From positions 62,001 through 126,000 of the forward strand of contig CAXIUP010000120.1 of assembly GCA_964035015.1 (NCBI GenBank): a stretch of DNA of 64,000 bases, read 5' to 3'. The position numbers were made by a program, and so were the translations under genes. How positions within the stretch are numbered: position 1 is the first letter of the stretch; every line of letters begins with the position of its first letter. Origin of the DNA: Corallium rubrum (Eukaryota; Cnidaria; Anthozoa; Scleralcyonacea; Coralliidae). Shown one piece after another: positions 1-64,000 of the stretch. The notes beneath the pieces are model-generated. The model was not told the origin of the DNA and did not search any database. It saw only the letters and a program-made list of their open reading frames with translations.

Positions 1-841
1 ACGTACATGCAATTTGTCAGAGCAAATCCTTCTGGCGTATGTGATCTAAGTTGTAGAAAGAAACTTCCTACGCACATAACGTCATAAAATGGTCAACATA
101 CATCCCTCGCAAAATTTCGATTCCGTTGACTATACGTAGCTTGGCAGAGACCTGGACATGACGCACAGTAACCCATGTCAGGATTAGTGAGCTGCCTCAC
201 TGACGCTCGGCAACAATTATGCAGAAACATTACCAACAATGTTGTCATCCGAGAACCACTTTCAGCTGTACTAATGCACAATATTATAAGCAAATAATAG
301 CCAGTTGGATAATAGGGTATTAAAATTCGCGTTTAAATTTTGCGATATCTTATTTTTTCGGGATTTCACTTCACGTTTTCTTTTTCAATGGCAAATTTAA
401 ATAAAGTACTAATAAAGGTACTAAATAAGTTATTGTATTATTAATTACAACTGGTTTCGATTTGGTGTTCATAAAAAATCACAGTCGCAAATTTTCCGAC
501 ATACCTTTTTATCTTTCTAGGCACTCGATCTGTTTTATTTCATCTTGACTCTACATGGAACCGAAACTAATCCGCTAGCCAAGAATGCCAGATTATTTCC
601 CAAATCTGCAGGAAAAGGTAGGACATGTCATGTACAAGAGTTTTTAACTTGCTAGCGCGGCATGCTCTTCAACGATACGATGTTCTTCAGCTAACCTAAA
701 ATCAGAAATCATGCATGTTTTATAGAAGATTGCAATTCGCAACCGATTACGCAAAACAAATGCAATAAATACAATAAATACAAGTAAAATAGATGACTGC
801 TAATTCCTTGATCAGTCTGTACACGTAGCACAGATCTTATT
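1..841. other. Unassigned AT-rich sequence
   Basis: I see no convincing coding region, RNA gene or repeat here. The only open frame of note (93-293, minus) has no recognisable motif. Confidence 0.5.
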
Positions 842-1140
842 TTGTGTTATTTTATTTTATTCTATTCTATTCTATTCTATTCTATTCTATTCTATTCTAT
901 TCTATTCTATTCTATTCTATTCTATTCTATTCTATTCTATTCTATTCTATTCTATTTTATTCTATTCTATTCTATTCTATTCTATTCTATTCTATTCTAC
1001 CCTACCCTACCCTACCCTACCCTACCCTATCCCATCCTACCCTACCCTACCCTACCCTACCCTACCCTACCCTACCCTACCTTACCTTACCTTACCCTAC
1101 GCTACGCTACGCTATGTTATTTTATGGTTTGTTGTGTTTT
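842..1140. repeat. Pentanucleotide microsatellite (TTCTA)n then (CCCTA)n
   Basis: A TTCTA array runs to about 1000 and grades through CCCTA (about 1000-1080) into CTTAC/GCTAC variants. The smooth change of unit suggests slippage plus point mutation in one array. Long 'open frames' of Ile/Leu/Phe/Tyr across it are artefacts of the period-5 sequence. Confidence 0.95.
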
Positions 1141-1161
1141 GTTGGGTTGTTGTTTTTTTTT

Positions 1162-1179
1162 GGGGGGGGGGGGGGGGGG
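1162..1179. repeat. Poly-G run of about 18 bases
   Basis: An uninterrupted G run lies in a GT-rich stretch (1130-1215) between the two pentanucleotide arrays. Its exact length is prone to sequencing error. Confidence 0.9.
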
Positions 1180-1214
1180 TGTTTGTTTTTTGTTGTTTTT
1201 CTATTATATGTTTT

Positions 1215-1761
1215 TTATTTTATTTTATTTTATTTTATTTTATTTTATTTTATTTTATTTTATTTTATTTTATTTTATTTTATTTTATTTTATTTTATTT
1301 TATTTTATTTTATTTTATTTTATTTTATTTTATTTTATTTTATTTTATTTTATTTTATTTTATTTTATTTTATTTTACTTTATTTTACTTTATTTTATTT
1401 TATTTTATTTTATTTTATTTTATTTTATTTTATTTTATTTTATTTTATTTTATTTTATTTTATTTTATTTTATTTTATTTTATTTTATTTTATTTTATTT
1501 TATTTTATTTTATTTTATTTTATTTTATTTTATTTTATTTTATTTTATTTTATTTTATTTTATTTTACTTTTGTTTTATTTTATTTTATTTTATTTTATT
1601 TTATTTTATTTTATTTTATTTTATTTTATTTTATTTTATTTTATTTTACTTTATTTTATTTTATTTTATTTTATTTTATTTTATTTTATTTTATTTTATT
1701 TTATTTCATTTCATTTCATTTCATTTCATTTCATTTTATTTTATTTTATTTTATTTTATTT
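1215..1761. repeat. Pentanucleotide microsatellite (TTTTA)n
   Basis: About 550 bp of nearly perfect TTTTA, with a few TTTTAC and TTTCA variants near 1375-1390, 1565 and 1706-1734. The array resumes at 3451-3467, beyond the Helitron-like element at 1762-3450, so it was the insertion target. Confidence 0.95.
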
Positions 1762-3450
1762 TCCCCGAGCCCGGGCGAAGGGCCGAAGGCCCGGAGCCCG
1801 GTGAGGGTGCTAATCTCGACGTGCGTGGAGTCCACTTTACACGCGAGATGAAAAGCTGAAAGTAATTCTGAAACCTGTTTGTATATATATATATATATAT
1901 TTAGCATATACCTCGCAGGTGAATAGTGCTTTTTACGCAATCTGATTGGTTCCTCTAGCTCGGGATATCCTGCACTATTCACCTGCGGGCAAAACAAAAT
2001 GGCGGACAGTTTTGCTTTGTTTACCGAAGCAGGAGATTTTATTGATAAACAAGGCTCATGTTGTAGAATAACGAGAAAACTCAACAAAATTAAGTAGAAG
2101 AGTGTCCACAGGTATGTTTCTTTACAATTTTCTAGCCATTAATATATTCAAAAGTTGTGAAAACTGTTTTGTCGACAAATATCGAGTACGCCAAGTGCCG
2201 TTATATATAGTGCCCAAGTTGCTAGCGGCCGTGTCTTGTATAAAATACCGAAAAATATAAGATCTAGAATGTTAAACTTGTTATTTCATTTATGAGGTAT
2301 ATGCTAAAACAATTATTCACCTCAGTGTCGGTGAATAGTGTGGATATTCACCTCGCCGAAGCGGCTCGGTGAATATCCAGCACTATTCACCTCCACTTCG
2401 GTGAATAATTGTTAAATATATATATATATATGTTATCAAATCCACAACTTGCGCAGTTCGAATAGCAGGGTACTAGTAACTAACCTGTTAAATTATTCAA
2501 ATTATTTAAATTTACGTCGGCAAATTATAATTTATAAGTTCGGTTGGATTACGAAATAGTTTTTCAACGATCATGACGAAAGAAATCTTTGCCAGAAAAA
2601 ATAGTTTCCGCTAAAATGTACATTAATATTACTATGGAAAAAGACCAAAGGAAGAAGGCTAAGAAGAGATGTGGCAGCGAGAAAAAGACAACAATAAATA
2701 CGACTTAAAACCACTGAAAAAAGCCTAAAAATTAATACGATAAAGACCGAAAACGATGCCAACCGAAATGTAACTGAAAGAAGAAGGATGTGTCATGAAA
2801 CTGTTCAAAGAAGGTAAAGAATTTTGCTCTGGTGTATCCTACATAACTCGAAAAGGAACGATGAAGAAATTTTGAAACAAACGGCTTTTTAGATCATGAA
2901 GAGAACTGAATGATGCCTTGTTATATTTATTTGTCAACAACGAAAAAAGTAAGAAACCGCGAACGAAGAAAACAATCCGAAAAGAGTAGACTGAATTGGC
3001 CGTGTTTGTGGTCACAAAAGCAGAAGAAAGTTTAACGGTAGGAGATTCGTATTTACCAGTTTAGCTGAGTTAAAACGGAAGAAATCTTGAAAACGAAAAT
3101 TAACATGAATAATATATTGTCTGGAGTTGTCTTTGAACGCTAGGACGTTGGAAGACGTTGGCATGGTGTCTTTTCTTGGTCAATGTTTATATCTATTTTT
3201 GAAAATATGAATGAAAATATGTCATTTGGTTCATCTCGTTTTTGTTTTTTTTAATATTGACTTTGCATGTTCTTTCGGTGTCAATACATGACTACAGATG
3301 AACCTTGCTAACTAATCAGTTTCTGGGATGTTGTTTTCTGATCTGTGTGTCCTTATTATACAACAAAAAACAGAAATTAGGGGAGGGGGGAGTGGGGTTA
3401 AAAAATGCATATAGAGCGGGCGAGGGGTAGCTGCGTTCATGTATTTCTAG
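1762..3450 (+). mobile_element. Non-autonomous Helitron-like element, copy 1
   Basis: It begins TCCCCGAGCCCGGGCGA and ends GTATTTCTAG followed by T, the same ends as the copies at 34075-35263 and 35508-45477. Helitrons classically begin TC and end CTRR before T, and make no target duplication. Outside the insertion at 1901-2413 it matches 34075-35263 along its length (e.g. around 2435-3300) with scattered substitutions. It contains no ORF of note. I could not find a clear 3' subterminal hairpin, and the 5' flanking base is T rather than the canonical A, so a Helentron-type relative is possible. Confidence 0.7.
1901..2413. mobile_element. MITE-like foldback inserted in the AT tract of Helitron copy 1
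   Basis: TTAGCATATACCTC at 1901-1914 is inverted at 2294-2307. A second inverted pair, AACAATTATTCACC and its complement, lies at 2308-2321 and 2400-2413, with GGTGAATA-type palindromes between. The block is missing from the sister copy at 34075. It lies in a (TA)n tract, so a TA target duplication cannot be verified. A short ORF opens at ATGGCGGACAG (1999) for about 32 codons and is followed by a good splice donor (CACAG/GTATGT near 2113). It may be a captured first exon; its identity is unknown. Confidence 0.55.
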
Positions 3451-3467
3451 TATTTTATTTTATTTTA

Positions 3468-6400
3468 TTAAAGTGCCTATCTCAGGGTTGGGGATTTTAC
3501 ATATTTAGGATATTTGGAACATTTTAAGAAGATTTGTAATATATCTTCTTTTCCTAAAATTTCATCTTCATAGACTTTTTTGCTGTTAAAGTTGGCGATT
3601 TTGACAATGGCCGTGAAAAAAATTTACTGGGTTCTAGTCGCCGAAAGTGACGTAGAAGCAGGGAGACCTTCTCAGACAGTATCAGTGTTTACATTGGGAG
3701 ATTTTGGGTCACCTTGGATTTTCTTGGCTTTATTCAGGTTATTTTGTCGGGAATTCTTTTAAAAATTATGCCAAACAGGTGCGTAGTGTTTTTACTCTCG
3801 AATGAGCCCAGTTGATACGCTAGAATAGCGCTGTATGCTATTTCTTTTTTTGCAACAATAACGATGTACTATCTCGACTCACGGAAGGCGAAGAAGACAA
3901 GGGTAGCTTAGTATGAAAGGAAGGCCGATTTCGTCAAGGGTAAAGGTATGAAATGAACGCCGATATCCACTTCTGTGACCTGTTCGTTATTCGAAGTAGT
4001 TTCAACGGGAATATTTGATACTAATACGATTCACAGCAGTTTATCACGAGGAAACCCCGTCGGTGTGTTGATTACAAAAAGGAAACAATAGATTACAACA
4101 ATAGAGCGTGAGAACTTGTGCATGTCATCAGTCTCATATTTCTTTTTATCGAAGTATTGTTTGCGTCCGATCTTTGATCAAGAACATATCGAAATATACC
4201 TGACTTGGTAATGTCGTGTACCTCTGGTTCTAACACTGATAGCTAAAATGACTAGACTAGGATGTAAACATACCGGGATACGTAATCGAGATCGAAGACG
4301 AAGTAAACTGTCTTCCAGTGTGGCCATACCTGAAGACGAATCATCTGAATGCATTGTCAAGCCGTATGAAGACGAGTTGATTGCCGATGAAATTTGGATC
4401 GTAAATCATAATGAGCATATGCGACTTGAAAAAGGTCTTTAGTACGGCGGCTACAAATTCGCTTTGAGGGGCACGATAAGGTAAATGATTGGTAAGTTTA
4501 ATGTCTTTAATTGAAAGTTGCTTTTATCGGTGAATTTATGTTTACGTTTTATCTGCAATGTTGTATACACGCATTTGCTAAAACAAGACATTTTGTATGC
4601 TGTCAAAGCCAAATGATTCGCATGTTTAATTCTATTCGATATTTCTCTGACACTGAACTGCTTGCGAATGCGAAGGAATGTCAGTAAATCAAAGCTTGCA
4701 TTGAAACTGTGAATAACAGTGATCAAGTTCTTTGTTTGCCTGGAAATCTGATCATTGCGTCTAGCGGGACACTTACATCGTAATATGGACAAAATAAAGG
4801 ATCAAATAAAAGATCAGTACAGAAAAAAGTTCAAATTTCCACTTTTGAAATTTGAACTTGCAGGCGACAGTACATGCAGAGTAAATTTCTTCAAGTTTGA
4901 AGATGAAATCGCACATTTGTTGTTGTTTGTCACATTGGACGAGCACTGGATTGTGGCAATTTTGAGGAACGAAGCAATTCTATTAGCCTAGGTGAATTGT
5001 GCGCAGCTGGCTTAGTCGCAAGTGGAAATCGGAAAGCGAAAGATTATTCTATTAATCAATACTGACAGTATCTACCTTGCTTTCTGTATCTTCTATTTTA
5101 TACTTTGCCTCGCAAATTCTTCGATATTTGCAGCCCGCTAGGCGCAGTGACCATGCAGATATATAACAAATATAAACATGCGAATCATTTGGCTTTGACA
5201 GCAGCCAGTATACAACATTCGATAAAACGTAAACATAAATTCACTGATCTTGAAAACTTTATAACTTACAAATCGTTCACCTTGTGTCCCGCAAAGCGAA
5301 TTTATAGCCATCGTAGAAGATATTTTTCAAGTCGCATTTGCTCATTAAATTTGCGATCCTAAATTCATCGCATTCGCAAGCAGTTCAGTGTCAGAGAAAT
5401 ATCGAATAGAATTAAACATGCGAATCATTTGGTTTGACAGCATACAAAAATTTTTGTTTGAGCAAATGCGTGTATATACAACATTGCAGATAAAACGTAA
5501 ACATAAATTCACTGATAAAAGCAAGTTTCAATTAAAGACATAAACTTACCAATCATTTACCTTATCGTGCCCCTCAAAAGCGAATTTGTACCCGTCGTAC
5601 TAAAGACCTTTTGCAAGTCGCAGTTGCTCCACACTGGAAGACAGTTTTACTTCGTCTTCGATCTCGATTAGGTATCCCGGAATAATGTTTACATCCTAGT
5701 CTAGTCATTTTAGCTATCAGTGTTAGAACCAGAGGTACACGACATTACCTAGTCAAGTATATTTCGATATATTCTTGATCAAAGATCGAACTCAAACAAT
5801 ACTTCGATAAAAAGAAATATGAGACTGATGGCATGCACAAGTTCTCACGCTCTATTGTTCGTTCTGTAATCGACACACCGACGGGGTTTCCTCGTGATAA
5901 ACTGCTGTGAATCGTCTTAGTACCAAATATTCCGGTTGAAACTACTTCGAATAACGAACAGGTCACAGAAGTAGATATCGGCGTTCATTTCACACCTTTA
6001 TCCTTGACGAAATCGCCGTTCCTTTCATACTAAGCTACCCTTGTCTTCTTCGCCTTCCGTGAGTCGAGATAGTACATCGTTATTATCGCAAAAAAAGAAA
6101 TAGCATCGTTATTGTCGCAAAAATAGAAACAGCGCTATTCTAGCGTATCAACTGGGTTCATTCGAGAGTAAAAACACTACGCACCTGTTTGGCATAATTT
6201 TTAAAAGAATTCCCGACAAAATAACCTGAATAAAGCCAAGAAAATCCAAGGTGACCCGTAAACTCCCGATGTAAACACTGTTACTGTCTGAGAAGGTGTC
6301 CCTGCTTCTACGTCACTTCCGGCGACTAGAATCCAGTAAAAAATTTTCACGGCCATCGTCAAAATCGCCAACTTTAAAAGCAAAAAAGTCCATGAAGATG

Positions 6401-6495
6401 AAATTTTAGGAAAAGAAGATATATTACAAATCTTCTTAAAATGTTCCAAATATCCTAAATATGTAAAATCCCCATCCCTGAGATAGGCACTTTAA
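3468..6495. mobile_element. 3.0 kb foldback element with ~1.1-1.2 kb inverted arms, TTAA at both ends
   Basis: The left arm (about 3468-4690) reappears inverted at about 5365-6495. Matching landmarks include TTAAAGTGCC 3468-3477 with GGCACTTTAA 6486-6495, and the segment at 3590-3770 with 6190-6370. The left arm has about 100 bp (near 4327-4425) absent from the right. The centre (about 4691-5364) holds a diverged extra copy of part of the arm (5180-5350 resembles 5415-5600 in direct orientation). TTAA at both termini is what piggyBac or Kolobok transposons duplicate, but the left TTAA abuts a TTTTA array and could be coincidental. I recognise no transposase; ORFs of 60-80 codons in the arms and centre have no known motif. 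Confidence 0.75.
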
Positions 6496-6516
6496 ACTTT
6501 GCCTACAACTTACAGA

Positions 6517-6518
<2 letters not shown>

Positions 6519-6567
<49 letters not shown>
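6519..6567. repeat. (AT)n microsatellite
   Basis: About 48 bp of alternating AT immediately right of the 3 kb foldback. Confidence 0.95.
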
Positions 6568-6570
<3 letters not shown>

Positions 6571-6589
6571 GTAACGATGTCTTATATCG

Positions 6590-6937
6590 ATGTTTCAAAC
6601 AGTGCTCGATATCTCGGGGGATAGAGCGATTTATATGTGTAAGATAACTAAAGGGTGTTCGTTGTTACTCAGGATTTTCACGCCCCACGCGAGATATTCG
6701 AAAGAAACGGCCCTATCAAGCTATATTTGGAAACTGAAGATGGATAAACGTGATCACTCCGTGAAATGGTCAATTTTGAAGTGCGAAAGACCCTACAAAA
6801 GCGGGGATAAAAGATGCAATTTGTGCCTCGAAGAAAAAATGTGTATAATGAAAGCCGATTCTAAAGACCTCCTAAGCAAAAGAACTGAAATATTTGCAAA
6901 ATACCGCCACCGAAACAGATACTGGCTACGAACATAG
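6590..6937 (+). pseudogene. Penelope-like element endonuclease (GIY-YIG) C-terminal fragment
   Basis: A 115-codon open frame whose second half reads like the tail of Penelope-like or related GIY-YIG retroelement proteins. It has an 'SSYIWKLK' helix, a 'VKWSILK' segment, a Cys pair in 'KRCNLCLEEK' and the ending 'LLSKRTEIFAKYRHRNRY'. The catalytic GIY and YIG motifs and any RT domain are absent upstream, so this is a 5'-truncated relic. The family assignment comes from remembered patterns, not a search. Confidence 0.55.
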
Positions 6938-9900
6938 GCAACTATTGTCTGATTGGTCAGTTTGTTTAGTAGTAAACTAGTAAAAAATCCCCTTGTTCCA
7001 CGCGCGGCCGAAAAATGAGGTGTCTAGTTTTTGAAATTTCGAACTTGTTTTTGGATGGGCGGTCGCTGAAGAATTATTTTGTTGTGTCTTATAAAATCAG
7101 TTTAAACGGACGACTATATTGGTTTACTTCGCACTTGATGAGTGTTATTTATATTGGAGGGTTTTAACTGGTGTAGAACCAGCACGACGTTCATACGACT
7201 CCCGCGCCTTCAATTTGGTGAGGCGTCAACGAAGAGTTTCATTTGTTCAGTACGGCTTCATTTACAAAAGAATCAACATCTAACTAATATATGCAGTGGA
7301 CATGGTTGACAAAGTGTTAATTGACCGTAGACATCAATAAACTTTATCAAAATGTTACGGAGATCAACAACAGTTTGATTGTATTGAAGACCAATTAAAT
7401 GCGCGAGGACGAAGAGAAACTCCAGTAAATAACACTGAACCAAAGGGAAATTTGGCTTGGTATTTGATGAGTGGCTTTGAGATTTTCGGCACATAAACGT
7501 GAAAGGTAGGGTTCTTTTTTTGCCTTGTTGATTTGGATTTAGGTACTCCATTACCAAGTAATCGTAATAGTTGCTTTTCCAACAATGTCTGCGGAATATA
7601 TTTCATTCTCGCATCCGTCGTAGTTTAAACCGCCACACAAATGTTTCCGAGTCGTCTGACGGGAATTCCGTTTGTAGAGTAAAAACTTAAAACAAATTAT
7701 TTCAGAAAATAGTGTTCGTTTCTCTTTCCACCTTGCACCTGAAATATGATGTCATTAAAAGCCGCGAAAGCTAAAATTTAACCACCAATCTAAGCAGACA
7801 TTCACTGCTCACTTTCGGACAGGAATATCAAAAGATAACTTGGTGTCACATTACAAAACAAATTGCAAGTGTTGTGATGTATAATTGAGATTTATCACAA
7901 AAATTGTTGAGAGGTATAATCCACTAGGATCATTTTCCCATCAGTTTTTATTTTATTGACAACCAAAAAAAGGTTAGGAGAAATTCCCGCATTGAAATGC
8001 GATTTGGTCTTTTGACATTTTGGAGACAATTGACTCGTCTGACGAGAAATGGCTTCTGGACATTGTAACCTGAAAATTCTTGTTTTAAATAATGCGTTTG
8101 GTTCTTTCATTGACCTTGCACTGCTCTTGTAGTCAAGGCGTTTTCTTTGATAACTCTTGTGTTCGAACACGGATTATTCCAACAGTCGAATACACAACAG
8201 TATATCGAAGGAGACTTTTCTTCGATAGGAGTGCAAAATGTCTGCGCAGGAAACGGTAGAAATGCTGAACACAATGAATGCCGTGATAAATTTTATGTAA
8301 ATGTTTGGTACTCGGGTGTTCATACCAGCTCAGAAACAACACGGTACTTTTTTTATTCCTTTATAGTAATCAAATTTACTAACTACTTACAAAAAAGTGA
8401 AATTTGAAAAGGTTGAAAGAACCTCGTACCGGACCCAGCCGAGGCCATCGACGGAACCCAACCTCAACAAACTTTACACTAGCTGGAAGACTATGTTGTA
8501 TCTTACTGAGTATTATCTTCTGCTTAACACGTTTCTCATAATTCTCAACCTAATCACTAATATTTACTGAAAACCAAACTGTTTTAACTTTTTTTTTCCC
8601 GATGTGACCGAGTTGTATAATAAAGTTAATGAAATGACAAATACTAGTAAAGTTTGTGTACAATTAAACTTTTTTTATTGTATAAAAGAGTAAGATATTT
8701 GTATAGTCATCCAGCACTTATTTATCTTATACAACATTGATATATTAATATACATTACAGTGTATATAATATGTACATCTAAAGAATAGCTAAAGAAGAA
8801 TAATGTGTATACCAATACATTTAATAAATTCAGAAGCATTTTAATATTTGCCTTACCCAACCTAAACTTACGTATTAATTTCATTTTTAAAAAATAGTAT
8901 ATTTTAATTATTTTTTACATGAATCAAAAGCTCACTCTTACCCCTGTTCCCTTAACTAACTTCTGATAACAGTATTAATGGCCACATTGATCCTTATTTA
9001 GCTAGACTGTTTATCGTGCAACAACTGTACTTTACCTGCTCACATACATAACTCATATACTGTATATACAGTGTATATTAACCCAACCACTTACTATCCA
9101 TCTAGAAATAAAAGTAAGAAAACCTATTCTGGGTTCTGACTAATCCTATTATCCTAAACTCTGCAGCAGTAATTTAGTAAAAACTACATTGCAGGCTAAG
9201 TAAATGTGTTATGCATGTGGTGTGGTAAAGTACAGTTGTTATACCTGAAAAAAAAATAATTGGAAAACAGGAATGGGGTGGGCATGTGTAAATAATTAAA
9301 AGACAACTAAACCATATGTAGCATAATAGTAAAAGTACTGTAAAATGACTGCATGTATTTATAAATTCATGCTGTTCCGAAATATGTGAAAAATACTGGT
9401 AAATTGAAGCCAATTTAGGGAAATAAAATTGTAAGCTAGATGATTTTAAATATCACAAAATGAAATCATCTTGTACTAGCCAATCCTATAAAATTAACAA
9501 CAAATATTTTGATGAAAAAATTTTTATACCAAAAATCAGCATATGAAAAATAAGTCTGGCAGCACGTCTGCCAGAAAAGGTTTTATTAATTTTGTTTGCA
9601 GGGATTTTTTCTCTCATTTTAAATGTTTTATTTTAAGTGCAAAAATTGTAAAATATCATATTTATATATAATGGGTGGTTTAGTTTATCTTTTAACTAAA
9701 GCACATCTACTATAACCAATTAGAAATGCAACTTAAGCTATACATTTGATAAGGAATATACTGTACTGTACATATCAAACCACCAGTGCCATATTATCCC
9801 ACTAAATTGTTTGTTTTATAACACTACAAAACCGTTTTAATGCAATATTGTTGGAAACATGAAAAGGCTTTTCAATAATACTGATTGTGCGAAACATTAC

Positions 9901-10299
9901 AATGTAGAAATAAAGTTTAACAAACTTTTAACAAATTCAAAGTTCATCATGATTTTGAGGCAAACCTCTAAGTTAATAAATTTTTTTTCTCTTTCTTTTG
10001 CCAATTCCAGGGTGCATTGCCCATTCACCAAAAGTAGAAAAATTACAATTATAATGTACTAACAATCTTCATTTTGAGTAAAATTTCAATTGTTAAATTT
10101 TGTGTTTATGGTGGTCACCAAGTTGGTGATAAAAGTGTCAAAATTTTGGTCACTATGCTACTTAAAATGGCTGCAATTTAGAGTGTTGAAAGATCAATTT
10201 AATATGGATAGATTGAAGGTACAGTGATTTAATATTTGCTGTAAATTAGTTGTTTACATTTACTTAGAATTTTATTTAGAATAATTCAAGCCTATTAAA
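6938..10299. other. 3.4 kb without a recognisable gene
   Basis: AT-rich sequence with only short ORFs (60-94 codons on both strands, e.g. 7273-7606 minus and 7895-8407 both strands) that show no motif I recognise. The part next to 10300 is probably 3' UTR or flank of the minus-strand gene at 10300-14085. No tRNA, rRNA or clear TE ends seen. Confidence 0.45.
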
Positions 10300-13014
10300 C
10301 TATTTTAATCTAAGAAATGTAACATCAAAAGGAGTAACATTAGATCCCCAGTCCCTTACTGCCATATACTCAATGTAATGAACCATAGCTGAAATCTCGT
10401 TCTCAGCAGCAGTAGCAATGATTGCCCCAGTATTTAAATGTAAATGACTTTCCACTAACATGGTTGCACCATTCTTATTTACTAGTAATGTCATAGATTT
10501 ATCTGGTGAAAGAATGAATACCATTGCTAATTTAATCTTAGATAAACAAATGTGTTGTAATTCTAACAAAAATTCTACAAAATTGTTGAATTGGTACTCA
10601 TCTCCTCTTTCAGCAAAATTCCCAAGACCCAGCTGTGGATGCTGTAAAATTTCTGGAACACTGTACGTTATCTGGTCACTATCAAGCCTGTCATACATGT
10701 TGTTGCCTTCAGGGAAAAGTTGGTGGCAGAATTGTAGAAAGTTTGCGTTCAAGGTTGATAGCACTCCATGTTGGGAAAACCAGGCTGTCTCAGATAGAAA
10801 ATTAAGTGCCACCAAACAAGCAATAATTGTGCAGGCATTACTTCCCAAACGGTTCTCTATACTTGATTGGCAAAAAGATAAAAGATATTCATTAACACAG
10901 TCAATTTTGGTGAGTTTAACAATTAAATAATTTAATCTATTTCTATTAATAGTACAGGACTTCTGAGTTAAATGCCATGGGCACGTACATGGTTTTAGAA
11001 TTCCATTTACTGTACAAACATTATTTGGACACATATTACATTTGGCAGAAGATGCTGCTGAAACAGTTCTTCCATGCCCGACTCTAGTATGATGACATTT
11101 TGAACAATGTGGTGATCTATGGGATGGGTGAGTTGAAATATCAGTCACAAATGAAGGTGATGGTGTGGTTTGTGTGTCAGTTGGTACTGATGAACAAGAA
11201 GCAGGTGACTGTGGCTTCAATTGCATAACATTCAAATTTAGTTCATTCAAAAGGTTTTCAAAGTTGGTTTCATTATTTACGCTGATTCCAAGATCATCCA
11301 AATGTTCAGCATCTTCAAGATCATCAGATTCAGGTTCATCACCATCACCAGTAGTTGATGTCTCTTCTTCACTTAAATTATTTACACCACCATTCACAAA
11401 GCTAGAGTTTGCAGCTGATGACAAAGAAAAAATAACATTATTTAAGTGGTTAGAACAAATTGGACAATAAGTCAAATCTTTCAGACACTGCCGGTGGAAA
11501 GAATGCCAACATCCCCCAAAAATATGCCAGTCAGTGTCTTCGGTAACCGTACAGATATAATCACAGCATCTTTTCTCATTTGGTTGCTGTCCACACTGGA
11601 ACCCAAGTGGCAAAAAATAGTTTTTAACTGGTGTTTCACCAAACAATGTAGGAAGAATGAACATTGTGCAGTCTTTGGGTTGGCCTTTTGCCCTTGGCAG
11701 AGTATATGATGCACCTGGACTTAAAGCGATTTGTGAAAAAAATGAGACTAATATTTTAGCTACTCTAGTATGTAAATATTTCAGTTGTACTCGACTGAAA
11801 ACATAATTCTTTGCAGGACTGAAAACTGATCGAAAATTTCCTTGGCGGACACCACAGCCGAAAATGGCTTCCATGGTTTCTTTCAGCTTTTCATCACTTG
11901 CCCCATCAGTTGTATGTCTACGTATAACAGAGTGAACATACTCTACAACAGATTCATCAATAATATTTAAATGGTTTTTAAAAACATTAAATATACCATT
12001 GGAAAATTCATTACCTTCCCAGAATTTTACAAATGAAAGCCAGATCAAAAGGGACTTCCTATAATGATGTCGTCTAAAACAATACATTATAATCCACATT
12101 CTTACAATAGATTCATAATATTTAGAAAAATTATTAGTTTTAAAAAGAATATTGTAAGAACTCAAAACTAAAGGACAATAATTGTCTAAAATAGTAAGTA
12201 AAGTACCATACTGTACATCCTTGCATTTGTGGAAAATGGCTTTAACACTCCTTCTAATTAGTGTCCATCCTCCATAAACAATCTCCAAAATGAACTGAAT
12301 CCTCCATGGCTTAGGATGTTCAGCTAGCACTCTGTTGGGAAATAATAACTTATACACAATTTTCAGAAATGGAAGGTAATTTAAAACTAAATCTTCATCA
12401 GCATTGAGGTCAATGTGTAAAGGTCCTATCATAGGGATAAGTGAAAGTAGTTGTTCCAAGTGAACAGGCTCAGTACATGCAATATTATCCATGTACTTCT
12501 TCAGTATTCCATAAATGATTTGCCGTGGGTAAAACTGGCTTGGGTCGTCACCAGGGAAAGGCACAACAAACTTACTAAGATATTCTTTCAGCTTGTTTAC
12601 CATCAAAACTCTTTGCAAGGCTTCCATGTAATTATCTTGGGATTTTAAAGGATGTTTAAAAAAATCAATCAAATAAACATTCTTAAACTTTCTCATACTT
12701 CCAACTTCTGTCGATGCACAGTAATCATGACTTTCAAGGTGCTTGCGCTCTAACAGTGGGTCAAAAAAAGATGTGGTTAATTCAGGTGAGCAAGAGGCAA
12801 ATGTGTAGCTAAGCTTTACCATAGAACAAGGTGAACAGATTTCATTTGCAAGGTTGCATGCCTTAATACCTTCCTTATTATGAATAAATTGAGGAGGAGG
12901 TCGATGAACAGCTTTAATGTCAGGAAATATCTTAAAAATAATAGTACACATGTTGTTAGTTTCTGAGGTTTTAAGGTCATTGGGTCGTCTCTGAGTGAAT
13001 AGTTGTGTAGTCAT
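10300..13014 (-). CDS. Main 3' exon of the unknown zinc-cluster protein (about 900 codons)
   Basis: Continuous open frame; the Met at 13014 is only the first in-frame ATG and coding extends upstream. By residue from that Met: a helical region rich in aromatic residues (about 130-430); a RING-like cluster at about 481-520 (CC, C, C-x-H-x2-H-x2-C, then CPIC); an acidic linker at about 540-580; a second cluster at about 636-670 beginning CSKCHHTRVGHGR, then CNMCPNNVC. The C-terminal 200 residues include 'GSNACTIIACL' (about 728) and 'ESHLHLNTGAIIATA' (about 855). Their spacing could suit a Cys/His papain-like fold, but this is speculation. The RING-like cluster hints at a ubiquitin-ligase type role. 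Confidence 0.6.
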   Translation of the reverse strand: MTTQLFTQRRPNDLKTSETNNMCTIIFKIFPDIKAVHRPPPQFIHNKEGIKACNLANEICSPCSMVKLSYTFASCSPELTTSFFDPLLERKHLESHDYCASTEVGSMRKFKNVYLIDFFKHPLKSQDNYMEALQRVLMVNKLKEYLSKFVVPFPGDDPSQFYPRQIIYGILKKYMDNIACTEPVHLEQLLSLIPMIGPLHIDLNADEDLVLNYLPFLKIVYKLLFPNRVLAEHPKPWRIQFILEIVYGGWTLIRRSVKAIFHKCKDVQYGTLLTILDNYCPLVLSSYNILFKTNNFSKYYESIVRMWIIMYCFRRHHYRKSLLIWLSFVKFWEGNEFSNGIFNVFKNHLNIIDESVVEYVHSVIRRHTTDGASDEKLKETMEAIFGCGVRQGNFRSVFSPAKNYVFSRVQLKYLHTRVAKILVSFFSQIALSPGASYTLPRAKGQPKDCTMFILPTLFGETPVKNYFLPLGFQCGQQPNEKRCCDYICTVTEDTDWHIFGGCWHSFHRQCLKDLTYCPICSNHLNNVIFSLSSAANSSFVNGGVNNLSEEETSTTGDGDEPESDDLEDAEHLDDLGISVNNETNFENLLNELNLNVMQLKPQSPASCSSVPTDTQTTPSPSFVTDISTHPSHRSPHCSKCHHTRVGHGRTVSAASSAKCNMCPNNVCTVNGILKPCTCPWHLTQKSCTINRNRLNYLIVKLTKIDCVNEYLLSFCQSSIENRLGSNACTIIACLVALNFLSETAWFSQHGVLSTLNANFLQFCHQLFPEGNNMYDRLDSDQITYSVPEILQHPQLGLGNFAERGDEYQFNNFVEFLLELQHICLSKIKLAMVFILSPDKSMTLLVNKNGATMLVESHLHLNTGAIIATAAENEISAMVHYIEYMAVRDWGSNVTPFDVTFLRLK

Positions 13015-13164
13015 CGATCATTAAAAGTAACAATTTTTCATTTTTTATAGCATCATCCAATGCAGAATTAATATTTTGGAAATTTGTTGCAGCAAATTTG
13101 TGAAGTGCTCTATCAACAGTAACACTACAGCAGCTGGTACCAAGAACTCTTTGGGTGTTTATAC

Positions 13165-13477
13165 CTTCATTGGTTGCAGTGTGAAAATCTTAAAAGAATA
13201 CCATTATCAATCTGGAAAAAAGCACATTTCTGTGAAAAACCAAAACATAATTGTAAAATTAAAGAAACTGTTCGTTTCTTATTTAAACCTTGTCTTTCTT
13301 TTGTGTGACGGGGGCTTGTCATGCAAGCTAAGACAAGGTCGAATAAATTTGGGGCCCCACTGTCTATGCAAAATGTTTTAAATTGCTCAGGGCTGTAAAT
13401 GGGGAGGCCTTCCTTTTTACTTGCATACTGCAAGTATGCCCTCTGCACATTTCCAACCTCTCCAACTATTTCTTCAC
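13165..13477 (-). CDS. Internal exon of the unknown zinc-cluster gene
   Basis: A polypyrimidine tract and CAG acceptor precede 13477 on the minus strand. The frame encodes 'GEEIVGEVGNVQRAYLQYAS', then a segment with 'CMTSPRHTKERQGLNKKR' and 'LCFGFSQKCAFFQIDNG'. It runs without a splice signal into the next segment (13015-13165), which is open in a different frame, marking the first frameshift. Confidence 0.55.
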
Positions 13478-13624
13478 CTGAAAAAAAAATATAATGAATT
13501 TTAAACATATATGCATATCAAATATTGTGGTCACAATGTAGAGTAGTTGCAATGTTATATCATTACCTGTAAATCATTAAATAAATATTTGGGCCTTTTT
13601 GTATGATAGATATGGTACACTAAC

Positions 13625-13666
13625 CTGATATGGTGAGATGAGACTTGTCATTAGGGTTTCCATTTG
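13625..13666 (-). CDS. Small internal exon (predicted)
   Basis: About 42 bp encoding 'NGNPNDKSHLTIS', between an AG at about 13667 and a CAG/GTTAGT donor at 13625. Same phase as the neighbouring small exon. Confidence 0.4.
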
Positions 13667-13758
13667 CTTCAAGAGAAAATGCCACAACACAAAAATTCTT
13701 CATTTGAAATTAACTTAAAGAAATACTTCAATTTAAGGTAACTTAAAAATATTCTTAC

Positions 13759-13809
13759 CTGACACAGGGAAATTCGAGCTTGAATTTTCAACAAGGTCCT
13801 GTATTTCTT
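13759..13809 (-). CDS. Small internal exon (predicted)
   Basis: About 51 bp encoding 'EEIQDLVENSSSNFPVS', preceded by a TTTTGTAG acceptor and ending in CAG/GTAAGA (a strong donor) at 13759. The intron between this and the first exon is not resolved; the two are adjacent in the sequence. Confidence 0.4.
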
Positions 13810-13812
13810 CTA

Positions 13813-14085
13813 CAAAATATATAGTTTTTCACCACATGGCACATGAACAGTATTTTCTGAGGAAAAAATTGTGTCTATGTTGTCAACTTGTACAGTACCT
13901 TCTAGGATAAAATCCTCCTCAGTTTGCGTTTCTACAGAAACGGTTGTTGAAATATCTTCAACAACAGAATTTTGGTTTTTCATGTAACAGGTCTTACAAA
14001 GGCACTGTCCATCTGAACCACCACACACGAAACCAGACTTAGACGACTTCGTGCCACAAGAGCGACAAGGGATTTTAGACCTCAT
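13813..14085 (-). CDS. First exon with Cys-rich module (predicted)
   Basis: ATG at 14085 chosen because the Cys-rich module starts straight after it ('MRSKIPCRSCG'). An upstream extension to 14124 lacks an ATG. Four Cys pairs in the first 35 residues suggest a small zinc ribbon; the rest is acidic and low in complexity. A TTTTTTCCTCAG acceptor-like site inside it means the exon may be two exons. Confidence 0.45.
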
Positions 14086-14288
14086 AACGAACGGCAAAAG
14101 CTGTAAGTACAAGGCTAAAAACAAAAAAATCTTTTCCCGCCTTTCGTCTTATAAACGGGTAGAAGTTTACAAATAAGGGCACAAACGTTAAGCCATTTTG
14201 CACCGATTGGTTGGACGGTTAAAAGGACAGAGATGTTAAAGTAGCCATTTACTTATTAATAACCGATCGCAAAATCAAATGAGATCAA

Positions 14289-14393
14289 TATCAACACGTA
14301 AGAGACAAAGTTACAAAACAGGAAACACCGTATTAACATATTCTGTTTGCAGACTATTTGTCTGCAGTCTGACAGTTACATTGGACAGTTACA
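14289..14393 (-). repeat. Truncated 3' LTR of the Gypsy element
   Basis: Reading on the minus strand from 14393, TGTAACTGTCC follows the polypurine tract and matches 32982-32880 for about 104 bp with two substitutions. Homology then stops abruptly near 14289, so roughly the last 185 bp of the LTR are missing. Confidence 0.8.
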
Positions 14394-14405
14394 CTCTTCC
14401 CCCAC
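14394..14405 (-). promoter_or_regulatory. Polypurine tract of the Gypsy element
   Basis: GTGGGGGAAGAG on the minus strand immediately before the LTR's TG, the expected plus-strand priming site. Confidence 0.75.
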
Positions 14406-14517
14406 TTAAGTTTTCGTCCCGAAAAACATATTACAAAAACATATTCAATACTATATATATGTGATTATTACATATATCAATCAGTCATTAAAAAAAAATA
14501 TATAGATACACACATAA

Positions 14518-15441
14518 CTAAGGAGTGTCATAAGAATAACGTACTGGAGGGCGTATGTTTTGCCGAAGTTGATAACGTGGTCTTACGGGGGCTTCGCCTC
14601 TAAGCCTATGGGGAGGTGGTGGTACGATGGGGTGTTGAGGCAAGCTGTGGACCACTGTGAAATCTTCTGACTCATACCCAGGAGAAACAATCCGCCCATT
14701 ATCCAACGGTATACAGCACAACTTAAGATTGTCGTGATGAACTACCATATCTTTCCCTTCGTTCGATCGCACACGGTACGTCACTCCCAGTCAACTCACT
14801 ACCTTATAAGGGCCGATCCACTTCCTACCAAACTTCCATTTCTTTGGGCGTTTTACCCAAGCTGTCTGACCCTCCACGTACGGTTTCCATTTCTGGTTAT
14901 GATGATGACGACGCGTGGTCGACCTCACCTCTCCTAAATGTTCTTTAGCGATCTGCCTGACATTCTGAAGGACCGTTCTAACTGTCTGTGCGTAATCAGT
15001 TTGGGTACCAGGATTTCCGATAGTCACAGCGAATTCCAATTCCAAAGGCATGCGAGGGAGCTTTCCGAATACTATTTCATATGGGCTAAACCCAGTAGAT
15101 TCGTGTTTGCTAGTGTTGTATGCGTAAACAACGGGGTCTAACCACACATCGTCGGCTCTGGTGGACACATAATTGGCAAGCATATCTTGGAGCGTGCGAT
15201 TCTGCCGTTCAACCTGGCCATCCCCACTAGGGTGGTAGGCTGTAGTGCGTGTTTTTGTAATTCCCATTATATCGCAAATCTCGTGCATAAGGGTGCTTTC
15301 GAAATTCGAACCTTGATCCGAATGGAGCACAACTGGGGGTCCGAAACGAGAAAACACTTTCGATATTAAAATGTTAGCGACCGTAGAAGCCTTTTGGTCT
15401 TTAGTCGGGAACGCTTCACACCACTTTGTAAAGTGGTCCAT
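14518..15441 (-). pseudogene. Gypsy integrase, catalytic core and C-terminal part
   Basis: Integrase strand-transfer core: the second Asp is in 'LHSDQGSNFES' and the Glu in 'GDGQVERQNRTLQ', followed by 'WIGPYKVVS', a GPY/F-type module. An in-frame TGA at 14791-14793 separates this from 'VTYRVRSNEGKD' and a Pro/Arg-rich tail that ends at 14518. The first catalytic Asp lies in the preceding ORF ('WALDYMGP'). A one-base deletion near 15440 joins the two frames. It would insert the element's cDNA if intact. Confidence 0.85.
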
Positions 15442-16022
15442 GACAACAAGTACATCTTGTTTCCTCTCGCGGTCTCCGAAACAGGTCCCATATAATCTAA
15501 TGCCCAGAAGGTGAAAGGTTCACCGACATCAATAGTTTTCATAGGCGCTTTGTCTGGGTTTGGCGGCGATTTACGGCGCTGGCAAGAGAGACAGTGTTGT
15601 ATGTGAAATTTAACCGATGCGCGCAGATTTGGCCAATAAAATCGTTCGCGAATTCTTTCTTCTGTTCTTGTTGAACCGAGATGACCACAGGATGGATTGT
15701 CATGCATACCTTTAAGTATTACCGGCACTATAGACTGCGGGATAAGGATTGCGTGATCAGGATGCGCGAAATGCTTATGACGAGAACGCACGAGGAGATC
15801 ATTGTGCATAAACAATCGATCGTAATTATACCAGAAATTGCGAAGAACTGGGTTATCTTTCCAATCTTTGAAATCGGGTCTCGGTTTATTTTGAAGTTTG
15901 AGTTCAATGATTTTTGAAATACATTCGCCTTGGCGTTGCGCTTCATGCAAATTAATAATCTGGTTAACCGTAACTGAATTAATATTGTTCGTAGAGACAG
16001 GTATGTTCTTAGGTGTTGACAT
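15366..16022 (-). pseudogene. Gypsy integrase, N-terminal zinc-binding region and first catalytic Asp
   Basis: HHCC zinc module: His in 'MHDNPSCGHLGS' and Cys pair in 'HCLSCQRRK', then 'FWALDYMGP' with the first catalytic Asp. The frame breaks near 15440, where coding continues in the frame of 14791-15441. The upstream junction to RNase H is also frameshifted near 16050. Confidence 0.85.
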
Positions 16023-16059
16023 TTGAAATGGTGGCGCCTCAGGGTTAAGTATCGAATAG

Positions 16060-16579
16060 TTGACGTGTTTTGCGGTGCGGACAAGGAATTACTAAACCAG
16101 TTAGCGATATTCCGAAATAAAAGTAACAACATGAACCCGTAGTGAAGCGGTATATTGAACAAGCGTTTCGCCTTCGTTTTCAATTCTCTGGCTGGTGTAA
16201 TCACACGGGTGGTTGCGCAGTCGGTCACACGGTCACTGTTTTTGTTCGGTAAACGAGATAAAGCGTCGGCATTGCAGTGGGATTTGCCCGCTCTATGTTG
16301 AACCGAAAATTCAAATTCCTGCAAATCCATCAGCCATCGCGCTACACGCCCTTTTGGCTCCATACTATTTAGCCAACGAAGAGCACTATGATCAGTGACA
16401 ATTGTGAACTTACGGCCTAGGAGGTAGAGGCGAAAGTGTTGTGTTCCGTAATGGATTGCCAAAGCTTCTTTCTCAGTGGTAGCATAGTTGCGTTCGCGAA
16501 GTGTAAGGCTCCGAGAACCGTATGCGACAACTCTTTCTACGCCATTGTCATCACGTTGGGAAAGAACTACGCCTAAGCC
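16060..16579 (-). pseudogene. Gypsy RNase H, 3' portion
   Basis: Contains 'YGSRSLTLRERNYATTEKE', 'TDHSALRWLNSM' and 'HRAGKSHCNADALSRLP', the typical end of a Gypsy RNase H. Its 5' portion, ending in 'TDASDVGLG', is 7 kb away at about 23650, on the other side of the foldback. Confidence 0.85.
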
Positions 16580-16588
16580 GGCTATCTT

Positions 16589-16798
16589 TAAAAGGGGGAA
16601 CGGGGAATGGGGGAACGGGGAATGGGGGAACGGGGAATGGGGGAATGGGGGAACGGGGAATGGGGGAATGGGGGAATGGGGGAACGGGGAATGGGGGAAT
16701 GGGGGAATGGGGGAATGGGGGAATGGGGGAATGGGGGAATGGGGGAACGGGGGAATGGGGGAACGGGGGAACGGGGGAATGGGGGGAATGGGGGAACG
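16589..16798 (+). repeat. G-rich minisatellite, left arm part 1
   Basis: Mixture of GGGGGAACGGGGAAT 15-mers and GGGGGAAT 8-mers with G runs on the plus strand. Short gaps between 4-5 base G runs make quadruplex formation likely. It is open in several frames (Gly/Asn/Glu/Trp repeats); these are not proteins. Confidence 0.9.
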
Positions 16799-16879
16799 CA
16801 ATCTCGTCCCCAGAGCCAAATATGCCCGGCCGCGCGGGCAAATCAAATGGCTCTGGGCCAATCCGTTTGAAACCCCACG

Positions 16880-18709
16880 AATCGTGGGGTTTTGGGGCGT
16901 GCGCAGTTGATTATTTTGGACCCAGACCCACGAAAACCTATCGCACGGCCATCAGAACTTTTGCAAAATATAGTGATATGTCGAGGCTGATTCTGGAGTT
17001 TAATTTCAACAAAATAGCAGTGGAAATGACGTTAGAAAGTAATCGTTGCTGTTTGGTATAGCGAGAGAATATTCCTTGTGTGAAATATTTGGAAAGGAAG
17101 CTGACAAATTCAAAAATAACCCCGTGTTTTGGTATGACTGTCCAAAAAGTATCAAATATTTATGATAGCTGTATTATTGAAACAGTTTTAATTTTGTATC
17201 AAGATTTATATGAACATGAGAATATCATATTATTTTTCGGATTTTTATTCGTAGGCAACTACAACGCAATTCGTGACAAAAGCTGGATATTTTAAAATGT
17301 ATTTTAGTCTGTATAATAAAACTTGTTTTTTCTTTGCCCTGCACTTATAATTTGTTGATTTGTAACATTTTATTATTAATTGTTACATCAGTACATGTTG
17401 TGTGTCGTCAAAATAATTGATTCAGTAACATTTGACGCTTATAAAACCAGGCTGTGTCAAAGTTTGAAAGAAAGTAAAAATACCAGTTGCTGAACTTTTA
17501 TACTAGAATGCACAACTAGAATGCACTTAATATGTAGTATAACTAGTATGGTCTTTTTTATGGTCTTTTTTTTATTGGCTTGAGTGTCATGGTAAACAAT
17601 CCTTATACTATGTATGTGTGTATGATAAACTAAGAAAGTATCCTTGTTGTGATTTTGTCTATAGTCTTGATGAGCAGACTTGATATAAATTATGATATTT
17701 CTTCATATGCATATACAATATAAATTTGATGTTGTCCTAACTATACATGTACATAATTTGCTTCTAAAGTATATAATTGTCTTCTGGCCTCTCAGATTTA
17801 CAGTGCCGTAGGAAGTACCAAAGGATTGAGAAGGTTGAACAAGGACTATAACACGTTTTCCAGTAAATTTTGATAATTTATAGGCTGCAAACCCCTCCCC
17901 CCCTGTAAGATAACTGCAAGTTTAAACTACTTGTCTAAAAAGTGTCATGCAGAAAGACATGACAATATTTAGAGTGACGACCTTGTTTTCACAATATTCC
18001 ACTCATGTAAGCTACATTATCAAGGGGTTATTCAAAATATATATTTTCCCAGATCAAAGGGTGTTGTTTTCTAGTAGTATCTATATAATTATATTGCACT
18101 TTTTCAGCATTTATAATACCAATGTATTTTTTGAAGACAATACATTTTATATTTTCAGTTGTCTTGTTGACAAAACTTTGAACTTAATAATTTATTTTTT
18201 ATTAGCACCTACATAAAGTAAACCAACATAACCTTGAATCCAGTTTCTGTATTAAATCTGGTAATTATACTAATTCCATCAGCAAAAGAGAAATTCAATC
18301 ATACAATTAACTTGTATTTTTCCTTAGGGTGTGGGGCATTTTCTGTCATTTTGTACAAAATATTGTCCCACATGGGATGGCATTTGTTAATTTTTGCAAG
18401 CTATTCAGAACTAACCTAAACCTATGTCATGGGGTGAGGGTGGATGGGTTTACTCTGACTAGTGCATAACCATTTCATATGCTATATATATATAAATGCT
18501 TTTAGTTTTATACCATTATTACATATTAGCATGATTTGCTGGGGTGTTGGACTCTTGGTGCTACATACAGCAGTTAAGTCTGCAACCTGCATTCGATTCC
18601 TGCACAATGGAGTTATTTGATTAAAAAAATCACTTTTGCCACTTCCTCCTGTAGTAACACTGGGCCAATGAGAATGGGCCCTTACTGGACCTCTGACAAC
18701 AACAGTTCA
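16880..18709. other. Interior of the 3.9 kb TIR element, no gene seen
   Basis: AT-rich, no ORF with a recognisable motif. A weak tRNA-like string near 18541-18600 was considered and not accepted. Confidence 0.5.
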
Positions 18710-18949
18710 GATATATACAGTGGTGTAAGCTTGTGCTAGGGTGCCCATGGTCCAAACTGGAGTGGGTGCTCCCAAGGCAGGGGGAGCTAGGTCCCCTTGA
18801 GAAGTCCAGGGGCAACACTGCCGTTGGGTGCCAGGGGGTGGAGCCCCCATGAAGCCCTGGCAATATGAGCCTTTTGGTAGTCATTTAGAGGCCAATTTTT
18901 AATGGGTTTCTTAAAAAGCACCTGTGTCCAGAAGCATAAATTATGAACA

Positions 18950-19064
18950 CAGGGCTCAAAATAATGTTACATGTTACACCGGTCATGGTGACTGGTCAGT
19001 TCCAATTGTGACTGGGCAAAGGTGATTTTTGACCAGTCAAATTTCATGATGCCCCCCCCCCCCC

Positions 19065-19098
<34 letters not shown>

Positions 19099-19503
19099 CA
19101 ACCCAACAAAAAACAAAAAAACAACAAAAAACCAAACAAACTGTAACACAACACAACACAACACAACACAACACAACACAACACAACACAACACAACACA
19201 ACACAACACAACACAACACAACACAAAAAAACATGTAAAGTATATTCTACACTATATATATATATAAGCTAGTACTGATATGAACGTTTGTCATAAAAAG
19301 GAAATGCATGCATAGTTCACTTCAATATATATCAGACATTATGAAACGGGTCTACAATCATTTTAAGTTCCTTCAAATGGAAGTAATAAAATTAATTGCA
19401 AGTAATATGACTGGTTAAAATAACTGGTGTTATACAAGTTTGACTGGTCACATTAAAAATTTGGGTGGTCATTGACCAGTACCGGCCATTATTTTGAGCC
19501 TTG
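18950..19503. mobile_element. Small TIR element nested in the hAT-like element
   Basis: CAGGGCTCAAAATAATG at 18950 is inverted at the right end (CATTATTTTGAGCCTTG ending at 19503, one mismatch). TGAACA is repeated directly on both sides (18944-18949 and 19504-19509). Inside are further ACTGGTCA inverted motifs, a C-run/A-run block and an AACAC array. No ORF. Probably another hAT-type MITE. Confidence 0.6.
19053..19227. repeat. C-run, A-run and (AACAC)n microsatellite
   Basis: About 14 C then about 30 A (19053-19097), an A/C-rich link, then AACAC pentamers at about 19146-19226. Apparent ORFs across it are low-complexity artefacts. Confidence 0.9.
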
Positions 19504-19748
19504 TGAACATGATGTGCTTTATTATACAGAAATCAAGAAGGCTGATTTCAAGGGAGCTTAGAGGGTGAAAAAACCCTGGGGACTCTGGTAACCTGGGCAT
19601 TTTAGCCTTTACAGGCTTTTTAGAGATGAATATTAAGGTTTCTAGTGTTTCCTTCAAATCAGATCTCAGGGTGCCCCCCCCCCCCTGAGTTATGATGCCT
19701 CGGCTTTTACGAGGTAGAATACATAGGAGTTACACCACTGGATATACG

Positions 19749-20680
19749 GTATAAACTGATAGAGTTATCCAGTATAAATAAGGTTAGTTTATTGTTGTCA
19801 GAACACAAACAAGTGTATTGGTTTAATCGAGGAAAATAATGGGTATATCTGTAGTATATACTAGTCTTAAATTGAAAACTGGTGTAAACCAGCAACTGAT
19901 GCTTACCACATTTGGATACAATACTTTAGACTAATTTATAGCTGCCAGTTGTATTGTAGAATGTGGATAGGAGTGTTTGATTCAAAATTTAATTAAACAA
20001 ATAATTTTGTAGTACAGCACTCATGGTCTGACAACCTCAACATGTCTGGCAATACAACCAGGAACATTAACTTACACAAATAAAAGTTACAAACACAGTA
20101 TCAACACTCATAAGACAATATATATATTTTTATATAAGGAGATATCTATGGGATATTTAGGAACATGTTGATCAGTTAATAATGTGCTCAGATAATTATT
20201 TTCAAGTTTGTATTCAATGATGCATTATTCAAACAGTCACGATTAATAATATATTTCTCCAATAATATTTCTTGTAGTCAAACCCAATGTCTAATATGAC
20301 GATATAGCATAAATATTTATTTTTTAACATACAAACACGGAAACTGTGAAATCTGAAAAAGACAACTCTCAATGATCACGAACCACGGCTACGATCGATG
20401 ATGATTCGATGAGTCTGTCGTAATACGTTCTCCCGTTTATAGTCCCGTGGAAGCTCAAATCAAGGATCCAAACATGTTACTAAGCCAAATACGTATATTC
20501 CTTGTCTCTTTGGAAAGAATCTCTCATTTTGTCAGGTTTAATTCTCATAAAGATGTTTTTATTTTGCTCCGATCCGCTCCTCTTGAAAATTCAACATGAG
20601 AACATGGGAGAATGAGCATGAAATTATCTGCGCAGCGCAGTAGGCGTCGAAGCGTTAAACCAATCAGAGGCAAGTTTCAA
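19749..20680. other. No gene recognised
   Basis: Right-hand interior of the 3.9 kb TIR element. AT-rich, no motif-bearing ORF. Confidence 0.5.
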
Positions 20681-20740
20681 ACGGCTTGTCCCAGAGCCAT
20701 TTGCTTTCCCGGGGGGGAGCTGGCTCTGGGGACGAGATTG

Positions 20741-20829
20741 GGGGGAACGGGGAATGGGGGAATGGGGGAATTGGGGAACGGGGAATCGGGGAATGGGGAA
20801 TGGGGGAATGGGGAATGGGGGAATCGGGT
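20741..20829 (+). repeat. G-rich minisatellite, left arm part 2
   Basis: Continuation of the array at 16589-16798 beyond the inserted TIR element, with G runs again on the plus strand. This places the guest inside the arm. Confidence 0.85.
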
Positions 20830-20877
20830 AGACAAAGACAAAGGAATAACCAATCTGTTTACGCATCCATACGTATA

Positions 20878-21023
20878 ATAAAAAGTAAAGTAAAGTAAAG
20901 TAAAGTAAAGTAAAGTAAAGTAAAGTAAAGTAAAGTAAAGTAAAGTAAAGTAAAGTAAAGTAAAGTAAAGTAAAGTAAAGTAAAGTAAAGTAAAGTAAAG
21001 TAAAGTAAAGTAAAGTAAAGTAA
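20878..21023. repeat. (TAAAG)n microsatellite
   Basis: About 29 nearly perfect TAAAG units. Confidence 0.95.
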
Positions 21024-22140
21024 AAGATATGTACGCTTGTTTCTGCTGTATAGTCTAGTCAATGTGCCAAACAGACCTTATGCACCAGTGAGTTACGTGC
21101 GCGGTTTTATATTTTCTTTGCGGTTTTTTTTCTTTACTTTTACGCACATTTCTTTACGTGGAAATACTATGATTCTGACCAAGGTATTCTTGACAATAGC
21201 TATCTATCTGAAATCTCACACCGGGTGACACGCGTTTTGCTCGGAATATTTTAAGATCACAAATGATTGCAATCAAATTTCATAATTTGATAAACGGCAT
21301 TGAATATTGTTATAAAACGAATCCGTTCATTCTGTTGTGGAAAACGAATTAAAAGTTTAAAACATTCAAGAATTGGCTTTGCCTATTATTCCTCTCGGAG
21401 TTGTGATTAAATCAGAAGGTATATAAAACAGACCTTGTCAAAAGCTGTCATCAGCAAACTAGACCTGCCGCGAAAATTGCGGGATGCCCGTAAGTCAAAA
21501 AATTGTGTAGACTAGGCACATTAAAATATTCTTGAGAGGTAGTTTGTGTTTATACAGTTTGACTATATATACTATTCTATATTATTTCTATTCTATTATT
21601 ACTTAAATTAAGGGTTAGATACAATTAGCCGAGGTAAATGTGTTTGCGGCGCAATCATGTTACTGAAGAAATCATTTTATCCAGCTGTTAACACTTCTTG
21701 ACTTACGTAAGTTAATAAATGCATGTGTTGGAAGCTCCTTAGCCGTCACTTAAATTTTGGGTTAGATACAAGTAGACTGTATAGCCGAGGTAAATGTATT
21801 TGCTGCACAATCATGCTACTGAAGTCTACAGTAAAGTAAAAAAGATACGTACGCTTGAGCATACATGTTTCTGCTGTAGTCTAGTCAATGACAATGTGCC
21901 AAACAGACCTTATGGAAAGATGGACCCTCAGCCACCAGAGAGTTACGTGCGTGGTTTTATATTTTCTTTGCGTTTCGCATTTCCTTTCAGACTCCATGAA
22001 GCTCATATGCTTGTTTAAACAGTCTTGTCTAGAACATCTTGACTCATCTGGTCTACATGGCCTCTAGCACACAGCAGAAACATTTACTGTAGGAAAGCTG
22101 TGTTATCATATAGATTAGGCCCGGCATAGGTTAAAACATG
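21024..22140 (+). repeat. Foldback interior with an internal direct duplication
   Basis: Segment 21023-21130 (TACGCTTG, GTCTAGTCAATG, CAAACAGACCTTATG, GAGTTACGTGCG) recurs diverged at 21840-21980. A second pair, 'GGGTTAGATACAA ... GCCGAGGTAAATG', occurs at 21610-21640 and 21760-21795. No protein recognised. Confidence 0.6.
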
Positions 22141-22195
22141 GACTGGACTATTTTTTGGACTATTTTTTGGACTATTTTTTGGACCATTTTTTGGG
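22141..22195 (+). repeat. Short tandem repeat of GGACTATTTTTT
   Basis: Four near-identical copies of a 13-14 bp unit (GGACTATTTTTTT-like, the last GGACCATTTTTT). Confidence 0.85.
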
Positions 22196-22961
22196 TCAAT
22201 TTCTACATTGTTATTAGGCTGTAGTATAGTCTAATAACAATAACCAAAGCTGCAGCAGTTTTCACTTGTAAAGAGAAGATGACTCCAGCCCGGAGGCTAA
22301 CTAATCTTGTTAGTAAACCAAACAAAGCATGTAGCTAGTAAGAAGATATATTTCTTATTAGAGATATCTCGAAATGCATGCCCTGCGAGCGGCTCACCTA
22401 TAGGAAATGCATGTATGTATTCAAGATCGGTATGATTTGATCGCGCCATTGTGTCGGCTAGCCTAATAGCTAGGAACGACGAGAAATGTCATTCGTTATA
22501 TGTAAATATGCTACACAATACAGCACCACAATGCCACAAACTCACGGGAGTTAGAACGCCTGTATGCAACTCATACGCAATAAAATCTATTTTCATCGCC
22601 ATCCTTACCGTTTTATGTCGAACCCTGTGTAGTGGCTAAATATATATACCCCTTCGGCGACGTCAGTTGGATAAAATGCCATAATTTAACGAAACAATGA
22701 TATTTTTATTTACATTGTATATGTATATATAGGATTACAAATATTTTATATATGGTTCCCAGTTCAGTTTTGTGTGAACTGCCTGTGAACTGAAAGGAGG
22801 CGAGGACGTAACTGTGCAGAACCCTGGTTCATGGTTGTAAAAATCTTATAGCTTTTCACTCTTGCATAAAAAGTTTGGGTGAATTGAAGAAAATAAATAC
22901 ACATGTTAAAATGCTGAACAACCGTACCAAAATCAGAAATCGACGAGTCGCGCTAAAATAT
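22196..22961. other. Foldback interior, no gene recognised
   Basis: AT-rich sequence leading to the right minisatellite arm. Nothing with a known motif. Confidence 0.5.
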
Positions 22962-23638
22962 CCCATTCCCCGTTCCCCCATTCCCCGTTCCCCCATTCCC
23001 CGTTCCCCCATTCCCCCATTCCCGGTTCCCCCGTTCCCCGTTCCCCGTTCCTCCATTCCTCGTTCCCCCATTCCCCGTTCCCCCATTCCTCCATTCCCCG
23101 TTCCCCCATTCCCCGTTCCCCCATTCCCCGTTCCCCCATTCCCCGTTCCCCCATTCCCCGTTCTCCCATTCCCCCATTCCCCGTTCCCCCATTCCCCCAT
23201 TCCCCGTTCCCCGTTCCCCCATTCCCCGTTCCCCCATTCCCCGTTCCCCGTTCCCCCATTCCCCGTTCCCCCATTCCCCGTTCCCCCATTCCCCGTTCCC
23301 CCATTCCCCGTTCCCCCATTCCCCGTTCCCCCATTCCCCGTTCCCCCATTCCCCCATTCCCGGTTCCCCCGTTCCCCGTTCCCCCATTCCTCGTTCCCCC
23401 ATTCCCCGTTCCCCCATTCCTCCATTCCCCGTTCCCCTATTCCCCGTTCCCCCATTCCCCGTTCCCCCATTCCCCCATTCCCCGTTCCCCCATTCCCCCA
23501 TTCCCCGTTCCCCCATTCCCCGTTCCCCCATTCCCCGTTCCCCCATTCCCCGTTCCCCCATTCCCCCATTCCCCCATTCCCCGTTCCCCCATTCCCCGTT
23601 CCCCCATTCCCCGTTCCCCCATTCCCCGTTCCCCCTTT
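22962..23638 (-). repeat. G-rich minisatellite, right arm of the foldback
   Basis: About 45 units of CCCCATTCCCCGTTC on the plus strand (G-rich on minus), with occasional CCTCC, CGGTT and single-unit CCCCATT variants. Inverted relative to the left arm arrays. The Gypsy ORF reads into it as a Gly/Glu/Asn/Trp repeat, which is spurious. Confidence 0.95.
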
Positions 23639-23659
23639 TAAAGATAGCCCGCCTAAGCC

Positions 23660-24345
23660 GACATCTGACGCATCGGTATATAGCGTAAACTCTCGATCAA
23701 ATTTCGAATAAGCTAATAATGGTGCCGAGCAGAGCTGACGTTTAAGTTCCGTAAAAGAATTCTCACAATCATCAGACCAGTGAAAAGGTGCCTTCGATTC
23801 GGCTTTTGTTGTGAGTTTTGTCAGGGGGGCGGCGATAGTTGCAAAATTGGTAATAAAGCGCCGATAATAGCTGGCTAGACCTAAAAAACTCCGCAGTTCT
23901 TTCAGACATGTCGGCGCTGCGATTTCCTTTGCGGCCGCGATCTTAACTGGATCTGGACTTATACCCTTCTTAGAGACCACATGGCCAAGAAACGCCACTT
24001 TCGTTTCCGTAAATTGGCACTTCTCCAATTTTACGCGCAAGTTATGTTGTCGAAATCTGTTGGGTATTGTTCTCAATCTATGGTTATGCTCGTGGAGAGT
24101 GCGTCCAAAACAAATAACATCGTCCAAATAACATAAACATATTTCGAACGTTGACCCTGCCAGGACGATCTCCATGGCCCGTTGAAAAGTGGCCGGCGCA
24201 GTTTTTAAGCCGAAACTCATGCGGTTAAACTCAAATAGACTCGAAGTCGTCACAAAAGCAGTTTTCGACCGGTCGCGTGGGTCAACGGATATTTGCCAGT
24301 ACCCGCTCCGAAGATCTAAAGTTGAGAAATATGTTGCCTCTCCTA
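23660..24345 (-). pseudogene. Gypsy reverse transcriptase palm/thumb and start of RNase H
   Basis: Motifs: 'FNRMSFGLKTAPATFQRAM', the catalytic 'YLDD' in 'LCYLDDVICFG', 'VAFLGHVVSKKGI', and the first RNase H Asp in 'YTDASDVGLG' just before the foldback. The frame joins the upstream ORF across an extra ~4 bases (CTAG/CCTAG) near 24335. Confidence 0.9.
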
Positions 24346-25677
24346 GGCTAGCGAATCTAGAATGTCCGCAATATTCGGAATTGGGTGTGAATCATTAAGC
24401 GTAACCTGGTTTAATTTCCGATAGTCCACACAAAACTGAAGTTCCCCTGAACGTTTTTTGACTAAGACAATCGGACTTGACCAGGGGCTTGTGCTAGGAC
24501 GAATAATACCTTGCGCTAACATCTCCTTGATCTGCCTGTCGGCTTCGTCTCGAAAGGCGTAAGGCAAACGACGTGGGCGATGTTTAATCAGAGTAGAATT
24601 ACCTGTATTAATGGTATGTGTTACCACGTTTGTATGGCCTACCGTCGCTTCGAACACATCTTCAAATTCGGATAAAACCGTGAGAACACTGTCTTTCGCG
24701 GAGCGATCTAACTTAGGGTTGATAACATCTTCGAATCTGGTGTCATTACCTGCCGTATTATCTATTTTCACTCCGCAACTAGCATTCCTGACTTTGCTGT
24801 GAGACTCAACAAGTGGGCTAAATGCCGCAACTTTAGTACCAAATTTTAGCTCGGCTAGTTCACTCAAAGCGTTCATGACCCTAAGGAAACCATTTCTACC
24901 GTTGGGACGGACTACGGCGTGAGCCACGTGCATCCCATTACCCAAATCATGATCACCTAATGGTGCTATCATGCCTACTTCTGCCTTCGCTGCCTTCATT
25001 AACCTATCTTCGATGATCATTTCAGTTCTATCAGGCACAACTACATTTTGGTCTAAAACCACAGCAATGTCGGCTTTCATACGCGATTGGATGAGGACGG
25101 TTGAATCCCCCTCACACGTTTCAGGTATTTCAGTGGTCTGGAAAAGAACGCTGCTTGCCTCAGTTACCTCAGATACCGTTCCACCTTTGGGAAGGGAATA
25201 ACAACTCACGTTGGTCCGCCCATGGAGCCCTGTTAAGAAATAGGAGCTACAACCTTTGTCAAAGTTTCCCTTTAAACTCAACCTATTCTCTATAAGGAAG
25301 TCCCACCCTAACACGCAGTCGTAACTGATGTTATTGCTAACGAGAAAACGCCCCTTGTACGTTACCTTACTTTTAGGAAACTTTACATTTGCAGTCAGAT
25401 GACCAAGAATACTTAAACTACCCCCTGTGATAGAAACGCAACGTTCTGCTACAGAGGTATCAATTAAGTAATTATCAAAATCAATAACAGAATGAACCTT
25501 ATCGCTGATGAATGTTCTCATTGAACCAGTATCAATAAGTGCATGCACCTCTACGTTATTTATGAAACACTTAATAAAAGGTTGTGTGGGTAAAGAAAAA
25601 TCTATCTTATTACTATTACTACAATTATCAAAACTTACGCAAGGGCGACCTGCGATCCCACTTATCGAGGCGCCCAC
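24343..25677 (-). pseudogene. Gypsy aspartic protease and N-terminal reverse transcriptase
   Basis: Protease active site 'ALIDTGSMRTFI' about 50 residues in, then a long linker, then RT fingers ('LPYAFRDEADRQIKEML', 'SPIVLVKKRSGELQFCVDYR'). Overlaps gag by about 50 bp at 25628-25677 in another frame, as expected for frameshifted gag-pol. Ends prematurely at the lesion near 24343. Confidence 0.9.
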
Positions 25678-26534
25678 TGGGAGTTAAATGGTTTCCACAG
25701 TCTTTGGCAAAGTGTCCGTATCCCTGGCATTCATGACATCGGTTAGTATTTGTTCTGGAGTCAGTCGACTTGGTTTGACCTTTGAACCAGCAATCTTTGG
25801 CTATGTGTCCCATCTTGTTGCAGACAAAGCAGGTTCTTCTGTTCCGTTTCGCACTCGACCCCGCTTTGCTTCCTGGACTGAATGAAGAGGTATCCCGTTC
25901 GCTTGTCGATAGCTTCTCCTCCATATTCTTTTGCCTTACGGCGAGATCCGACGCCATTGCGATCAAGTTGGCCATTTCTTCACTCTTTTTACTTGCTACA
26001 CCAGCGGTTGTCACCTCGTTGTTCTGGTCCGTGTAGTCTTGAATGGCTCGATAGCGTTGGACAAACGAAACCATCTTTGGGAGATCTGGCGCAGGGTCAC
26101 TTTCTAACAATTTTATTTTGACGCTCTTTGGCAAACCTTTCATAAACTGCCTCGTCAACAGCGCTGTTTTTGCCCTCTCGTCGATATCTGGGTCTGCTTT
26201 CAGAAGGATTTGCTCTAACTCCCACTTATAAACGGAAGGGTCCTCCCCTGGTTTCAACGATCTCGTTTCGAACTCGGCGTAGTAGATTTCTCTGCTTGCT
26301 GGCGGGCACATCGCCTCCCTCAGAGCTTTTGCTGCGTTGGCATACGACTCGATCGCGGCTTTCTCAGTCAAGGGCGTAAAAATGACTTGCTGCTTGTCCC
26401 CGAAGGAAAGCTGGCAACTTCTTGATTTTGGCATCTGCGTTCCACCCATTTGCCTCCGCACAAGCGTCGAATTCGCGAAGCCAAGTTACTATATCACCCC
26501 GTTCGAATTTACCAGGCAGAATTGCTGTAGCCAT
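25628..26534 (-). pseudogene. Gypsy gag with two CCHC zinc knuckles
   Basis: ATG at 26534 ('MATAILPGKFERGD') follows the primer binding site by about 17 bp. Capsid-like helical region, then two zinc knuckles ('CFVCNKMGHIAKDC' and 'CHECQGYGHFAKDC') that bind genomic RNA. A one-base insertion near 26363 splits the frame after 'SHFYAL'. Confidence 0.85.
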
Positions 26535-26550
26535 TGTCAAGGATTCGATG

Positions 26551-26569
26551 GATCCCACCGCTGCCACCA
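26551..26569 (-). promoter_or_regulatory. Gypsy primer binding site, complementary to tRNA-Leu
   Basis: TGGTGGCAGCGGTGGGATC on the minus strand lies 4 bases after the 5' LTR end. It is complementary to the 3' end of a eukaryotic tRNA-Leu including CCA (from memory of tRNA-Leu AAG/TAG isoacceptors). Confidence 0.7.
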
Positions 26570-26573
26570 AATT

Positions 26574-26688
26574 TGTAACGCGCCGAGCTAGCGTTAAAGA
26601 CAGACGCACACACTTTGAGATCCAGTTGTAATCTGACTTTATTATTATTCCTAAGCTCTTTTTATCCTATCTTATTATTTATCATATT
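26574..26688 (-). repeat. Gypsy 5' LTR, 3' part
   Basis: Ends GCGTTACA (26574) before the primer binding site. Interrupted at 26688 by the BEL/Pao element; the rest continues at 32810. Confidence 0.8.
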
Positions 26689-26977
26689 TGTTTTGATATT
26701 TGTTAACTTTTTTAGTTTATTACGCATTAATTATGCAAACTAGCGCTAATTATTTGATACGTCAGTTATTTATAGCTTGGAATCCTGGGATATGTAACAT
26801 GAGAACGTTGTTGATTCATCTTTTTTGTTAACTCGAAGGACACTATACAGGACGTATTGAGAACACCTATTTTGACTTCTTTTTTCATTTGTTTTTCGTT
26901 ATTTTTTAAGTAGTACAGAATAAAACAATTAGAGTCTTTAGTGTCAACATTCCATTTGTTGCGAAGAGTCCACAACA
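26689..26977 (+). repeat. BEL/Pao 5' LTR
   Basis: Starts TGTTTTGATATT and ends AGTCCACAACA. Contains an AATAAA poly-A signal near 26922. Appears identical to the 3' LTR. Confidence 0.95.
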
Positions 26978-27134
26978 GTCAAAATAGGTTGACAGTAACA
27001 GAGCGAAACAGGACTTTATTTGGGCGAATATTTGCCAAGAAATCAAGTGAGATACTCCAGACACGTTCGACAACTGTGGCACGCAAATAAACAAAAGGAA
27101 CGTAGAGTTAAGGAAGAATCAGTGCAATACCACC

Positions 27135-30100
27135 ATGACGAAGATAGAAGAAATGGTAAGAAAGAGAAATTCGGCGAAGAAGAAGTTCTTCGACGCAGTC
27201 AAGAGTTTTACGATTGTACTGAAAGCCAACCCGGAAGTATGTCGGCTAGAAGAAGCGTTCGACGAAGTTTCAGTCAAATACAAGGCAATAAGGGATATAC
27301 ACGATGAAATAACGGAGTTAATGATCGAAGCTGAAGTAGAGGAGGGAGATTTCGTCAGTCATGATGGATTTATCGAGACAGTAATGGCAGAATATGGCGG
27401 TCTACTAACAGAATTGGAAAATTACCGAAAGGCGAGCAAGATTGTAAACAACACGGTACCAAAACCGACTGGGAAATCGACGGACAATGAGAAAGATCGA
27501 CCGAGGTCTAGTCTGGAGCGAATTAAAGTACCGCAATTTTCTGGCAACATCAAAAACTACCGGACATGGAAGAGAATATTCAAGGATACGATGAAGAAAA
27601 ACCATGAAGATGAAGGTAACCAACTTGCGAGATTAATCGAAGCTATACAACCACCGTTGATGATGGAAATAGCATGTTTTACTACCACTGAGGCGATTTG
27701 GAAGTTTCTAGACAAGCTACTTGGTGATGACAACGAGCTAATCAGAATCTTGATGAACGATATCAAGACCATGAGGCCTTTGAGGTCTAAAGATGCGAAT
27801 TCAATTCGAAGCTTCGTGGCAACAATACGTAGATTTATACTCAGAATGGAAGACGTAGGGGCCAGTGACGAAACCCAGAGTAAGTATGTCTTCGCTGATA
27901 TCTTGGCAAAGTTAATATTGGAAGAGCAAAGGGCGTACAGGCGAAGTATGATTGATACCAAGAAGAACGAAAACCTTGAAACTTTGCTTGAGTATTTGGA
28001 ACAAGAGGCAAAGCTAATGGCCACCAGTAGTCAATTATCAGACCAGAAATCACTTCACAAGATGGGTGTTTATCCTGTAGACGTGGACGGTGCAGGCAGA
28101 GACACCCCAGGGTCAGGTTGTTGTCTGGGTTGCTCTCAACTTCATGGTTTGGCCATTTGTCCTGTGTTTAAAAAGATGAAACTGAAAGAACGATGGGATG
28201 TTGTAATTCAGTCCAAAAGATGCAAGAAATGCTTAAAAACTGGTCACAGGCATCAGCAGTGTTCAAGAATGGCTTGCAATATAAACAACTGTGGACGACC
28301 ACACCACTACTGGCTACATAAAGACAAGACAGAGCATGAGACCAAATCCCCCCCAGTATTGGAACATAAGGAACCACCACTCAATTCTAATAAGCCAGGA
28401 TCGAGCGAAGAAGAGAAAACTAATCAAGTGGGTACCATCTCGACAAATTCTACTGGTAGTGCAAATGTTCCAATCCAGAAAGTCAAAGTTCAGAGCAGCA
28501 GTGGTGTACCAGTTGAAGCTCTTGCCATGATCGATAGTGGTTCTAATCAGAGCTTAATTCGGAAAGAATTCGCAGAAAGACTTGGGCTGGTTGGTGAAGC
28601 CAAAAGGATGAAGATGTACGTAGCAGGAGGAGGAGTCAGGATTGAGAACTCGGTGGAAGTTGAATTAAGGATCTCTCCATGCTTTGATGATGACATTGTT
28701 TTCAACGTGAAAGCCTACTCGGTCAGGAAACCATGCCAAGGAGCTAGAACTGTACAGAAGGAAGCTGTAACCCGATTTCCACACTTAGCTCACATTGTAG
28801 AAGATCTTCATCTTAGTGGGGGACCAGTAGATGTCTTGTTAGGAACTGATCTGCCAGAAGCTCATCGTGATTTCAAAGTTTTGACAGGTAACCCTGGGGA
28901 ACCAATCGCTAAGAAGAATATCTTTGGTTGGGCAGCTTTGGGCCATATTAATGAGGAGAATGCTCCTGGAATTAATGCCATAGAAGCAATTGATGAAGAG
29001 TCAACGAGTTACGACATAAAGAAATTGCTCTTCCAAGACCAAGTTGGTGTGAAACCTACACGGTACTGTGTGTGTTCTGGGAAAGAAATGCAAGAGTGTG
29101 AGTTTATTCGACATGTTCAAGAAACAACTACAGTATTGGAAGATGGTCGTATTCAAGTCCGAATGCCTTGGAAGCCAGGACATCCTAATTTGCCAAACAA
29201 TTGGTCCATGGCCTACAAGAGAATGGTGTCTAAGGAAAACCAACTAGCAAAGAAAGGGAAATTGAAAGAATTCAACAACGAGATAAAAGCCTTGGTTGAC
29301 AGAGAGGTAGTTGTCAAGCTCCAACCTGCTGCAGTAAACCCAAGTGAACCAGCTTGGTATCTTCCAATTGGGGAAGTCGAAACGCCTGACAAGTCTACAA
29401 AGGTTAGATTGGTCTTTGACTCAGCTGCCAAAGCGAAAGGACTTTCACTCAATGATGCTCTTGAAAAGGGACCGTGCTTCATGAATTCCCTCTTTGATGT
29501 TTTGGTTGGATGGAGAGAAGAAGAAATTGCATTTGCAGGAGATATCGCAAAAATGTTCAATCAAGTCGCTGTCCACCCAGATGACCAGAAGTATCACAGA
29601 TTTATTTGGAGGGACGGAGACTCTAACAGAGAGCCAGATGTGTATCAATGGGTACGTCTTAGCTTTGGCGATAAGCCAGCTCCCGACCTTGCTATCAGCG
29701 CCATAAATCTTCTGGCCAACAAAGCCAAAGAGGAAGCACCAGAAGCAGCAAGAGTCTTGAAAGATCATACCTACGTAGATGATATCGCAGGGTCAGAAGC
29801 AACACCAGAGAAGGCCAAAGAAGTGACTGCTGGTATCGATGCTATTCTGGGAAAAGGCAAGTTTGCGATCAAAGCGTGGCACAGCAATAATCCTGAGGTT
29901 GATCAAGTACCAGGTGAAGACTGTGTGAACTTACTTGGCCATCAATGGGATAAGAAAGCTGATTGTATTTCCTTGAAAAAGAATGTCGTGAAAGCAGATC
30001 TTGATCAGTGTACAAAACGAAAGGTCCTTGGTTTGGTTTCGCAATTGTGGGATCCATTGGGACTAATGGCACCGACTACAATCCAATTTCGCATCCACCT

Positions 30101-32435
30101 CCAGAATTTGTGGGTAGTAGGCTACCAGTGGGATGAGTTGCTACCGAAGGAGGAGAAGACCAAGTGGCTAAAGATTCTCGAGATGATGAACACTCTTCTC
30201 CATACCCGCCTAGAAAGATGCCTGAAACCTAAAGGCTCGGTTGGATCTCCACAACTCCATGGATTTTCAGATGGAGGAGAGAAGGGGTATGGTAGTGCAA
30301 TATTCCTTCGATGGCAATTAGAAAATGGTGAGTTTTCTTCTAGCTTTGTGGCATCGAAAGCTCTGGTCGCACCACTGAAGAAGAAGACCATACCAAGGCT
30401 TGAATTGATGGGATGTGTACTGCTGAGTCGACTAGCTACTGAGACGGAGCGAGCCTTAAAGATCAAGTTTGATAAGAAATTCTGGTGCGACTCCACCACA
30501 GCCTTATCATGGATAAGAAGTTCTTCAGCGGAGTTTAAGCCATTCGTTAGTGTCCGAGTTGCGGAGATACAGGAAAGTCACCCACAAGACGTCTGGCAGT
30601 ACATCACCTCTAAGGAAAACCCAGCTGATGCACTCACTCGAGGGATAACGCCTGAGAACCTCCAAGTATGGCATCAGGGTCCATCATTTATTCGACGACC
30701 AGAAAGCGAATGGCCAGATTTTGAAAGTGCAAGGGCGAAGGAAATACCCGAATTGCAATTTGACACAGAGAAGAGAAACAAAACCACGTCAAAGATTCAA
30801 AAGAAGTTGCAACCTACACCGGGAAATACCGACGAAGAAGTACCGAAACCAAAAGTAGTTATGGCTGGGGATCTCGATAACAGAGAGACGGAAACCACTA
30901 CGGTCACCTTTGGAAAGATCCAAGATGAAGAAAGAGCAGTAGCTGGACTGATTGTCGAAACCGGTGAAGAAACAAAAGACGTCTTGGACAGAATTCTGGC
31001 TAGATCATCCAGTTTTCGTAAGGCGAGAAGAGTGACAGCTTTGACCGCGAGAGCCATCGGGAACATTCTTCAAAAGAAGGGTATTAAGGGACCGATATCC
31101 GTTGCAGAAATTGAAGACGCAGAAAGACGACTAATCAAGATGGTGCAGACAGGAATGGAAGTGAATCACAAGCAAGTACAAAATTTGATCCCATTTCTCG
31201 GTGACGACGGACTCTGGAAAGCCAGAGGCAGGCTGGAAAATGTTCGCGAATTGCCCCAAACGATCCGAAATCCGATCATTCTACCGAAAAAGCACCCATT
31301 GGTCGAGATGCTGCTCGAACACTACCATCAGGAAATGGCACACTGTGGATACAAGCGATTGATGGCAGAAATCAGGCAGAAATACTGGATAATCGGGCTC
31401 CAAGATACGGCCAGATCTATCGTCAGCAGCTGTTTTCCTTGCAGACTGAGTCGAAAGAAAGCGTGTGAACAACGCATGGGACAGCTGCCAAACTATCGAG
31501 TCGAAGCCAGTCATCCAGCGTTTGCTAACACCGCCTTAGATTTTTTTGGTCCATTCGAGGTGAAAGTTGCAAGAAGGACGATCAAAGAAGCTTGGTGCTG
31601 CATCTTCACTTGTATGACGAGTAGAGCCATCCACCTAGAGCTCTGTACCGACAAGTCTACGGACACGTTCTTGATGGCCTTTAGGAGATTCGCATGCCTT
31701 AGAGGACATCCTAAACTAGTGTGGTCAGACCGAGGAACCAACTTTGTGGGAGCTCAAGAATACCTACGAGAGATGGTATGCAGCTGGAATACAACGAAGG
31801 TGAAATCCAACCTTGCAGAACAAGGCACCACGTTTAAATGGGTTTGGAATGTTCCGAAGGCCAGTCACATGAATGGGGTCGTGGAGTCACTAATTAAGTC
31901 AGTCCGAAGAGCGTTGGAGAGCACATGCAAGATGGCAGCGTACACGGAAGAGCAATGGAGGACATTCCTATCTGAAGTTACGTATTTGGTTAACTCGAGA
32001 CCTTTGTATCCTGCGTCCGGCAACATCTGGGAGGAACCTCCAATCACCCCGAACGATCTGATCATAGGACCGAATTTTGGTGTGGCACAATCAGAACCAG
32101 AAGAAGTGGTCAACCCAAGGCAACTTACCAGAAGTGTCCAGAAAAGAGTGTATCAATTCTGGCAATGTTGGATGAAATATTTTGCTCCTAGCCTCTTGGT
32201 CAGGACAAAGTGGCACAAGAAGAGAGAGAATCTCGAAGTTGGAGACCTGGTGCTACAAGTAGACGTCAATCACAAAAGAGCCGAATGGAAGATGGCGCTC
32301 GTGGACGAAGTATTCCCTGGCAGTGATGGTCTTGTTCGAAAGGTGAAGATCAAGACACCAAAGGGATCTTATGAAAGACCAATAACAAAGTTATGTTTGA
32401 TTGCAACACGACGAGAACTCGAAAGCGGACAGTAA
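27135..32435 (+). CDS. BEL/Pao Gag-Pol polyprotein, intact
   Basis: 1766 aa with domains in the expected BEL order. Gag-like N-terminus with the 'PQFSGNIKNYRTWKRIF' signature (about 135); Cys/His knuckles (about 330-400, e.g. 'CKKCLKTGHRHQQC'); aspartic protease 'AMIDSGSNQSL' (about 467); RT with 'LVFDSAAK' and catalytic 'YVDD' (about 879); RNase H ('HGFSDGG', 'WCDSTTALSWI', 'NPADALTRG'). Integrase: zinc module 'HQEMAHCGYKR ... CFPC', then Asp in 'ALDFFGP' (about 1467), Asp in 'WSDRGTNFVGA' (about 1531) and Glu in 'GVVESLIKS' (about 1582). A C-terminal DUF5641-like domain ends it ('LEVGDLVL', 'PITKLCLI'). ATG at 27135 has an ACC context. It copies element RNA into cDNA and integrates it. No lesion seen. 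Confidence 0.95.
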   Translation: MTKIEEMVRKRNSAKKKFFDAVKSFTIVLKANPEVCRLEEAFDEVSVKYKAIRDIHDEITELMIEAEVEEGDFVSHDGFIETVMAEYGGLLTELENYRKASKIVNNTVPKPTGKSTDNEKDRPRSSLERIKVPQFSGNIKNYRTWKRIFKDTMKKNHEDEGNQLARLIEAIQPPLMMEIACFTTTEAIWKFLDKLLGDDNELIRILMNDIKTMRPLRSKDANSIRSFVATIRRFILRMEDVGASDETQSKYVFADILAKLILEEQRAYRRSMIDTKKNENLETLLEYLEQEAKLMATSSQLSDQKSLHKMGVYPVDVDGAGRDTPGSGCCLGCSQLHGLAICPVFKKMKLKERWDVVIQSKRCKKCLKTGHRHQQCSRMACNINNCGRPHHYWLHKDKTEHETKSPPVLEHKEPPLNSNKPGSSEEEKTNQVGTISTNSTGSANVPIQKVKVQSSSGVPVEALAMIDSGSNQSLIRKEFAERLGLVGEAKRMKMYVAGGGVRIENSVEVELRISPCFDDDIVFNVKAYSVRKPCQGARTVQKEAVTRFPHLAHIVEDLHLSGGPVDVLLGTDLPEAHRDFKVLTGNPGEPIAKKNIFGWAALGHINEENAPGINAIEAIDEESTSYDIKKLLFQDQVGVKPTRYCVCSGKEMQECEFIRHVQETTTVLEDGRIQVRMPWKPGHPNLPNNWSMAYKRMVSKENQLAKKGKLKEFNNEIKALVDREVVVKLQPAAVNPSEPAWYLPIGEVETPDKSTKVRLVFDSAAKAKGLSLNDALEKGPCFMNSLFDVLVGWREEEIAFAGDIAKMFNQVAVHPDDQKYHRFIWRDGDSNREPDVYQWVRLSFGDKPAPDLAISAINLLANKAKEEAPEAARVLKDHTYVDDIAGSEATPEKAKEVTAGIDAILGKGKFAIKAWHSNNPEVDQVPGEDCVNLLGHQWDKKADCISLKKNVVKADLDQCTKRKVLGLVSQLWDPLGLMAPTTIQFRIHLQNLWVVGYQWDELLPKEEKTKWLKILEMMNTLLHTRLERCLKPKGSVGSPQLHGFSDGGEKGYGSAIFLRWQLENGEFSSSFVASKALVAPLKKKTIPRLELMGCVLLSRLATETERALKIKFDKKFWCDSTTALSWIRSSSAEFKPFVSVRVAEIQESHPQDVWQYITSKENPADALTRGITPENLQVWHQGPSFIRRPESEWPDFESARAKEIPELQFDTEKRNKTTSKIQKKLQPTPGNTDEEVPKPKVVMAGDLDNRETETTTVTFGKIQDEERAVAGLIVETGEETKDVLDRILARSSSFRKARRVTALTARAIGNILQKKGIKGPISVAEIEDAERRLIKMVQTGMEVNHKQVQNLIPFLGDDGLWKARGRLENVRELPQTIRNPIILPKKHPLVEMLLEHYHQEMAHCGYKRLMAEIRQKYWIIGLQDTARSIVSSCFPCRLSRKKACEQRMGQLPNYRVEASHPAFANTALDFFGPFEVKVARRTIKEAWCCIFTCMTSRAIHLELCTDKSTDTFLMAFRRFACLRGHPKLVWSDRGTNFVGAQEYLREMVCSWNTTKVKSNLAEQGTTFKWVWNVPKASHMNGVVESLIKSVRRALESTCKMAAYTEEQWRTFLSEVTYLVNSRPLYPASGNIWEEPPITPNDLIIGPNFGVAQSEPEEVVNPRQLTRSVQKRVYQFWQCWMKYFAPSLLVRTKWHKKRENLEVGDLVLQVDVNHKRAEWKMALVDEVFPGSDGLVRKVKIKTPKGSYERPITKLCLIATRRELESGQ

Positions 32436-32500
32436 ACTCTGCAATAGTTGAAAGACCGAGACATTGAGTGTCGTTGCTCAAACTCCAGTCGGATTTTTCC

Positions 32501-32515
32501 GCACTGGGGGAGGAG
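32501..32515 (+). promoter_or_regulatory. BEL/Pao polypurine tract
   Basis: GCACTGGGGGAGGAG directly before the 3' LTR. Confidence 0.8.
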
Positions 32516-32804
32516 TGTTTTGATATTTGTTAACTTTTTTAGTTTATTACGCATTAATTATGCAAACTAGCGCTAATTATTTGATACGTCAGTTATTTAT
32601 AGCTTGGAATCCTGGGATATGTAACATGAGAACGTTGTTGATTCATCTTTTTTGTTAACTCGAAGGACACTATACAGGACGTATTGAGAACACCTATTTT
32701 GACTTCTTTTTTCATTTGTTTTTCGTTATTTTTTAAGTAGTACAGAATAAAACAATTAGAGTCTTTAGTGTCAACATTCCATTTGTTGCGAAGAGTCCAC
32801 AACA
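32516..32804 (+). repeat. BEL/Pao 3' LTR
   Basis: 289 bp, appears identical to 26689-26977. Confidence 0.95.
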
Positions 32805-32809
32805 ATATT

Positions 32810-32982
32810 ACATACTTTCATTTCCTACGGTCATCAAACTATCACAGTTTATAGGATTAAAATGTTCCAATTAGAGTTATCAACGCGTAAGAGACAAAGT
32901 TACAAAACAGGAAACACCGTATTAACATATTCTATTTGCAGACTATTTGTCTGCAGTCTGACAGTTACATTGGACAGTTACA
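32810..32982 (-). repeat. Gypsy 5' LTR, 5' part
   Basis: Minus strand starts TGTAACTGTCCAATG at 32982 and matches the truncated 3' LTR at 14393-14289 for about 104 bp. Joined with 26574-26688 it makes a ~288-bp LTR. Confidence 0.8.
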
Positions 32983-33196
32983 AACCATCAGTTCATCGAT
33001 TTTAAATATCTTTATTTATGAATCGTTTAAAGTGATATTTCCATTGGTAATTTTACCGTGATAGAGAACCTTCGAAAAACAGCTTCTCGCCTCTACGTCG
33101 ACCATCTTGAAATTTCCATAGCAACTTAGCGATTACGTCATACTTAAAACTGACCAATCAGACAAAAGTTACCTTTGTTGTGTTAGGGTGTCGTAG

Positions 33197-33984
33197 CATT
33201 CTCGTCCCCAGAGCCTCTCCCGTGCTGGCGCGCGGAAAAGGCTCTGGGGGAATCCATAATCATCGCGATCTGATTGGTTGTTCAAATTCAAAGGCCTATA
33301 TATAACGGAGCTTAGTGAATGTTTATAAATAAACAGTATTTGAGACACGAAATCTGACAACGAAGCACAATTCTAATATAGTTCTAACCCGAACAATTTA
33401 ATCGAACGTTTTTCAAAGCATTCCCCTTATATAATTAAATCAAACACAGAAGACAGACAAAAATTTTAAACCGATAGGCGATAGACGATAGACAGCACAT
33501 TGCAGGATGTTCGTGCATGGTACATATTAAGAATCTCATTGAAATATACAAGTCATATATAAACGAACGGTGCAAAATATTAAAGAGAACTACCTTCACT
33601 AAAAGAAGCCGTAAATACGAAGAAATTCCGACACGGCTCTATTGGCTATTGCCAAGCTCTGAAGTGAACTCGTAAATTTTAATGCATTTTGCCCCACCGA
33701 GTAAACGCGGCGATGATCCACACTCGACAAGGACCTTCTTCGAACGGAATCTATCACAATCAGAATTGTTCCAAAGTCAAACGAGTCAATACGAGACAGA
33801 ATCGAAAACGAAAGGAAAATTATATTCCATACAACTGTCGATGATCTCGTGTCCAACTCCCAAACCGCGAACTTAAACGCATGCGCTTTAGAAAGAACAC
33901 CAAAGAATCTTGGTGTTCCGGTTTTGGATTCTCCCAGAGACTTTTCCGCGCGCCAGCACGGGAGAGGCTCTGGGGACGAGATTG
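33197..33984. mobile_element. Short relative of the CAATCTCG-TIR element (788 bp)
   Basis: Ends CATTCTCGTCCCCAGAGCC (33197) and GGCTCTGGGGACGAGATTG (33984). Inverted similarity extends about 58 bp with about 2-3 differences, and each end can itself form a hairpin (CCAGAGCC with GGCTCTGG). The 670-bp interior has no recognisable ORF. I found no matching target duplication. Shares its TIR with 16799-20740. Confidence 0.75.
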
Positions 33985-34074
33985 GGGAGGCCCGGGATAC
34001 CTGAGGATATATTTTGCGTAGGTTGGGGGACTGGAAACGAGTAATTACAAGGGGAATAATATAAAAACTTCTAG

Positions 34075-34206
34075 TCCCCGAGCCGGGCGACGGGCCGAAG
34101 GCCCGGAGCCCGGTGAGGGTGCTAATCTCGACTCGCGTGGAGTCCATTTTACACGCGTGTAGTACACGCGAAATTACACGCAAGTGGGAAAGAAATTCTG
34201 CGAGAT

Positions 34207-34241
<35 letters not shown>

Positions 34242-35263
34242 ATCAAATCCACAACTTGCGCAGTTCGAATAGCAGGGTACTGGTAACTAATCCGTTAAAT
34301 TATTCAAATTATTTAAATTTACGTCGGCAAATTACAATTTATAAGTTCGGTTGGATTACAAAATAGTTTTTCAACGATCATGACGAAAGAAATCTTTGCC
34401 AGAAAAAATGGTTTCAGCTAAAATGTACATTAATATTACTATGAAAAAAGAACAAGGAAAGAAGGCTAACAAGAGATGTGGCAGCGAGAAAAAGAACAAT
34501 AAATACGACTTAAAACCACTGGGAAAATCCTAAAAACTAATACGATAAAGACAGAAAACGATGCCGACCGAAATGTAACTGAAAGAAGAAGGATGTGTCC
34601 TGAAACTGTTCAAAGCTGGTAAAGAATTTTGCTCTGGTGTATTCTACATAACTCGAGAGGGAACGATGAAGACATTTTGAAACAAACGGCTTTTTAGATC
34701 ATGAAGAGAACTGAGTGATGCCTTGTCATATTTGTGTCAACAACGAAAAAAGTAAGAAACCATGAACGAGAAAAACAATCCGAAAAGAGTAGACTGAATT
34801 GGCAGTGTTTGTGGTCACAAAAGCAGAAGAAAGTTTAACGGTAGGAGATTCGTATTTAACAGTTTAGCTGAGTTAAAACAGAAGAAATCTTGAAAATGAA
34901 AATTAATATAAATAATATATTGTCTAGAATTGTCTTTCAACGCTAGGACGTTGACATTGTGTGATTTGTGTCTTTTCTTGGCCACTGTTTATATATATTT
35001 TTGAATGAAAATTTGTCATTTGGTTCATCTCGTTTTTCGTTTTTTTTAATGTTGACATTGCATGTCCTTTCGGTGTGTCAATACCATAGCAATAATACAC
35101 GACTACAGATGAACCTTGCTAGCTAATTTTCTGGATGTTTTCTAATCTGTGTTCATTAATACAACAAAAACAGAAATTAGGGGAGGAGGGGGGGGGGGGG
35201 AGAAGGGGGGTTAAAAAATACATATAAAGTTGGCGAGGGGTTGTTGCGTTCATGTATTTCTAG
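34075..35263 (+). mobile_element. Non-autonomous Helitron-like element, copy 2
   Basis: Starts TCCCCGAGCCGGGCGA, ends GTATTTCTAG/T. Matches copy 1 (1762-3450) over its whole length except the MITE-like insertion there. 5' 130 bp and 3' 40 bp also match the autonomous element at 35508-45477. Contains an (AT)n tract at 34208-34238 and a G-run at about 35191-35202. No ORF. Confidence 0.75.
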
Positions 35264-35843
35264 TATTATTGTAAAAGCAAGGACGTGACGGGAGCCTCAT
35301 GGTGTAATTAATCGTAAACGAGTGGACGGAATTCGTGTAAAATGGTGAGATAAGTTTATCAAGTAAGTGGAATTATATTTACAGGGTGATAGGAATTCAT
35401 TAGTGCATAAAACTCGCGTAAAATTAGGTGGTGTTTTACAAGAGTTAAAATAAAGTATGTACAAAGGTATACTGTATTAAGGATGGATAATGGGTGTAAA
35501 GGTATAGTCCCCGAGCCGGGCGACGGGCCGAAGGCCCGGAGCCCGGCGAGGGTGCTAATCTCGACACGCGTGGAGTCCATTTTACACGCGTGTAGAAAAA
35601 GCGAGGGAGACGAAAATCTGGAAGTAGTTTATATATATATATATACGTCGTAGGGTGTCACGCGGTAAGAATTGTTGGGCACTGGTGACGAAATTTACTT
35701 AAATTTAAATTGTGATGACGTGTGATGACATGTACAAAATAACCGCCGTTCACTGCAAAATCGTTTTCACAACGAAAAAAGTGTTTTGCAAGAAAACTGT
35801 GATTTTTAAGTGAATATATATATTCAAACAAAAAATTATCACG

Positions 35844-38215
35844 ATGGAAAGAGAACAAATAAATCAACAAAGAGAGAAAGAAAAGCGACAAGAGCGAACT
35901 CGAAGAGAAAGCGCCGAGAAAAAGGCTGAAAGATTACGAAAACGGAGAGAGCTGGCTCGCCGAAAGCTAGAAACCGAGACAGCAGAGGAAAGGGAAATTC
36001 GCTTAGTGAAACGAAGAGAAGCCTATAAAAAGCGCTCAGAAGAAAGTAGAGGTAAGCGAAATCAGTGTGACAGAGAAAGAAGGCGGCAGGAAAGTAGTGA
36101 AGAGCGAGAAAGAAGGCTGCAAACTTTAAGACAGCAGTCGAGAGCAAGAATAGAAACAGAAACGCCACAACAAAGAGCAAGTAGACTCGAGATTCTTTCG
36201 ACAAACACGTCTGCAAGAATAGTGGCAGAAACGCCTGAGCAACGAAATGAGCGGCTACAAGGGCTTAGACAAAATACAGCTGCTCGAATTGATTCAGAAA
36301 CGCCTGAAGAACGAGCAGCGCGATTGCTCATCCTTAGACAAAATACAGCTGCTCGAATTGATTCAGAAACGCCTGAAGAACGAGCAGGGCGATTGCTCAT
36401 CCTTAGACAAAATACAGCTGCTCAAATTGATTCAGAAACGTCTGAAGAACGAGCAATAAGAATCGAGCATGTCAGAGAAAATACTGCAGAGAGAAGAGCC
36501 CAACATGTGTCTTTACAGCAAGCACGGGTTGATAGTCGAACAGAGTATCTTCACCAAGGCGGGTGGCAAAATGTCGAGAGTCCATTACACGAGCAAGAAT
36601 GGGTCAAAAATGAAATGCAGAGATTTCACGCAGCCCAAGAAGTGTTAGCCCATCGACAGTGCAATGTTTGTAAAGAAGCCTGGCCAACCAAGCAGAATTT
36701 GGCAGTAGAAAACTACCTGTGCAATCGATGTAAGAGAGATAAGAAATCTCCCAAAGTGTACAGTGTGGAGAATGACATGGATCCAGGTATTGTACCACAG
36801 CAGCTAGAGGGGTTAACCCAGGTAGAGGAGATGTTAATTGCCAGGGTCTGTCCCATTATGAGTGTGTACAGGAAACATGGTGGGCAGAGAGGGTACAAGG
36901 GACATGTACTAAACTTACCCCAAGATATCCAGAGTTTCTTGTCTAGGTTGCCATGTCATGTAGCTGATTTACCTGTTTTGGTAATAAGAAGACATGGAGT
37001 GGATAACACACATCGAGACTTCACTGTTCGTCGACACAGAATTCTCGAGGCTGTGTTATGGTTAAAGACCAACAATCCCTACTTCAAAGATGTAGAGATT
37101 GATCGAGAGGCAATACAGACCTTGCCTGAAAATGGAATTCCAGATGACCTCAGGTTTGTTCTGGAAACAGATGTACAGGTAACAGCTCCTGAACATGAAA
37201 ATGAAGGCCCACCACAGGAGCCAGTAGGTACTGATAACAGTGTTGAAGAATCTCTTGTAGGTTGTGGGAGCAGCTCATTCATTCCTCACCGACAAAGGCA
37301 GAGGAAGGAAGCTGATGCGATTCGAGAGACTGTGAATGAGAAGGATCCATTAGACTGGCCATCTACAGAAGGTAATGTAGTGAATGAGTTTAAGACAGAT
37401 GGTCTAGCAACAATGGCATTTCTCACATTGTTTCCATTTGGGAAAGGTGATCCAACCGCACGGGCCAGGCAACATGGTGTCACTTTGACTGAGGCATTTA
37501 AGCACCTGGAAAAGTTTGCAGAAGTGTTGCCAAATGGTGAGTATCGATGGAGGTTTGCTTCACACCCACGTTTTCCATACTGGGCACTAGATATGAAGCA
37601 AAGACATCAGCTGTTGTCACAAGCAAATATTTACTTGCGTCAACATCCAGCTGATGCCAACTTGACCATGGAAGAGCTGAAAGAGATGGTTAATTTAATG
37701 AGTGGTAAGCAAATGGTGAATCGATTGCAGCGTTATGTGTCCAAGGTGCAAGGTACAAATCAGTACTGGTATCAACGCTTGCAAGAATTGCTAGCACTAA
37801 TAGAGCAGAAAGGTTGTCCAACTTTCTTTTTTACATTTAGTGCTGCTGATAGTTACTGGCCAGATCTGCAAAGACTGTTGCAGACAGGGGAAGATGCAAC
37901 AAGGTCACAACGAGCACAAGCTGTGATTGACAAGCCCCATTTGACCGACTGGTATTTTAAGCAGTGCCTGGATGACTTTATCAGACATTGGTTGAATGGT
38001 GTTTTGGATGCAGAGTGGCATTGGTTCCGCTATGAATATCAGGCCAGGGGAAGCATTCATGCCCATGGGTGTGCCCAGTTAAACAATGCCCCTGATATTC
38101 CATTGTTACGAGCTCAGGCTGCCCAGGGGTGGCACATAATGTCAATGGAAGATTTTCATTTCTTTTACCAGGAAGATATTGACCGTGGAAAAGAAGCCGA
38201 GAGGCAGTTAGTGAA
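35844..38215 (+). CDS. Helitron RepHel exon 1: STPR repeats, zinc motif, Rep catalytic core
   Basis: Begins at ATG 35844 with a highly charged coiled-coil (residues 1-85), then about five 23-residue repeats (about 85-215, consensus like 'SETPEERAARLLILRQNTAA'). These match the STPR (score-and-three) DNA-binding repeat known from FMBP-1 and some Helitrons. A C-x2-C / C-x2-C motif follows (about 272-295), then the Helitron N-terminal domain. The HUH motif is 'GSIHAHG' (about 735). Rep nicks single-stranded DNA for rolling-circle transposition. Exon 1 ends at a GTGAGT donor at 38216; the in-frame stop at 38217-38219 lies in the intron. Confidence 0.85.
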
Positions 38216-38379
38216 GTGAGTAACATGTATTTAATATTTTCTATGGTATTGTTTAAATTGGCTTAATTTGGACAATTATTATGACTTAACAGCTAACAGA
38301 TTGACAACAGATATTTTCTTATTTTTTTAAAATTATAGTATTTAATTTTTTTTTTACTTCAATTATTATTATCTTGAAG
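38216..38379 (+). other. Intron of the Helitron gene (164 bp)
   Basis: Donor GTGAGTAAC at 38216 and acceptor ATCTTGAAG ending at 38379, with a T-rich tract at 38320-38357. Splicing keeps frame ('QLVK' then 'YVDWLVTTV'). Confidence 0.7.
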
Positions 38380-39424
38380 ATATGTTGACTGGCTAGTGAC
38401 AACTGTCAATGAGGAATTACCAGGTGAACAATGGCAAATTCCTGAGCCACATCCATCAGCTGTCAAACCGAGTGCGGTTCACAACAGAGATGATGACTAC
38501 CACAGATTGGTGAATACTGTGGAGAGGCACACGAGATGCAGCCCAGCCTACTGCTTGAAGCAGAAAGGTTATGATGTTCCTGCAGAATGTAGATTTGGTT
38601 TCCCAAAGGCATTGGAGGAAGAAACAAAACTGTGTTATGAGAAGTTGCCACATGACAAGGTGAGTACAGAATTGGTGACAAAAAGAAATGACCCTAGATT
38701 AAATTCACATAATAGGGTCATGCTTGAGAATTGGAGAGCTAATGTTGATTTGCAGGTAATTGTTGATCAGAATGCTTGTGCTAGATATATGGCCAAGTAT
38801 GCTGCAAAAGGAGAGCCACGGTCAAAGCAGGCATCAGAAATTTTGCAATCATGTGTGTCTAGATTACACAATGATGATCAGGTATCATCAGCGATCAAAA
38901 AGGCAATGATCCAGGTTGTCGGAGATCGCGACATGGCAGCACAGGAGACTGCACATATGCTGCTGAGCTTGCCTTTGGTAGGATGTAGTTATAACTTTGT
39001 TACTGTGTCTTTAGATAACAGTAGGAGAGTTGTCATGGACACTGAGGACCAAAGTGAAGAGGTATTGCAAAAATCTACAATTGAAGATTATGGTAAGCGT
39101 TCAACTGAGAATAGCAGGTATCATGGACTATCTCAGCTGAATTTGATGCAGTATGTGTCACAGTACACAAGAATCAGATCTGAAATAAGAAAGCGACCAT
39201 TACCATATATTGTAAGGACCTTTCCAAAGGTGTCAGCAAACCCCCATGGGCCTGATTTTGGCCGGTATTGCAAATTTCAGTTGATCAAGTTCAAACCCTG
39301 GGAGGGTGAACCATCAAATGCATGGGACAATAACGATGAGAATGATGAAATGTTCATCAACACCTATTACATGTTTCGTGAAACTGATTTTGCTTCAGAG
39401 AATGTTTTAGGTCATGAGGAATAG
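38380..39424 (+). CDS. Helitron RepHel exon 2, Rep C-terminal part ending in an in-frame TAG
   Basis: Continues Rep, with the two candidate catalytic tyrosines in 'CARYMAKYAAKGEP' (about 38780-38820), then the Rep-helicase linker. The frame stops at TAG 39422-39424 ('LGHEE'), but the same frame reopens at once and continues through the helicase, so this is a single nonsense codon or a read-through site. Confidence 0.8.
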
Positions 39425-41140
39425 CGGGACAGAGTTTTCCAACACATGTCAGGTGAAGGAAATGAAGAGGATAGTAATGATGATAACACAGGCAACAATA
39501 ATGATGATGATGAATATAATAATGATCCAGAAAGTCAACTCGATGACTGGATGCTGCTATGCAGATTGAACCAACGGTATGAGGAGTTGGGTGATCAGCT
39601 GTTGGGGGTTAGGAATGACTGGTATGCAGCTGCACGAACAGTTCCAGTGGAGATGCTCAGAGAATGCCCTGGGTGGATCTACCAGCAGAGAAAAGATGCA
39701 GAAGAACCAGGGCAACGACATGTACAAGTGAGCAATGAAGTTCCCATTGATCTATCAACCCTGAATGAGAAGCAACGACTTGCATATGATATTCTTATAT
39801 CTCATATGCAAAATGGTGAGAGACCTGACCCAGTCAACATGATTGTATGTGGTACTGCAGGAACAGGTAAGACATACCTAATCACTGCTTTAAAACAGGT
39901 TTTGGGTGACAGTTGTATAATAACTGCAACAACAGGTATTGCAGCGTTTAGTATTAATGGCCAGACATTACACTCTGCTGCACAACTACCTATACGTGAG
40001 TATAAAGACTTACAGGGTGAGTCGTTGCAACGCTTACAGTTAAAACTGGAAGGTAAGGCTTACCTCATTGTCGATGAAATGTCAATGATTGGTCACAAAA
40101 TGTTGTCGTGGTTGGACAATAGATTGCGTGCTGGCACAGGGAATGAAGATAAGCCATTTGGTGGTATTTCAGTGATCCTCCTTGGTGACTTTGGTCAGTT
40201 GCCACCAGTGGGTGACCGGCCATTGTATATTGCAGGAAAAGGAACCACTATAAGTGATCATGGTCATTCATTATATCTTTTGTTTGATTCTATAGTTATT
40301 TTGAATGAGATTATGCGACAGGCTGGTGAGAATGCTGAGGCACAAGCATTCAGAGCCTTGCTGATGAGAATGAGAGATGGACAGGTAACAGAACAAGATT
40401 GGCATCTCCTACTGCAACATTCCACACCTAATATTGCAATGGACCAGTTTAATGATGCTATTCGGTTATACTTTGACAAGAAGAGTGTAGCAGAGTACAA
40501 CTATGAGAAGTTGAGAGGCAATGGACAGGCTGTGGCAAAGATTCAGGCAAAGAACTCTGGTCATGGAGCATCAGCAGCAACATCTGATGAAGCTGGTGGC
40601 TTAGATGCAGTGCTCTTCCTGTCTAAGAAAGCAGAGGTCATGCTGACATCCAACCTTTGGGCTGAAGTTGGCCTTTGCAATGGTTCATTTGGAGTGGTTG
40701 AGGAGATTTGGTTTGCAGAAAATCTTGGACCGCCAAACCTACCTGTTGCTGTGTTGGTACATTTCCCTGCCTACACTGGCCCAGGATTTATTGATACATG
40801 TCCCAAGTGCATACCAGTGCCACCAAAGGTATTTGAATGGATGGCTGATGGGAAGTACATGTCAAGACAACAGGTCCCATTGAGATTAAGGTATGCAATG
40901 ACTATTCACAAGTCACAGGGACAGACTTTACCAAAAGCTGTTGTTGACTTGGGCAAAAGTGAGAAAGTAGCTGGATGTATATTTGTTGCTACATCTAGGG
41001 TGAGATCCATTAATGATGTTGTGTTTGAGCCAATGACATTTGATCGATTAAAAGCCATTGGTAGAAACAAAAATTTGCAAAAGCGTCTTGATGAAGAGCA
41101 AAGGTTGCAGTTGCTTGCACAGAGAACTGCAGGGAGATAA
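39425..41140 (+). CDS. Helitron PIF1-type helicase domain
   Basis: Same frame as the preceding exon. The first Met after the stop is at 39446. An acidic Asp/Asn-rich linker is followed by a superfamily 1B helicase: Walker A 'GTAGTGKT', motif II 'IVDEMSM', motif III 'LLGDFGQLPPVGD', late motifs 'LRYAMTIHKSQGQTL' and 'FVATSRVRS'. Unwinds DNA during rolling-circle transposition. If the TAG is respected the helicase would need its own initiation; otherwise the copy is inactive. Confidence 0.85.
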   Translation, partial: RDRVFQHMSGEGNEEDSNDDNTGNNNDDDEYNNDPESQLDDWMLLCRLNQRYEELGDQLLGVRNDWYAAARTVPVEMLRECPGWIYQQRKDAEEPGQRHVQVSNEVPIDLSTLNEKQRLAYDILISHMQNGERPDPVNMIVCGTAGTGKTYLITALKQVLGDSCIITATTGIAAFSINGQTLHSAAQLPIREYKDLQGESLQRLQLKLEGKAYLIVDEMSMIGHKMLSWLDNRLRAGTGNEDKPFGGISVILLGDFGQLPPVGDRPLYIAGKGTTISDHGHSLYLLFDSIVILNEIMRQAGENAEAQAFRALLMRMRDGQVTEQDWHLLLQHSTPNIAMDQFNDAIRLYFDKKSVAEYNYEKLRGNGQAVAKIQAKNSGHGASAATSDEAGGLDAVLFLSKKAEVMLTSNLWAEVGLCNGSFGVVEEIWFAENLGPPNLPVAVLVHFPAYTGPGFIDTCPKCIPVPPKVFEWMADGKYMSRQQVPLRLRYAMTIHKSQGQTLPKAVVDLGKSEKVAGCIFVATSRVRSINDVVFEPMTFDRLKAIGRNKNLQKRLDEEQRLQLLAQRTAGR

Positions 41141-42624
41141 GTACCAGATAGTTAGTCATTAGAAAGACTAGCAGATTAAATTGTAAATGCAATTTAATAG
41201 AAGGTATGATAACAAATATATACCAAGAATGTAACTGATTAGAAGCCTGTTCCTGGACACTTTTTTATGTGTTTTCATGGTGGCCTTTGCCTGGTTCCTG
41301 GGTGCATGTTTTCATGTACTTTCAAGGTGGTGTGTACATTGTGTCTCAAATGTCTGAAAATATATGTGATTTTGAAATGTTCTAAAATTAGTGGCAATGT
41401 TTTCTAAAAAGATGGCATAATGTTATAGGCAATCTTGCATTAATTGAATAAAATCAGTAAAAATATTAAGAGCAGAAAAACATTGAATTGCTTTGATTTA
41501 TTAATTACAATTATGTCTCTGCATTTAAATACAGTATAACAACCGATTATTAACATATTAAACCAGACATGGGAGACATTATGTACTTGATAATTAAAGT
41601 GGCCTGCTCCCTATATGGGTGGCCAGATGATGCTTGTTCCTGGACACTTCACTGTGTTTGCAAGGTGGCATGGCCTGTTTCCTGGGTGCATGTTTGACAT
41701 GTACTTCCATGGTGGCCTTCATACTATATTTAGTATGAACAAAATGAGAGCCTGTTCCTGCACACATTGTGTTAGCAAGGTGGCTGAGGCCTGTTTCCTG
41801 GGTATACACTTAACATGTGTACTTCCATGGTGGCCTACTGTACATTCTTGGTTTATTTTTTTATAATATAGACTATAAATTACAATTTATTTTCTACTGT
41901 ATGTAACTTATTACAGGCTAGATGACCTTCCCAAAAAATACAAAACATTTGTATTATTTAGGTAATTAATAAGTAAAATGGTCAAGGTCATCTAGACAGG
42001 AATGGGTTAACACAAACCATATCTACGATATAAAATACAGTATAATTATGTATAATTTCAGGAAATTAATTATATTCAATACAAAACTAAGTGTACATCA
42101 TTTTTAACAGATTCATTATACGAAGGCTGATATACATGAGCACAGACAATGTGAATAGGCCATTATCTTAATTATAAAATTGCAATTATTTTTGGAAACA
42201 ACACTGTACACAGTACTGCTTATAAGTAGCCTATACAACAATAACCTAGATCAAACCAATGGGATCCTTGGTTGTTCTGTGTTAATGACTGAAAATAAGA
42301 TTATCTGTTTGCTGCACAAAGCAGCAACTCAACCACTGTGTCTATACAGTATATAATTAAATTTTATAGTCACTTGCACTCACAGGAATGAGCGATAATG
42401 TAAATGCATGATGTACTGTAGGCTACTTCTCAGCAGTACTGTATTAATTAATACATATCTCCAGAACTGATCAAGAAATTTCTATATACAATGTAAAATG
42501 AAATAATTGAGAATTTCAGTCATATCAAGGAAAATTTATTCAGATATCGAGGACTCAGGACTGCAAAAAGAATTTAGAATGTTAAGGTAAATGAATAGCT
42601 GGTACATTAGCATGATGTTCATAC

Positions 42625-42627
<3 letters not shown>
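41141..42627. repeat. Helitron 3' non-coding region with degenerate tandem repeats
   Basis: From about 41240 to 41850, blocks resembling 'CCTGGGTGCATGTTT ... CATGGTGGCCT' recur about six times with divergence (e.g. 41300, 41685, 41790). No ORF of note. The rest is AT-rich. Confidence 0.6.
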
Positions 42628-42657
<30 letters not shown>

Positions 42658-42741
42658 GTTTTGTTTTGTTTTGTTTTGTTTTGTTTTGTTTTGTTTTGTT
42701 TTGTTTTGTTTTGTTTTGTTTTGTTTTGTTTTGTTTTGTTT
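42628..42741. repeat. (TTTTG)n microsatellite
   Basis: About 23 perfect TTTTG units followed by two TTTTA units. Confidence 0.95.
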
Positions 42742-44923
42742 TATTTTATTTAATCAAGGTATATGTAAATTAAATTTGTGTGTTTCATTACATCTATTGG
42801 AAAGAGTGGGACATTTCAAGACTGTGGAATAATTAAATGCATGAAAGCCTGCCGTCCATATTAACTGTACCCTCTTTCCTTCGTGGTAATGTAGTGACAC
42901 TGAACTTTTTTTTAATATGACAGGTCAATAAAACCCTCCTAAAGTCAGGAGCCAGTGGTTAATATTAAATTGCCTCAAACATGTTCCAACCAACCTTAAT
43001 TGCTACAGTCTGTATATCATCAATTATCATCAATTATCATCAATCGGTCGATTCTGGCGCCTACACGGTAAGTATCCTCACGCATAGCCTTTTTTCCATT
43101 TTGTTTCTTTCCTTAGTAATTTTTGGATTTCATTTGTCAACGATTTAGGCGAAGCATGGACAAAGTAACCCTTTCACCATTTTTTGTTTTGTTTTATTGT
43201 TTTTGCTCTGATTTGGAATTTTGGACTGGGTATGAGTTGGGAACTTGTGAATATGGAAGCTTTTATTCTATCGTTTTAGTGCAAATATGTATGTGTTGAT
43301 CATCATCCCTCTGTCAAAGTTCTATAAATGTTTAAGTGATCTGTGGTGATTAAAAAGAGACTATAGTATTAAAGCAGTAACCACCCTCTACTATTGAGAA
43401 TATGGACTGAATGGTAAGATATTTATTGCAGTTTCTATCGTTTAATACTGTAGTTAATAGTTAAATATGCTTATTTTGCTCTCACTAATAATGTATATTT
43501 ATTAATAGTCAAGGGCAGAATAACAGAATTGTCTTCGTAAAGTTAACGGATTCTGTATTCAAACACAAATCCCTCATGTCTTCAAATCCGTCCTATATTA
43601 GAATCTTCTGTAGAGTTGCCTGTAAAAGAGGATTCCCTAACCAATAATTTTTAATTACCATTCTACAGTTAAATATTCTGTGTTCTCTTCTGCTTTATAG
43701 GAATTCAAATCTGATATTACAGTCTGTATTTTCTTCTGTATAAACAAAAGTACTGCAACAAGCTGTAACTATACTTACAGTCAAGTGCAATCATACAGTA
43801 GTGATTTTCATGATCAGGTAATAATTATGTAAGTAATTTATATGCACACTATTCCACTCACGTTAGGACAATTTGGTATTATAGTTAAACCAGATGTTCT
43901 CTTGCACGTGACTTTGTAATATATTGATATGCAACGTTGCAATTTGGATTGATCATTTCAATCAGCAACCTGCAAACACTTTATCACAATTCCTCAATGG
44001 GTTGCCCTAAAAATCGTTTTAAAAGCCAAACTTTGGATAGTGCGAAATTCTACATACTGTACAGTTAGAGCCATTTAATACCTTCAAGTATAACATCACA
44101 TTTATGTGTATGCAAGAGAACATCCAGTTTGACTATAAATGATTTTTTGACTACACATAGATATACATATAGGCATGTAACTGGGCAATTATTTTACTGG
44201 CTATCAATGTTGATGGTTATGTTCTTAACATATACCATCCAGGCAACCACATTTAATTTTTATGAATAAGTTATTAAGTACTTTAGCCAATACAATTATG
44301 GTATTTCCCAACATTTTCAGAATTAACATGAGGGACTGATTTGGCCAGTACAATTAAGTAGCAGACTACTTTATGGTGGACCTTAGTAGTTAATACACCA
44401 TCTGTGGTCAAGCTAGCTTTCTAATGCTACTACAATACAGTTTCTTAAACAAGTAAGATTTTTACTTTTTTATTAGTCAAACTTCTTCATAAATTAAAAT
44501 TTGTTCCTTTTCAGTTCTACAAATCACTGAGCTATTTTGTGATTGTATGATCCATACACCTGATCTTTTTTCTGATACCCTCCTATATATATTTTACATT
44601 ATTATGGTGAATCTCTGATAAGTTTTTATGCTTTATCTGATTGCAGAAAAAGGGCATTTTTATAATTGTCTTTCAATTGGACCAAGCTAGGAAGCTGTAT
44701 ATTCAGTATAGTTCACCTGAAACAGTACAGTACATGTACAAGCTGAGGCAATGGTAGAAACTTTGGTTTAGTACTATTCAATTTGAGGAATTCTATTTAG
44801 AAAAAAATACAAACTTTATATTGATCTGTGGAAAGAAAATTATGAGCTGACAGTGCATGTTCATTACATCATGTAATTGTATTTATATAATTTAAATAAA
44901 TGTATATATACATATATGAGGGA
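42742..44923. other. 2.2 kb without a recognisable gene
   Basis: AT-rich, no ORF above 60 codons; TATCATCAAT repeats three times near 43015-43045. By position it belongs to the long 3' region of the Helitron, or to sequence captured by it. Confidence 0.5.
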
Positions 44924-45270
44924 AGCACGGGTGGCGTGTGCTGTTAGCGCGCTGCCTCTCACCAAAAAGTTAAGCCCGGTTAGACGGGGTTAGTACTTGG
45001 ATGGGTGACCACTTGGGAAGGACCCCGTTGTTGGGCTTAGGCTCATGTGAGTAGAGTTGTAGTTGATCTCTCCTGTGCTTCGAGGGTTTTTCGCCGGGTT
45101 CTCCGGTTTTCCTCCCTCCATAAAATCGACACCTAACATCTTAGCTGTGATCCGTGGTCTGAACTGTGTCGTTGGCGGCAGCTTGAAGCGCCTTTGATAT
45201 GCCGCGGCTGCAAGTAAGGACGATTAGCCACCCAGTCCTTTACCCAGTCCTTTATCCTTTATCCTTTATT
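44924..45270 (+). mobile_element. 5S rRNA-derived SINE
   Basis: 44960-45040 matches the 5S rRNA internal promoter and core (AAGTTAAGC, then GGGTTAGTACTTGGATGGGT, GACC, GGGAA). The upstream 'GTTAGCGCGCTGCCTCTCACC' is tRNA-like. Downstream is a body with 'CGGGTTCTCCGGTTTTCC', a motif common in animal SINE-type repeats, and a tail of TCCTTTA repeats. Only the internal 5S region is conserved and the 5S ends are not, so this is a SINE3-like element transcribed by Pol III, not a 5S gene. Confidence 0.75.
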
Positions 45271-46012
45271 TAAAGTAGTAGGATGTACATTAGTGGACGA
45301 GGGTATAATTAACACCTGTTACAGTTTAGGATTATTTAATAGGCCACAAGCACTACTGTTAAGATTACAGTCAAAACTTTAGATACATTGCAACAGGCTA
45401 TTCACCTGACCAGGCTATTGACCTGACATTATAACCTGGCATGCGCGGGCGAGGGGTTTGCGTTTACGTATTTCTAGTTAATAGGATAATTATTTACAAA
45501 AGTGCGTAAGTTATACGCCAATGATCAATTGTTAGTATTCATAAGGCATGGAGTGGATTTTACTTGGAAGAAGCTGGTTGTTCCAAAGTGGTATTAAGAA
45601 AATGATGGGTATTTGTAATTTGTCTGGTAGGTGGTTAGCATCATTCTTTCAAGAGCTTTACTGGGTGTTATATACGTTATATTTAAAAGGTATAAAAAGT
45701 TCATAAATTTGGATCCATTGGTTGATTCCTGAATTGGTTGTTTGAAACGTGGTGGTGGGTAGTTGATGATTTGCTGTGTCCTGGCTGTCTTGGAGGTATT
45801 GAGGCTGTCTTGTCTATTTTTCAGTATGGATGTCTTGTGTAGAGGAATATCTCAATATGGTGTTGATGTTGTTTTGTCGAGATTGGGTTATCTTTGTAGG
45901 AAAGAACATTTTAGGTTGACTTGTCTCAGTTAATGTTGATGTACATGTATATGTACTGTATTCTGTTATTACCAGGGTTAAGTCACGTTGACCTGAAAAA
46001 AAGAGAAAAATC

Positions 46013-46050
46013 TTCTCGACGTTTCGAGCGAAGGCCCTTCGTCAGGAGAA
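46013..46050 (-). ncRNA. Hammerhead ribozyme-like motif (minus strand arm)
   Basis: Inverted copy of the motif at 46921-46958, same core. Confidence 0.5.
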
Positions 46051-46300
46051 ATTAGTAAACAACTCACATGTGGTCACGCGTATTTATAGCAGAGCTACAA
46101 TGGGAATAACGTGAACACATGTAAGCCAATAAAAACAAAGTAAACAAATAAATTAATATGTAATTTTAGCCTGTGTGCAGGTGCTGACCCAATTTGTGGG
46201 TCAGCTACCTGCAAATAGGCAAAGAAACAGGTTATAAATTACTATTTAAGTCATCGGGAAAAGGTTAAGGAAAAGGTGTGGAATATGGTGGTGGAGTGAG

Positions 46301-46478
46301 CTAAATGAAAGAGAATCGCTCATTGAGGCCGTGAGGGTGAATGGTACCAAGCTTGTAAATGAGACGCATTTCTTGTTTACGACGAGTATCGTTATACAAC
46401 CTGTAATGGGCTGAATGGCACAGATTTTCATGTTGGAAAAGGAGTGGTTGGCACTGTTGAAGTGCCTGGCAACAGGTT
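46301..46478 (-). pseudogene. Penelope-like endonuclease C-terminal fragment, left arm
   Basis: Encodes 'ARHFNSANHSFSNMKICAI', then (in another frame after a 2-base discrepancy near 46395) 'NDTRRKQEMRLIYKLGTI', ending at a stop at 46301. This is the typical Penelope endonuclease tail, with an 'HF...H' motif and an RKQxE helix. Confidence 0.65.
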
Positions 46479-46508
46479 TGTTTTGCACATTGTATTTGAC
46501 ATGTCAGG

Positions 46509-46670
46509 CACTTCAACAGTGCCAACCACTCCTTTTCCAACATGAAAATCTGTGCCATTCAGCCCATTACAGGTTGTAACGATACTCGTCGTAAACAAGA
46601 AATGCGTCTCATTTACAAACTTGGTACCATTCACCCTCACGGCCTCAATGAGCGATTCTCTTTCATTTAG
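46509..46670 (+). pseudogene. Penelope-like endonuclease C-terminal fragment, right arm
   Basis: Mirror copy of the left arm fragment, open without the frame break from 'HFNSANHSFSNMK' to 'HPHGLNERFSFI' and a TAG at 46668-46670. Only the tail of the GIY-YIG protein is present. Confidence 0.65.
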
Positions 46671-46920
46671 CTCACTCCACCACCATATTCCACACCTTTT
46701 CCTTAACCTTTTCCCGATGACTTAAATAGTAATTTATAACCTGTTTCTTTGCCTATTTGCAGGTAGCTGACCCACAAATTGGGTCAGCACCTGCACACAG
46801 GCTAAAATTACATATTAATTTATTTGTTTACTTTGTTTTTATTGGCTTACATGTGTTCACGTGATTCCCATTGTAGCTCTGCTATAAATACGCGTGACCA
46901 CATGTGAGTTGTTTACTAAT

Positions 46921-46958
46921 TTCTCCTGACGAAGGGCCTTCGCTCGAAACGTCGAGAA
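46921..46958 (+). ncRNA. Hammerhead ribozyme-like motif (plus strand arm)
   Basis: Core order fits a minimal hammerhead: stem I strand TTCTC (46921-46925), conserved CTGACGA (46926-46932), a short stem II (GGGC/GCTC with CTTC loop, 46934-46945), GAAA (46946-46949), then CGTC with the expected cleavage after GTC (46953), and stem I partner GAGAA (46954-46958). There is one extra A before stem II, and stem III is only A-U/C-G with no loop. Such minimal motifs are established in Penelope-like elements. Activity untested. Confidence 0.55.
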
Positions 46959-48169
46959 GATTTTTCTCTTTTTTTCAGGCCAACGTGACTTAACCCTGGT
47001 AATATTTGGATTTCAACCGTGGCCGACGCTGTCCTAGAAGCTTTTTACTGTATTCTGTGTTGTAGTTATTGAGTATTGTTCGTTATATTGTTATCTTGTA
47101 GTTTGGCACGAATAAGAGAATCTTTAAGATTCTTATTTTTTTGATATGCTACAATTGGTGCTTCTGGCCAGAGAATGCTCAATGTAGGATCTTGTTCTAT
47201 TATGTGCCAATGTTTTCGTAATATTTGTCCAATGTATGTTGCATTGTTGTTGTATGGAATGGAAAGTATAGGGCTTTTGTTCTCTATTTTCTGCTATTCT
47301 TTGTTTAGTAGTTCTAGTTGTGTATGTTGTTTGGCCTGTTGAAAAGCAGTCTGTATTGTTTCTTGTTTATAACCACGGTGGGTCAGTTTAACTGGCAGGT
47401 TATTAAGTCTTAGATGTAATTTAGTATCATCTGTAATAATACGGCGATAGCGAAGTGCCTGACTATAGACGATACTATTTTTACAAGACTTTGGATGAAA
47501 AGAATTGTTATGTAGAAGTAATGTCCTGTCTGTTGGTTTTATGTACAAGTCTGATTCAAGTTTGTTGTTCTTATTGATGTAAACTGTGGTGTCGAGAAAG
47601 TTAACAGATTTGTAGGAGTGTGTATAGTCAAATTTAATTGTTGGGTGGAATTTGTTTGAGTATTCTAAAAATTCATTGAGGGCGTCAATACCATGTGTCC
47701 ATAATGCAAAAATGTCATCAATAAAAGGGATCCATTCAATTGGAGTTAGTCCGTTTGGTGCATTTAAGAGCATTTGCTTTTCAACGACTGCCATGAATAT
47801 GTTAGCATATGTTGGGGCCATTGGTGAGCCCATTGCTGTGCCATTAATTTGTAGAAAGTATTCATTGTTGAAAGTGAAGAAGTTATTTTCTAGTATAAGT
47901 GAAAGTATTTCAGTCATAGTCTGTGTGTCTGTATTGTTCTGATTGTCAGCATTTAACATCTCAATGCAGGCTTTAATGCCTTCTTCATTGGGTATGTTTG
48001 TATACAGACTTTTAACGTCTATTGTAATTAGTATTATGTCTTTTGGTAGACCGTCGTTTAGAGAGAATATTCGTTTGAGAAAGTCATTGGTGTCCTTAAC
48101 ATAAGAACCACGCATTTGCCACAAAATGGCTGTTTTCCGCAACGAGGGTCTTTTTATTAACAGTCTGGC

Positions 48170-48420
48170 TAAAATTACAACATGTTACACCATGTTACAC
48201 TACATGTTACACTGCATGTTACACTAAAATTGCTATATCCTACTATAATTCTTTACATGTTACAACATGTTACACCTACTTCTTAAAATAAACCGTATAT
48301 TTTCTTTAAAAAAGTAGGTGTAACATGTTGTAACATGTAAAGAATGATAATATAATCTAAATATTGAACTGTAACTTGCAGTGTAACATGTAGTGTAACA
48401 TGCTGTAACATGTAACATAA
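48170..48420. repeat. Palindromic cluster of ACATGTTACAC motifs
   Basis: About ten ACATGTTAC/GTAACATGT motifs. The core, centred near 48297, is an almost perfect inverted repeat of about 38 bp per arm (CTTTACATGTTACAACATG and its complement). Copies also at 49496-49746, 58500-58755 and, inverted, at about 59670-59895. Confidence 0.85.
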
Positions 48421-49123
48421 AGATATATTTCCATAGTGGTTGAAAACGTTTGCAAATTCGATTTGCTGTAAGTGATCAGATAGCTCCTCCTTGGTTTAGA
48501 TTTATCAAACTCATCCATTAAGCGAAGCCATAGCTAACTCGTGAATAGCAGCTTTTAAATTTACCACACAGAAGAATACGCATTATGCCATATTCGTATC
48601 GAAGCTGGCTGACATAGCCCCTGAGAAATCCCTGCCAACCCCCCACCCCCCCAACCCCCGCCCGAAACGTATATAGATTGTTTTTTCTAGTCCCTCTGTT
48701 GCCTTTTGTTCTCAGCCTAGCAATATCATAAAATTGAAAAATTTCTATGGTCCAAACGTTTAGTCTCCCATTGTCAATTGTTTTTAATTTAGAGACAGTC
48801 TGAAAAAAGAGGACACGTAATCATTTTCTGAGATTAATCGAATGTGAGTTTTCAATATACATTTTGAGAAATACGCAGGACCGTATATCAGGAAGATAGT
48901 TCAAGGCTTGATTATTTTTTTTAAGACGGGGGGGGGGGGGGGGGCGGCTGGACAGTTTTGGATGTTGTCTGTAGATGATCTGTTTTCAGGTGAAACGTAT
49001 TTTATTCAGCTGGGTTAAGGGAATTTACTTGACCTGTTCAATTTTTAAAGTTTAACGTGGTTAACTCCGAACAGTATTTTGATGGTAGTTATTCCACAAT
49101 GATAGCATTTCTTTTCATTTTAG

Positions 49124-49366
49124 ACGGCTAAAAACACTTTCCAAAAAGTATCTGTGGAACATTCTTCTCAAATAAGAGCTGCATTCCAGCTGTCAAAAAT
49201 TCGAGGGAAGACGCTTTTAAAAATGTGTCCCCAGTACTGTAAAGCTGCAATTTATAAGCACGCCAAGAAGCCACTATTTGGTGAGCCTGTTTTTGATAAG
49301 AGAAAGCAAAATAAACGGAGACCAACAAAATTATCCCTTCAAGACAAGAGAAGCATAGTGCGCTTG
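49124..49366 (+). pseudogene. Tc1/mariner-like transposase exon (DNA-binding part), copy 1
   Basis: An 81-codon open exon with a TTTTCATTTTAG acceptor and a CTTG/GTAACA donor. Ends 'FDKRKQNKRRPTKLSLQDKR', the pattern of the second helix-turn-helix and linker of Tc1/mariner transposases. No catalytic DDE domain is seen nearby, so it is an isolated exon. Confidence 0.5.
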
Positions 49367-49936
49367 GTAACAAGTCTCATTTGACATTATTGAATATGGT
49401 TTCAATGTACATGTACATGTACATGTACACGCATTTGCCACAAAATGGCTGTTTTCCGCAACGAGGGTCTTTTTATTAACAGTCTGGCTAAAATTACAAC
49501 ATGTTACACCACGTTACACTACATGTTACACTACATGTTACACTAAAATTGCTATATCCTACTATAATTCTTTACATGTTGCAACATGTTACACCTACTT
49601 CTTAAAATAAACCGTATATTTTCTTTAAAAAAGTAGGTCTAACATGTTGTAACATGTAAAGAATGATAATATAATCTAAAAATTGAACTGTAACTTGCAG
49701 TGTAACATGTAGTGTAACATGATGTAACATGCTGTAACATGTAACATAAAAATATATTTCCACAGTGGTTGAAAACGTTTGCAAATTCGCTTTGCTGTAA
49801 GTGATCAGATAGCTCCTCCTTGGTTTAGATTTATCAAATTCATCCATTAAGCGAAGCCATAGCTAACTCGTAAGTAGCAGCTTTTAAATTTACCACACAG
49901 AAGAATACGCATTACGCCATCTTCGTATCGAAGCCA

Positions 49937-50025
49937 TCTTCGTATCAGAGCATTGGTCAGCAAGTGGTCAGAGCATTGCACTAGAATCGTAAGGTCGTGG
50001 GTTCAATTCCTGCCGGAAGGCCCGT
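49937..50025 (+). ncRNA. tRNA-like sequence (SINE head)
   Basis: Contains A-box-like TGGTCAGAGCATTG and B-box GGTTCAATTCC with tRNA-like spacing (about 49968 and 50000), but no complete cloverleaf. Probably a tRNA-derived SINE 5' part. Confidence 0.5.
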
Positions 50026-50045
50026 GTAGTAATGTATACTCGAAG

Positions 50046-50590
50046 ATGTATTTTAACACCTTCTTTGCCGTATTAATATTACTACTCGTGGGCTCACTAA
50101 TAGCACATACAGAATCCAAAAGAACTGCGAGTTCACCCAAATATCTGTTCAGTTCGGAGTCAAATATCCCATATGGCATACCCGAAGGAGCTTTCGTTGT
50201 TTCTCAACATCAACAAGAACGTCCTGGCAGTTCAAACGAGGAAGAAAATGAAGGCCATTTGAGATTCAGACGTCGAAGTGAGCCGCGGCTCTCCACCCCT
50301 CCTCCACCTACTGTAATTCCTTCCCAAGAACTGCTCATTCGATGGACCGAAGACGAAGGATTTACTTCGACTGGCTCGATTGTAGCTTCGTGTCGAAAAT
50401 CGGAAAACGGGGTCGACAGACCTCCTTTGATATTCGTCTCCTGCGATTGCGGTTCGAGTTGGAGTAACGTTACGGACGAATTTGTTACGGAAAAGGGCAA
50501 TACTTTTTGGTTGAAGGCCTACTACAACGTGCCAAAGAAACTGAATTTTATTTTGGCGATTAAGTCTACCGATTATTGTTATCAACGGCA
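50046..50590 (+). pseudogene. VPS10/sortilin-like N-terminal fragment (captured host sequence)
   Basis: ATG at 50046 begins 'MYFNTFFAVLILLLVGSLIA', a clear signal peptide. Then comes a propeptide-like region, a furin-type site 'RFRRRSEPR', and a segment like the start of a VPS10 ten-bladed propeller ('LIFVSCDCGSSWSNVTDEF', the BNR/Asp-box-like turn, followed by 'VPKKLNFILAI'). Layout matches sortilin-family precursors: signal peptide, propeptide, furin site, VPS10. The frame is open but the segment stops about 180 codons in, where LINE sequence begins in another frame. No introns are visible, consistent with an mRNA copy. Identity is by pattern only. Confidence 0.4.
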
Positions 50591-53170
50591 ACGCCAAATG
50601 ATACGGGTTCATTTCTTACGACATTTTCATTATTGTTAAACTCCATACACTTGTATTCTTATTCTGGAGTATTTATTACTGGTGATTTTAATTATCCAAA
50701 ACTTGAATGGCTTGAGGGTTCAGGTTTTTCAAGCAGTAGCGAAAATGAGGAACACCAATTTGCCAATATCTTATTGGACAAATGTTTTCTCCAGATGGTT
50801 GATACTCCAACTCGGGGTGAAAATCTTTTGGATTTGGTCTGTGTAAATTCTCCCGAACTATTGACTTATATTGAGACTGGGATTGAAGTTTCAAACGTTG
50901 GTCTTACTTCAGATCATTACCCAATATTATTTAATATAAACACTCTCCTCAAATTTGACAAGACTGTCAGAAGTAAATATAATTTTGGAAAAGCAGATTT
51001 TGCCTCATTAAATAAGACTCTATTTCTGCTGCCGTTAAGTAGTGGAATAGAAAACATTACAGACCAAAAGGAATTAGATGCACAGTGGGAAATATGGACT
51101 GATATGGTTCTTGGAGCTGTTCAAGTAAATATTCCTAAGATTAAAATTCTAAATTCAAACAAACCGCCTTGGATAAAGAATGATTTACTTCATGCTATTA
51201 AGCGAAAGAGAACATTATGGCGTAAATTTAGAAGAAGTAAAGATCCCAAACTATTCGAAAAGTTCCGAAAGGAAAGGCAGAGAATAAAAAATTGGGTCCG
51301 AGCAGAAAGAAAATCATATCTTACTCAAATTGCAAATGAGATAAATTCAAATCCTAAGAGATTTTGGTCGTTTTTCTCCTTCAAGAACAAAAGAAAATCA
51401 ATTCCAGCTGCTGTTACCTATAAAAATGTCACTATAACGGAAAATAAATCCAAAGCTAAAGCTTTTAATCATTTTTTTCAATCTGTTTTTAAAGATCATT
51501 CTTGTTGTGAGGCTTCTGATGAACATTTCGATGAAATGACTACTGATTGTCTTGAGATTATACAAACTTCAGTTGACGAGATTATTAATTTATTGACTTC
51601 ACTTGATTGCAGTAAAGCGTCTGGACCAGATAATATTCCCACGAGAGTCCTTAAAGAATGTGCAACTTCATTAGCACCATCAATTACAGCATTTATAAAC
51701 TGTTCTTTACAAAACGGTTTATGTTTATCGGCGTGGAAAAAAGCAAACATCTCTCCCATTTATAAGAAAAACAAAAGAGAGGAAGTTGTTAATTATCGTC
51801 AAATTTCCCTCTTACCAATTGTCTCAAAGATACAAGAAAAGTGTGTTGCCCTTCGTTTTATCCAACATATTTGTGATTTTATTCGGAGATCTCAACATGG
51901 CTTTCGGAAAGGGTTATCTTGTGTTACCCAATTGTTACAAGTTTTACATGAAATTGGTGCAACACTTGATAAGGGAGTGGAAACTGATGTGATTTACTTG
52001 GATTTTGCGAAAGCTTTTGACTCGGTATGCCATCAGCGTTTACTGATCAAGATTAAATCTTTTGGTATTCGCGGAGCGCTGTTAAAGTGGTTTGAAAATT
52101 ATTTATCTGGGAGAAAACAAAGGGTTGTTATAAATGGAGAAAATTCGCAGTGGGCTGATGTTATGTCAGGAGTACCCCAAGGCTCGATTCTTGGGCCGAT
52201 ATTGTTTATAGTGTATATAAACGACATGCCGGATGTTATAAATCATTGTAAATTAGTGATGTTTGCTGACGATTCAAAGTGTTTTAAAGCCGTTGGCAAA
52301 ATCAGCGACAGCGTTGCCCTACAGGACGATTTAAATGCCTTAACCAGTTGGTCGAAAACAAACGAACTATCTTTCCAGCCATCTAAATGTAAAAATCTTC
52401 GTGTTAGTCGAAAAAAGCGTAAATTAAACTGTACCTATAATGTTGATGGTGTGAATATCGATTTGGTAAATTCGGAGAAAGATCTTGGAGTTATGGTTAC
52501 AAGTGATCTTACGTGGAATGAACATATAAAGATGATACTGGCTAAAGCAAACAAAATGTTAGCTTTCCTAAAACGTAAATGTGCGAAGGATCTAAAACCA
52601 GATATACTTAAACTATTGTATATGTCACTGGTTAGATCAAACCTATCTTATTGTTCTCAAGTTTGGGCTCCTCAATCATCTATCAATCAGCTGATTCTGG
52701 TGGAAAGCATACAGCGACGAGCTACCAAATATATGTGTAAACGGTCGGAGCTTTCTTATAAAGAACGTTTAATTTATTTAAAGTTATTGCCTATAAATTA
52801 TTGGTTAGAATTCTTAGATCTTGTTTTTTTTTTTAAATGTAAATTAGGCCTAATTTTGATGAATTTAGATGATTACTTATATTATTGTAATACTCGTACT
52901 CGTCGAGGTAAAACTGGTTTAGCTTTAAACGTTAAACACTGTAAAACATCACTCTATCGTGATTCATACTTTAATAGAATAGTCCATTTGTGGAATGCTA
53001 TCCCCAGCACTATTCAAACTTGTGAGACAATTTCAAGTTTTAAAAAGCAACTTAAGGCTTTTTATGTTGAAAGACTAAATTCGTTATTTGATGGGGACAA
53101 TATTCGTACTTATAAACTTGTGTGTCCTAAATGTCGTCGTATAAATGTTATGTCTGTTTGTTCTTGTTAA
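50591..53170 (+). CDS. CR1/jockey-like LINE ORF2, 5'-truncated but open
   Basis: Open for about 860 codons; no real ATG start because the front is missing. It begins inside the APE endonuclease ('GVFITGDFNYPKLEW', 'SDHYPILF' near 50920), then RT with 'GPDNIPTRVLKE', 'YRQISLLPIVSK', 'YLDFAKAFDSV', 'SGVPQGSILGPILF' and the catalytic 'FADD' (about 52260). The C-terminal region has 'NLSYCSQVWAPQ'. Followed by a short 3' UTR and poly-A (53310-53352). Motif wording fits the CR1/jockey group. Confidence 0.85.
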   Translation, partial: TPNDTGSFLTTFSLLLNSIHLYSYSGVFITGDFNYPKLEWLEGSGFSSSSENEEHQFANILLDKCFLQMVDTPTRGENLLDLVCVNSPELLTYIETGIEVSNVGLTSDHYPILFNINTLLKFDKTVRSKYNFGKADFASLNKTLFLLPLSSGIENITDQKELDAQWEIWTDMVLGAVQVNIPKIKILNSNKPPWIKNDLLHAIKRKRTLWRKFRRSKDPKLFEKFRKERQRIKNWVRAERKSYLTQIANEINSNPKRFWSFFSFKNKRKSIPAAVTYKNVTITENKSKAKAFNHFFQSVFKDHSCCEASDEHFDEMTTDCLEIIQTSVDEIINLLTSLDCSKASGPDNIPTRVLKECATSLAPSITAFINCSLQNGLCLSAWKKANISPIYKKNKREEVVNYRQISLLPIVSKIQEKCVALRFIQHICDFIRRSQHGFRKGLSCVTQLLQVLHEIGATLDKGVETDVIYLDFAKAFDSVCHQRLLIKIKSFGIRGALLKWFENYLSGRKQRVVINGENSQWADVMSGVPQGSILGPILFIVYINDMPDVINHCKLVMFADDSKCFKAVGKISDSVALQDDLNALTSWSKTNELSFQPSKCKNLRVSRKKRKLNCTYNVDGVNIDLVNSEKDLGVMVTSDLTWNEHIKMILAKANKMLAFLKRKCAKDLKPDILKLLYMSLVRSNLSYCSQVWAPQSSINQLILVESIQRRATKYMCKRSELSYKERLIYLKLLPINYWLEFLDLVFFFKCKLGLILMNLDDYLYYCNTRTRRGKTGLALNVKHCKTSLYRDSYFNRIVHLWNAIPSTIQTCETISSFKKQLKAFYVERLNSLFDGDNIRTYKLVCPKCRRINVMSVCSC

Positions 53171-53315
53171 TTATACATTTTGTGTAATATAATGTCAATT
53201 ATTATCATGTATTAGGTTATTTTATTTTTATTTTGAGTGATGATTAGGTGTACTATCTAGTATGGGACCTCGTGTCCTTTTGTAGTTGCACCTGCCTCTT
53301 GGCAAATTTTTTAAA

Positions 53316-53317
<2 letters not shown>

Positions 53318-53352
<35 letters not shown>
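53318..53352 (+). repeat. Poly-A tail of the retrocopy
   Basis: About 33 A's with one T, at the 3' end of the LINE. Confidence 0.85.
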
Positions 53353-53353
<1 letters not shown>

Positions 53354-53746
53354 GAAGCTGGCTGAGATAGCCCGCGAGATATCCCTGCCAACCACACCAC
53401 ACCCCCCCCCCCCCCCGCTCGAAACGTATATAGACTTTTTTTTCTAGTCCCTCTGTTGCCTTTTCTTCTCAGTCTAGCAATATCATAAAATTGAAAAATT
53501 TCTATGGTCCAAACATTTAGTCTCCCATTGTAAATTGTTTTTTAATTTAGGGACAATCTTGGAAAAAATATTCGTAGACTTTTTGAAAACTATATGCAAA
53601 TTTAAGATTGCGTTATGAAAATATGCGTGTTCCTCGAAACTCATCCGCTTATTGCCCTAAAATTACCTCCCCTCCCCCCATATACACAATGTTGGTTAAG
53701 GTAAAGTCGATTTGTAAGTCATATCGTTTAAATACCAGCATTGTGT
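53353..53746 (+). repeat. Middle part of repeat unit B
   Basis: Homologous to 48603-48800 and 58940-59130 in its first half (C-run, 'GAAACGTATATAGA', 'CCCTCTGTTGCC') and to 57577-57765 in its second half. No gene. Confidence 0.7.
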
Positions 53747-56700
53747 AGGGTACCATGTAGCCCAGTACTACCTGTCGCATGGTCGGGTTGTCGGCGACTC
53801 AACCGGCACTCCCACCTGGGGGGTTGCCCCTGTGGTGAGGAGGGTGGATGGACACCCTGTCAGGACTAAAAACAAAACCTGATTTTAAGGACGGATGAAC
53901 TCTCATCGTGAGAGTCAACGGCCATCCATCAAAAATGGAGCTGGGGTCCCCACCAGGCATTCGAACTCAGCACAGCTGACTCTTATGGCAGTCCCTGCAC
54001 CCAGAATCTACCTCGGACGTATTGGCACCGCCTTTCCTCTGCTTCAGGCGGATTCTGGACGAGAGAAGCCCTTGATCAATGACAGGACCACCCAAGGTGC
54101 TTTAAAAGTCCTGGCTTAGACCATCCATCAGACAGTCTAACCATCAACCGCAGAGGAGCACTGCGGGCAAGTCTCACCTGCGAACCAAACCGGACTATGA
54201 TAGTTACCGGCTATAAGCCTAGGCCCATGGTGTTTAAGGGCTCAGCGCCAGGGATTATAGTCGACAGTGGGAGATGTTATTTAACGTCATAGTAAGCTAC
54301 CGCCCGCTTTAAGCCAGGCAGCCCCTGGTCAATAAGGTGCTACTCACACCAACACACTCCCAGTATGGGTGTATCTGGGAACCAAGTGTGTCTCAACAAC
54401 CCGCAACTTCAAAGTTTATATTCGCAACCTGGAATGTACGGACTATGACCACAGGAATGTCCCCCGAGCTTGAGCTAGACAACGCTGATCTTGAACCGAG
54501 AAAAACTGCCACCATCGACATGGAGCTTTTGAAGCGAAATGTTGACATCGCTGCCTTACAAGAAACAAGGCTCTCAGACGCTGGTACCATCAAGGAAGAG
54601 AATTACACCTTTTTCTGGTTTGGGAAACCAGCTGGAGAGCCACGGACCCATGGTACAGGCTTTGCGGTCAGAAACTACCACATCGGCAGTATCCAGACTC
54701 CAATGGCTGTCAATGAGAGACTATCCTCACTCAGACTGAACACCAGACTAGGGCAGATCCTAGTTATCTCTGCCTACGCTCCAACTCTGAACTATGCCGC
54801 GTCTGACAAAGACCTTTTCTACAACCAGCTAGAAGATCTACTCCGAACCTCAGCTGAGACCAACCGAATAGTTTTACTCGGTGACATGAATGCAAGAGTT
54901 GGCTCCGACTATAATAGCTGGCCCGACTGCATAGGCAAGTTTGGAGTTGGTAATATGAATGAAAATGGCCAACGACTACTCGAGCTCTGCTGCCGGCAAA
55001 ACTTGTGTATCACCAACACAATGTTCCCAGGAAAACCTCACCGAAAGCAGACCTGGTGTCACCCGCGATCCAAATCATGGCACCAGCTCGATTTCGTCTT
55101 AGTGAAACAGAGATACAAACAGGAAGTTCGAAACACCCGCACTTATCATAGCGCGGACTGTGACACGGATCATAGCCTGGTCTGTTCTACAATATCACTG
55201 CAGCCTAAGCCTTTCCACCGTCAAAAGAAGCAATCTGCCAAAATCGACATACAAAAAACCACCATGCCTGTTCTCAACGAGGCCTTCTGTGATTCGCTGG
55301 CCTCTGCTATGGATAGTTTACCCGCTGTAACCGACCCTGATGTATACTGGGGTTCATTGAGGAAGACTATTCGTGAAACAGCACTCGCAACATATGGCAA
55401 GAAAGTCAAACAAAATCCTGACTGGTACAATGCCTCACTCCCTATCATCCAACCAGTGCTGGAGGAAAAGAGGAAAGCTCTACTAAGATTGAAAGCTAGA
55501 CCAACCAGACAGGCTCGCATTGCCCACCGTTCAGCGAGAGCTAATGCCCAAAGAGTTCTTCGCGCCTGTGCTCGTAAGTACTGGGATTCTATCTGCCTGG
55601 ATATTGAGATGGCAAGGGACCGCGGTGACACCAGGGGGTTGTACGCGGGAATAAAGAAGGCCACAGGACCTACTGCTCAGACCTGTGGTGTACTCAAACA
55701 GAAGGATGGTACCGTGATCAAAGACAAATCTGAAAAACTGGGTCGCTGGGTTGAACACTTCAGTGAACTCTACACAGGGCAGAGTCAGGTCTCATCCGAC
55801 ATAATCGCCTCTCTCCCTAATGCACCACCAATGAATGACTTAGATTCAGAACCTGATCTCGAAGAAGTGACGGCTGCTATAAAACGAATGCCACATGGTA
55901 AGGCTGCCGGTGAAGATGCCATTCCTGCAGAGCTTCTGAAAGCTGGCATTGAACCCTTAGCTGAGAGACTACGCCACCTTGTTTCTCTCTGTTGGTCTGC
56001 CAGGAGAGTACCTCAGGAGTTCAAGAATGCGAAAATAACAACCTTGTACAAACAAAAAGGAGATCGAGGTGATTGTAATAATTACAGAGGTATCTCTCTC
56101 TTGAGTGTCACCGGGAAATTGCTAGCTCGACTGGTTCTTGCCCGATTACAAGTCCTTGCGGAAGAGATCTACCCAGAAGCTCAATGTGGCTTCAGAGCAG
56201 GTCGATCAACAACAGACATGATATTCTCTGTAAGACAATTGCAGGAAAAAGCTCGAGAACAACAACAGCCACTGCACATAGCTTTTGTGGATCTAACAAA
56301 GGCTTTTGACCTTGTCGATCGGCAGTCATTATTTGTTGTCCTACAGAAGGCAGGTTGCCCACCAACGCTACTATCCCTGATAAGATCCTTTCATGAGGGG
56401 ATGCAGGGTTGTGTCCAGTACGATGGCGACCTATCGAACACATTTCCGATCAATAGAGGAGTCAAACAGGGGTGCGTACTGGCGCCGACACTGTTTGGTA
56501 TATATTTCTCCTTTGTGTTTCAGAGAGCCTTCATAAATCTTCCTAACTCTACTGGAGTTTCACTTCTTACGAGAGATGACGGCAATTTCTTCAGTGTATC
56601 TCGCTTTAAAGCGAAAACCAGAGTGCAACACTTCATCACTAGAGAATTACTTTATGCTGACGATGCAGCACTATGTGCTAACAGTCCCAGACAACTTCAG

Positions 56701-57524
56701 GAGCTGCTTGATGGGTTCTCACAGTCCTGTGCCGACTTTGGATTAACTATCAGCCTGAAGAAGACCGTGACCCTATCAGCTGAGCCACATGACAATCACC
56801 AATTCACCATCAACGACACAACACTGGACCGAGTGAACAAGTTCACATACCTCGGCTCCACAATGACCTCCAATGCTACTCTTGACCAGGAAATCTCTGT
56901 TCGGCTTGGAAAAGCTGCGTCTACATTTGGGCGCCTCTCTAAGCGAGTATGGAACAACAAACAACTATCCATCTGCACCAAAGTTCGCGTCTATGATGCC
57001 TGTGTGCTTAGTGTATTGCTTTATGGTGCTGAAACCTGGCCGACATACAGAAGACAAGAAAGCAGACTGAGTGCATTCCACACAAGATGCCTCCGCTCCA
57101 TTCTGGGAGTCACCTGGAAGGACAAACTATCAAATGAGGAACTGTTCAAGATAACTAAGTCTCAGCCATTATCATCAAGGCTCAAGTTCATTCGTCTCCG
57201 CTGGGCAGGTCATATAACCCGTATGAAACCGCACCGACTCCCCCGCTCCATATTTTATGGAGCCCTTGAACAAGGAGACCGTCCAGTTGGACGTCCCAGA
57301 CTGCGTTTCAAGGATGTCCTGAAGAGAGACTTGATAGACTTCCAAATCCCCACCAGGTCATGGTCACAGTTGGCTAGCAACCGATCTGGCTGGAGGTCTA
57401 TGCTGCACGATGGAATGAGACACGACCACCAACAAACTGACAATAAGATGAGGAGAGGAAGACGTCTTTGATGGATTGGTCTAATTGTGACATTGTCGTT
57501 CGCGACAGACGTCTGCCAACAACA
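53747..57524 (+). mobile_element. Near-complete LINE inserted in repeat unit B
   Basis: About 590 bp of 5' region, a 1044-codon open frame and about 50 bp of 3' region. No poly-A is seen. The host sequence 'TTGTGTAGGG ... GGGGAAATAG', contiguous at 57763, is split around it. The apparent start codon at 54337 is GTG; the true start is unresolved. Confidence 0.7.
54337..57471 (+). CDS. LINE ORF: APE endonuclease and reverse transcriptase, open
   Basis: APE domain first: 'ATWNVRTM', 'IAALQETRLSD', 'LLGDMNARVGSD', 'QLDFVLV', 'DTDHSLV' (about residues 25-290). RT then has 'GKAAGEDAIPAELLK', 'NYRGISLLSVTGKLLA', 'FVDLTKAFDLVDR', 'GVKQGCVLAPTLF' and the catalytic 'YADDAA' (about 770). The C-terminal part has 'LYGAETW' and 'LRWAGHITRM'. 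It nicks target DNA and copies its RNA in place. Clade not assigned. No stop within the frame, so it may be recently active. Confidence 0.85.
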   Translation: MLLTPTHSQYGCIWEPSVSQQPATSKFIFATWNVRTMTTGMSPELELDNADLEPRKTATIDMELLKRNVDIAALQETRLSDAGTIKEENYTFFWFGKPAGEPRTHGTGFAVRNYHIGSIQTPMAVNERLSSLRLNTRLGQILVISAYAPTLNYAASDKDLFYNQLEDLLRTSAETNRIVLLGDMNARVGSDYNSWPDCIGKFGVGNMNENGQRLLELCCRQNLCITNTMFPGKPHRKQTWCHPRSKSWHQLDFVLVKQRYKQEVRNTRTYHSADCDTDHSLVCSTISLQPKPFHRQKKQSAKIDIQKTTMPVLNEAFCDSLASAMDSLPAVTDPDVYWGSLRKTIRETALATYGKKVKQNPDWYNASLPIIQPVLEEKRKALLRLKARPTRQARIAHRSARANAQRVLRACARKYWDSICLDIEMARDRGDTRGLYAGIKKATGPTAQTCGVLKQKDGTVIKDKSEKLGRWVEHFSELYTGQSQVSSDIIASLPNAPPMNDLDSEPDLEEVTAAIKRMPHGKAAGEDAIPAELLKAGIEPLAERLRHLVSLCWSARRVPQEFKNAKITTLYKQKGDRGDCNNYRGISLLSVTGKLLARLVLARLQVLAEEIYPEAQCGFRAGRSTTDMIFSVRQLQEKAREQQQPLHIAFVDLTKAFDLVDRQSLFVVLQKAGCPPTLLSLIRSFHEGMQGCVQYDGDLSNTFPINRGVKQGCVLAPTLFGIYFSFVFQRAFINLPNSTGVSLLTRDDGNFFSVSRFKAKTRVQHFITRELLYADDAALCANSPRQLQELLDGFSQSCADFGLTISLKKTVTLSAEPHDNHQFTINDTTLDRVNKFTYLGSTMTSNATLDQEISVRLGKAASTFGRLSKRVWNNKQLSICTKVRVYDACVLSVLLYGAETWPTYRRQESRLSAFHTRCLRSILGVTWKDKLSNEELFKITKSQPLSSRLKFIRLRWAGHITRMKPHRLPRSIFYGALEQGDRPVGRPRLRFKDVLKRDLIDFQIPTRSWSQLASNRSGWRSMLHDGMRHDHQQTDNKMRRGRRL

Positions 57525-58140
57525 GGGGGGAAATAGTGTAAAAATTCAAAAAGTCTACGAATTTTTTTCCAGGATTGAATCTTGGAAAAAATATTCGTAG
57601 ACTTTTTGAAAACTATATGCAAATTTAAGAATGCGTTATGAAAATATGCGTGTTCCTCCAAACTCCTCCGCTTATTGCCCTAAAATTGCCTCCCTCTACA
57701 CAATGTTGGTTAAGGTAAAGTCGATTTGTAAGTCATGTCATCTAAATACCAACCTTGTGTAGGGGGTAGGGGAGAAATAGCATAAAAATTCAAAAAGTCT
57801 ACGAATTTTTTTCCAGGATTGTCTGAAAAAAGAGGACACGTAATCATTTTCTGAGATTAATCGAATGAGAGTTTTCAATATACATTTTGACAAATACGCA
57901 GGACCGTATATCAGGAATATAGTTCAAGGCTTGATTATTTTTTTTGGGACGGGGGGGGGGGGGGGCTGGACAGTTTTGGATCTTGCTGGAGATGATCTGT
58001 TTTCAGGTGAAACGTATTTTATTCAGCTGGTTTAAGGTAATTTACTTGACCTGTCCAACTTTTAAAGTTTGACGTGGTTAACTCCGAACAGTATTTTGAT
58101 GGTAGTTATTCCACAATGATAGCATTTTTTTTCATTTTAG
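57525..58140 (+). repeat. Remaining part of repeat unit B with a local duplication
   Basis: 'ATTCAAAAAGTCTACGAATT' occurs at 57543 and 57786, bracketing a ~230-bp duplicated segment. Then G-run at 57951-57965 and the lead-in to the transposase exon, as in unit A. Confidence 0.65.
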
Positions 58141-58383
58141 ACGGCTAAAAACACTTGCCAAAAAGTATCTGTGGAACATTCTTCTCAAATAAGAGCTGCA
58201 TACCAGCTGTCATAAATTCGAGGGAAGACGCTTTTAAAAATGTGTCCCCAGTACCGTAAAGCTGCAATTTATAAGCACGCCAAGAAGCCACTATTTTGTG
58301 ACCCTGTTTTTGATAAGAGAAAGCAAAATAAACGGAGACCAACAAAATTATCCCTTCAAGACAAGAGAAGTATAGTGCGCTTG
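58141..58383 (+). pseudogene. Tc1/mariner-like transposase exon, copy 2
   Basis: Same acceptor, length and donor as 49124-49366 with several substitutions, but 'CTGTCATAA' introduces an in-frame stop where copy 1 reads 'CTGTCAAAA'. Confidence 0.5.
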
Positions 58384-58433
58384 GTAACAAGTCTCATTTG
58401 ACATTATTGAATATGGTTTCAATGTACATGTAC

Positions 58434-59205
58434 ACGCATTTGCCACAAAATGGGTGTTTTCCGCAACGAGGGTCTTTTTATTAACAATCTGGCTAAAATT
58501 GCAACATGTTACACCATGTTACACTACATGTTACACTACATGTTACACTAAAATTGCTATATCCTACTATAATTCTTTACATGTTACAACATGTTACACC
58601 TACTTCTTAAAATAAACCGTATATTTTCTTTAAAAAAGTAGGTGTAACATGTTGTAACATGTAAAGAATGATAATATAATCTAAAAATTGAACTGTAACT
58701 TGCAGTGTAACATAAAGTGTAACATAATGTAACATGCTGTAAGATGTAACATAAAGATATATTTCCATAGTGGTTGAAAACGTTTGCAAATTCGCTTTGC
58801 TGTCAGTGATCAGATAGCTCCTCCTTGGTTTAGATTTATCAAATTCATCCATTAAGCGAAGCCATAGCTAACTCGTAAGTAGCAGTTTTTAAATTTACCA
58901 CACAGAAGAATACGCATTACGCCATCTTCGTATCGAAGCTGGCTGAGATTGCCCGCGAGATATCCCTGCCAACCCCCCCCCCCCCCCCCGCCCGAAACGT
59001 ATATAGATTGTTTTTTCTAGTCCCTCTGTTGCCTTTTGTTCTCAGTCTAGCAATATCACAAAATTGAAAAATTTCTATGGTCCAAACATTTCGTCTCCCA
59101 TTGTGAATTGTTTTTTAATTTAGAGACACGTCTGAAAAAAGAGGACACGTAATCATTTTCTGAGATTAATCGAATGTGTAGATGATCTGTTTTCAGGTGA
59201 AACGT
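58434..59205 (+). repeat. Repeat unit C (partial)
   Basis: Starts like units A and B, contains the palindromic block and C-run, then breaks off at 'GGTGAAACGTA' (about 59205), after which the sequence turns into an inverted copy. Confidence 0.7.
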
Positions 59206-59895
59206 AAATAAGCGGATAAGTTTGGAGAAACACGCATATATTCATTACGCATTCTTAAATTTGCATATAGTTTTCAAAAAGTCTACGAATATTTTTTCCA
59301 AATTGTCTCTAAATTAAAAAACAATTTACAATGGGAGACTAAATGTTTGGACCATAGACAATTTTCAATTTTATGATATTGCTAGACTGAGAACAAAAGG
59401 CAACAGAGGGACTAGAAGAAACAATCTATATACGTTTCGGGCGGGGGGGGGGGTGTCAGGGATATCTCGCGGGCTATCTCAGCCAGCTTCGATACGAAGA
59501 TGGCGTAATGCGTATTCTTCTGTGTGGTAAATTTAAAAGCTGCTACTTACGCGTTAGCTATGGCTTCGCTAAATGGATGAATTTGATAAATCTAAACCAA
59601 GGAGGAGCTATCTGATCACTTACAGCAAAGCGAATTTGCAAACGTTTTCAACCACTGTGGAAATATATTTTTATGTTACATGTTACAGCATGTTACATCA
59701 TGTTACACTACATGTTACACTGCAAGTTACAGTTCAATTTTTAGATTATATTATCATTCTTTACATGTTACAACATGTTACACCTACTTTTTTAAAGAAA
59801 ATATACGGTTTCTTTTAAGAAGTAGGTGTAACATGTTGTAACATGTAAGCAATTATAGTAGGATATAGCAATTTTAGTGTAACATGTAGTGTATA
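59206..59895 (-). repeat. Inverted partial repeat unit D
   Basis: The reverse complement of 53353-53660-type and 49496-49930-type sequence in order (AGTCTACGAAT, CCATTGTAAATT equivalent, C-run as G-run, CTTCGATACGAAG, ACATGTTAC block). Forms a large inverted repeat with unit C. Confidence 0.75.
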
Positions 59896-61133
59896 ACAAG
59901 TAGTAATACCCCCCCATATGGCAACCAAAGGGATGCCGCCTCATTAAATATTCAACTTATTATTTATTCATTTTATAGCGTCGCGTTACGTCACTAAGTT
60001 CTAACCCTAGTCCCGGCACCCCCGTACCCCCGCTTTTAGCCAACCCCCCGGGATTTTTACTACGTCATTATTTCTCATGCTCCTTTGGGACATAATAACC
60101 CTAACTTTCCCCCCTAAACCCTAGCTGTTACTTAACCCCCCGTCGTAACCGATAGCTCTCCGACTGATTCCCGAAGTTACGTAAAAGGCACTCGACTTAT
60201 ATCCTTATATGTAATAGTAATCACCTTTTCATTTAAACACTTTACCCTACTTATAGCCAACACTTGTGGGACACGTAAACGCACAGAGCATGCGTACAGT
60301 AAACTTTAACAAAATAGACGTTCTTTTTCAAGGAACTAAAGAGAAATTGATAGAGGCACTTTATATTTTTTATCTGAAACCTTGTCTCGATGAGTATAGA
60401 GAGTTTTGAACCGTCTAAGTGTCTGAATTGGCAGAGCTCGTATAGACTTAGATTAATAGCATATAATGAATATTATAATAGAACCTAAATATTCAATCAT
60501 CCTAGAATCATTGCTAGCTAAACCCTTGTTTATAAGTGAAGAAATCGTAAGAAGATAGAATGAGCAGTCAATTTTAAAAAGCCATAAGAACGTTTTTAAG
60601 TGTCGATATATAAATGAAATATTATTTGGCTGCGGGACGGCTGAGTATCGACTTGAATTAATAGCAACATGAATATTATATTAGTTAGAACTTAAACGAC
60701 CATCTTTACCTATTTACTTGGAGATATGTGCCGAATTGTCGCTTATTTTGCTTTAGTTTATAAAGTAAACGATGCCTTGAATGAACAAACCGTTCGGCAA
60801 GCTGTTCGAAAGGCATTGAATCATTTTCTTCAGAGGGGTTTGCCAGAATATAAACTGTCAAGGGTTAAACGGCTGACTCGGCTATTTTATTAACGTCGTC
60901 AAGCATCTTGTTAATGTTGCTACGGCTGATATTTGCGTATTTATCCTCAGTGCACGTGCGGGAGACAAAAGAAAAGACTCATTAGGGGCAATTAAGAGGA
61001 TTAAGCGCTTGGGCAAGTCTAGTCGAGAAGGTCATTAGCGTGTATTTTGCATAAGACAGAATTCACAACAATCGGTTTAAAATATTTATTTAGGCTTTGG
61101 TTTAAAACAAATTACGGTTACATATAAAAAGTT
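59896..61133. other. Unassigned 1.2 kb, possible terminal region of the Polinton-like element
   Basis: Homology to unit D ends near 59890. GC-richer non-coding sequence with C-runs (59910-60130) follows, then AT-rich sequence with loosely repeated 'AATAGCA.. ATGAATATTATA' blocks (60455, 60660). No ORF. Could hold the terminal inverted repeat, but the other end is outside the window. Confidence 0.35.
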
Positions 61134-62205
61134 TTAGTAAGGTCTGCTTCTTAGATTATATTTAGGTGTTTTTATTTTAAAAGTAGCATGATAATCTTTC
61201 TTGTCCTCTGATGATAATTGGGACACATCTTCTTTTGTCATGGGTAAATATTTTGATCTAGTCATCATTACATGGTGTTCATACTCGTCTCTTTCATCCG
61301 GAGTCATCTCTGCCAAGTCTTTCTCTGTCGGGTCGCCCAAACCTTCCCAATTATGAAAGAAATTATGTTTAAGCGTCGGTTGTTCAACGGTAGGAGGCGG
61401 TGTTACAAAATAGGTTTTAGGTGTAGCAGGGAAACCCCACGGAAGATCGTCAGTTTCTTGCTTTATCTCCGGTGTCAAATTTGGTGTATTTTTCCGAGGC
61501 TGAGTTTGAAGACTAGTCAGAGGTTGAGACTGATTTTGCATTTGGTTTTGAAAATTCAGAAAACGTCCTAGCTGATTGGAGTAAAGTATGCTCTTTTCTT
61601 CAGGTGTTAACTGTGGCGCTTGTACAATATCTTGCATTTTTTGTTCTGTATTGTACATGGCATTAACGATCGGAGGTAATTGATAGGATTGCTTTTGTAT
61701 GAAACCACCCAGCTGATGCTGCAGGCTGGAGCTATTTTCTCCAGGTAGAACATTGGTCTTGAGGCGGTGATCGTCGTCCGTAGTCGGCTTTAGATCAAGC
61801 ATTAAATAACCATGAGGGCGACTTGTGGCTTCCTCATAACTCTTCATAAATTCATGGACATGACCTGGGTTCACCTGCCTTGCCAAGACAGAAATTTGTT
61901 GCTTATCCCTCGGAGACTTAAAGAGCACAATATAGTGTGCGTTGAGGCTGATGTTTCTTGTTTCTTTGCCTTGATGAAATATATTCTGAACAATATAGAT
62001 GACAGATAAATTCCGGTGGTGACTACCTTTAGTAAATAGACTAGCAATACGTTTATCTCTCCCTGATTGAGCCATAAGATCATCGAGGACAATCAGGTTA
62101 CGTTGAGAGATTTCAAGAAAATTATCAGAGTCAATGTCGGAAGATATACCCTCGTAGAATTCGATGCCTGGTATTGTCTTGTTCATTTCTAAATACATGG
62201 CTGCC
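61134..62205 (-). pseudogene. Polinton-like FtsK/HerA-type packaging ATPase, main part
   Basis: Walker B 'LIVLDDLMAQSG', then the conserved 'FTKGSHHRNLSVIYIVQNIF' and 'HYIVLFKSPRDKQQISVLAR', a pattern typical of Polinton/Maverick (A32-like) genome-packaging ATPases. A Gln/Pro-rich tail follows ending 'NLRSRPY'. It joins the Walker A exon/ORF upstream across what looks like a one-base deletion near 62200. Old endogenous virus-like element, or frameshift error. Confidence 0.75.
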
Positions 62206-62472
62206 ATTGTCCATAACACCAAATGATACGTTCGGGAGGAGGATTAATCGTAGTTTTGGCGTTTTCCAGAAGCGTTTTCACCCATACAGTTTTACCACTC
62301 TGGGTACATCCGGCTACTATGCACGTAAAAGGATGCTGCATAACTGTTGATCCATTGACCACAGGTGTTGCTTTCCTCGAGTGACTTTCTCCGTGGACAT
62401 CTTCCAAATGGCGCCGTAAATTAAAGGGTTTGGAATTGCTCTTTCCGCAAATATCACAGGCGTAGGGCATGT
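62200..62472 (-). pseudogene. N-terminal part of the packaging ATPase with fused C2H2 zinc finger
   Basis: The likely start is the Met before 'PYACDICGK' (about 62470), chosen because the zinc finger follows directly; further upstream Met codons exist to 62515. Residues 1-28 are a C2H2-like finger (C-x2-C ... H-x4-H in 'FNLRRHLEDVH'). Then Walker A 'AGCTQSGKTVWVK' and 'PPERIIWCYGQWQP', where the frame breaks. The finger fused to the ATPase is unusual for the basic ATPase, although I have a general impression of similar cnidarian proteins. Confidence 0.7.
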
Positions 62473-62520
62473 TGCTTTGGAGGCTATCAGTGGCAAAATG
62501 ATTTCTCCCAAACAAATGCC

Positions 62521-62550
62521 AGGTATATATATATATGTGTATATTTCTAC
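62521..62550. repeat. (AT/GT)n microsatellite
   Basis: Short ATATATATGTGTATAT tract just upstream of the ATPase start. Confidence 0.8.
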
Positions 62551-62564
62551 CCTTGAATTCGAGT

Positions 62565-62905
62565 CCAGGCTTTTAGCTCCGAGCCCCTCGGTCCAAGCTC
62601 CGAGCCCCCGGCTCCCAGCTCCGAGCCCCCAGGGTTCTAGCTCCGAGCTCTTGGCTCCTAGCTCCGAGCCCCCGGCTCCTGGCTCCGAGCCCTTGGCTCC
62701 TGGCTCCGAGCCCTTTGGCTCCTGGCTCCCAGCCCTTGACTCCTGGCTCCGAGCCCCCGGCTCCTGGCTCCGAGCCCTTGGCTCCTAGCTCCGAGCCCCC
62801 GGCTCCTGGCTCCGAGCCCTTGGCTCCTGGCTCCGAGCCCCCGGCTCCTGGCTCCTAGCTCCGAACTTTTGGCTCCTGCTCCGAACCCTTTGCTCCTAAC
62901 TCCGA
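62565..62905. repeat. GC-rich minisatellite, unit about 21 bp
   Basis: Sixteen or so variants of GGCTCCTGGCTCCGAGCCC(C/T)(C/T). It sits between the ATPase and the oppositely transcribed genes. Apparent Pro/Ser/Gly-rich ORFs across it are spurious. Confidence 0.9.
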
Positions 62906-62919
62906 GGCCTTTCCTCCTC

Positions 62920-63075
62920 CTGTTTCTCTTCCTTCTCCTCTTCCTCTTTTTTCTTTCTACTCCTTAGCTTCCTCTTATCTTCCTCTTATCTTCCCTTTAT
63001 CTTCCTTATCTTCCTCTTATCTTCCTCTTATCTTCCTCTTATCTTCCCTTTATGTTCCTTATCTTCCTCCTATCG
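62920..63075. repeat. Pyrimidine-rich tandem repeat (CTTATCTTCCT)n
   Basis: About a dozen imperfect 10-12 bp units of CTTATCTTCCT. Strongly strand-asymmetric (pyrimidine on plus), potential triplex or H-DNA sequence. Confidence 0.85.
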
Positions 63076-63181
63076 GCCTTATTTCAGTCCCAGATCCCTC
63101 AAGAATATCTGTCACAAATTCAAAATATATAGATATGCTCTGGCGGGATTCAATCATTTGCAACCTTACTTTCATTGAGTG

Positions 63182-63499
63182 ATGTTTACCAACGAACAGA
63201 GAGCATTTCTTCAGTTTTTGTGTCTTTCAAAACCCGTACAACAGCGAGCTGTTTTGGAGTCTGCGAGCCCTGAGCAGGTTCGATGTATATGCGAGTGTGC
63301 GCACAATTTATGGCAAATGCACTACCAACTACCTCGTCAGGTGATTGAAACACTTAGCCCTTACCAGGACGATCTACACATTTTGGTTGATCCCCGACGA
63401 ACTTTTAGACGAAAAAAGAAAACACTGGTTCAAAACGGTGAAGGATTTCTAAGCCTGTTGCTTGGTCCTGTTTTAGAAGGACTCGCAGAAATGGTATAA
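63182..63499 (+). CDS. Polinton-like accessory ORF of unknown function
   Basis: 105 aa from ATG 63182 ('MFTNEQRAFLQFLC'); a GTG three bases upstream is in frame but unlikely in a eukaryote. Contains 'SASPEQVRCICECAHNL', 'RRTFRRKKKTLVQNGEGF' and a C-terminal 'LLLGPVLEGLAEMV' hydrophobic helix. Similar short ORFs recur in Polinton/adintovirus-like elements (remembered pattern). Basic middle and hydrophobic end could suit a minor virion or DNA-binding protein; function unknown. Confidence 0.5.
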   Translation: MFTNEQRAFLQFLCLSKPVQQRAVLESASPEQVRCICECAHNLWQMHYQLPRQVIETLSPYQDDLHILVDPRRTFRRKKKTLVQNGEGFLSLLLGPVLEGLAEMV

Positions 63500-63543
63500 A
63501 AGAACTAAAAGTTTCTACGATAGTCAGTTTAAGCGTGAACATC

Positions 63544-64000
63544 ATGGAAGAAACAAGTCTCGCTAATTATCGCGTCCAACAAATAATATCACATTTACAC
63601 TACGAAATTGATGAAGACAAAGTGTCTTCTCTGCTAAACAGTTTGCTGATATCTCATAGTCTTCTCACGTGGAATTCAAGAGGGGAAATAGTATATAACG
63701 GAAAAACTATTTCAAGAACAAATATCACTGATTTGATAGAATATTGTCTAACAGAATACGATGCCAAGATTCCCGAGCCCCTTGGTTTAGATATTTTTGT
63801 TAAAGGACTAGCAAGTTTGAGAATTGATAAAAGTCTCATTGAAAATGTTCAAGTTTTGACCATGCTGGCACGTCACGAACATCAAGAGCCGGAATCCGAA
63901 AGCGAAGACGAAGAAACTGACTCCGAAACTGAACAAGAAGAGTCGGACGCGGAGCAATGGAGTGGAGAGGACTCGGAGAGAAATGAAGAACTTACTGGAG
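63544..64000 (+). CDS. Polinton-like ORF of unknown function, runs off the window
   Basis: ATG at 63544, open for 152 codons to the window end with no stop. N-terminal 115 residues include 'LTWNSRGEIVYNGKTI' and 'PEPLGLDIFVKGLASL', a helical domain I associate with ORFs beside packaging genes in cnidarian Polinton-like elements. The C-terminal part is strongly acidic (Glu/Asp/Ser repeats). Separated from the previous ORF by 44 bp and in the same direction, so possibly co-transcribed. Confidence 0.5.
   Translation, partial: MEETSLANYRVQQIISHLHYEIDEDKVSSLLNSLLISHSLLTWNSRGEIVYNGKTISRTNITDLIEYCLTEYDAKIPEPLGLDIFVKGLASLRIDKSLIENVQVLTMLARHEHQEPESESEDEETDSETEQEESDAEQWSGEDSERNEELTG

What the first reader, a model, noticed from the sequence alone, without database searches (positions are those of the whole stretch)
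14289..32982. Five-deep nest of mobile elements inside one Gypsy retrotransposon
Breakpoints and target duplications line up: Gypsy holds a G-rich foldback (16580-23649), which holds a CAATCTCG-TIR element (16799-20740), which holds a hAT-like element (18718-19740), which holds a small TIR element (18950-19503). A separate BEL/Pao insertion lies in the Gypsy 5' LTR. Four of the five junctions have visible direct repeats. This gives an unusually complete relative chronology in under 19 kb.
Basis: seen in the sequence. Interest (0 to 1): 0.8.

Follow-up and report, generated by a model that had tools for sequence, protein, structure and literature searches.

The report
Ready-made transposon nest inside a retrotransposon
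Five mobile elements do sit one inside another here, but the inner three arrived as a single ready-made package that is found at many other places in the same (probably cnidarian) genome, so the nest records fewer local events than it seems to.

Summary
The anatomy is confirmed almost to the base. A minus-strand Gypsy holds a G-rich foldback (16580-23649; 10-bp TSD; it splits RNase H). The foldback holds a CAATCTCG-TIR element (16799-20740; 9-bp TSD), which holds a hAT-like element (18718-19740), which holds a small TIR element (18950-19503). A BEL/Pao element (26689-32804; LTRs 289/289 identical; TSD ATATT) interrupts the Gypsy 5' LTR. The Gypsy 3' LTR is only a 105-bp remnant.

The chronology must be redrawn. 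The CAATCTCG element, with the two inner elements already inside, is a repeat family. In 20 of 20 other copies fetched, the hAT left junction is the same; 15 of 17 copies with both ends (window included) have perfect, different 9-bp TSDs. In a search with the outer element alone, 19 of 20 copies at >=99% identity and at least 8 of 20 at 92-95% have the insert downstream. So the three inner levels were built once and landed here together. Four other foldback copies have an uninterrupted left arm. The insertions inferred within this Gypsy are three: foldback, prefabricated composite, BEL. Nested transposons and foldbacks are known kinds; interest is moderate.

The parts
14289..32982 (-). Gypsy LTR retrotransposon (outermost level), with several frame breaks
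   Evidence: Pfam: RVT_1, RT_RNaseH_2, RT_RNaseH, Integrase_H2C2 and rve, protease hits below the curated cut-off; pieces of the frame are in different reading frames
14289..14393 (-). Remnant (105 bp) of the Gypsy 3' LTR
   Evidence: 2 differences in 105 from 32878-32982; similarity stops at 14289
26574..32982 (-). Gypsy 5' LTR (288 bp), split by BEL: 26574-26688 and 32810-32982
   Evidence: TGTAAC...GTTACA ends read; boundary next to a presumed primer-binding site is a reading by eye
16580..23649 (.). G-rich foldback element in Gypsy RNase H
   Evidence: Matching ends and 10-bp TSD 16570-16579 / 23650-23659; family of related loci
16591..16798 (+). Foldback left arm, first part (GGGGGAAT/GGGGGAAC array)
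   Evidence: 26 G-run units; continues at 20741-20829 beyond the insert (12 units)
22961..23640 (-). Foldback right arm (reverse complement array)
   Evidence: 85 G-run units on the minus strand; TRF
16799..20740 (+). CAATCTCG-TIR element carrying the two inner elements; member of a repeat family
   Evidence: TSD GGGGGAACG 16790-16798 / 20741-20749; 20 fetched copies; 40 scored matches to its body
18718..19740 (.). hAT-like element
   Evidence: CAGTGGTG...CACCACTG ends, flanks 6 of 8; same left junction in 20 of 20 fetched copies
18950..19503 (.). Small TIR element in the hAT-like element
   Evidence: TIR CAGGGCTCAAAATAATG, 6-bp flank repeat TGAACA
26689..32804 (+). BEL/Pao LTR retrotransposon
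   Evidence: Identical LTRs 26689-26977 and 32516-32804, TSD ATATT; open frame 27051-32435; Peptidase_A17, DUF1759, DUF5641, Integrase_H2C2

Best explanation
A Gypsy element was hit in RNase H by a foldback transposon with G-rich tandem arms (10-bp TSD). The left arm of that foldback was then hit by one copy of a 3.9-kb CAATCTCG-TIR element (9-bp TSD). That element already carried a hAT-like element, itself carrying a small TIR element: the composite had formed once in an ancestor and spread in the genome as a unit, presumably cut and pasted in trans by a transposase that acts on the outermost CAATCTCG ends. Separately a BEL/Pao element entered the Gypsy 5' LTR. Shown: boundaries, TSDs, identical internal junctions in other copies, their separate insertion sites, uninterrupted foldback arms elsewhere. 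Inferred: movement in trans, absence of coding capacity in the composite, and relative ages.
For: Same hAT left junction in 20 of 20 fetched copies, right junction in 19 of 20, small-element left in 20 of 20 and right in 18 of 20 as aligned. Matches of >=80 bp in those 20 loci stay within 16789-20747 of the 16000-24200 searched. 15 of 17 copies with both ends have perfect 9-bp TSDs, all different. With the outer element as query, 19 of 20 copies at >=99% and 8 of 20 at 92-95% pair with a scored hAT hit downstream, 24 of these 27 at 1168-1240 bp, two at 952 and 987, one at 3684. Empty-site query for the hAT: no contiguous match among 40 scored of 1102 candidates. Substitutions from the majority average 0.41, 0.44, 0.68 and 0.48% in outer left, hAT arms, small element, outer right of 16 copies. 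Foldback arm uninterrupted in L032 and L040 and joined straight to core sequence in L034 and L035. RNase H halves abut in the profile.
Against: The 20 fetched copies were picked by a hAT query, so they had to hold the hAT. 2 of 17 copies (L014, L026) have no TSD, 4 of 20 fetched lack a findable end. L015 and L017 share their left flank, so not every copy is an independent insertion. Pairwise distances agree only loosely between segments (r 0.21 to 0.71). No Gypsy copy with an empty foldback site was seen, because that search did not complete.
Confidence: 0.9

Rival explanations
1. Five successive insertions at this locus: each element jumped into the previous one here.
For: Physical nesting and flank repeats at each junction.
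Against: The two innermost junctions are the same, base for base, in copies at other sites with their own TSDs.
Confidence: 0.03
2. The foldback together with the composite moved as a unit, so that even the composite-in-foldback step did not happen here.
For: Only part of the foldback family was read (loci of about 3 kb around 19 matches).
Against: No exact CAATCTCG end in 7 of 7 foldback loci checked (L030-L035, L040); left arm uninterrupted in four copies.
Confidence: 0.04
3. An assembly join through the G-rich arrays put unrelated pieces side by side.
For: The arrays are low-complexity and the arms are near-identical inverted copies; no reads could be checked.
Against: 10-bp and 9-bp TSDs match across 7.1 and 3.9 kb, and RNase H is continuous across the foldback.
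Confidence: 0.03

Closest known systems
Tm1 Mutator/Foldback family of root-knot nematodes (PMC3169594; abstract and passages seen)
   Same: Composite terminal inverted repeats with varying numbers of a short (about 14 bp) repeat; TSDs of 8-10 bp, most often 9; a second inverted-repeat element nested inside one copy.
   Different: Here the arm unit is G-rich, 7-8 bp and 15 bp; TSD is 10 bp (5 copies); no transposase-coding copy was found, so a Mutator link is untested.
Tetris foldback of Drosophila virilis (PMC4079207; abstract seen)
   Same: Apparently non-autonomous foldback with tandem repeats inside its terminal inverted repeats.
   Different: Tetris repeats are about 220 bp; here the arm repeats are minisatellite-like. 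A 10-kb copy on C1 does also contain longer internal repeats (repeated peptides in its frames), not analysed further.
Nested MITEs such as DcSto1 of carrot (PMC3695323; passages seen)
   Same: Small TIR elements inserted inside other TIR elements, with their own TSDs.
   Different: Here the nest is a fixed part of a family at many sites; the passages seen describe single nested copies. Whether co-amplified nests are in print elsewhere was searched only.

Membership tests
Foldback (FB/Tm1-like) element | Long inverted terminal repeats made of short tandem repeats | tested here: met
   Arms with 26+12 and 85 G-run units in inverted orientation
Foldback (FB/Tm1-like) element | TSD of 8-10 bp on both sides | tested here: met
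   5 copies with both ends held: three 10 of 10, two 9 of 10
Mutator superfamily (for the foldback or the CAATCTCG element) | MULE transposase in an autonomous relative | tested here: inconclusive
   One 9,986-bp foldback copy has no stop-to-stop frame over 108 aa between its arms (introns not excluded); for the CAATCTCG element no transposase was searched
Mutator superfamily (CAATCTCG element) | TSD of about 9 bp (recalled) | tested here: met
   15 of 17 copies with perfect 9-bp TSD; not specific to Mutator
hAT | 8-bp TSD and CAGNG-type TIR (recalled) | tested here: inconclusive
   TIR CAGTGGTG fits; flanks agree in 6 of 8, 7 of 8 in L016 and L022; no transposase seen
hAT (small TIR element) | 8-bp TSD (recalled) | tested here: not met
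   Only a 6-bp repeat TGAACA in register; superfamily left open
Ty3/Gypsy | RT and RNase H upstream of integrase, between LTRs | tested here: met
   RVT_1, RT_RNaseH_2, RT_RNaseH and Integrase_H2C2, rve in that order on the minus strand; one LTR split, the other a remnant
BEL/Pao | Pao-type peptidase with RT and integrase parts between identical-type LTRs, TSD of 4-6 bp (recalled) | tested here: met
   Peptidase_A17 112 bits, RVT_1 29.4 bits against a cut-off of 29.6, Integrase_H2C2, DUF1759, DUF5641; TSD ATATT

The most novel reading that the evidence does not exclude
Gaining the hAT plus small-TIR insert marks, or even helped, the expansion of the CAATCTCG lineage: no hAT-free copy was seen in the searches made, so the nested form may be the only successful form of this element.
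Probability: 0.12. Interest if true: 0.5.

Novelty: new member of a known kind. Interest (0 to 1): 0.35.

Why it matters
It is a clear example in which depth of nesting overstates the number of local events: inner junctions must be looked up in other copies before a nest is read as a chronology. It also describes a foldback family with G-rich tandem arms and 10-bp TSDs, with several copies for comparison, and a composite DNA transposon with many recent copies (about 0.4-0.7% substitutions from the majority) for study of how a nested element keeps moving.

Tried and rejected
Missing part of the Gypsy 3' LTR: looked for in the window and 5 kb upstream, not found; whether it was deleted or displaced further is open. 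Transposase in the 10-kb foldback copy: no frame over 108 aa between the arms. Rfam: 0 matches in the window at gathering scores. Literature: (foldback, coral, transposon) listed 3 papers, which looked unrelated from the listing and were not opened. Free copies of the hAT-like and small elements: not established; 10 of 40 hAT hits are neither paired with a scored outer copy nor fetched, and the small-element search did not complete. Years: not given, no substitution rate was at hand.

Full report
Setting. The window is part of contig C136 of a 474-Mb genome in 312 contigs. It is probably cnidarian: of 43 protein relatives of one window ORF (10303-13017), four carry organism names, from Oculina (2), Acropora and Rhopilema; the best-scoring relatives are unnamed.

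Observation. The nest is real. The Gypsy element lies on the minus strand. Its 5' LTR runs from 32982 (TGTAAC) to 26574 (GTTACA) and is split by a BEL/Pao element with 289 of 289 identical LTR bases, a 5-bp ATATT duplication and one long open frame. Without BEL and the repeated TSD the LTR is 288 bp. The left (3') LTR keeps 105 bp (14289-14393) with 2 differences from the right copy; its remainder is neither in the window nor in the 5 kb upstream. The foldback 16580-23649 has GGCTATCTTTAAAAGGGGG at both ends and a perfect 10-bp duplication. The two Gypsy flanks, scanned apart, match RT_RNaseH_2 at profile positions 1-39 and 41-100 of 100, and a 60+60-bp join reads through. The three arm segments hold 26, 12 and 85 G-run units.

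Chronology, first test. The hAT-like element was searched in the genome (40 of 95 candidates scored) and 20 of the 39 hits other than the window were fetched with flanks. The hAT left junction has the same CAATCTCG-element flank in 20 of 20; the right junction aligns in 19 of 20, the small-element left junction in 20 of 20 and right in 18 of 20. Matches of at least 80 bp to window 16000-24200 stay within 16789-20747, so these loci share the CAATCTCG element and not the foldback or Gypsy. Of 17 copies with both ends (window plus 16 of 20; both ends not found in L011, L013, L015, L024), 15 have perfect 9-bp TSDs, all different; L014 and L026 do not. L015 and L017 share a left flank, so some copies may be duplicates of one insertion. 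These results show the composite inserted as a unit at many sites.

Chronology, second test. Because that set was picked by a hAT query, the outer element was searched alone with 16900-17500 (40 of 69 candidates scored; 20 at >=99% identity, 20 at 92-95%). Nineteen of the first 20 and 8 of the second 20 pair with a scored hAT hit downstream on the same strand: 24 of the 27 at 1168-1240 bp, two at 952 and 987 bp, one at 3684 bp. For the one unpaired copy at >=99% (C12), hits to the two hAT flanks lie about 19 kb apart, which would fit a later insertion; this was not read. A query of the joined hAT flanks gave 40 scored matches of 1102 candidates, each to one flank only; a close empty site should have outscored them, but candidates not scored cannot be excluded.

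Divergence. In 16 copies (window included), substitutions from the majority average 0.41% (outer left), 0.44% (hAT arms), 0.68% (small element, repeat runs left out) and 0.48% (outer right); the window copy has 0.10, 0.85, 0.82 and 0.50%. Identity counts gaps, so 92-95% there overstates substitutions: two of those lower-identity copies (L022, L027) are in the set, whose largest outer-left value is 1.22%. Pairwise distances correlate only loosely between segments (r 0.21-0.71), as expected with few differences but also compatible with exchange between copies. The imperfect hAT flank repeat is shared by most copies, which suggests the insert had aged before the family spread; this is inference.

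Foldback family. The core query gave 19 matches from 17 candidates. In L032 and L040 the left arm runs uninterrupted (267 and 212 bp) into the core; in L034 and L035 the arm joins core sequence directly, at 20958 and 20963. No exact CAATCTCG end was found in 7 of 7 foldback loci checked. So the composite entered this foldback copy locally. One copy on C1 is 9,986 bp long with no stop-to-stop frame over 108 aa between its arms. Of the copies for which both ends were held, 5 were compared: TSDs of 10 bp, three perfect (window, C22, L044) and two with 9 of 10 (C1, L040).

Order of events. Elsewhere: small TIR element into hAT-like element, hAT-like into CAATCTCG element, then spread of the composite. 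Here: Gypsy, then foldback into Gypsy, then composite into foldback. BEL entered the Gypsy LTR at a point that nesting does not order against the last two; identical LTRs make it young.

Mechanism. A cut-and-paste transposase recognises terminal repeats, so an element with insertions in its middle can still move if its outer ends are intact (established knowledge of TIR transposons). The TSDs fit movement by the outermost CAATCTCG ends. No transposase for it was identified.

Comparison. Foldback arms of tandem repeats with 8-10 bp TSDs are known from Tm1 (PMC3169594; abstract and passages) and tandem-repeat TIRs from Tetris (PMC4079207; abstract). Nested small TIR elements are known from carrot DcSto (PMC3695323; passages). 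The finding is a new member of known kinds.

Verdict. Anatomy confirmed, chronology partly wrong; three of the five levels are one prefabricated unit.

Noticed in passing
35814-41140 (+): Helitron-like element: Helitron_like_N, DUF6570 and PIF1 helicase domains in two frames.
   Followed up: no
47294-57471: LINE-like stretches: RVT_1 at 47297-48184 (-), RVT_1 with endonuclease domains at 50564-53167 and 54313-57468 (+), plus repeated DNA shared between 48109-49934 and 57821-59904.
   Followed up: no
848-1762, 19145-19226, 20882-21024, 42629-42751: Several long pentamer arrays with different units (TATTC, CTACC, TATTT, AACAC, AAAGT, TTTTG).
   Followed up: no
33200-33981: Inverted 60-bp ends at 33200-33259 and 33922-33981 (95%) resembling the CAATCTCG-type TIR, probably another element of that kind beside the Gypsy.
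   Followed up: no
L016, L028 (and perhaps L009): The 3.9-kb composite itself sits inside another element with similar ends: outer pairs with direct flank repeats in L016 (444-5100) and L028 (1029-6967).
   Followed up: partly
10300-13017 (-): 905-aa open frame with 43 protein relatives and no Pfam match, apart from the nest.
   Followed up: partly
3468-6495: Inverted repeat of about 860 bp arms at 91% (3468-4323 and 5629-6495).
   Followed up: no
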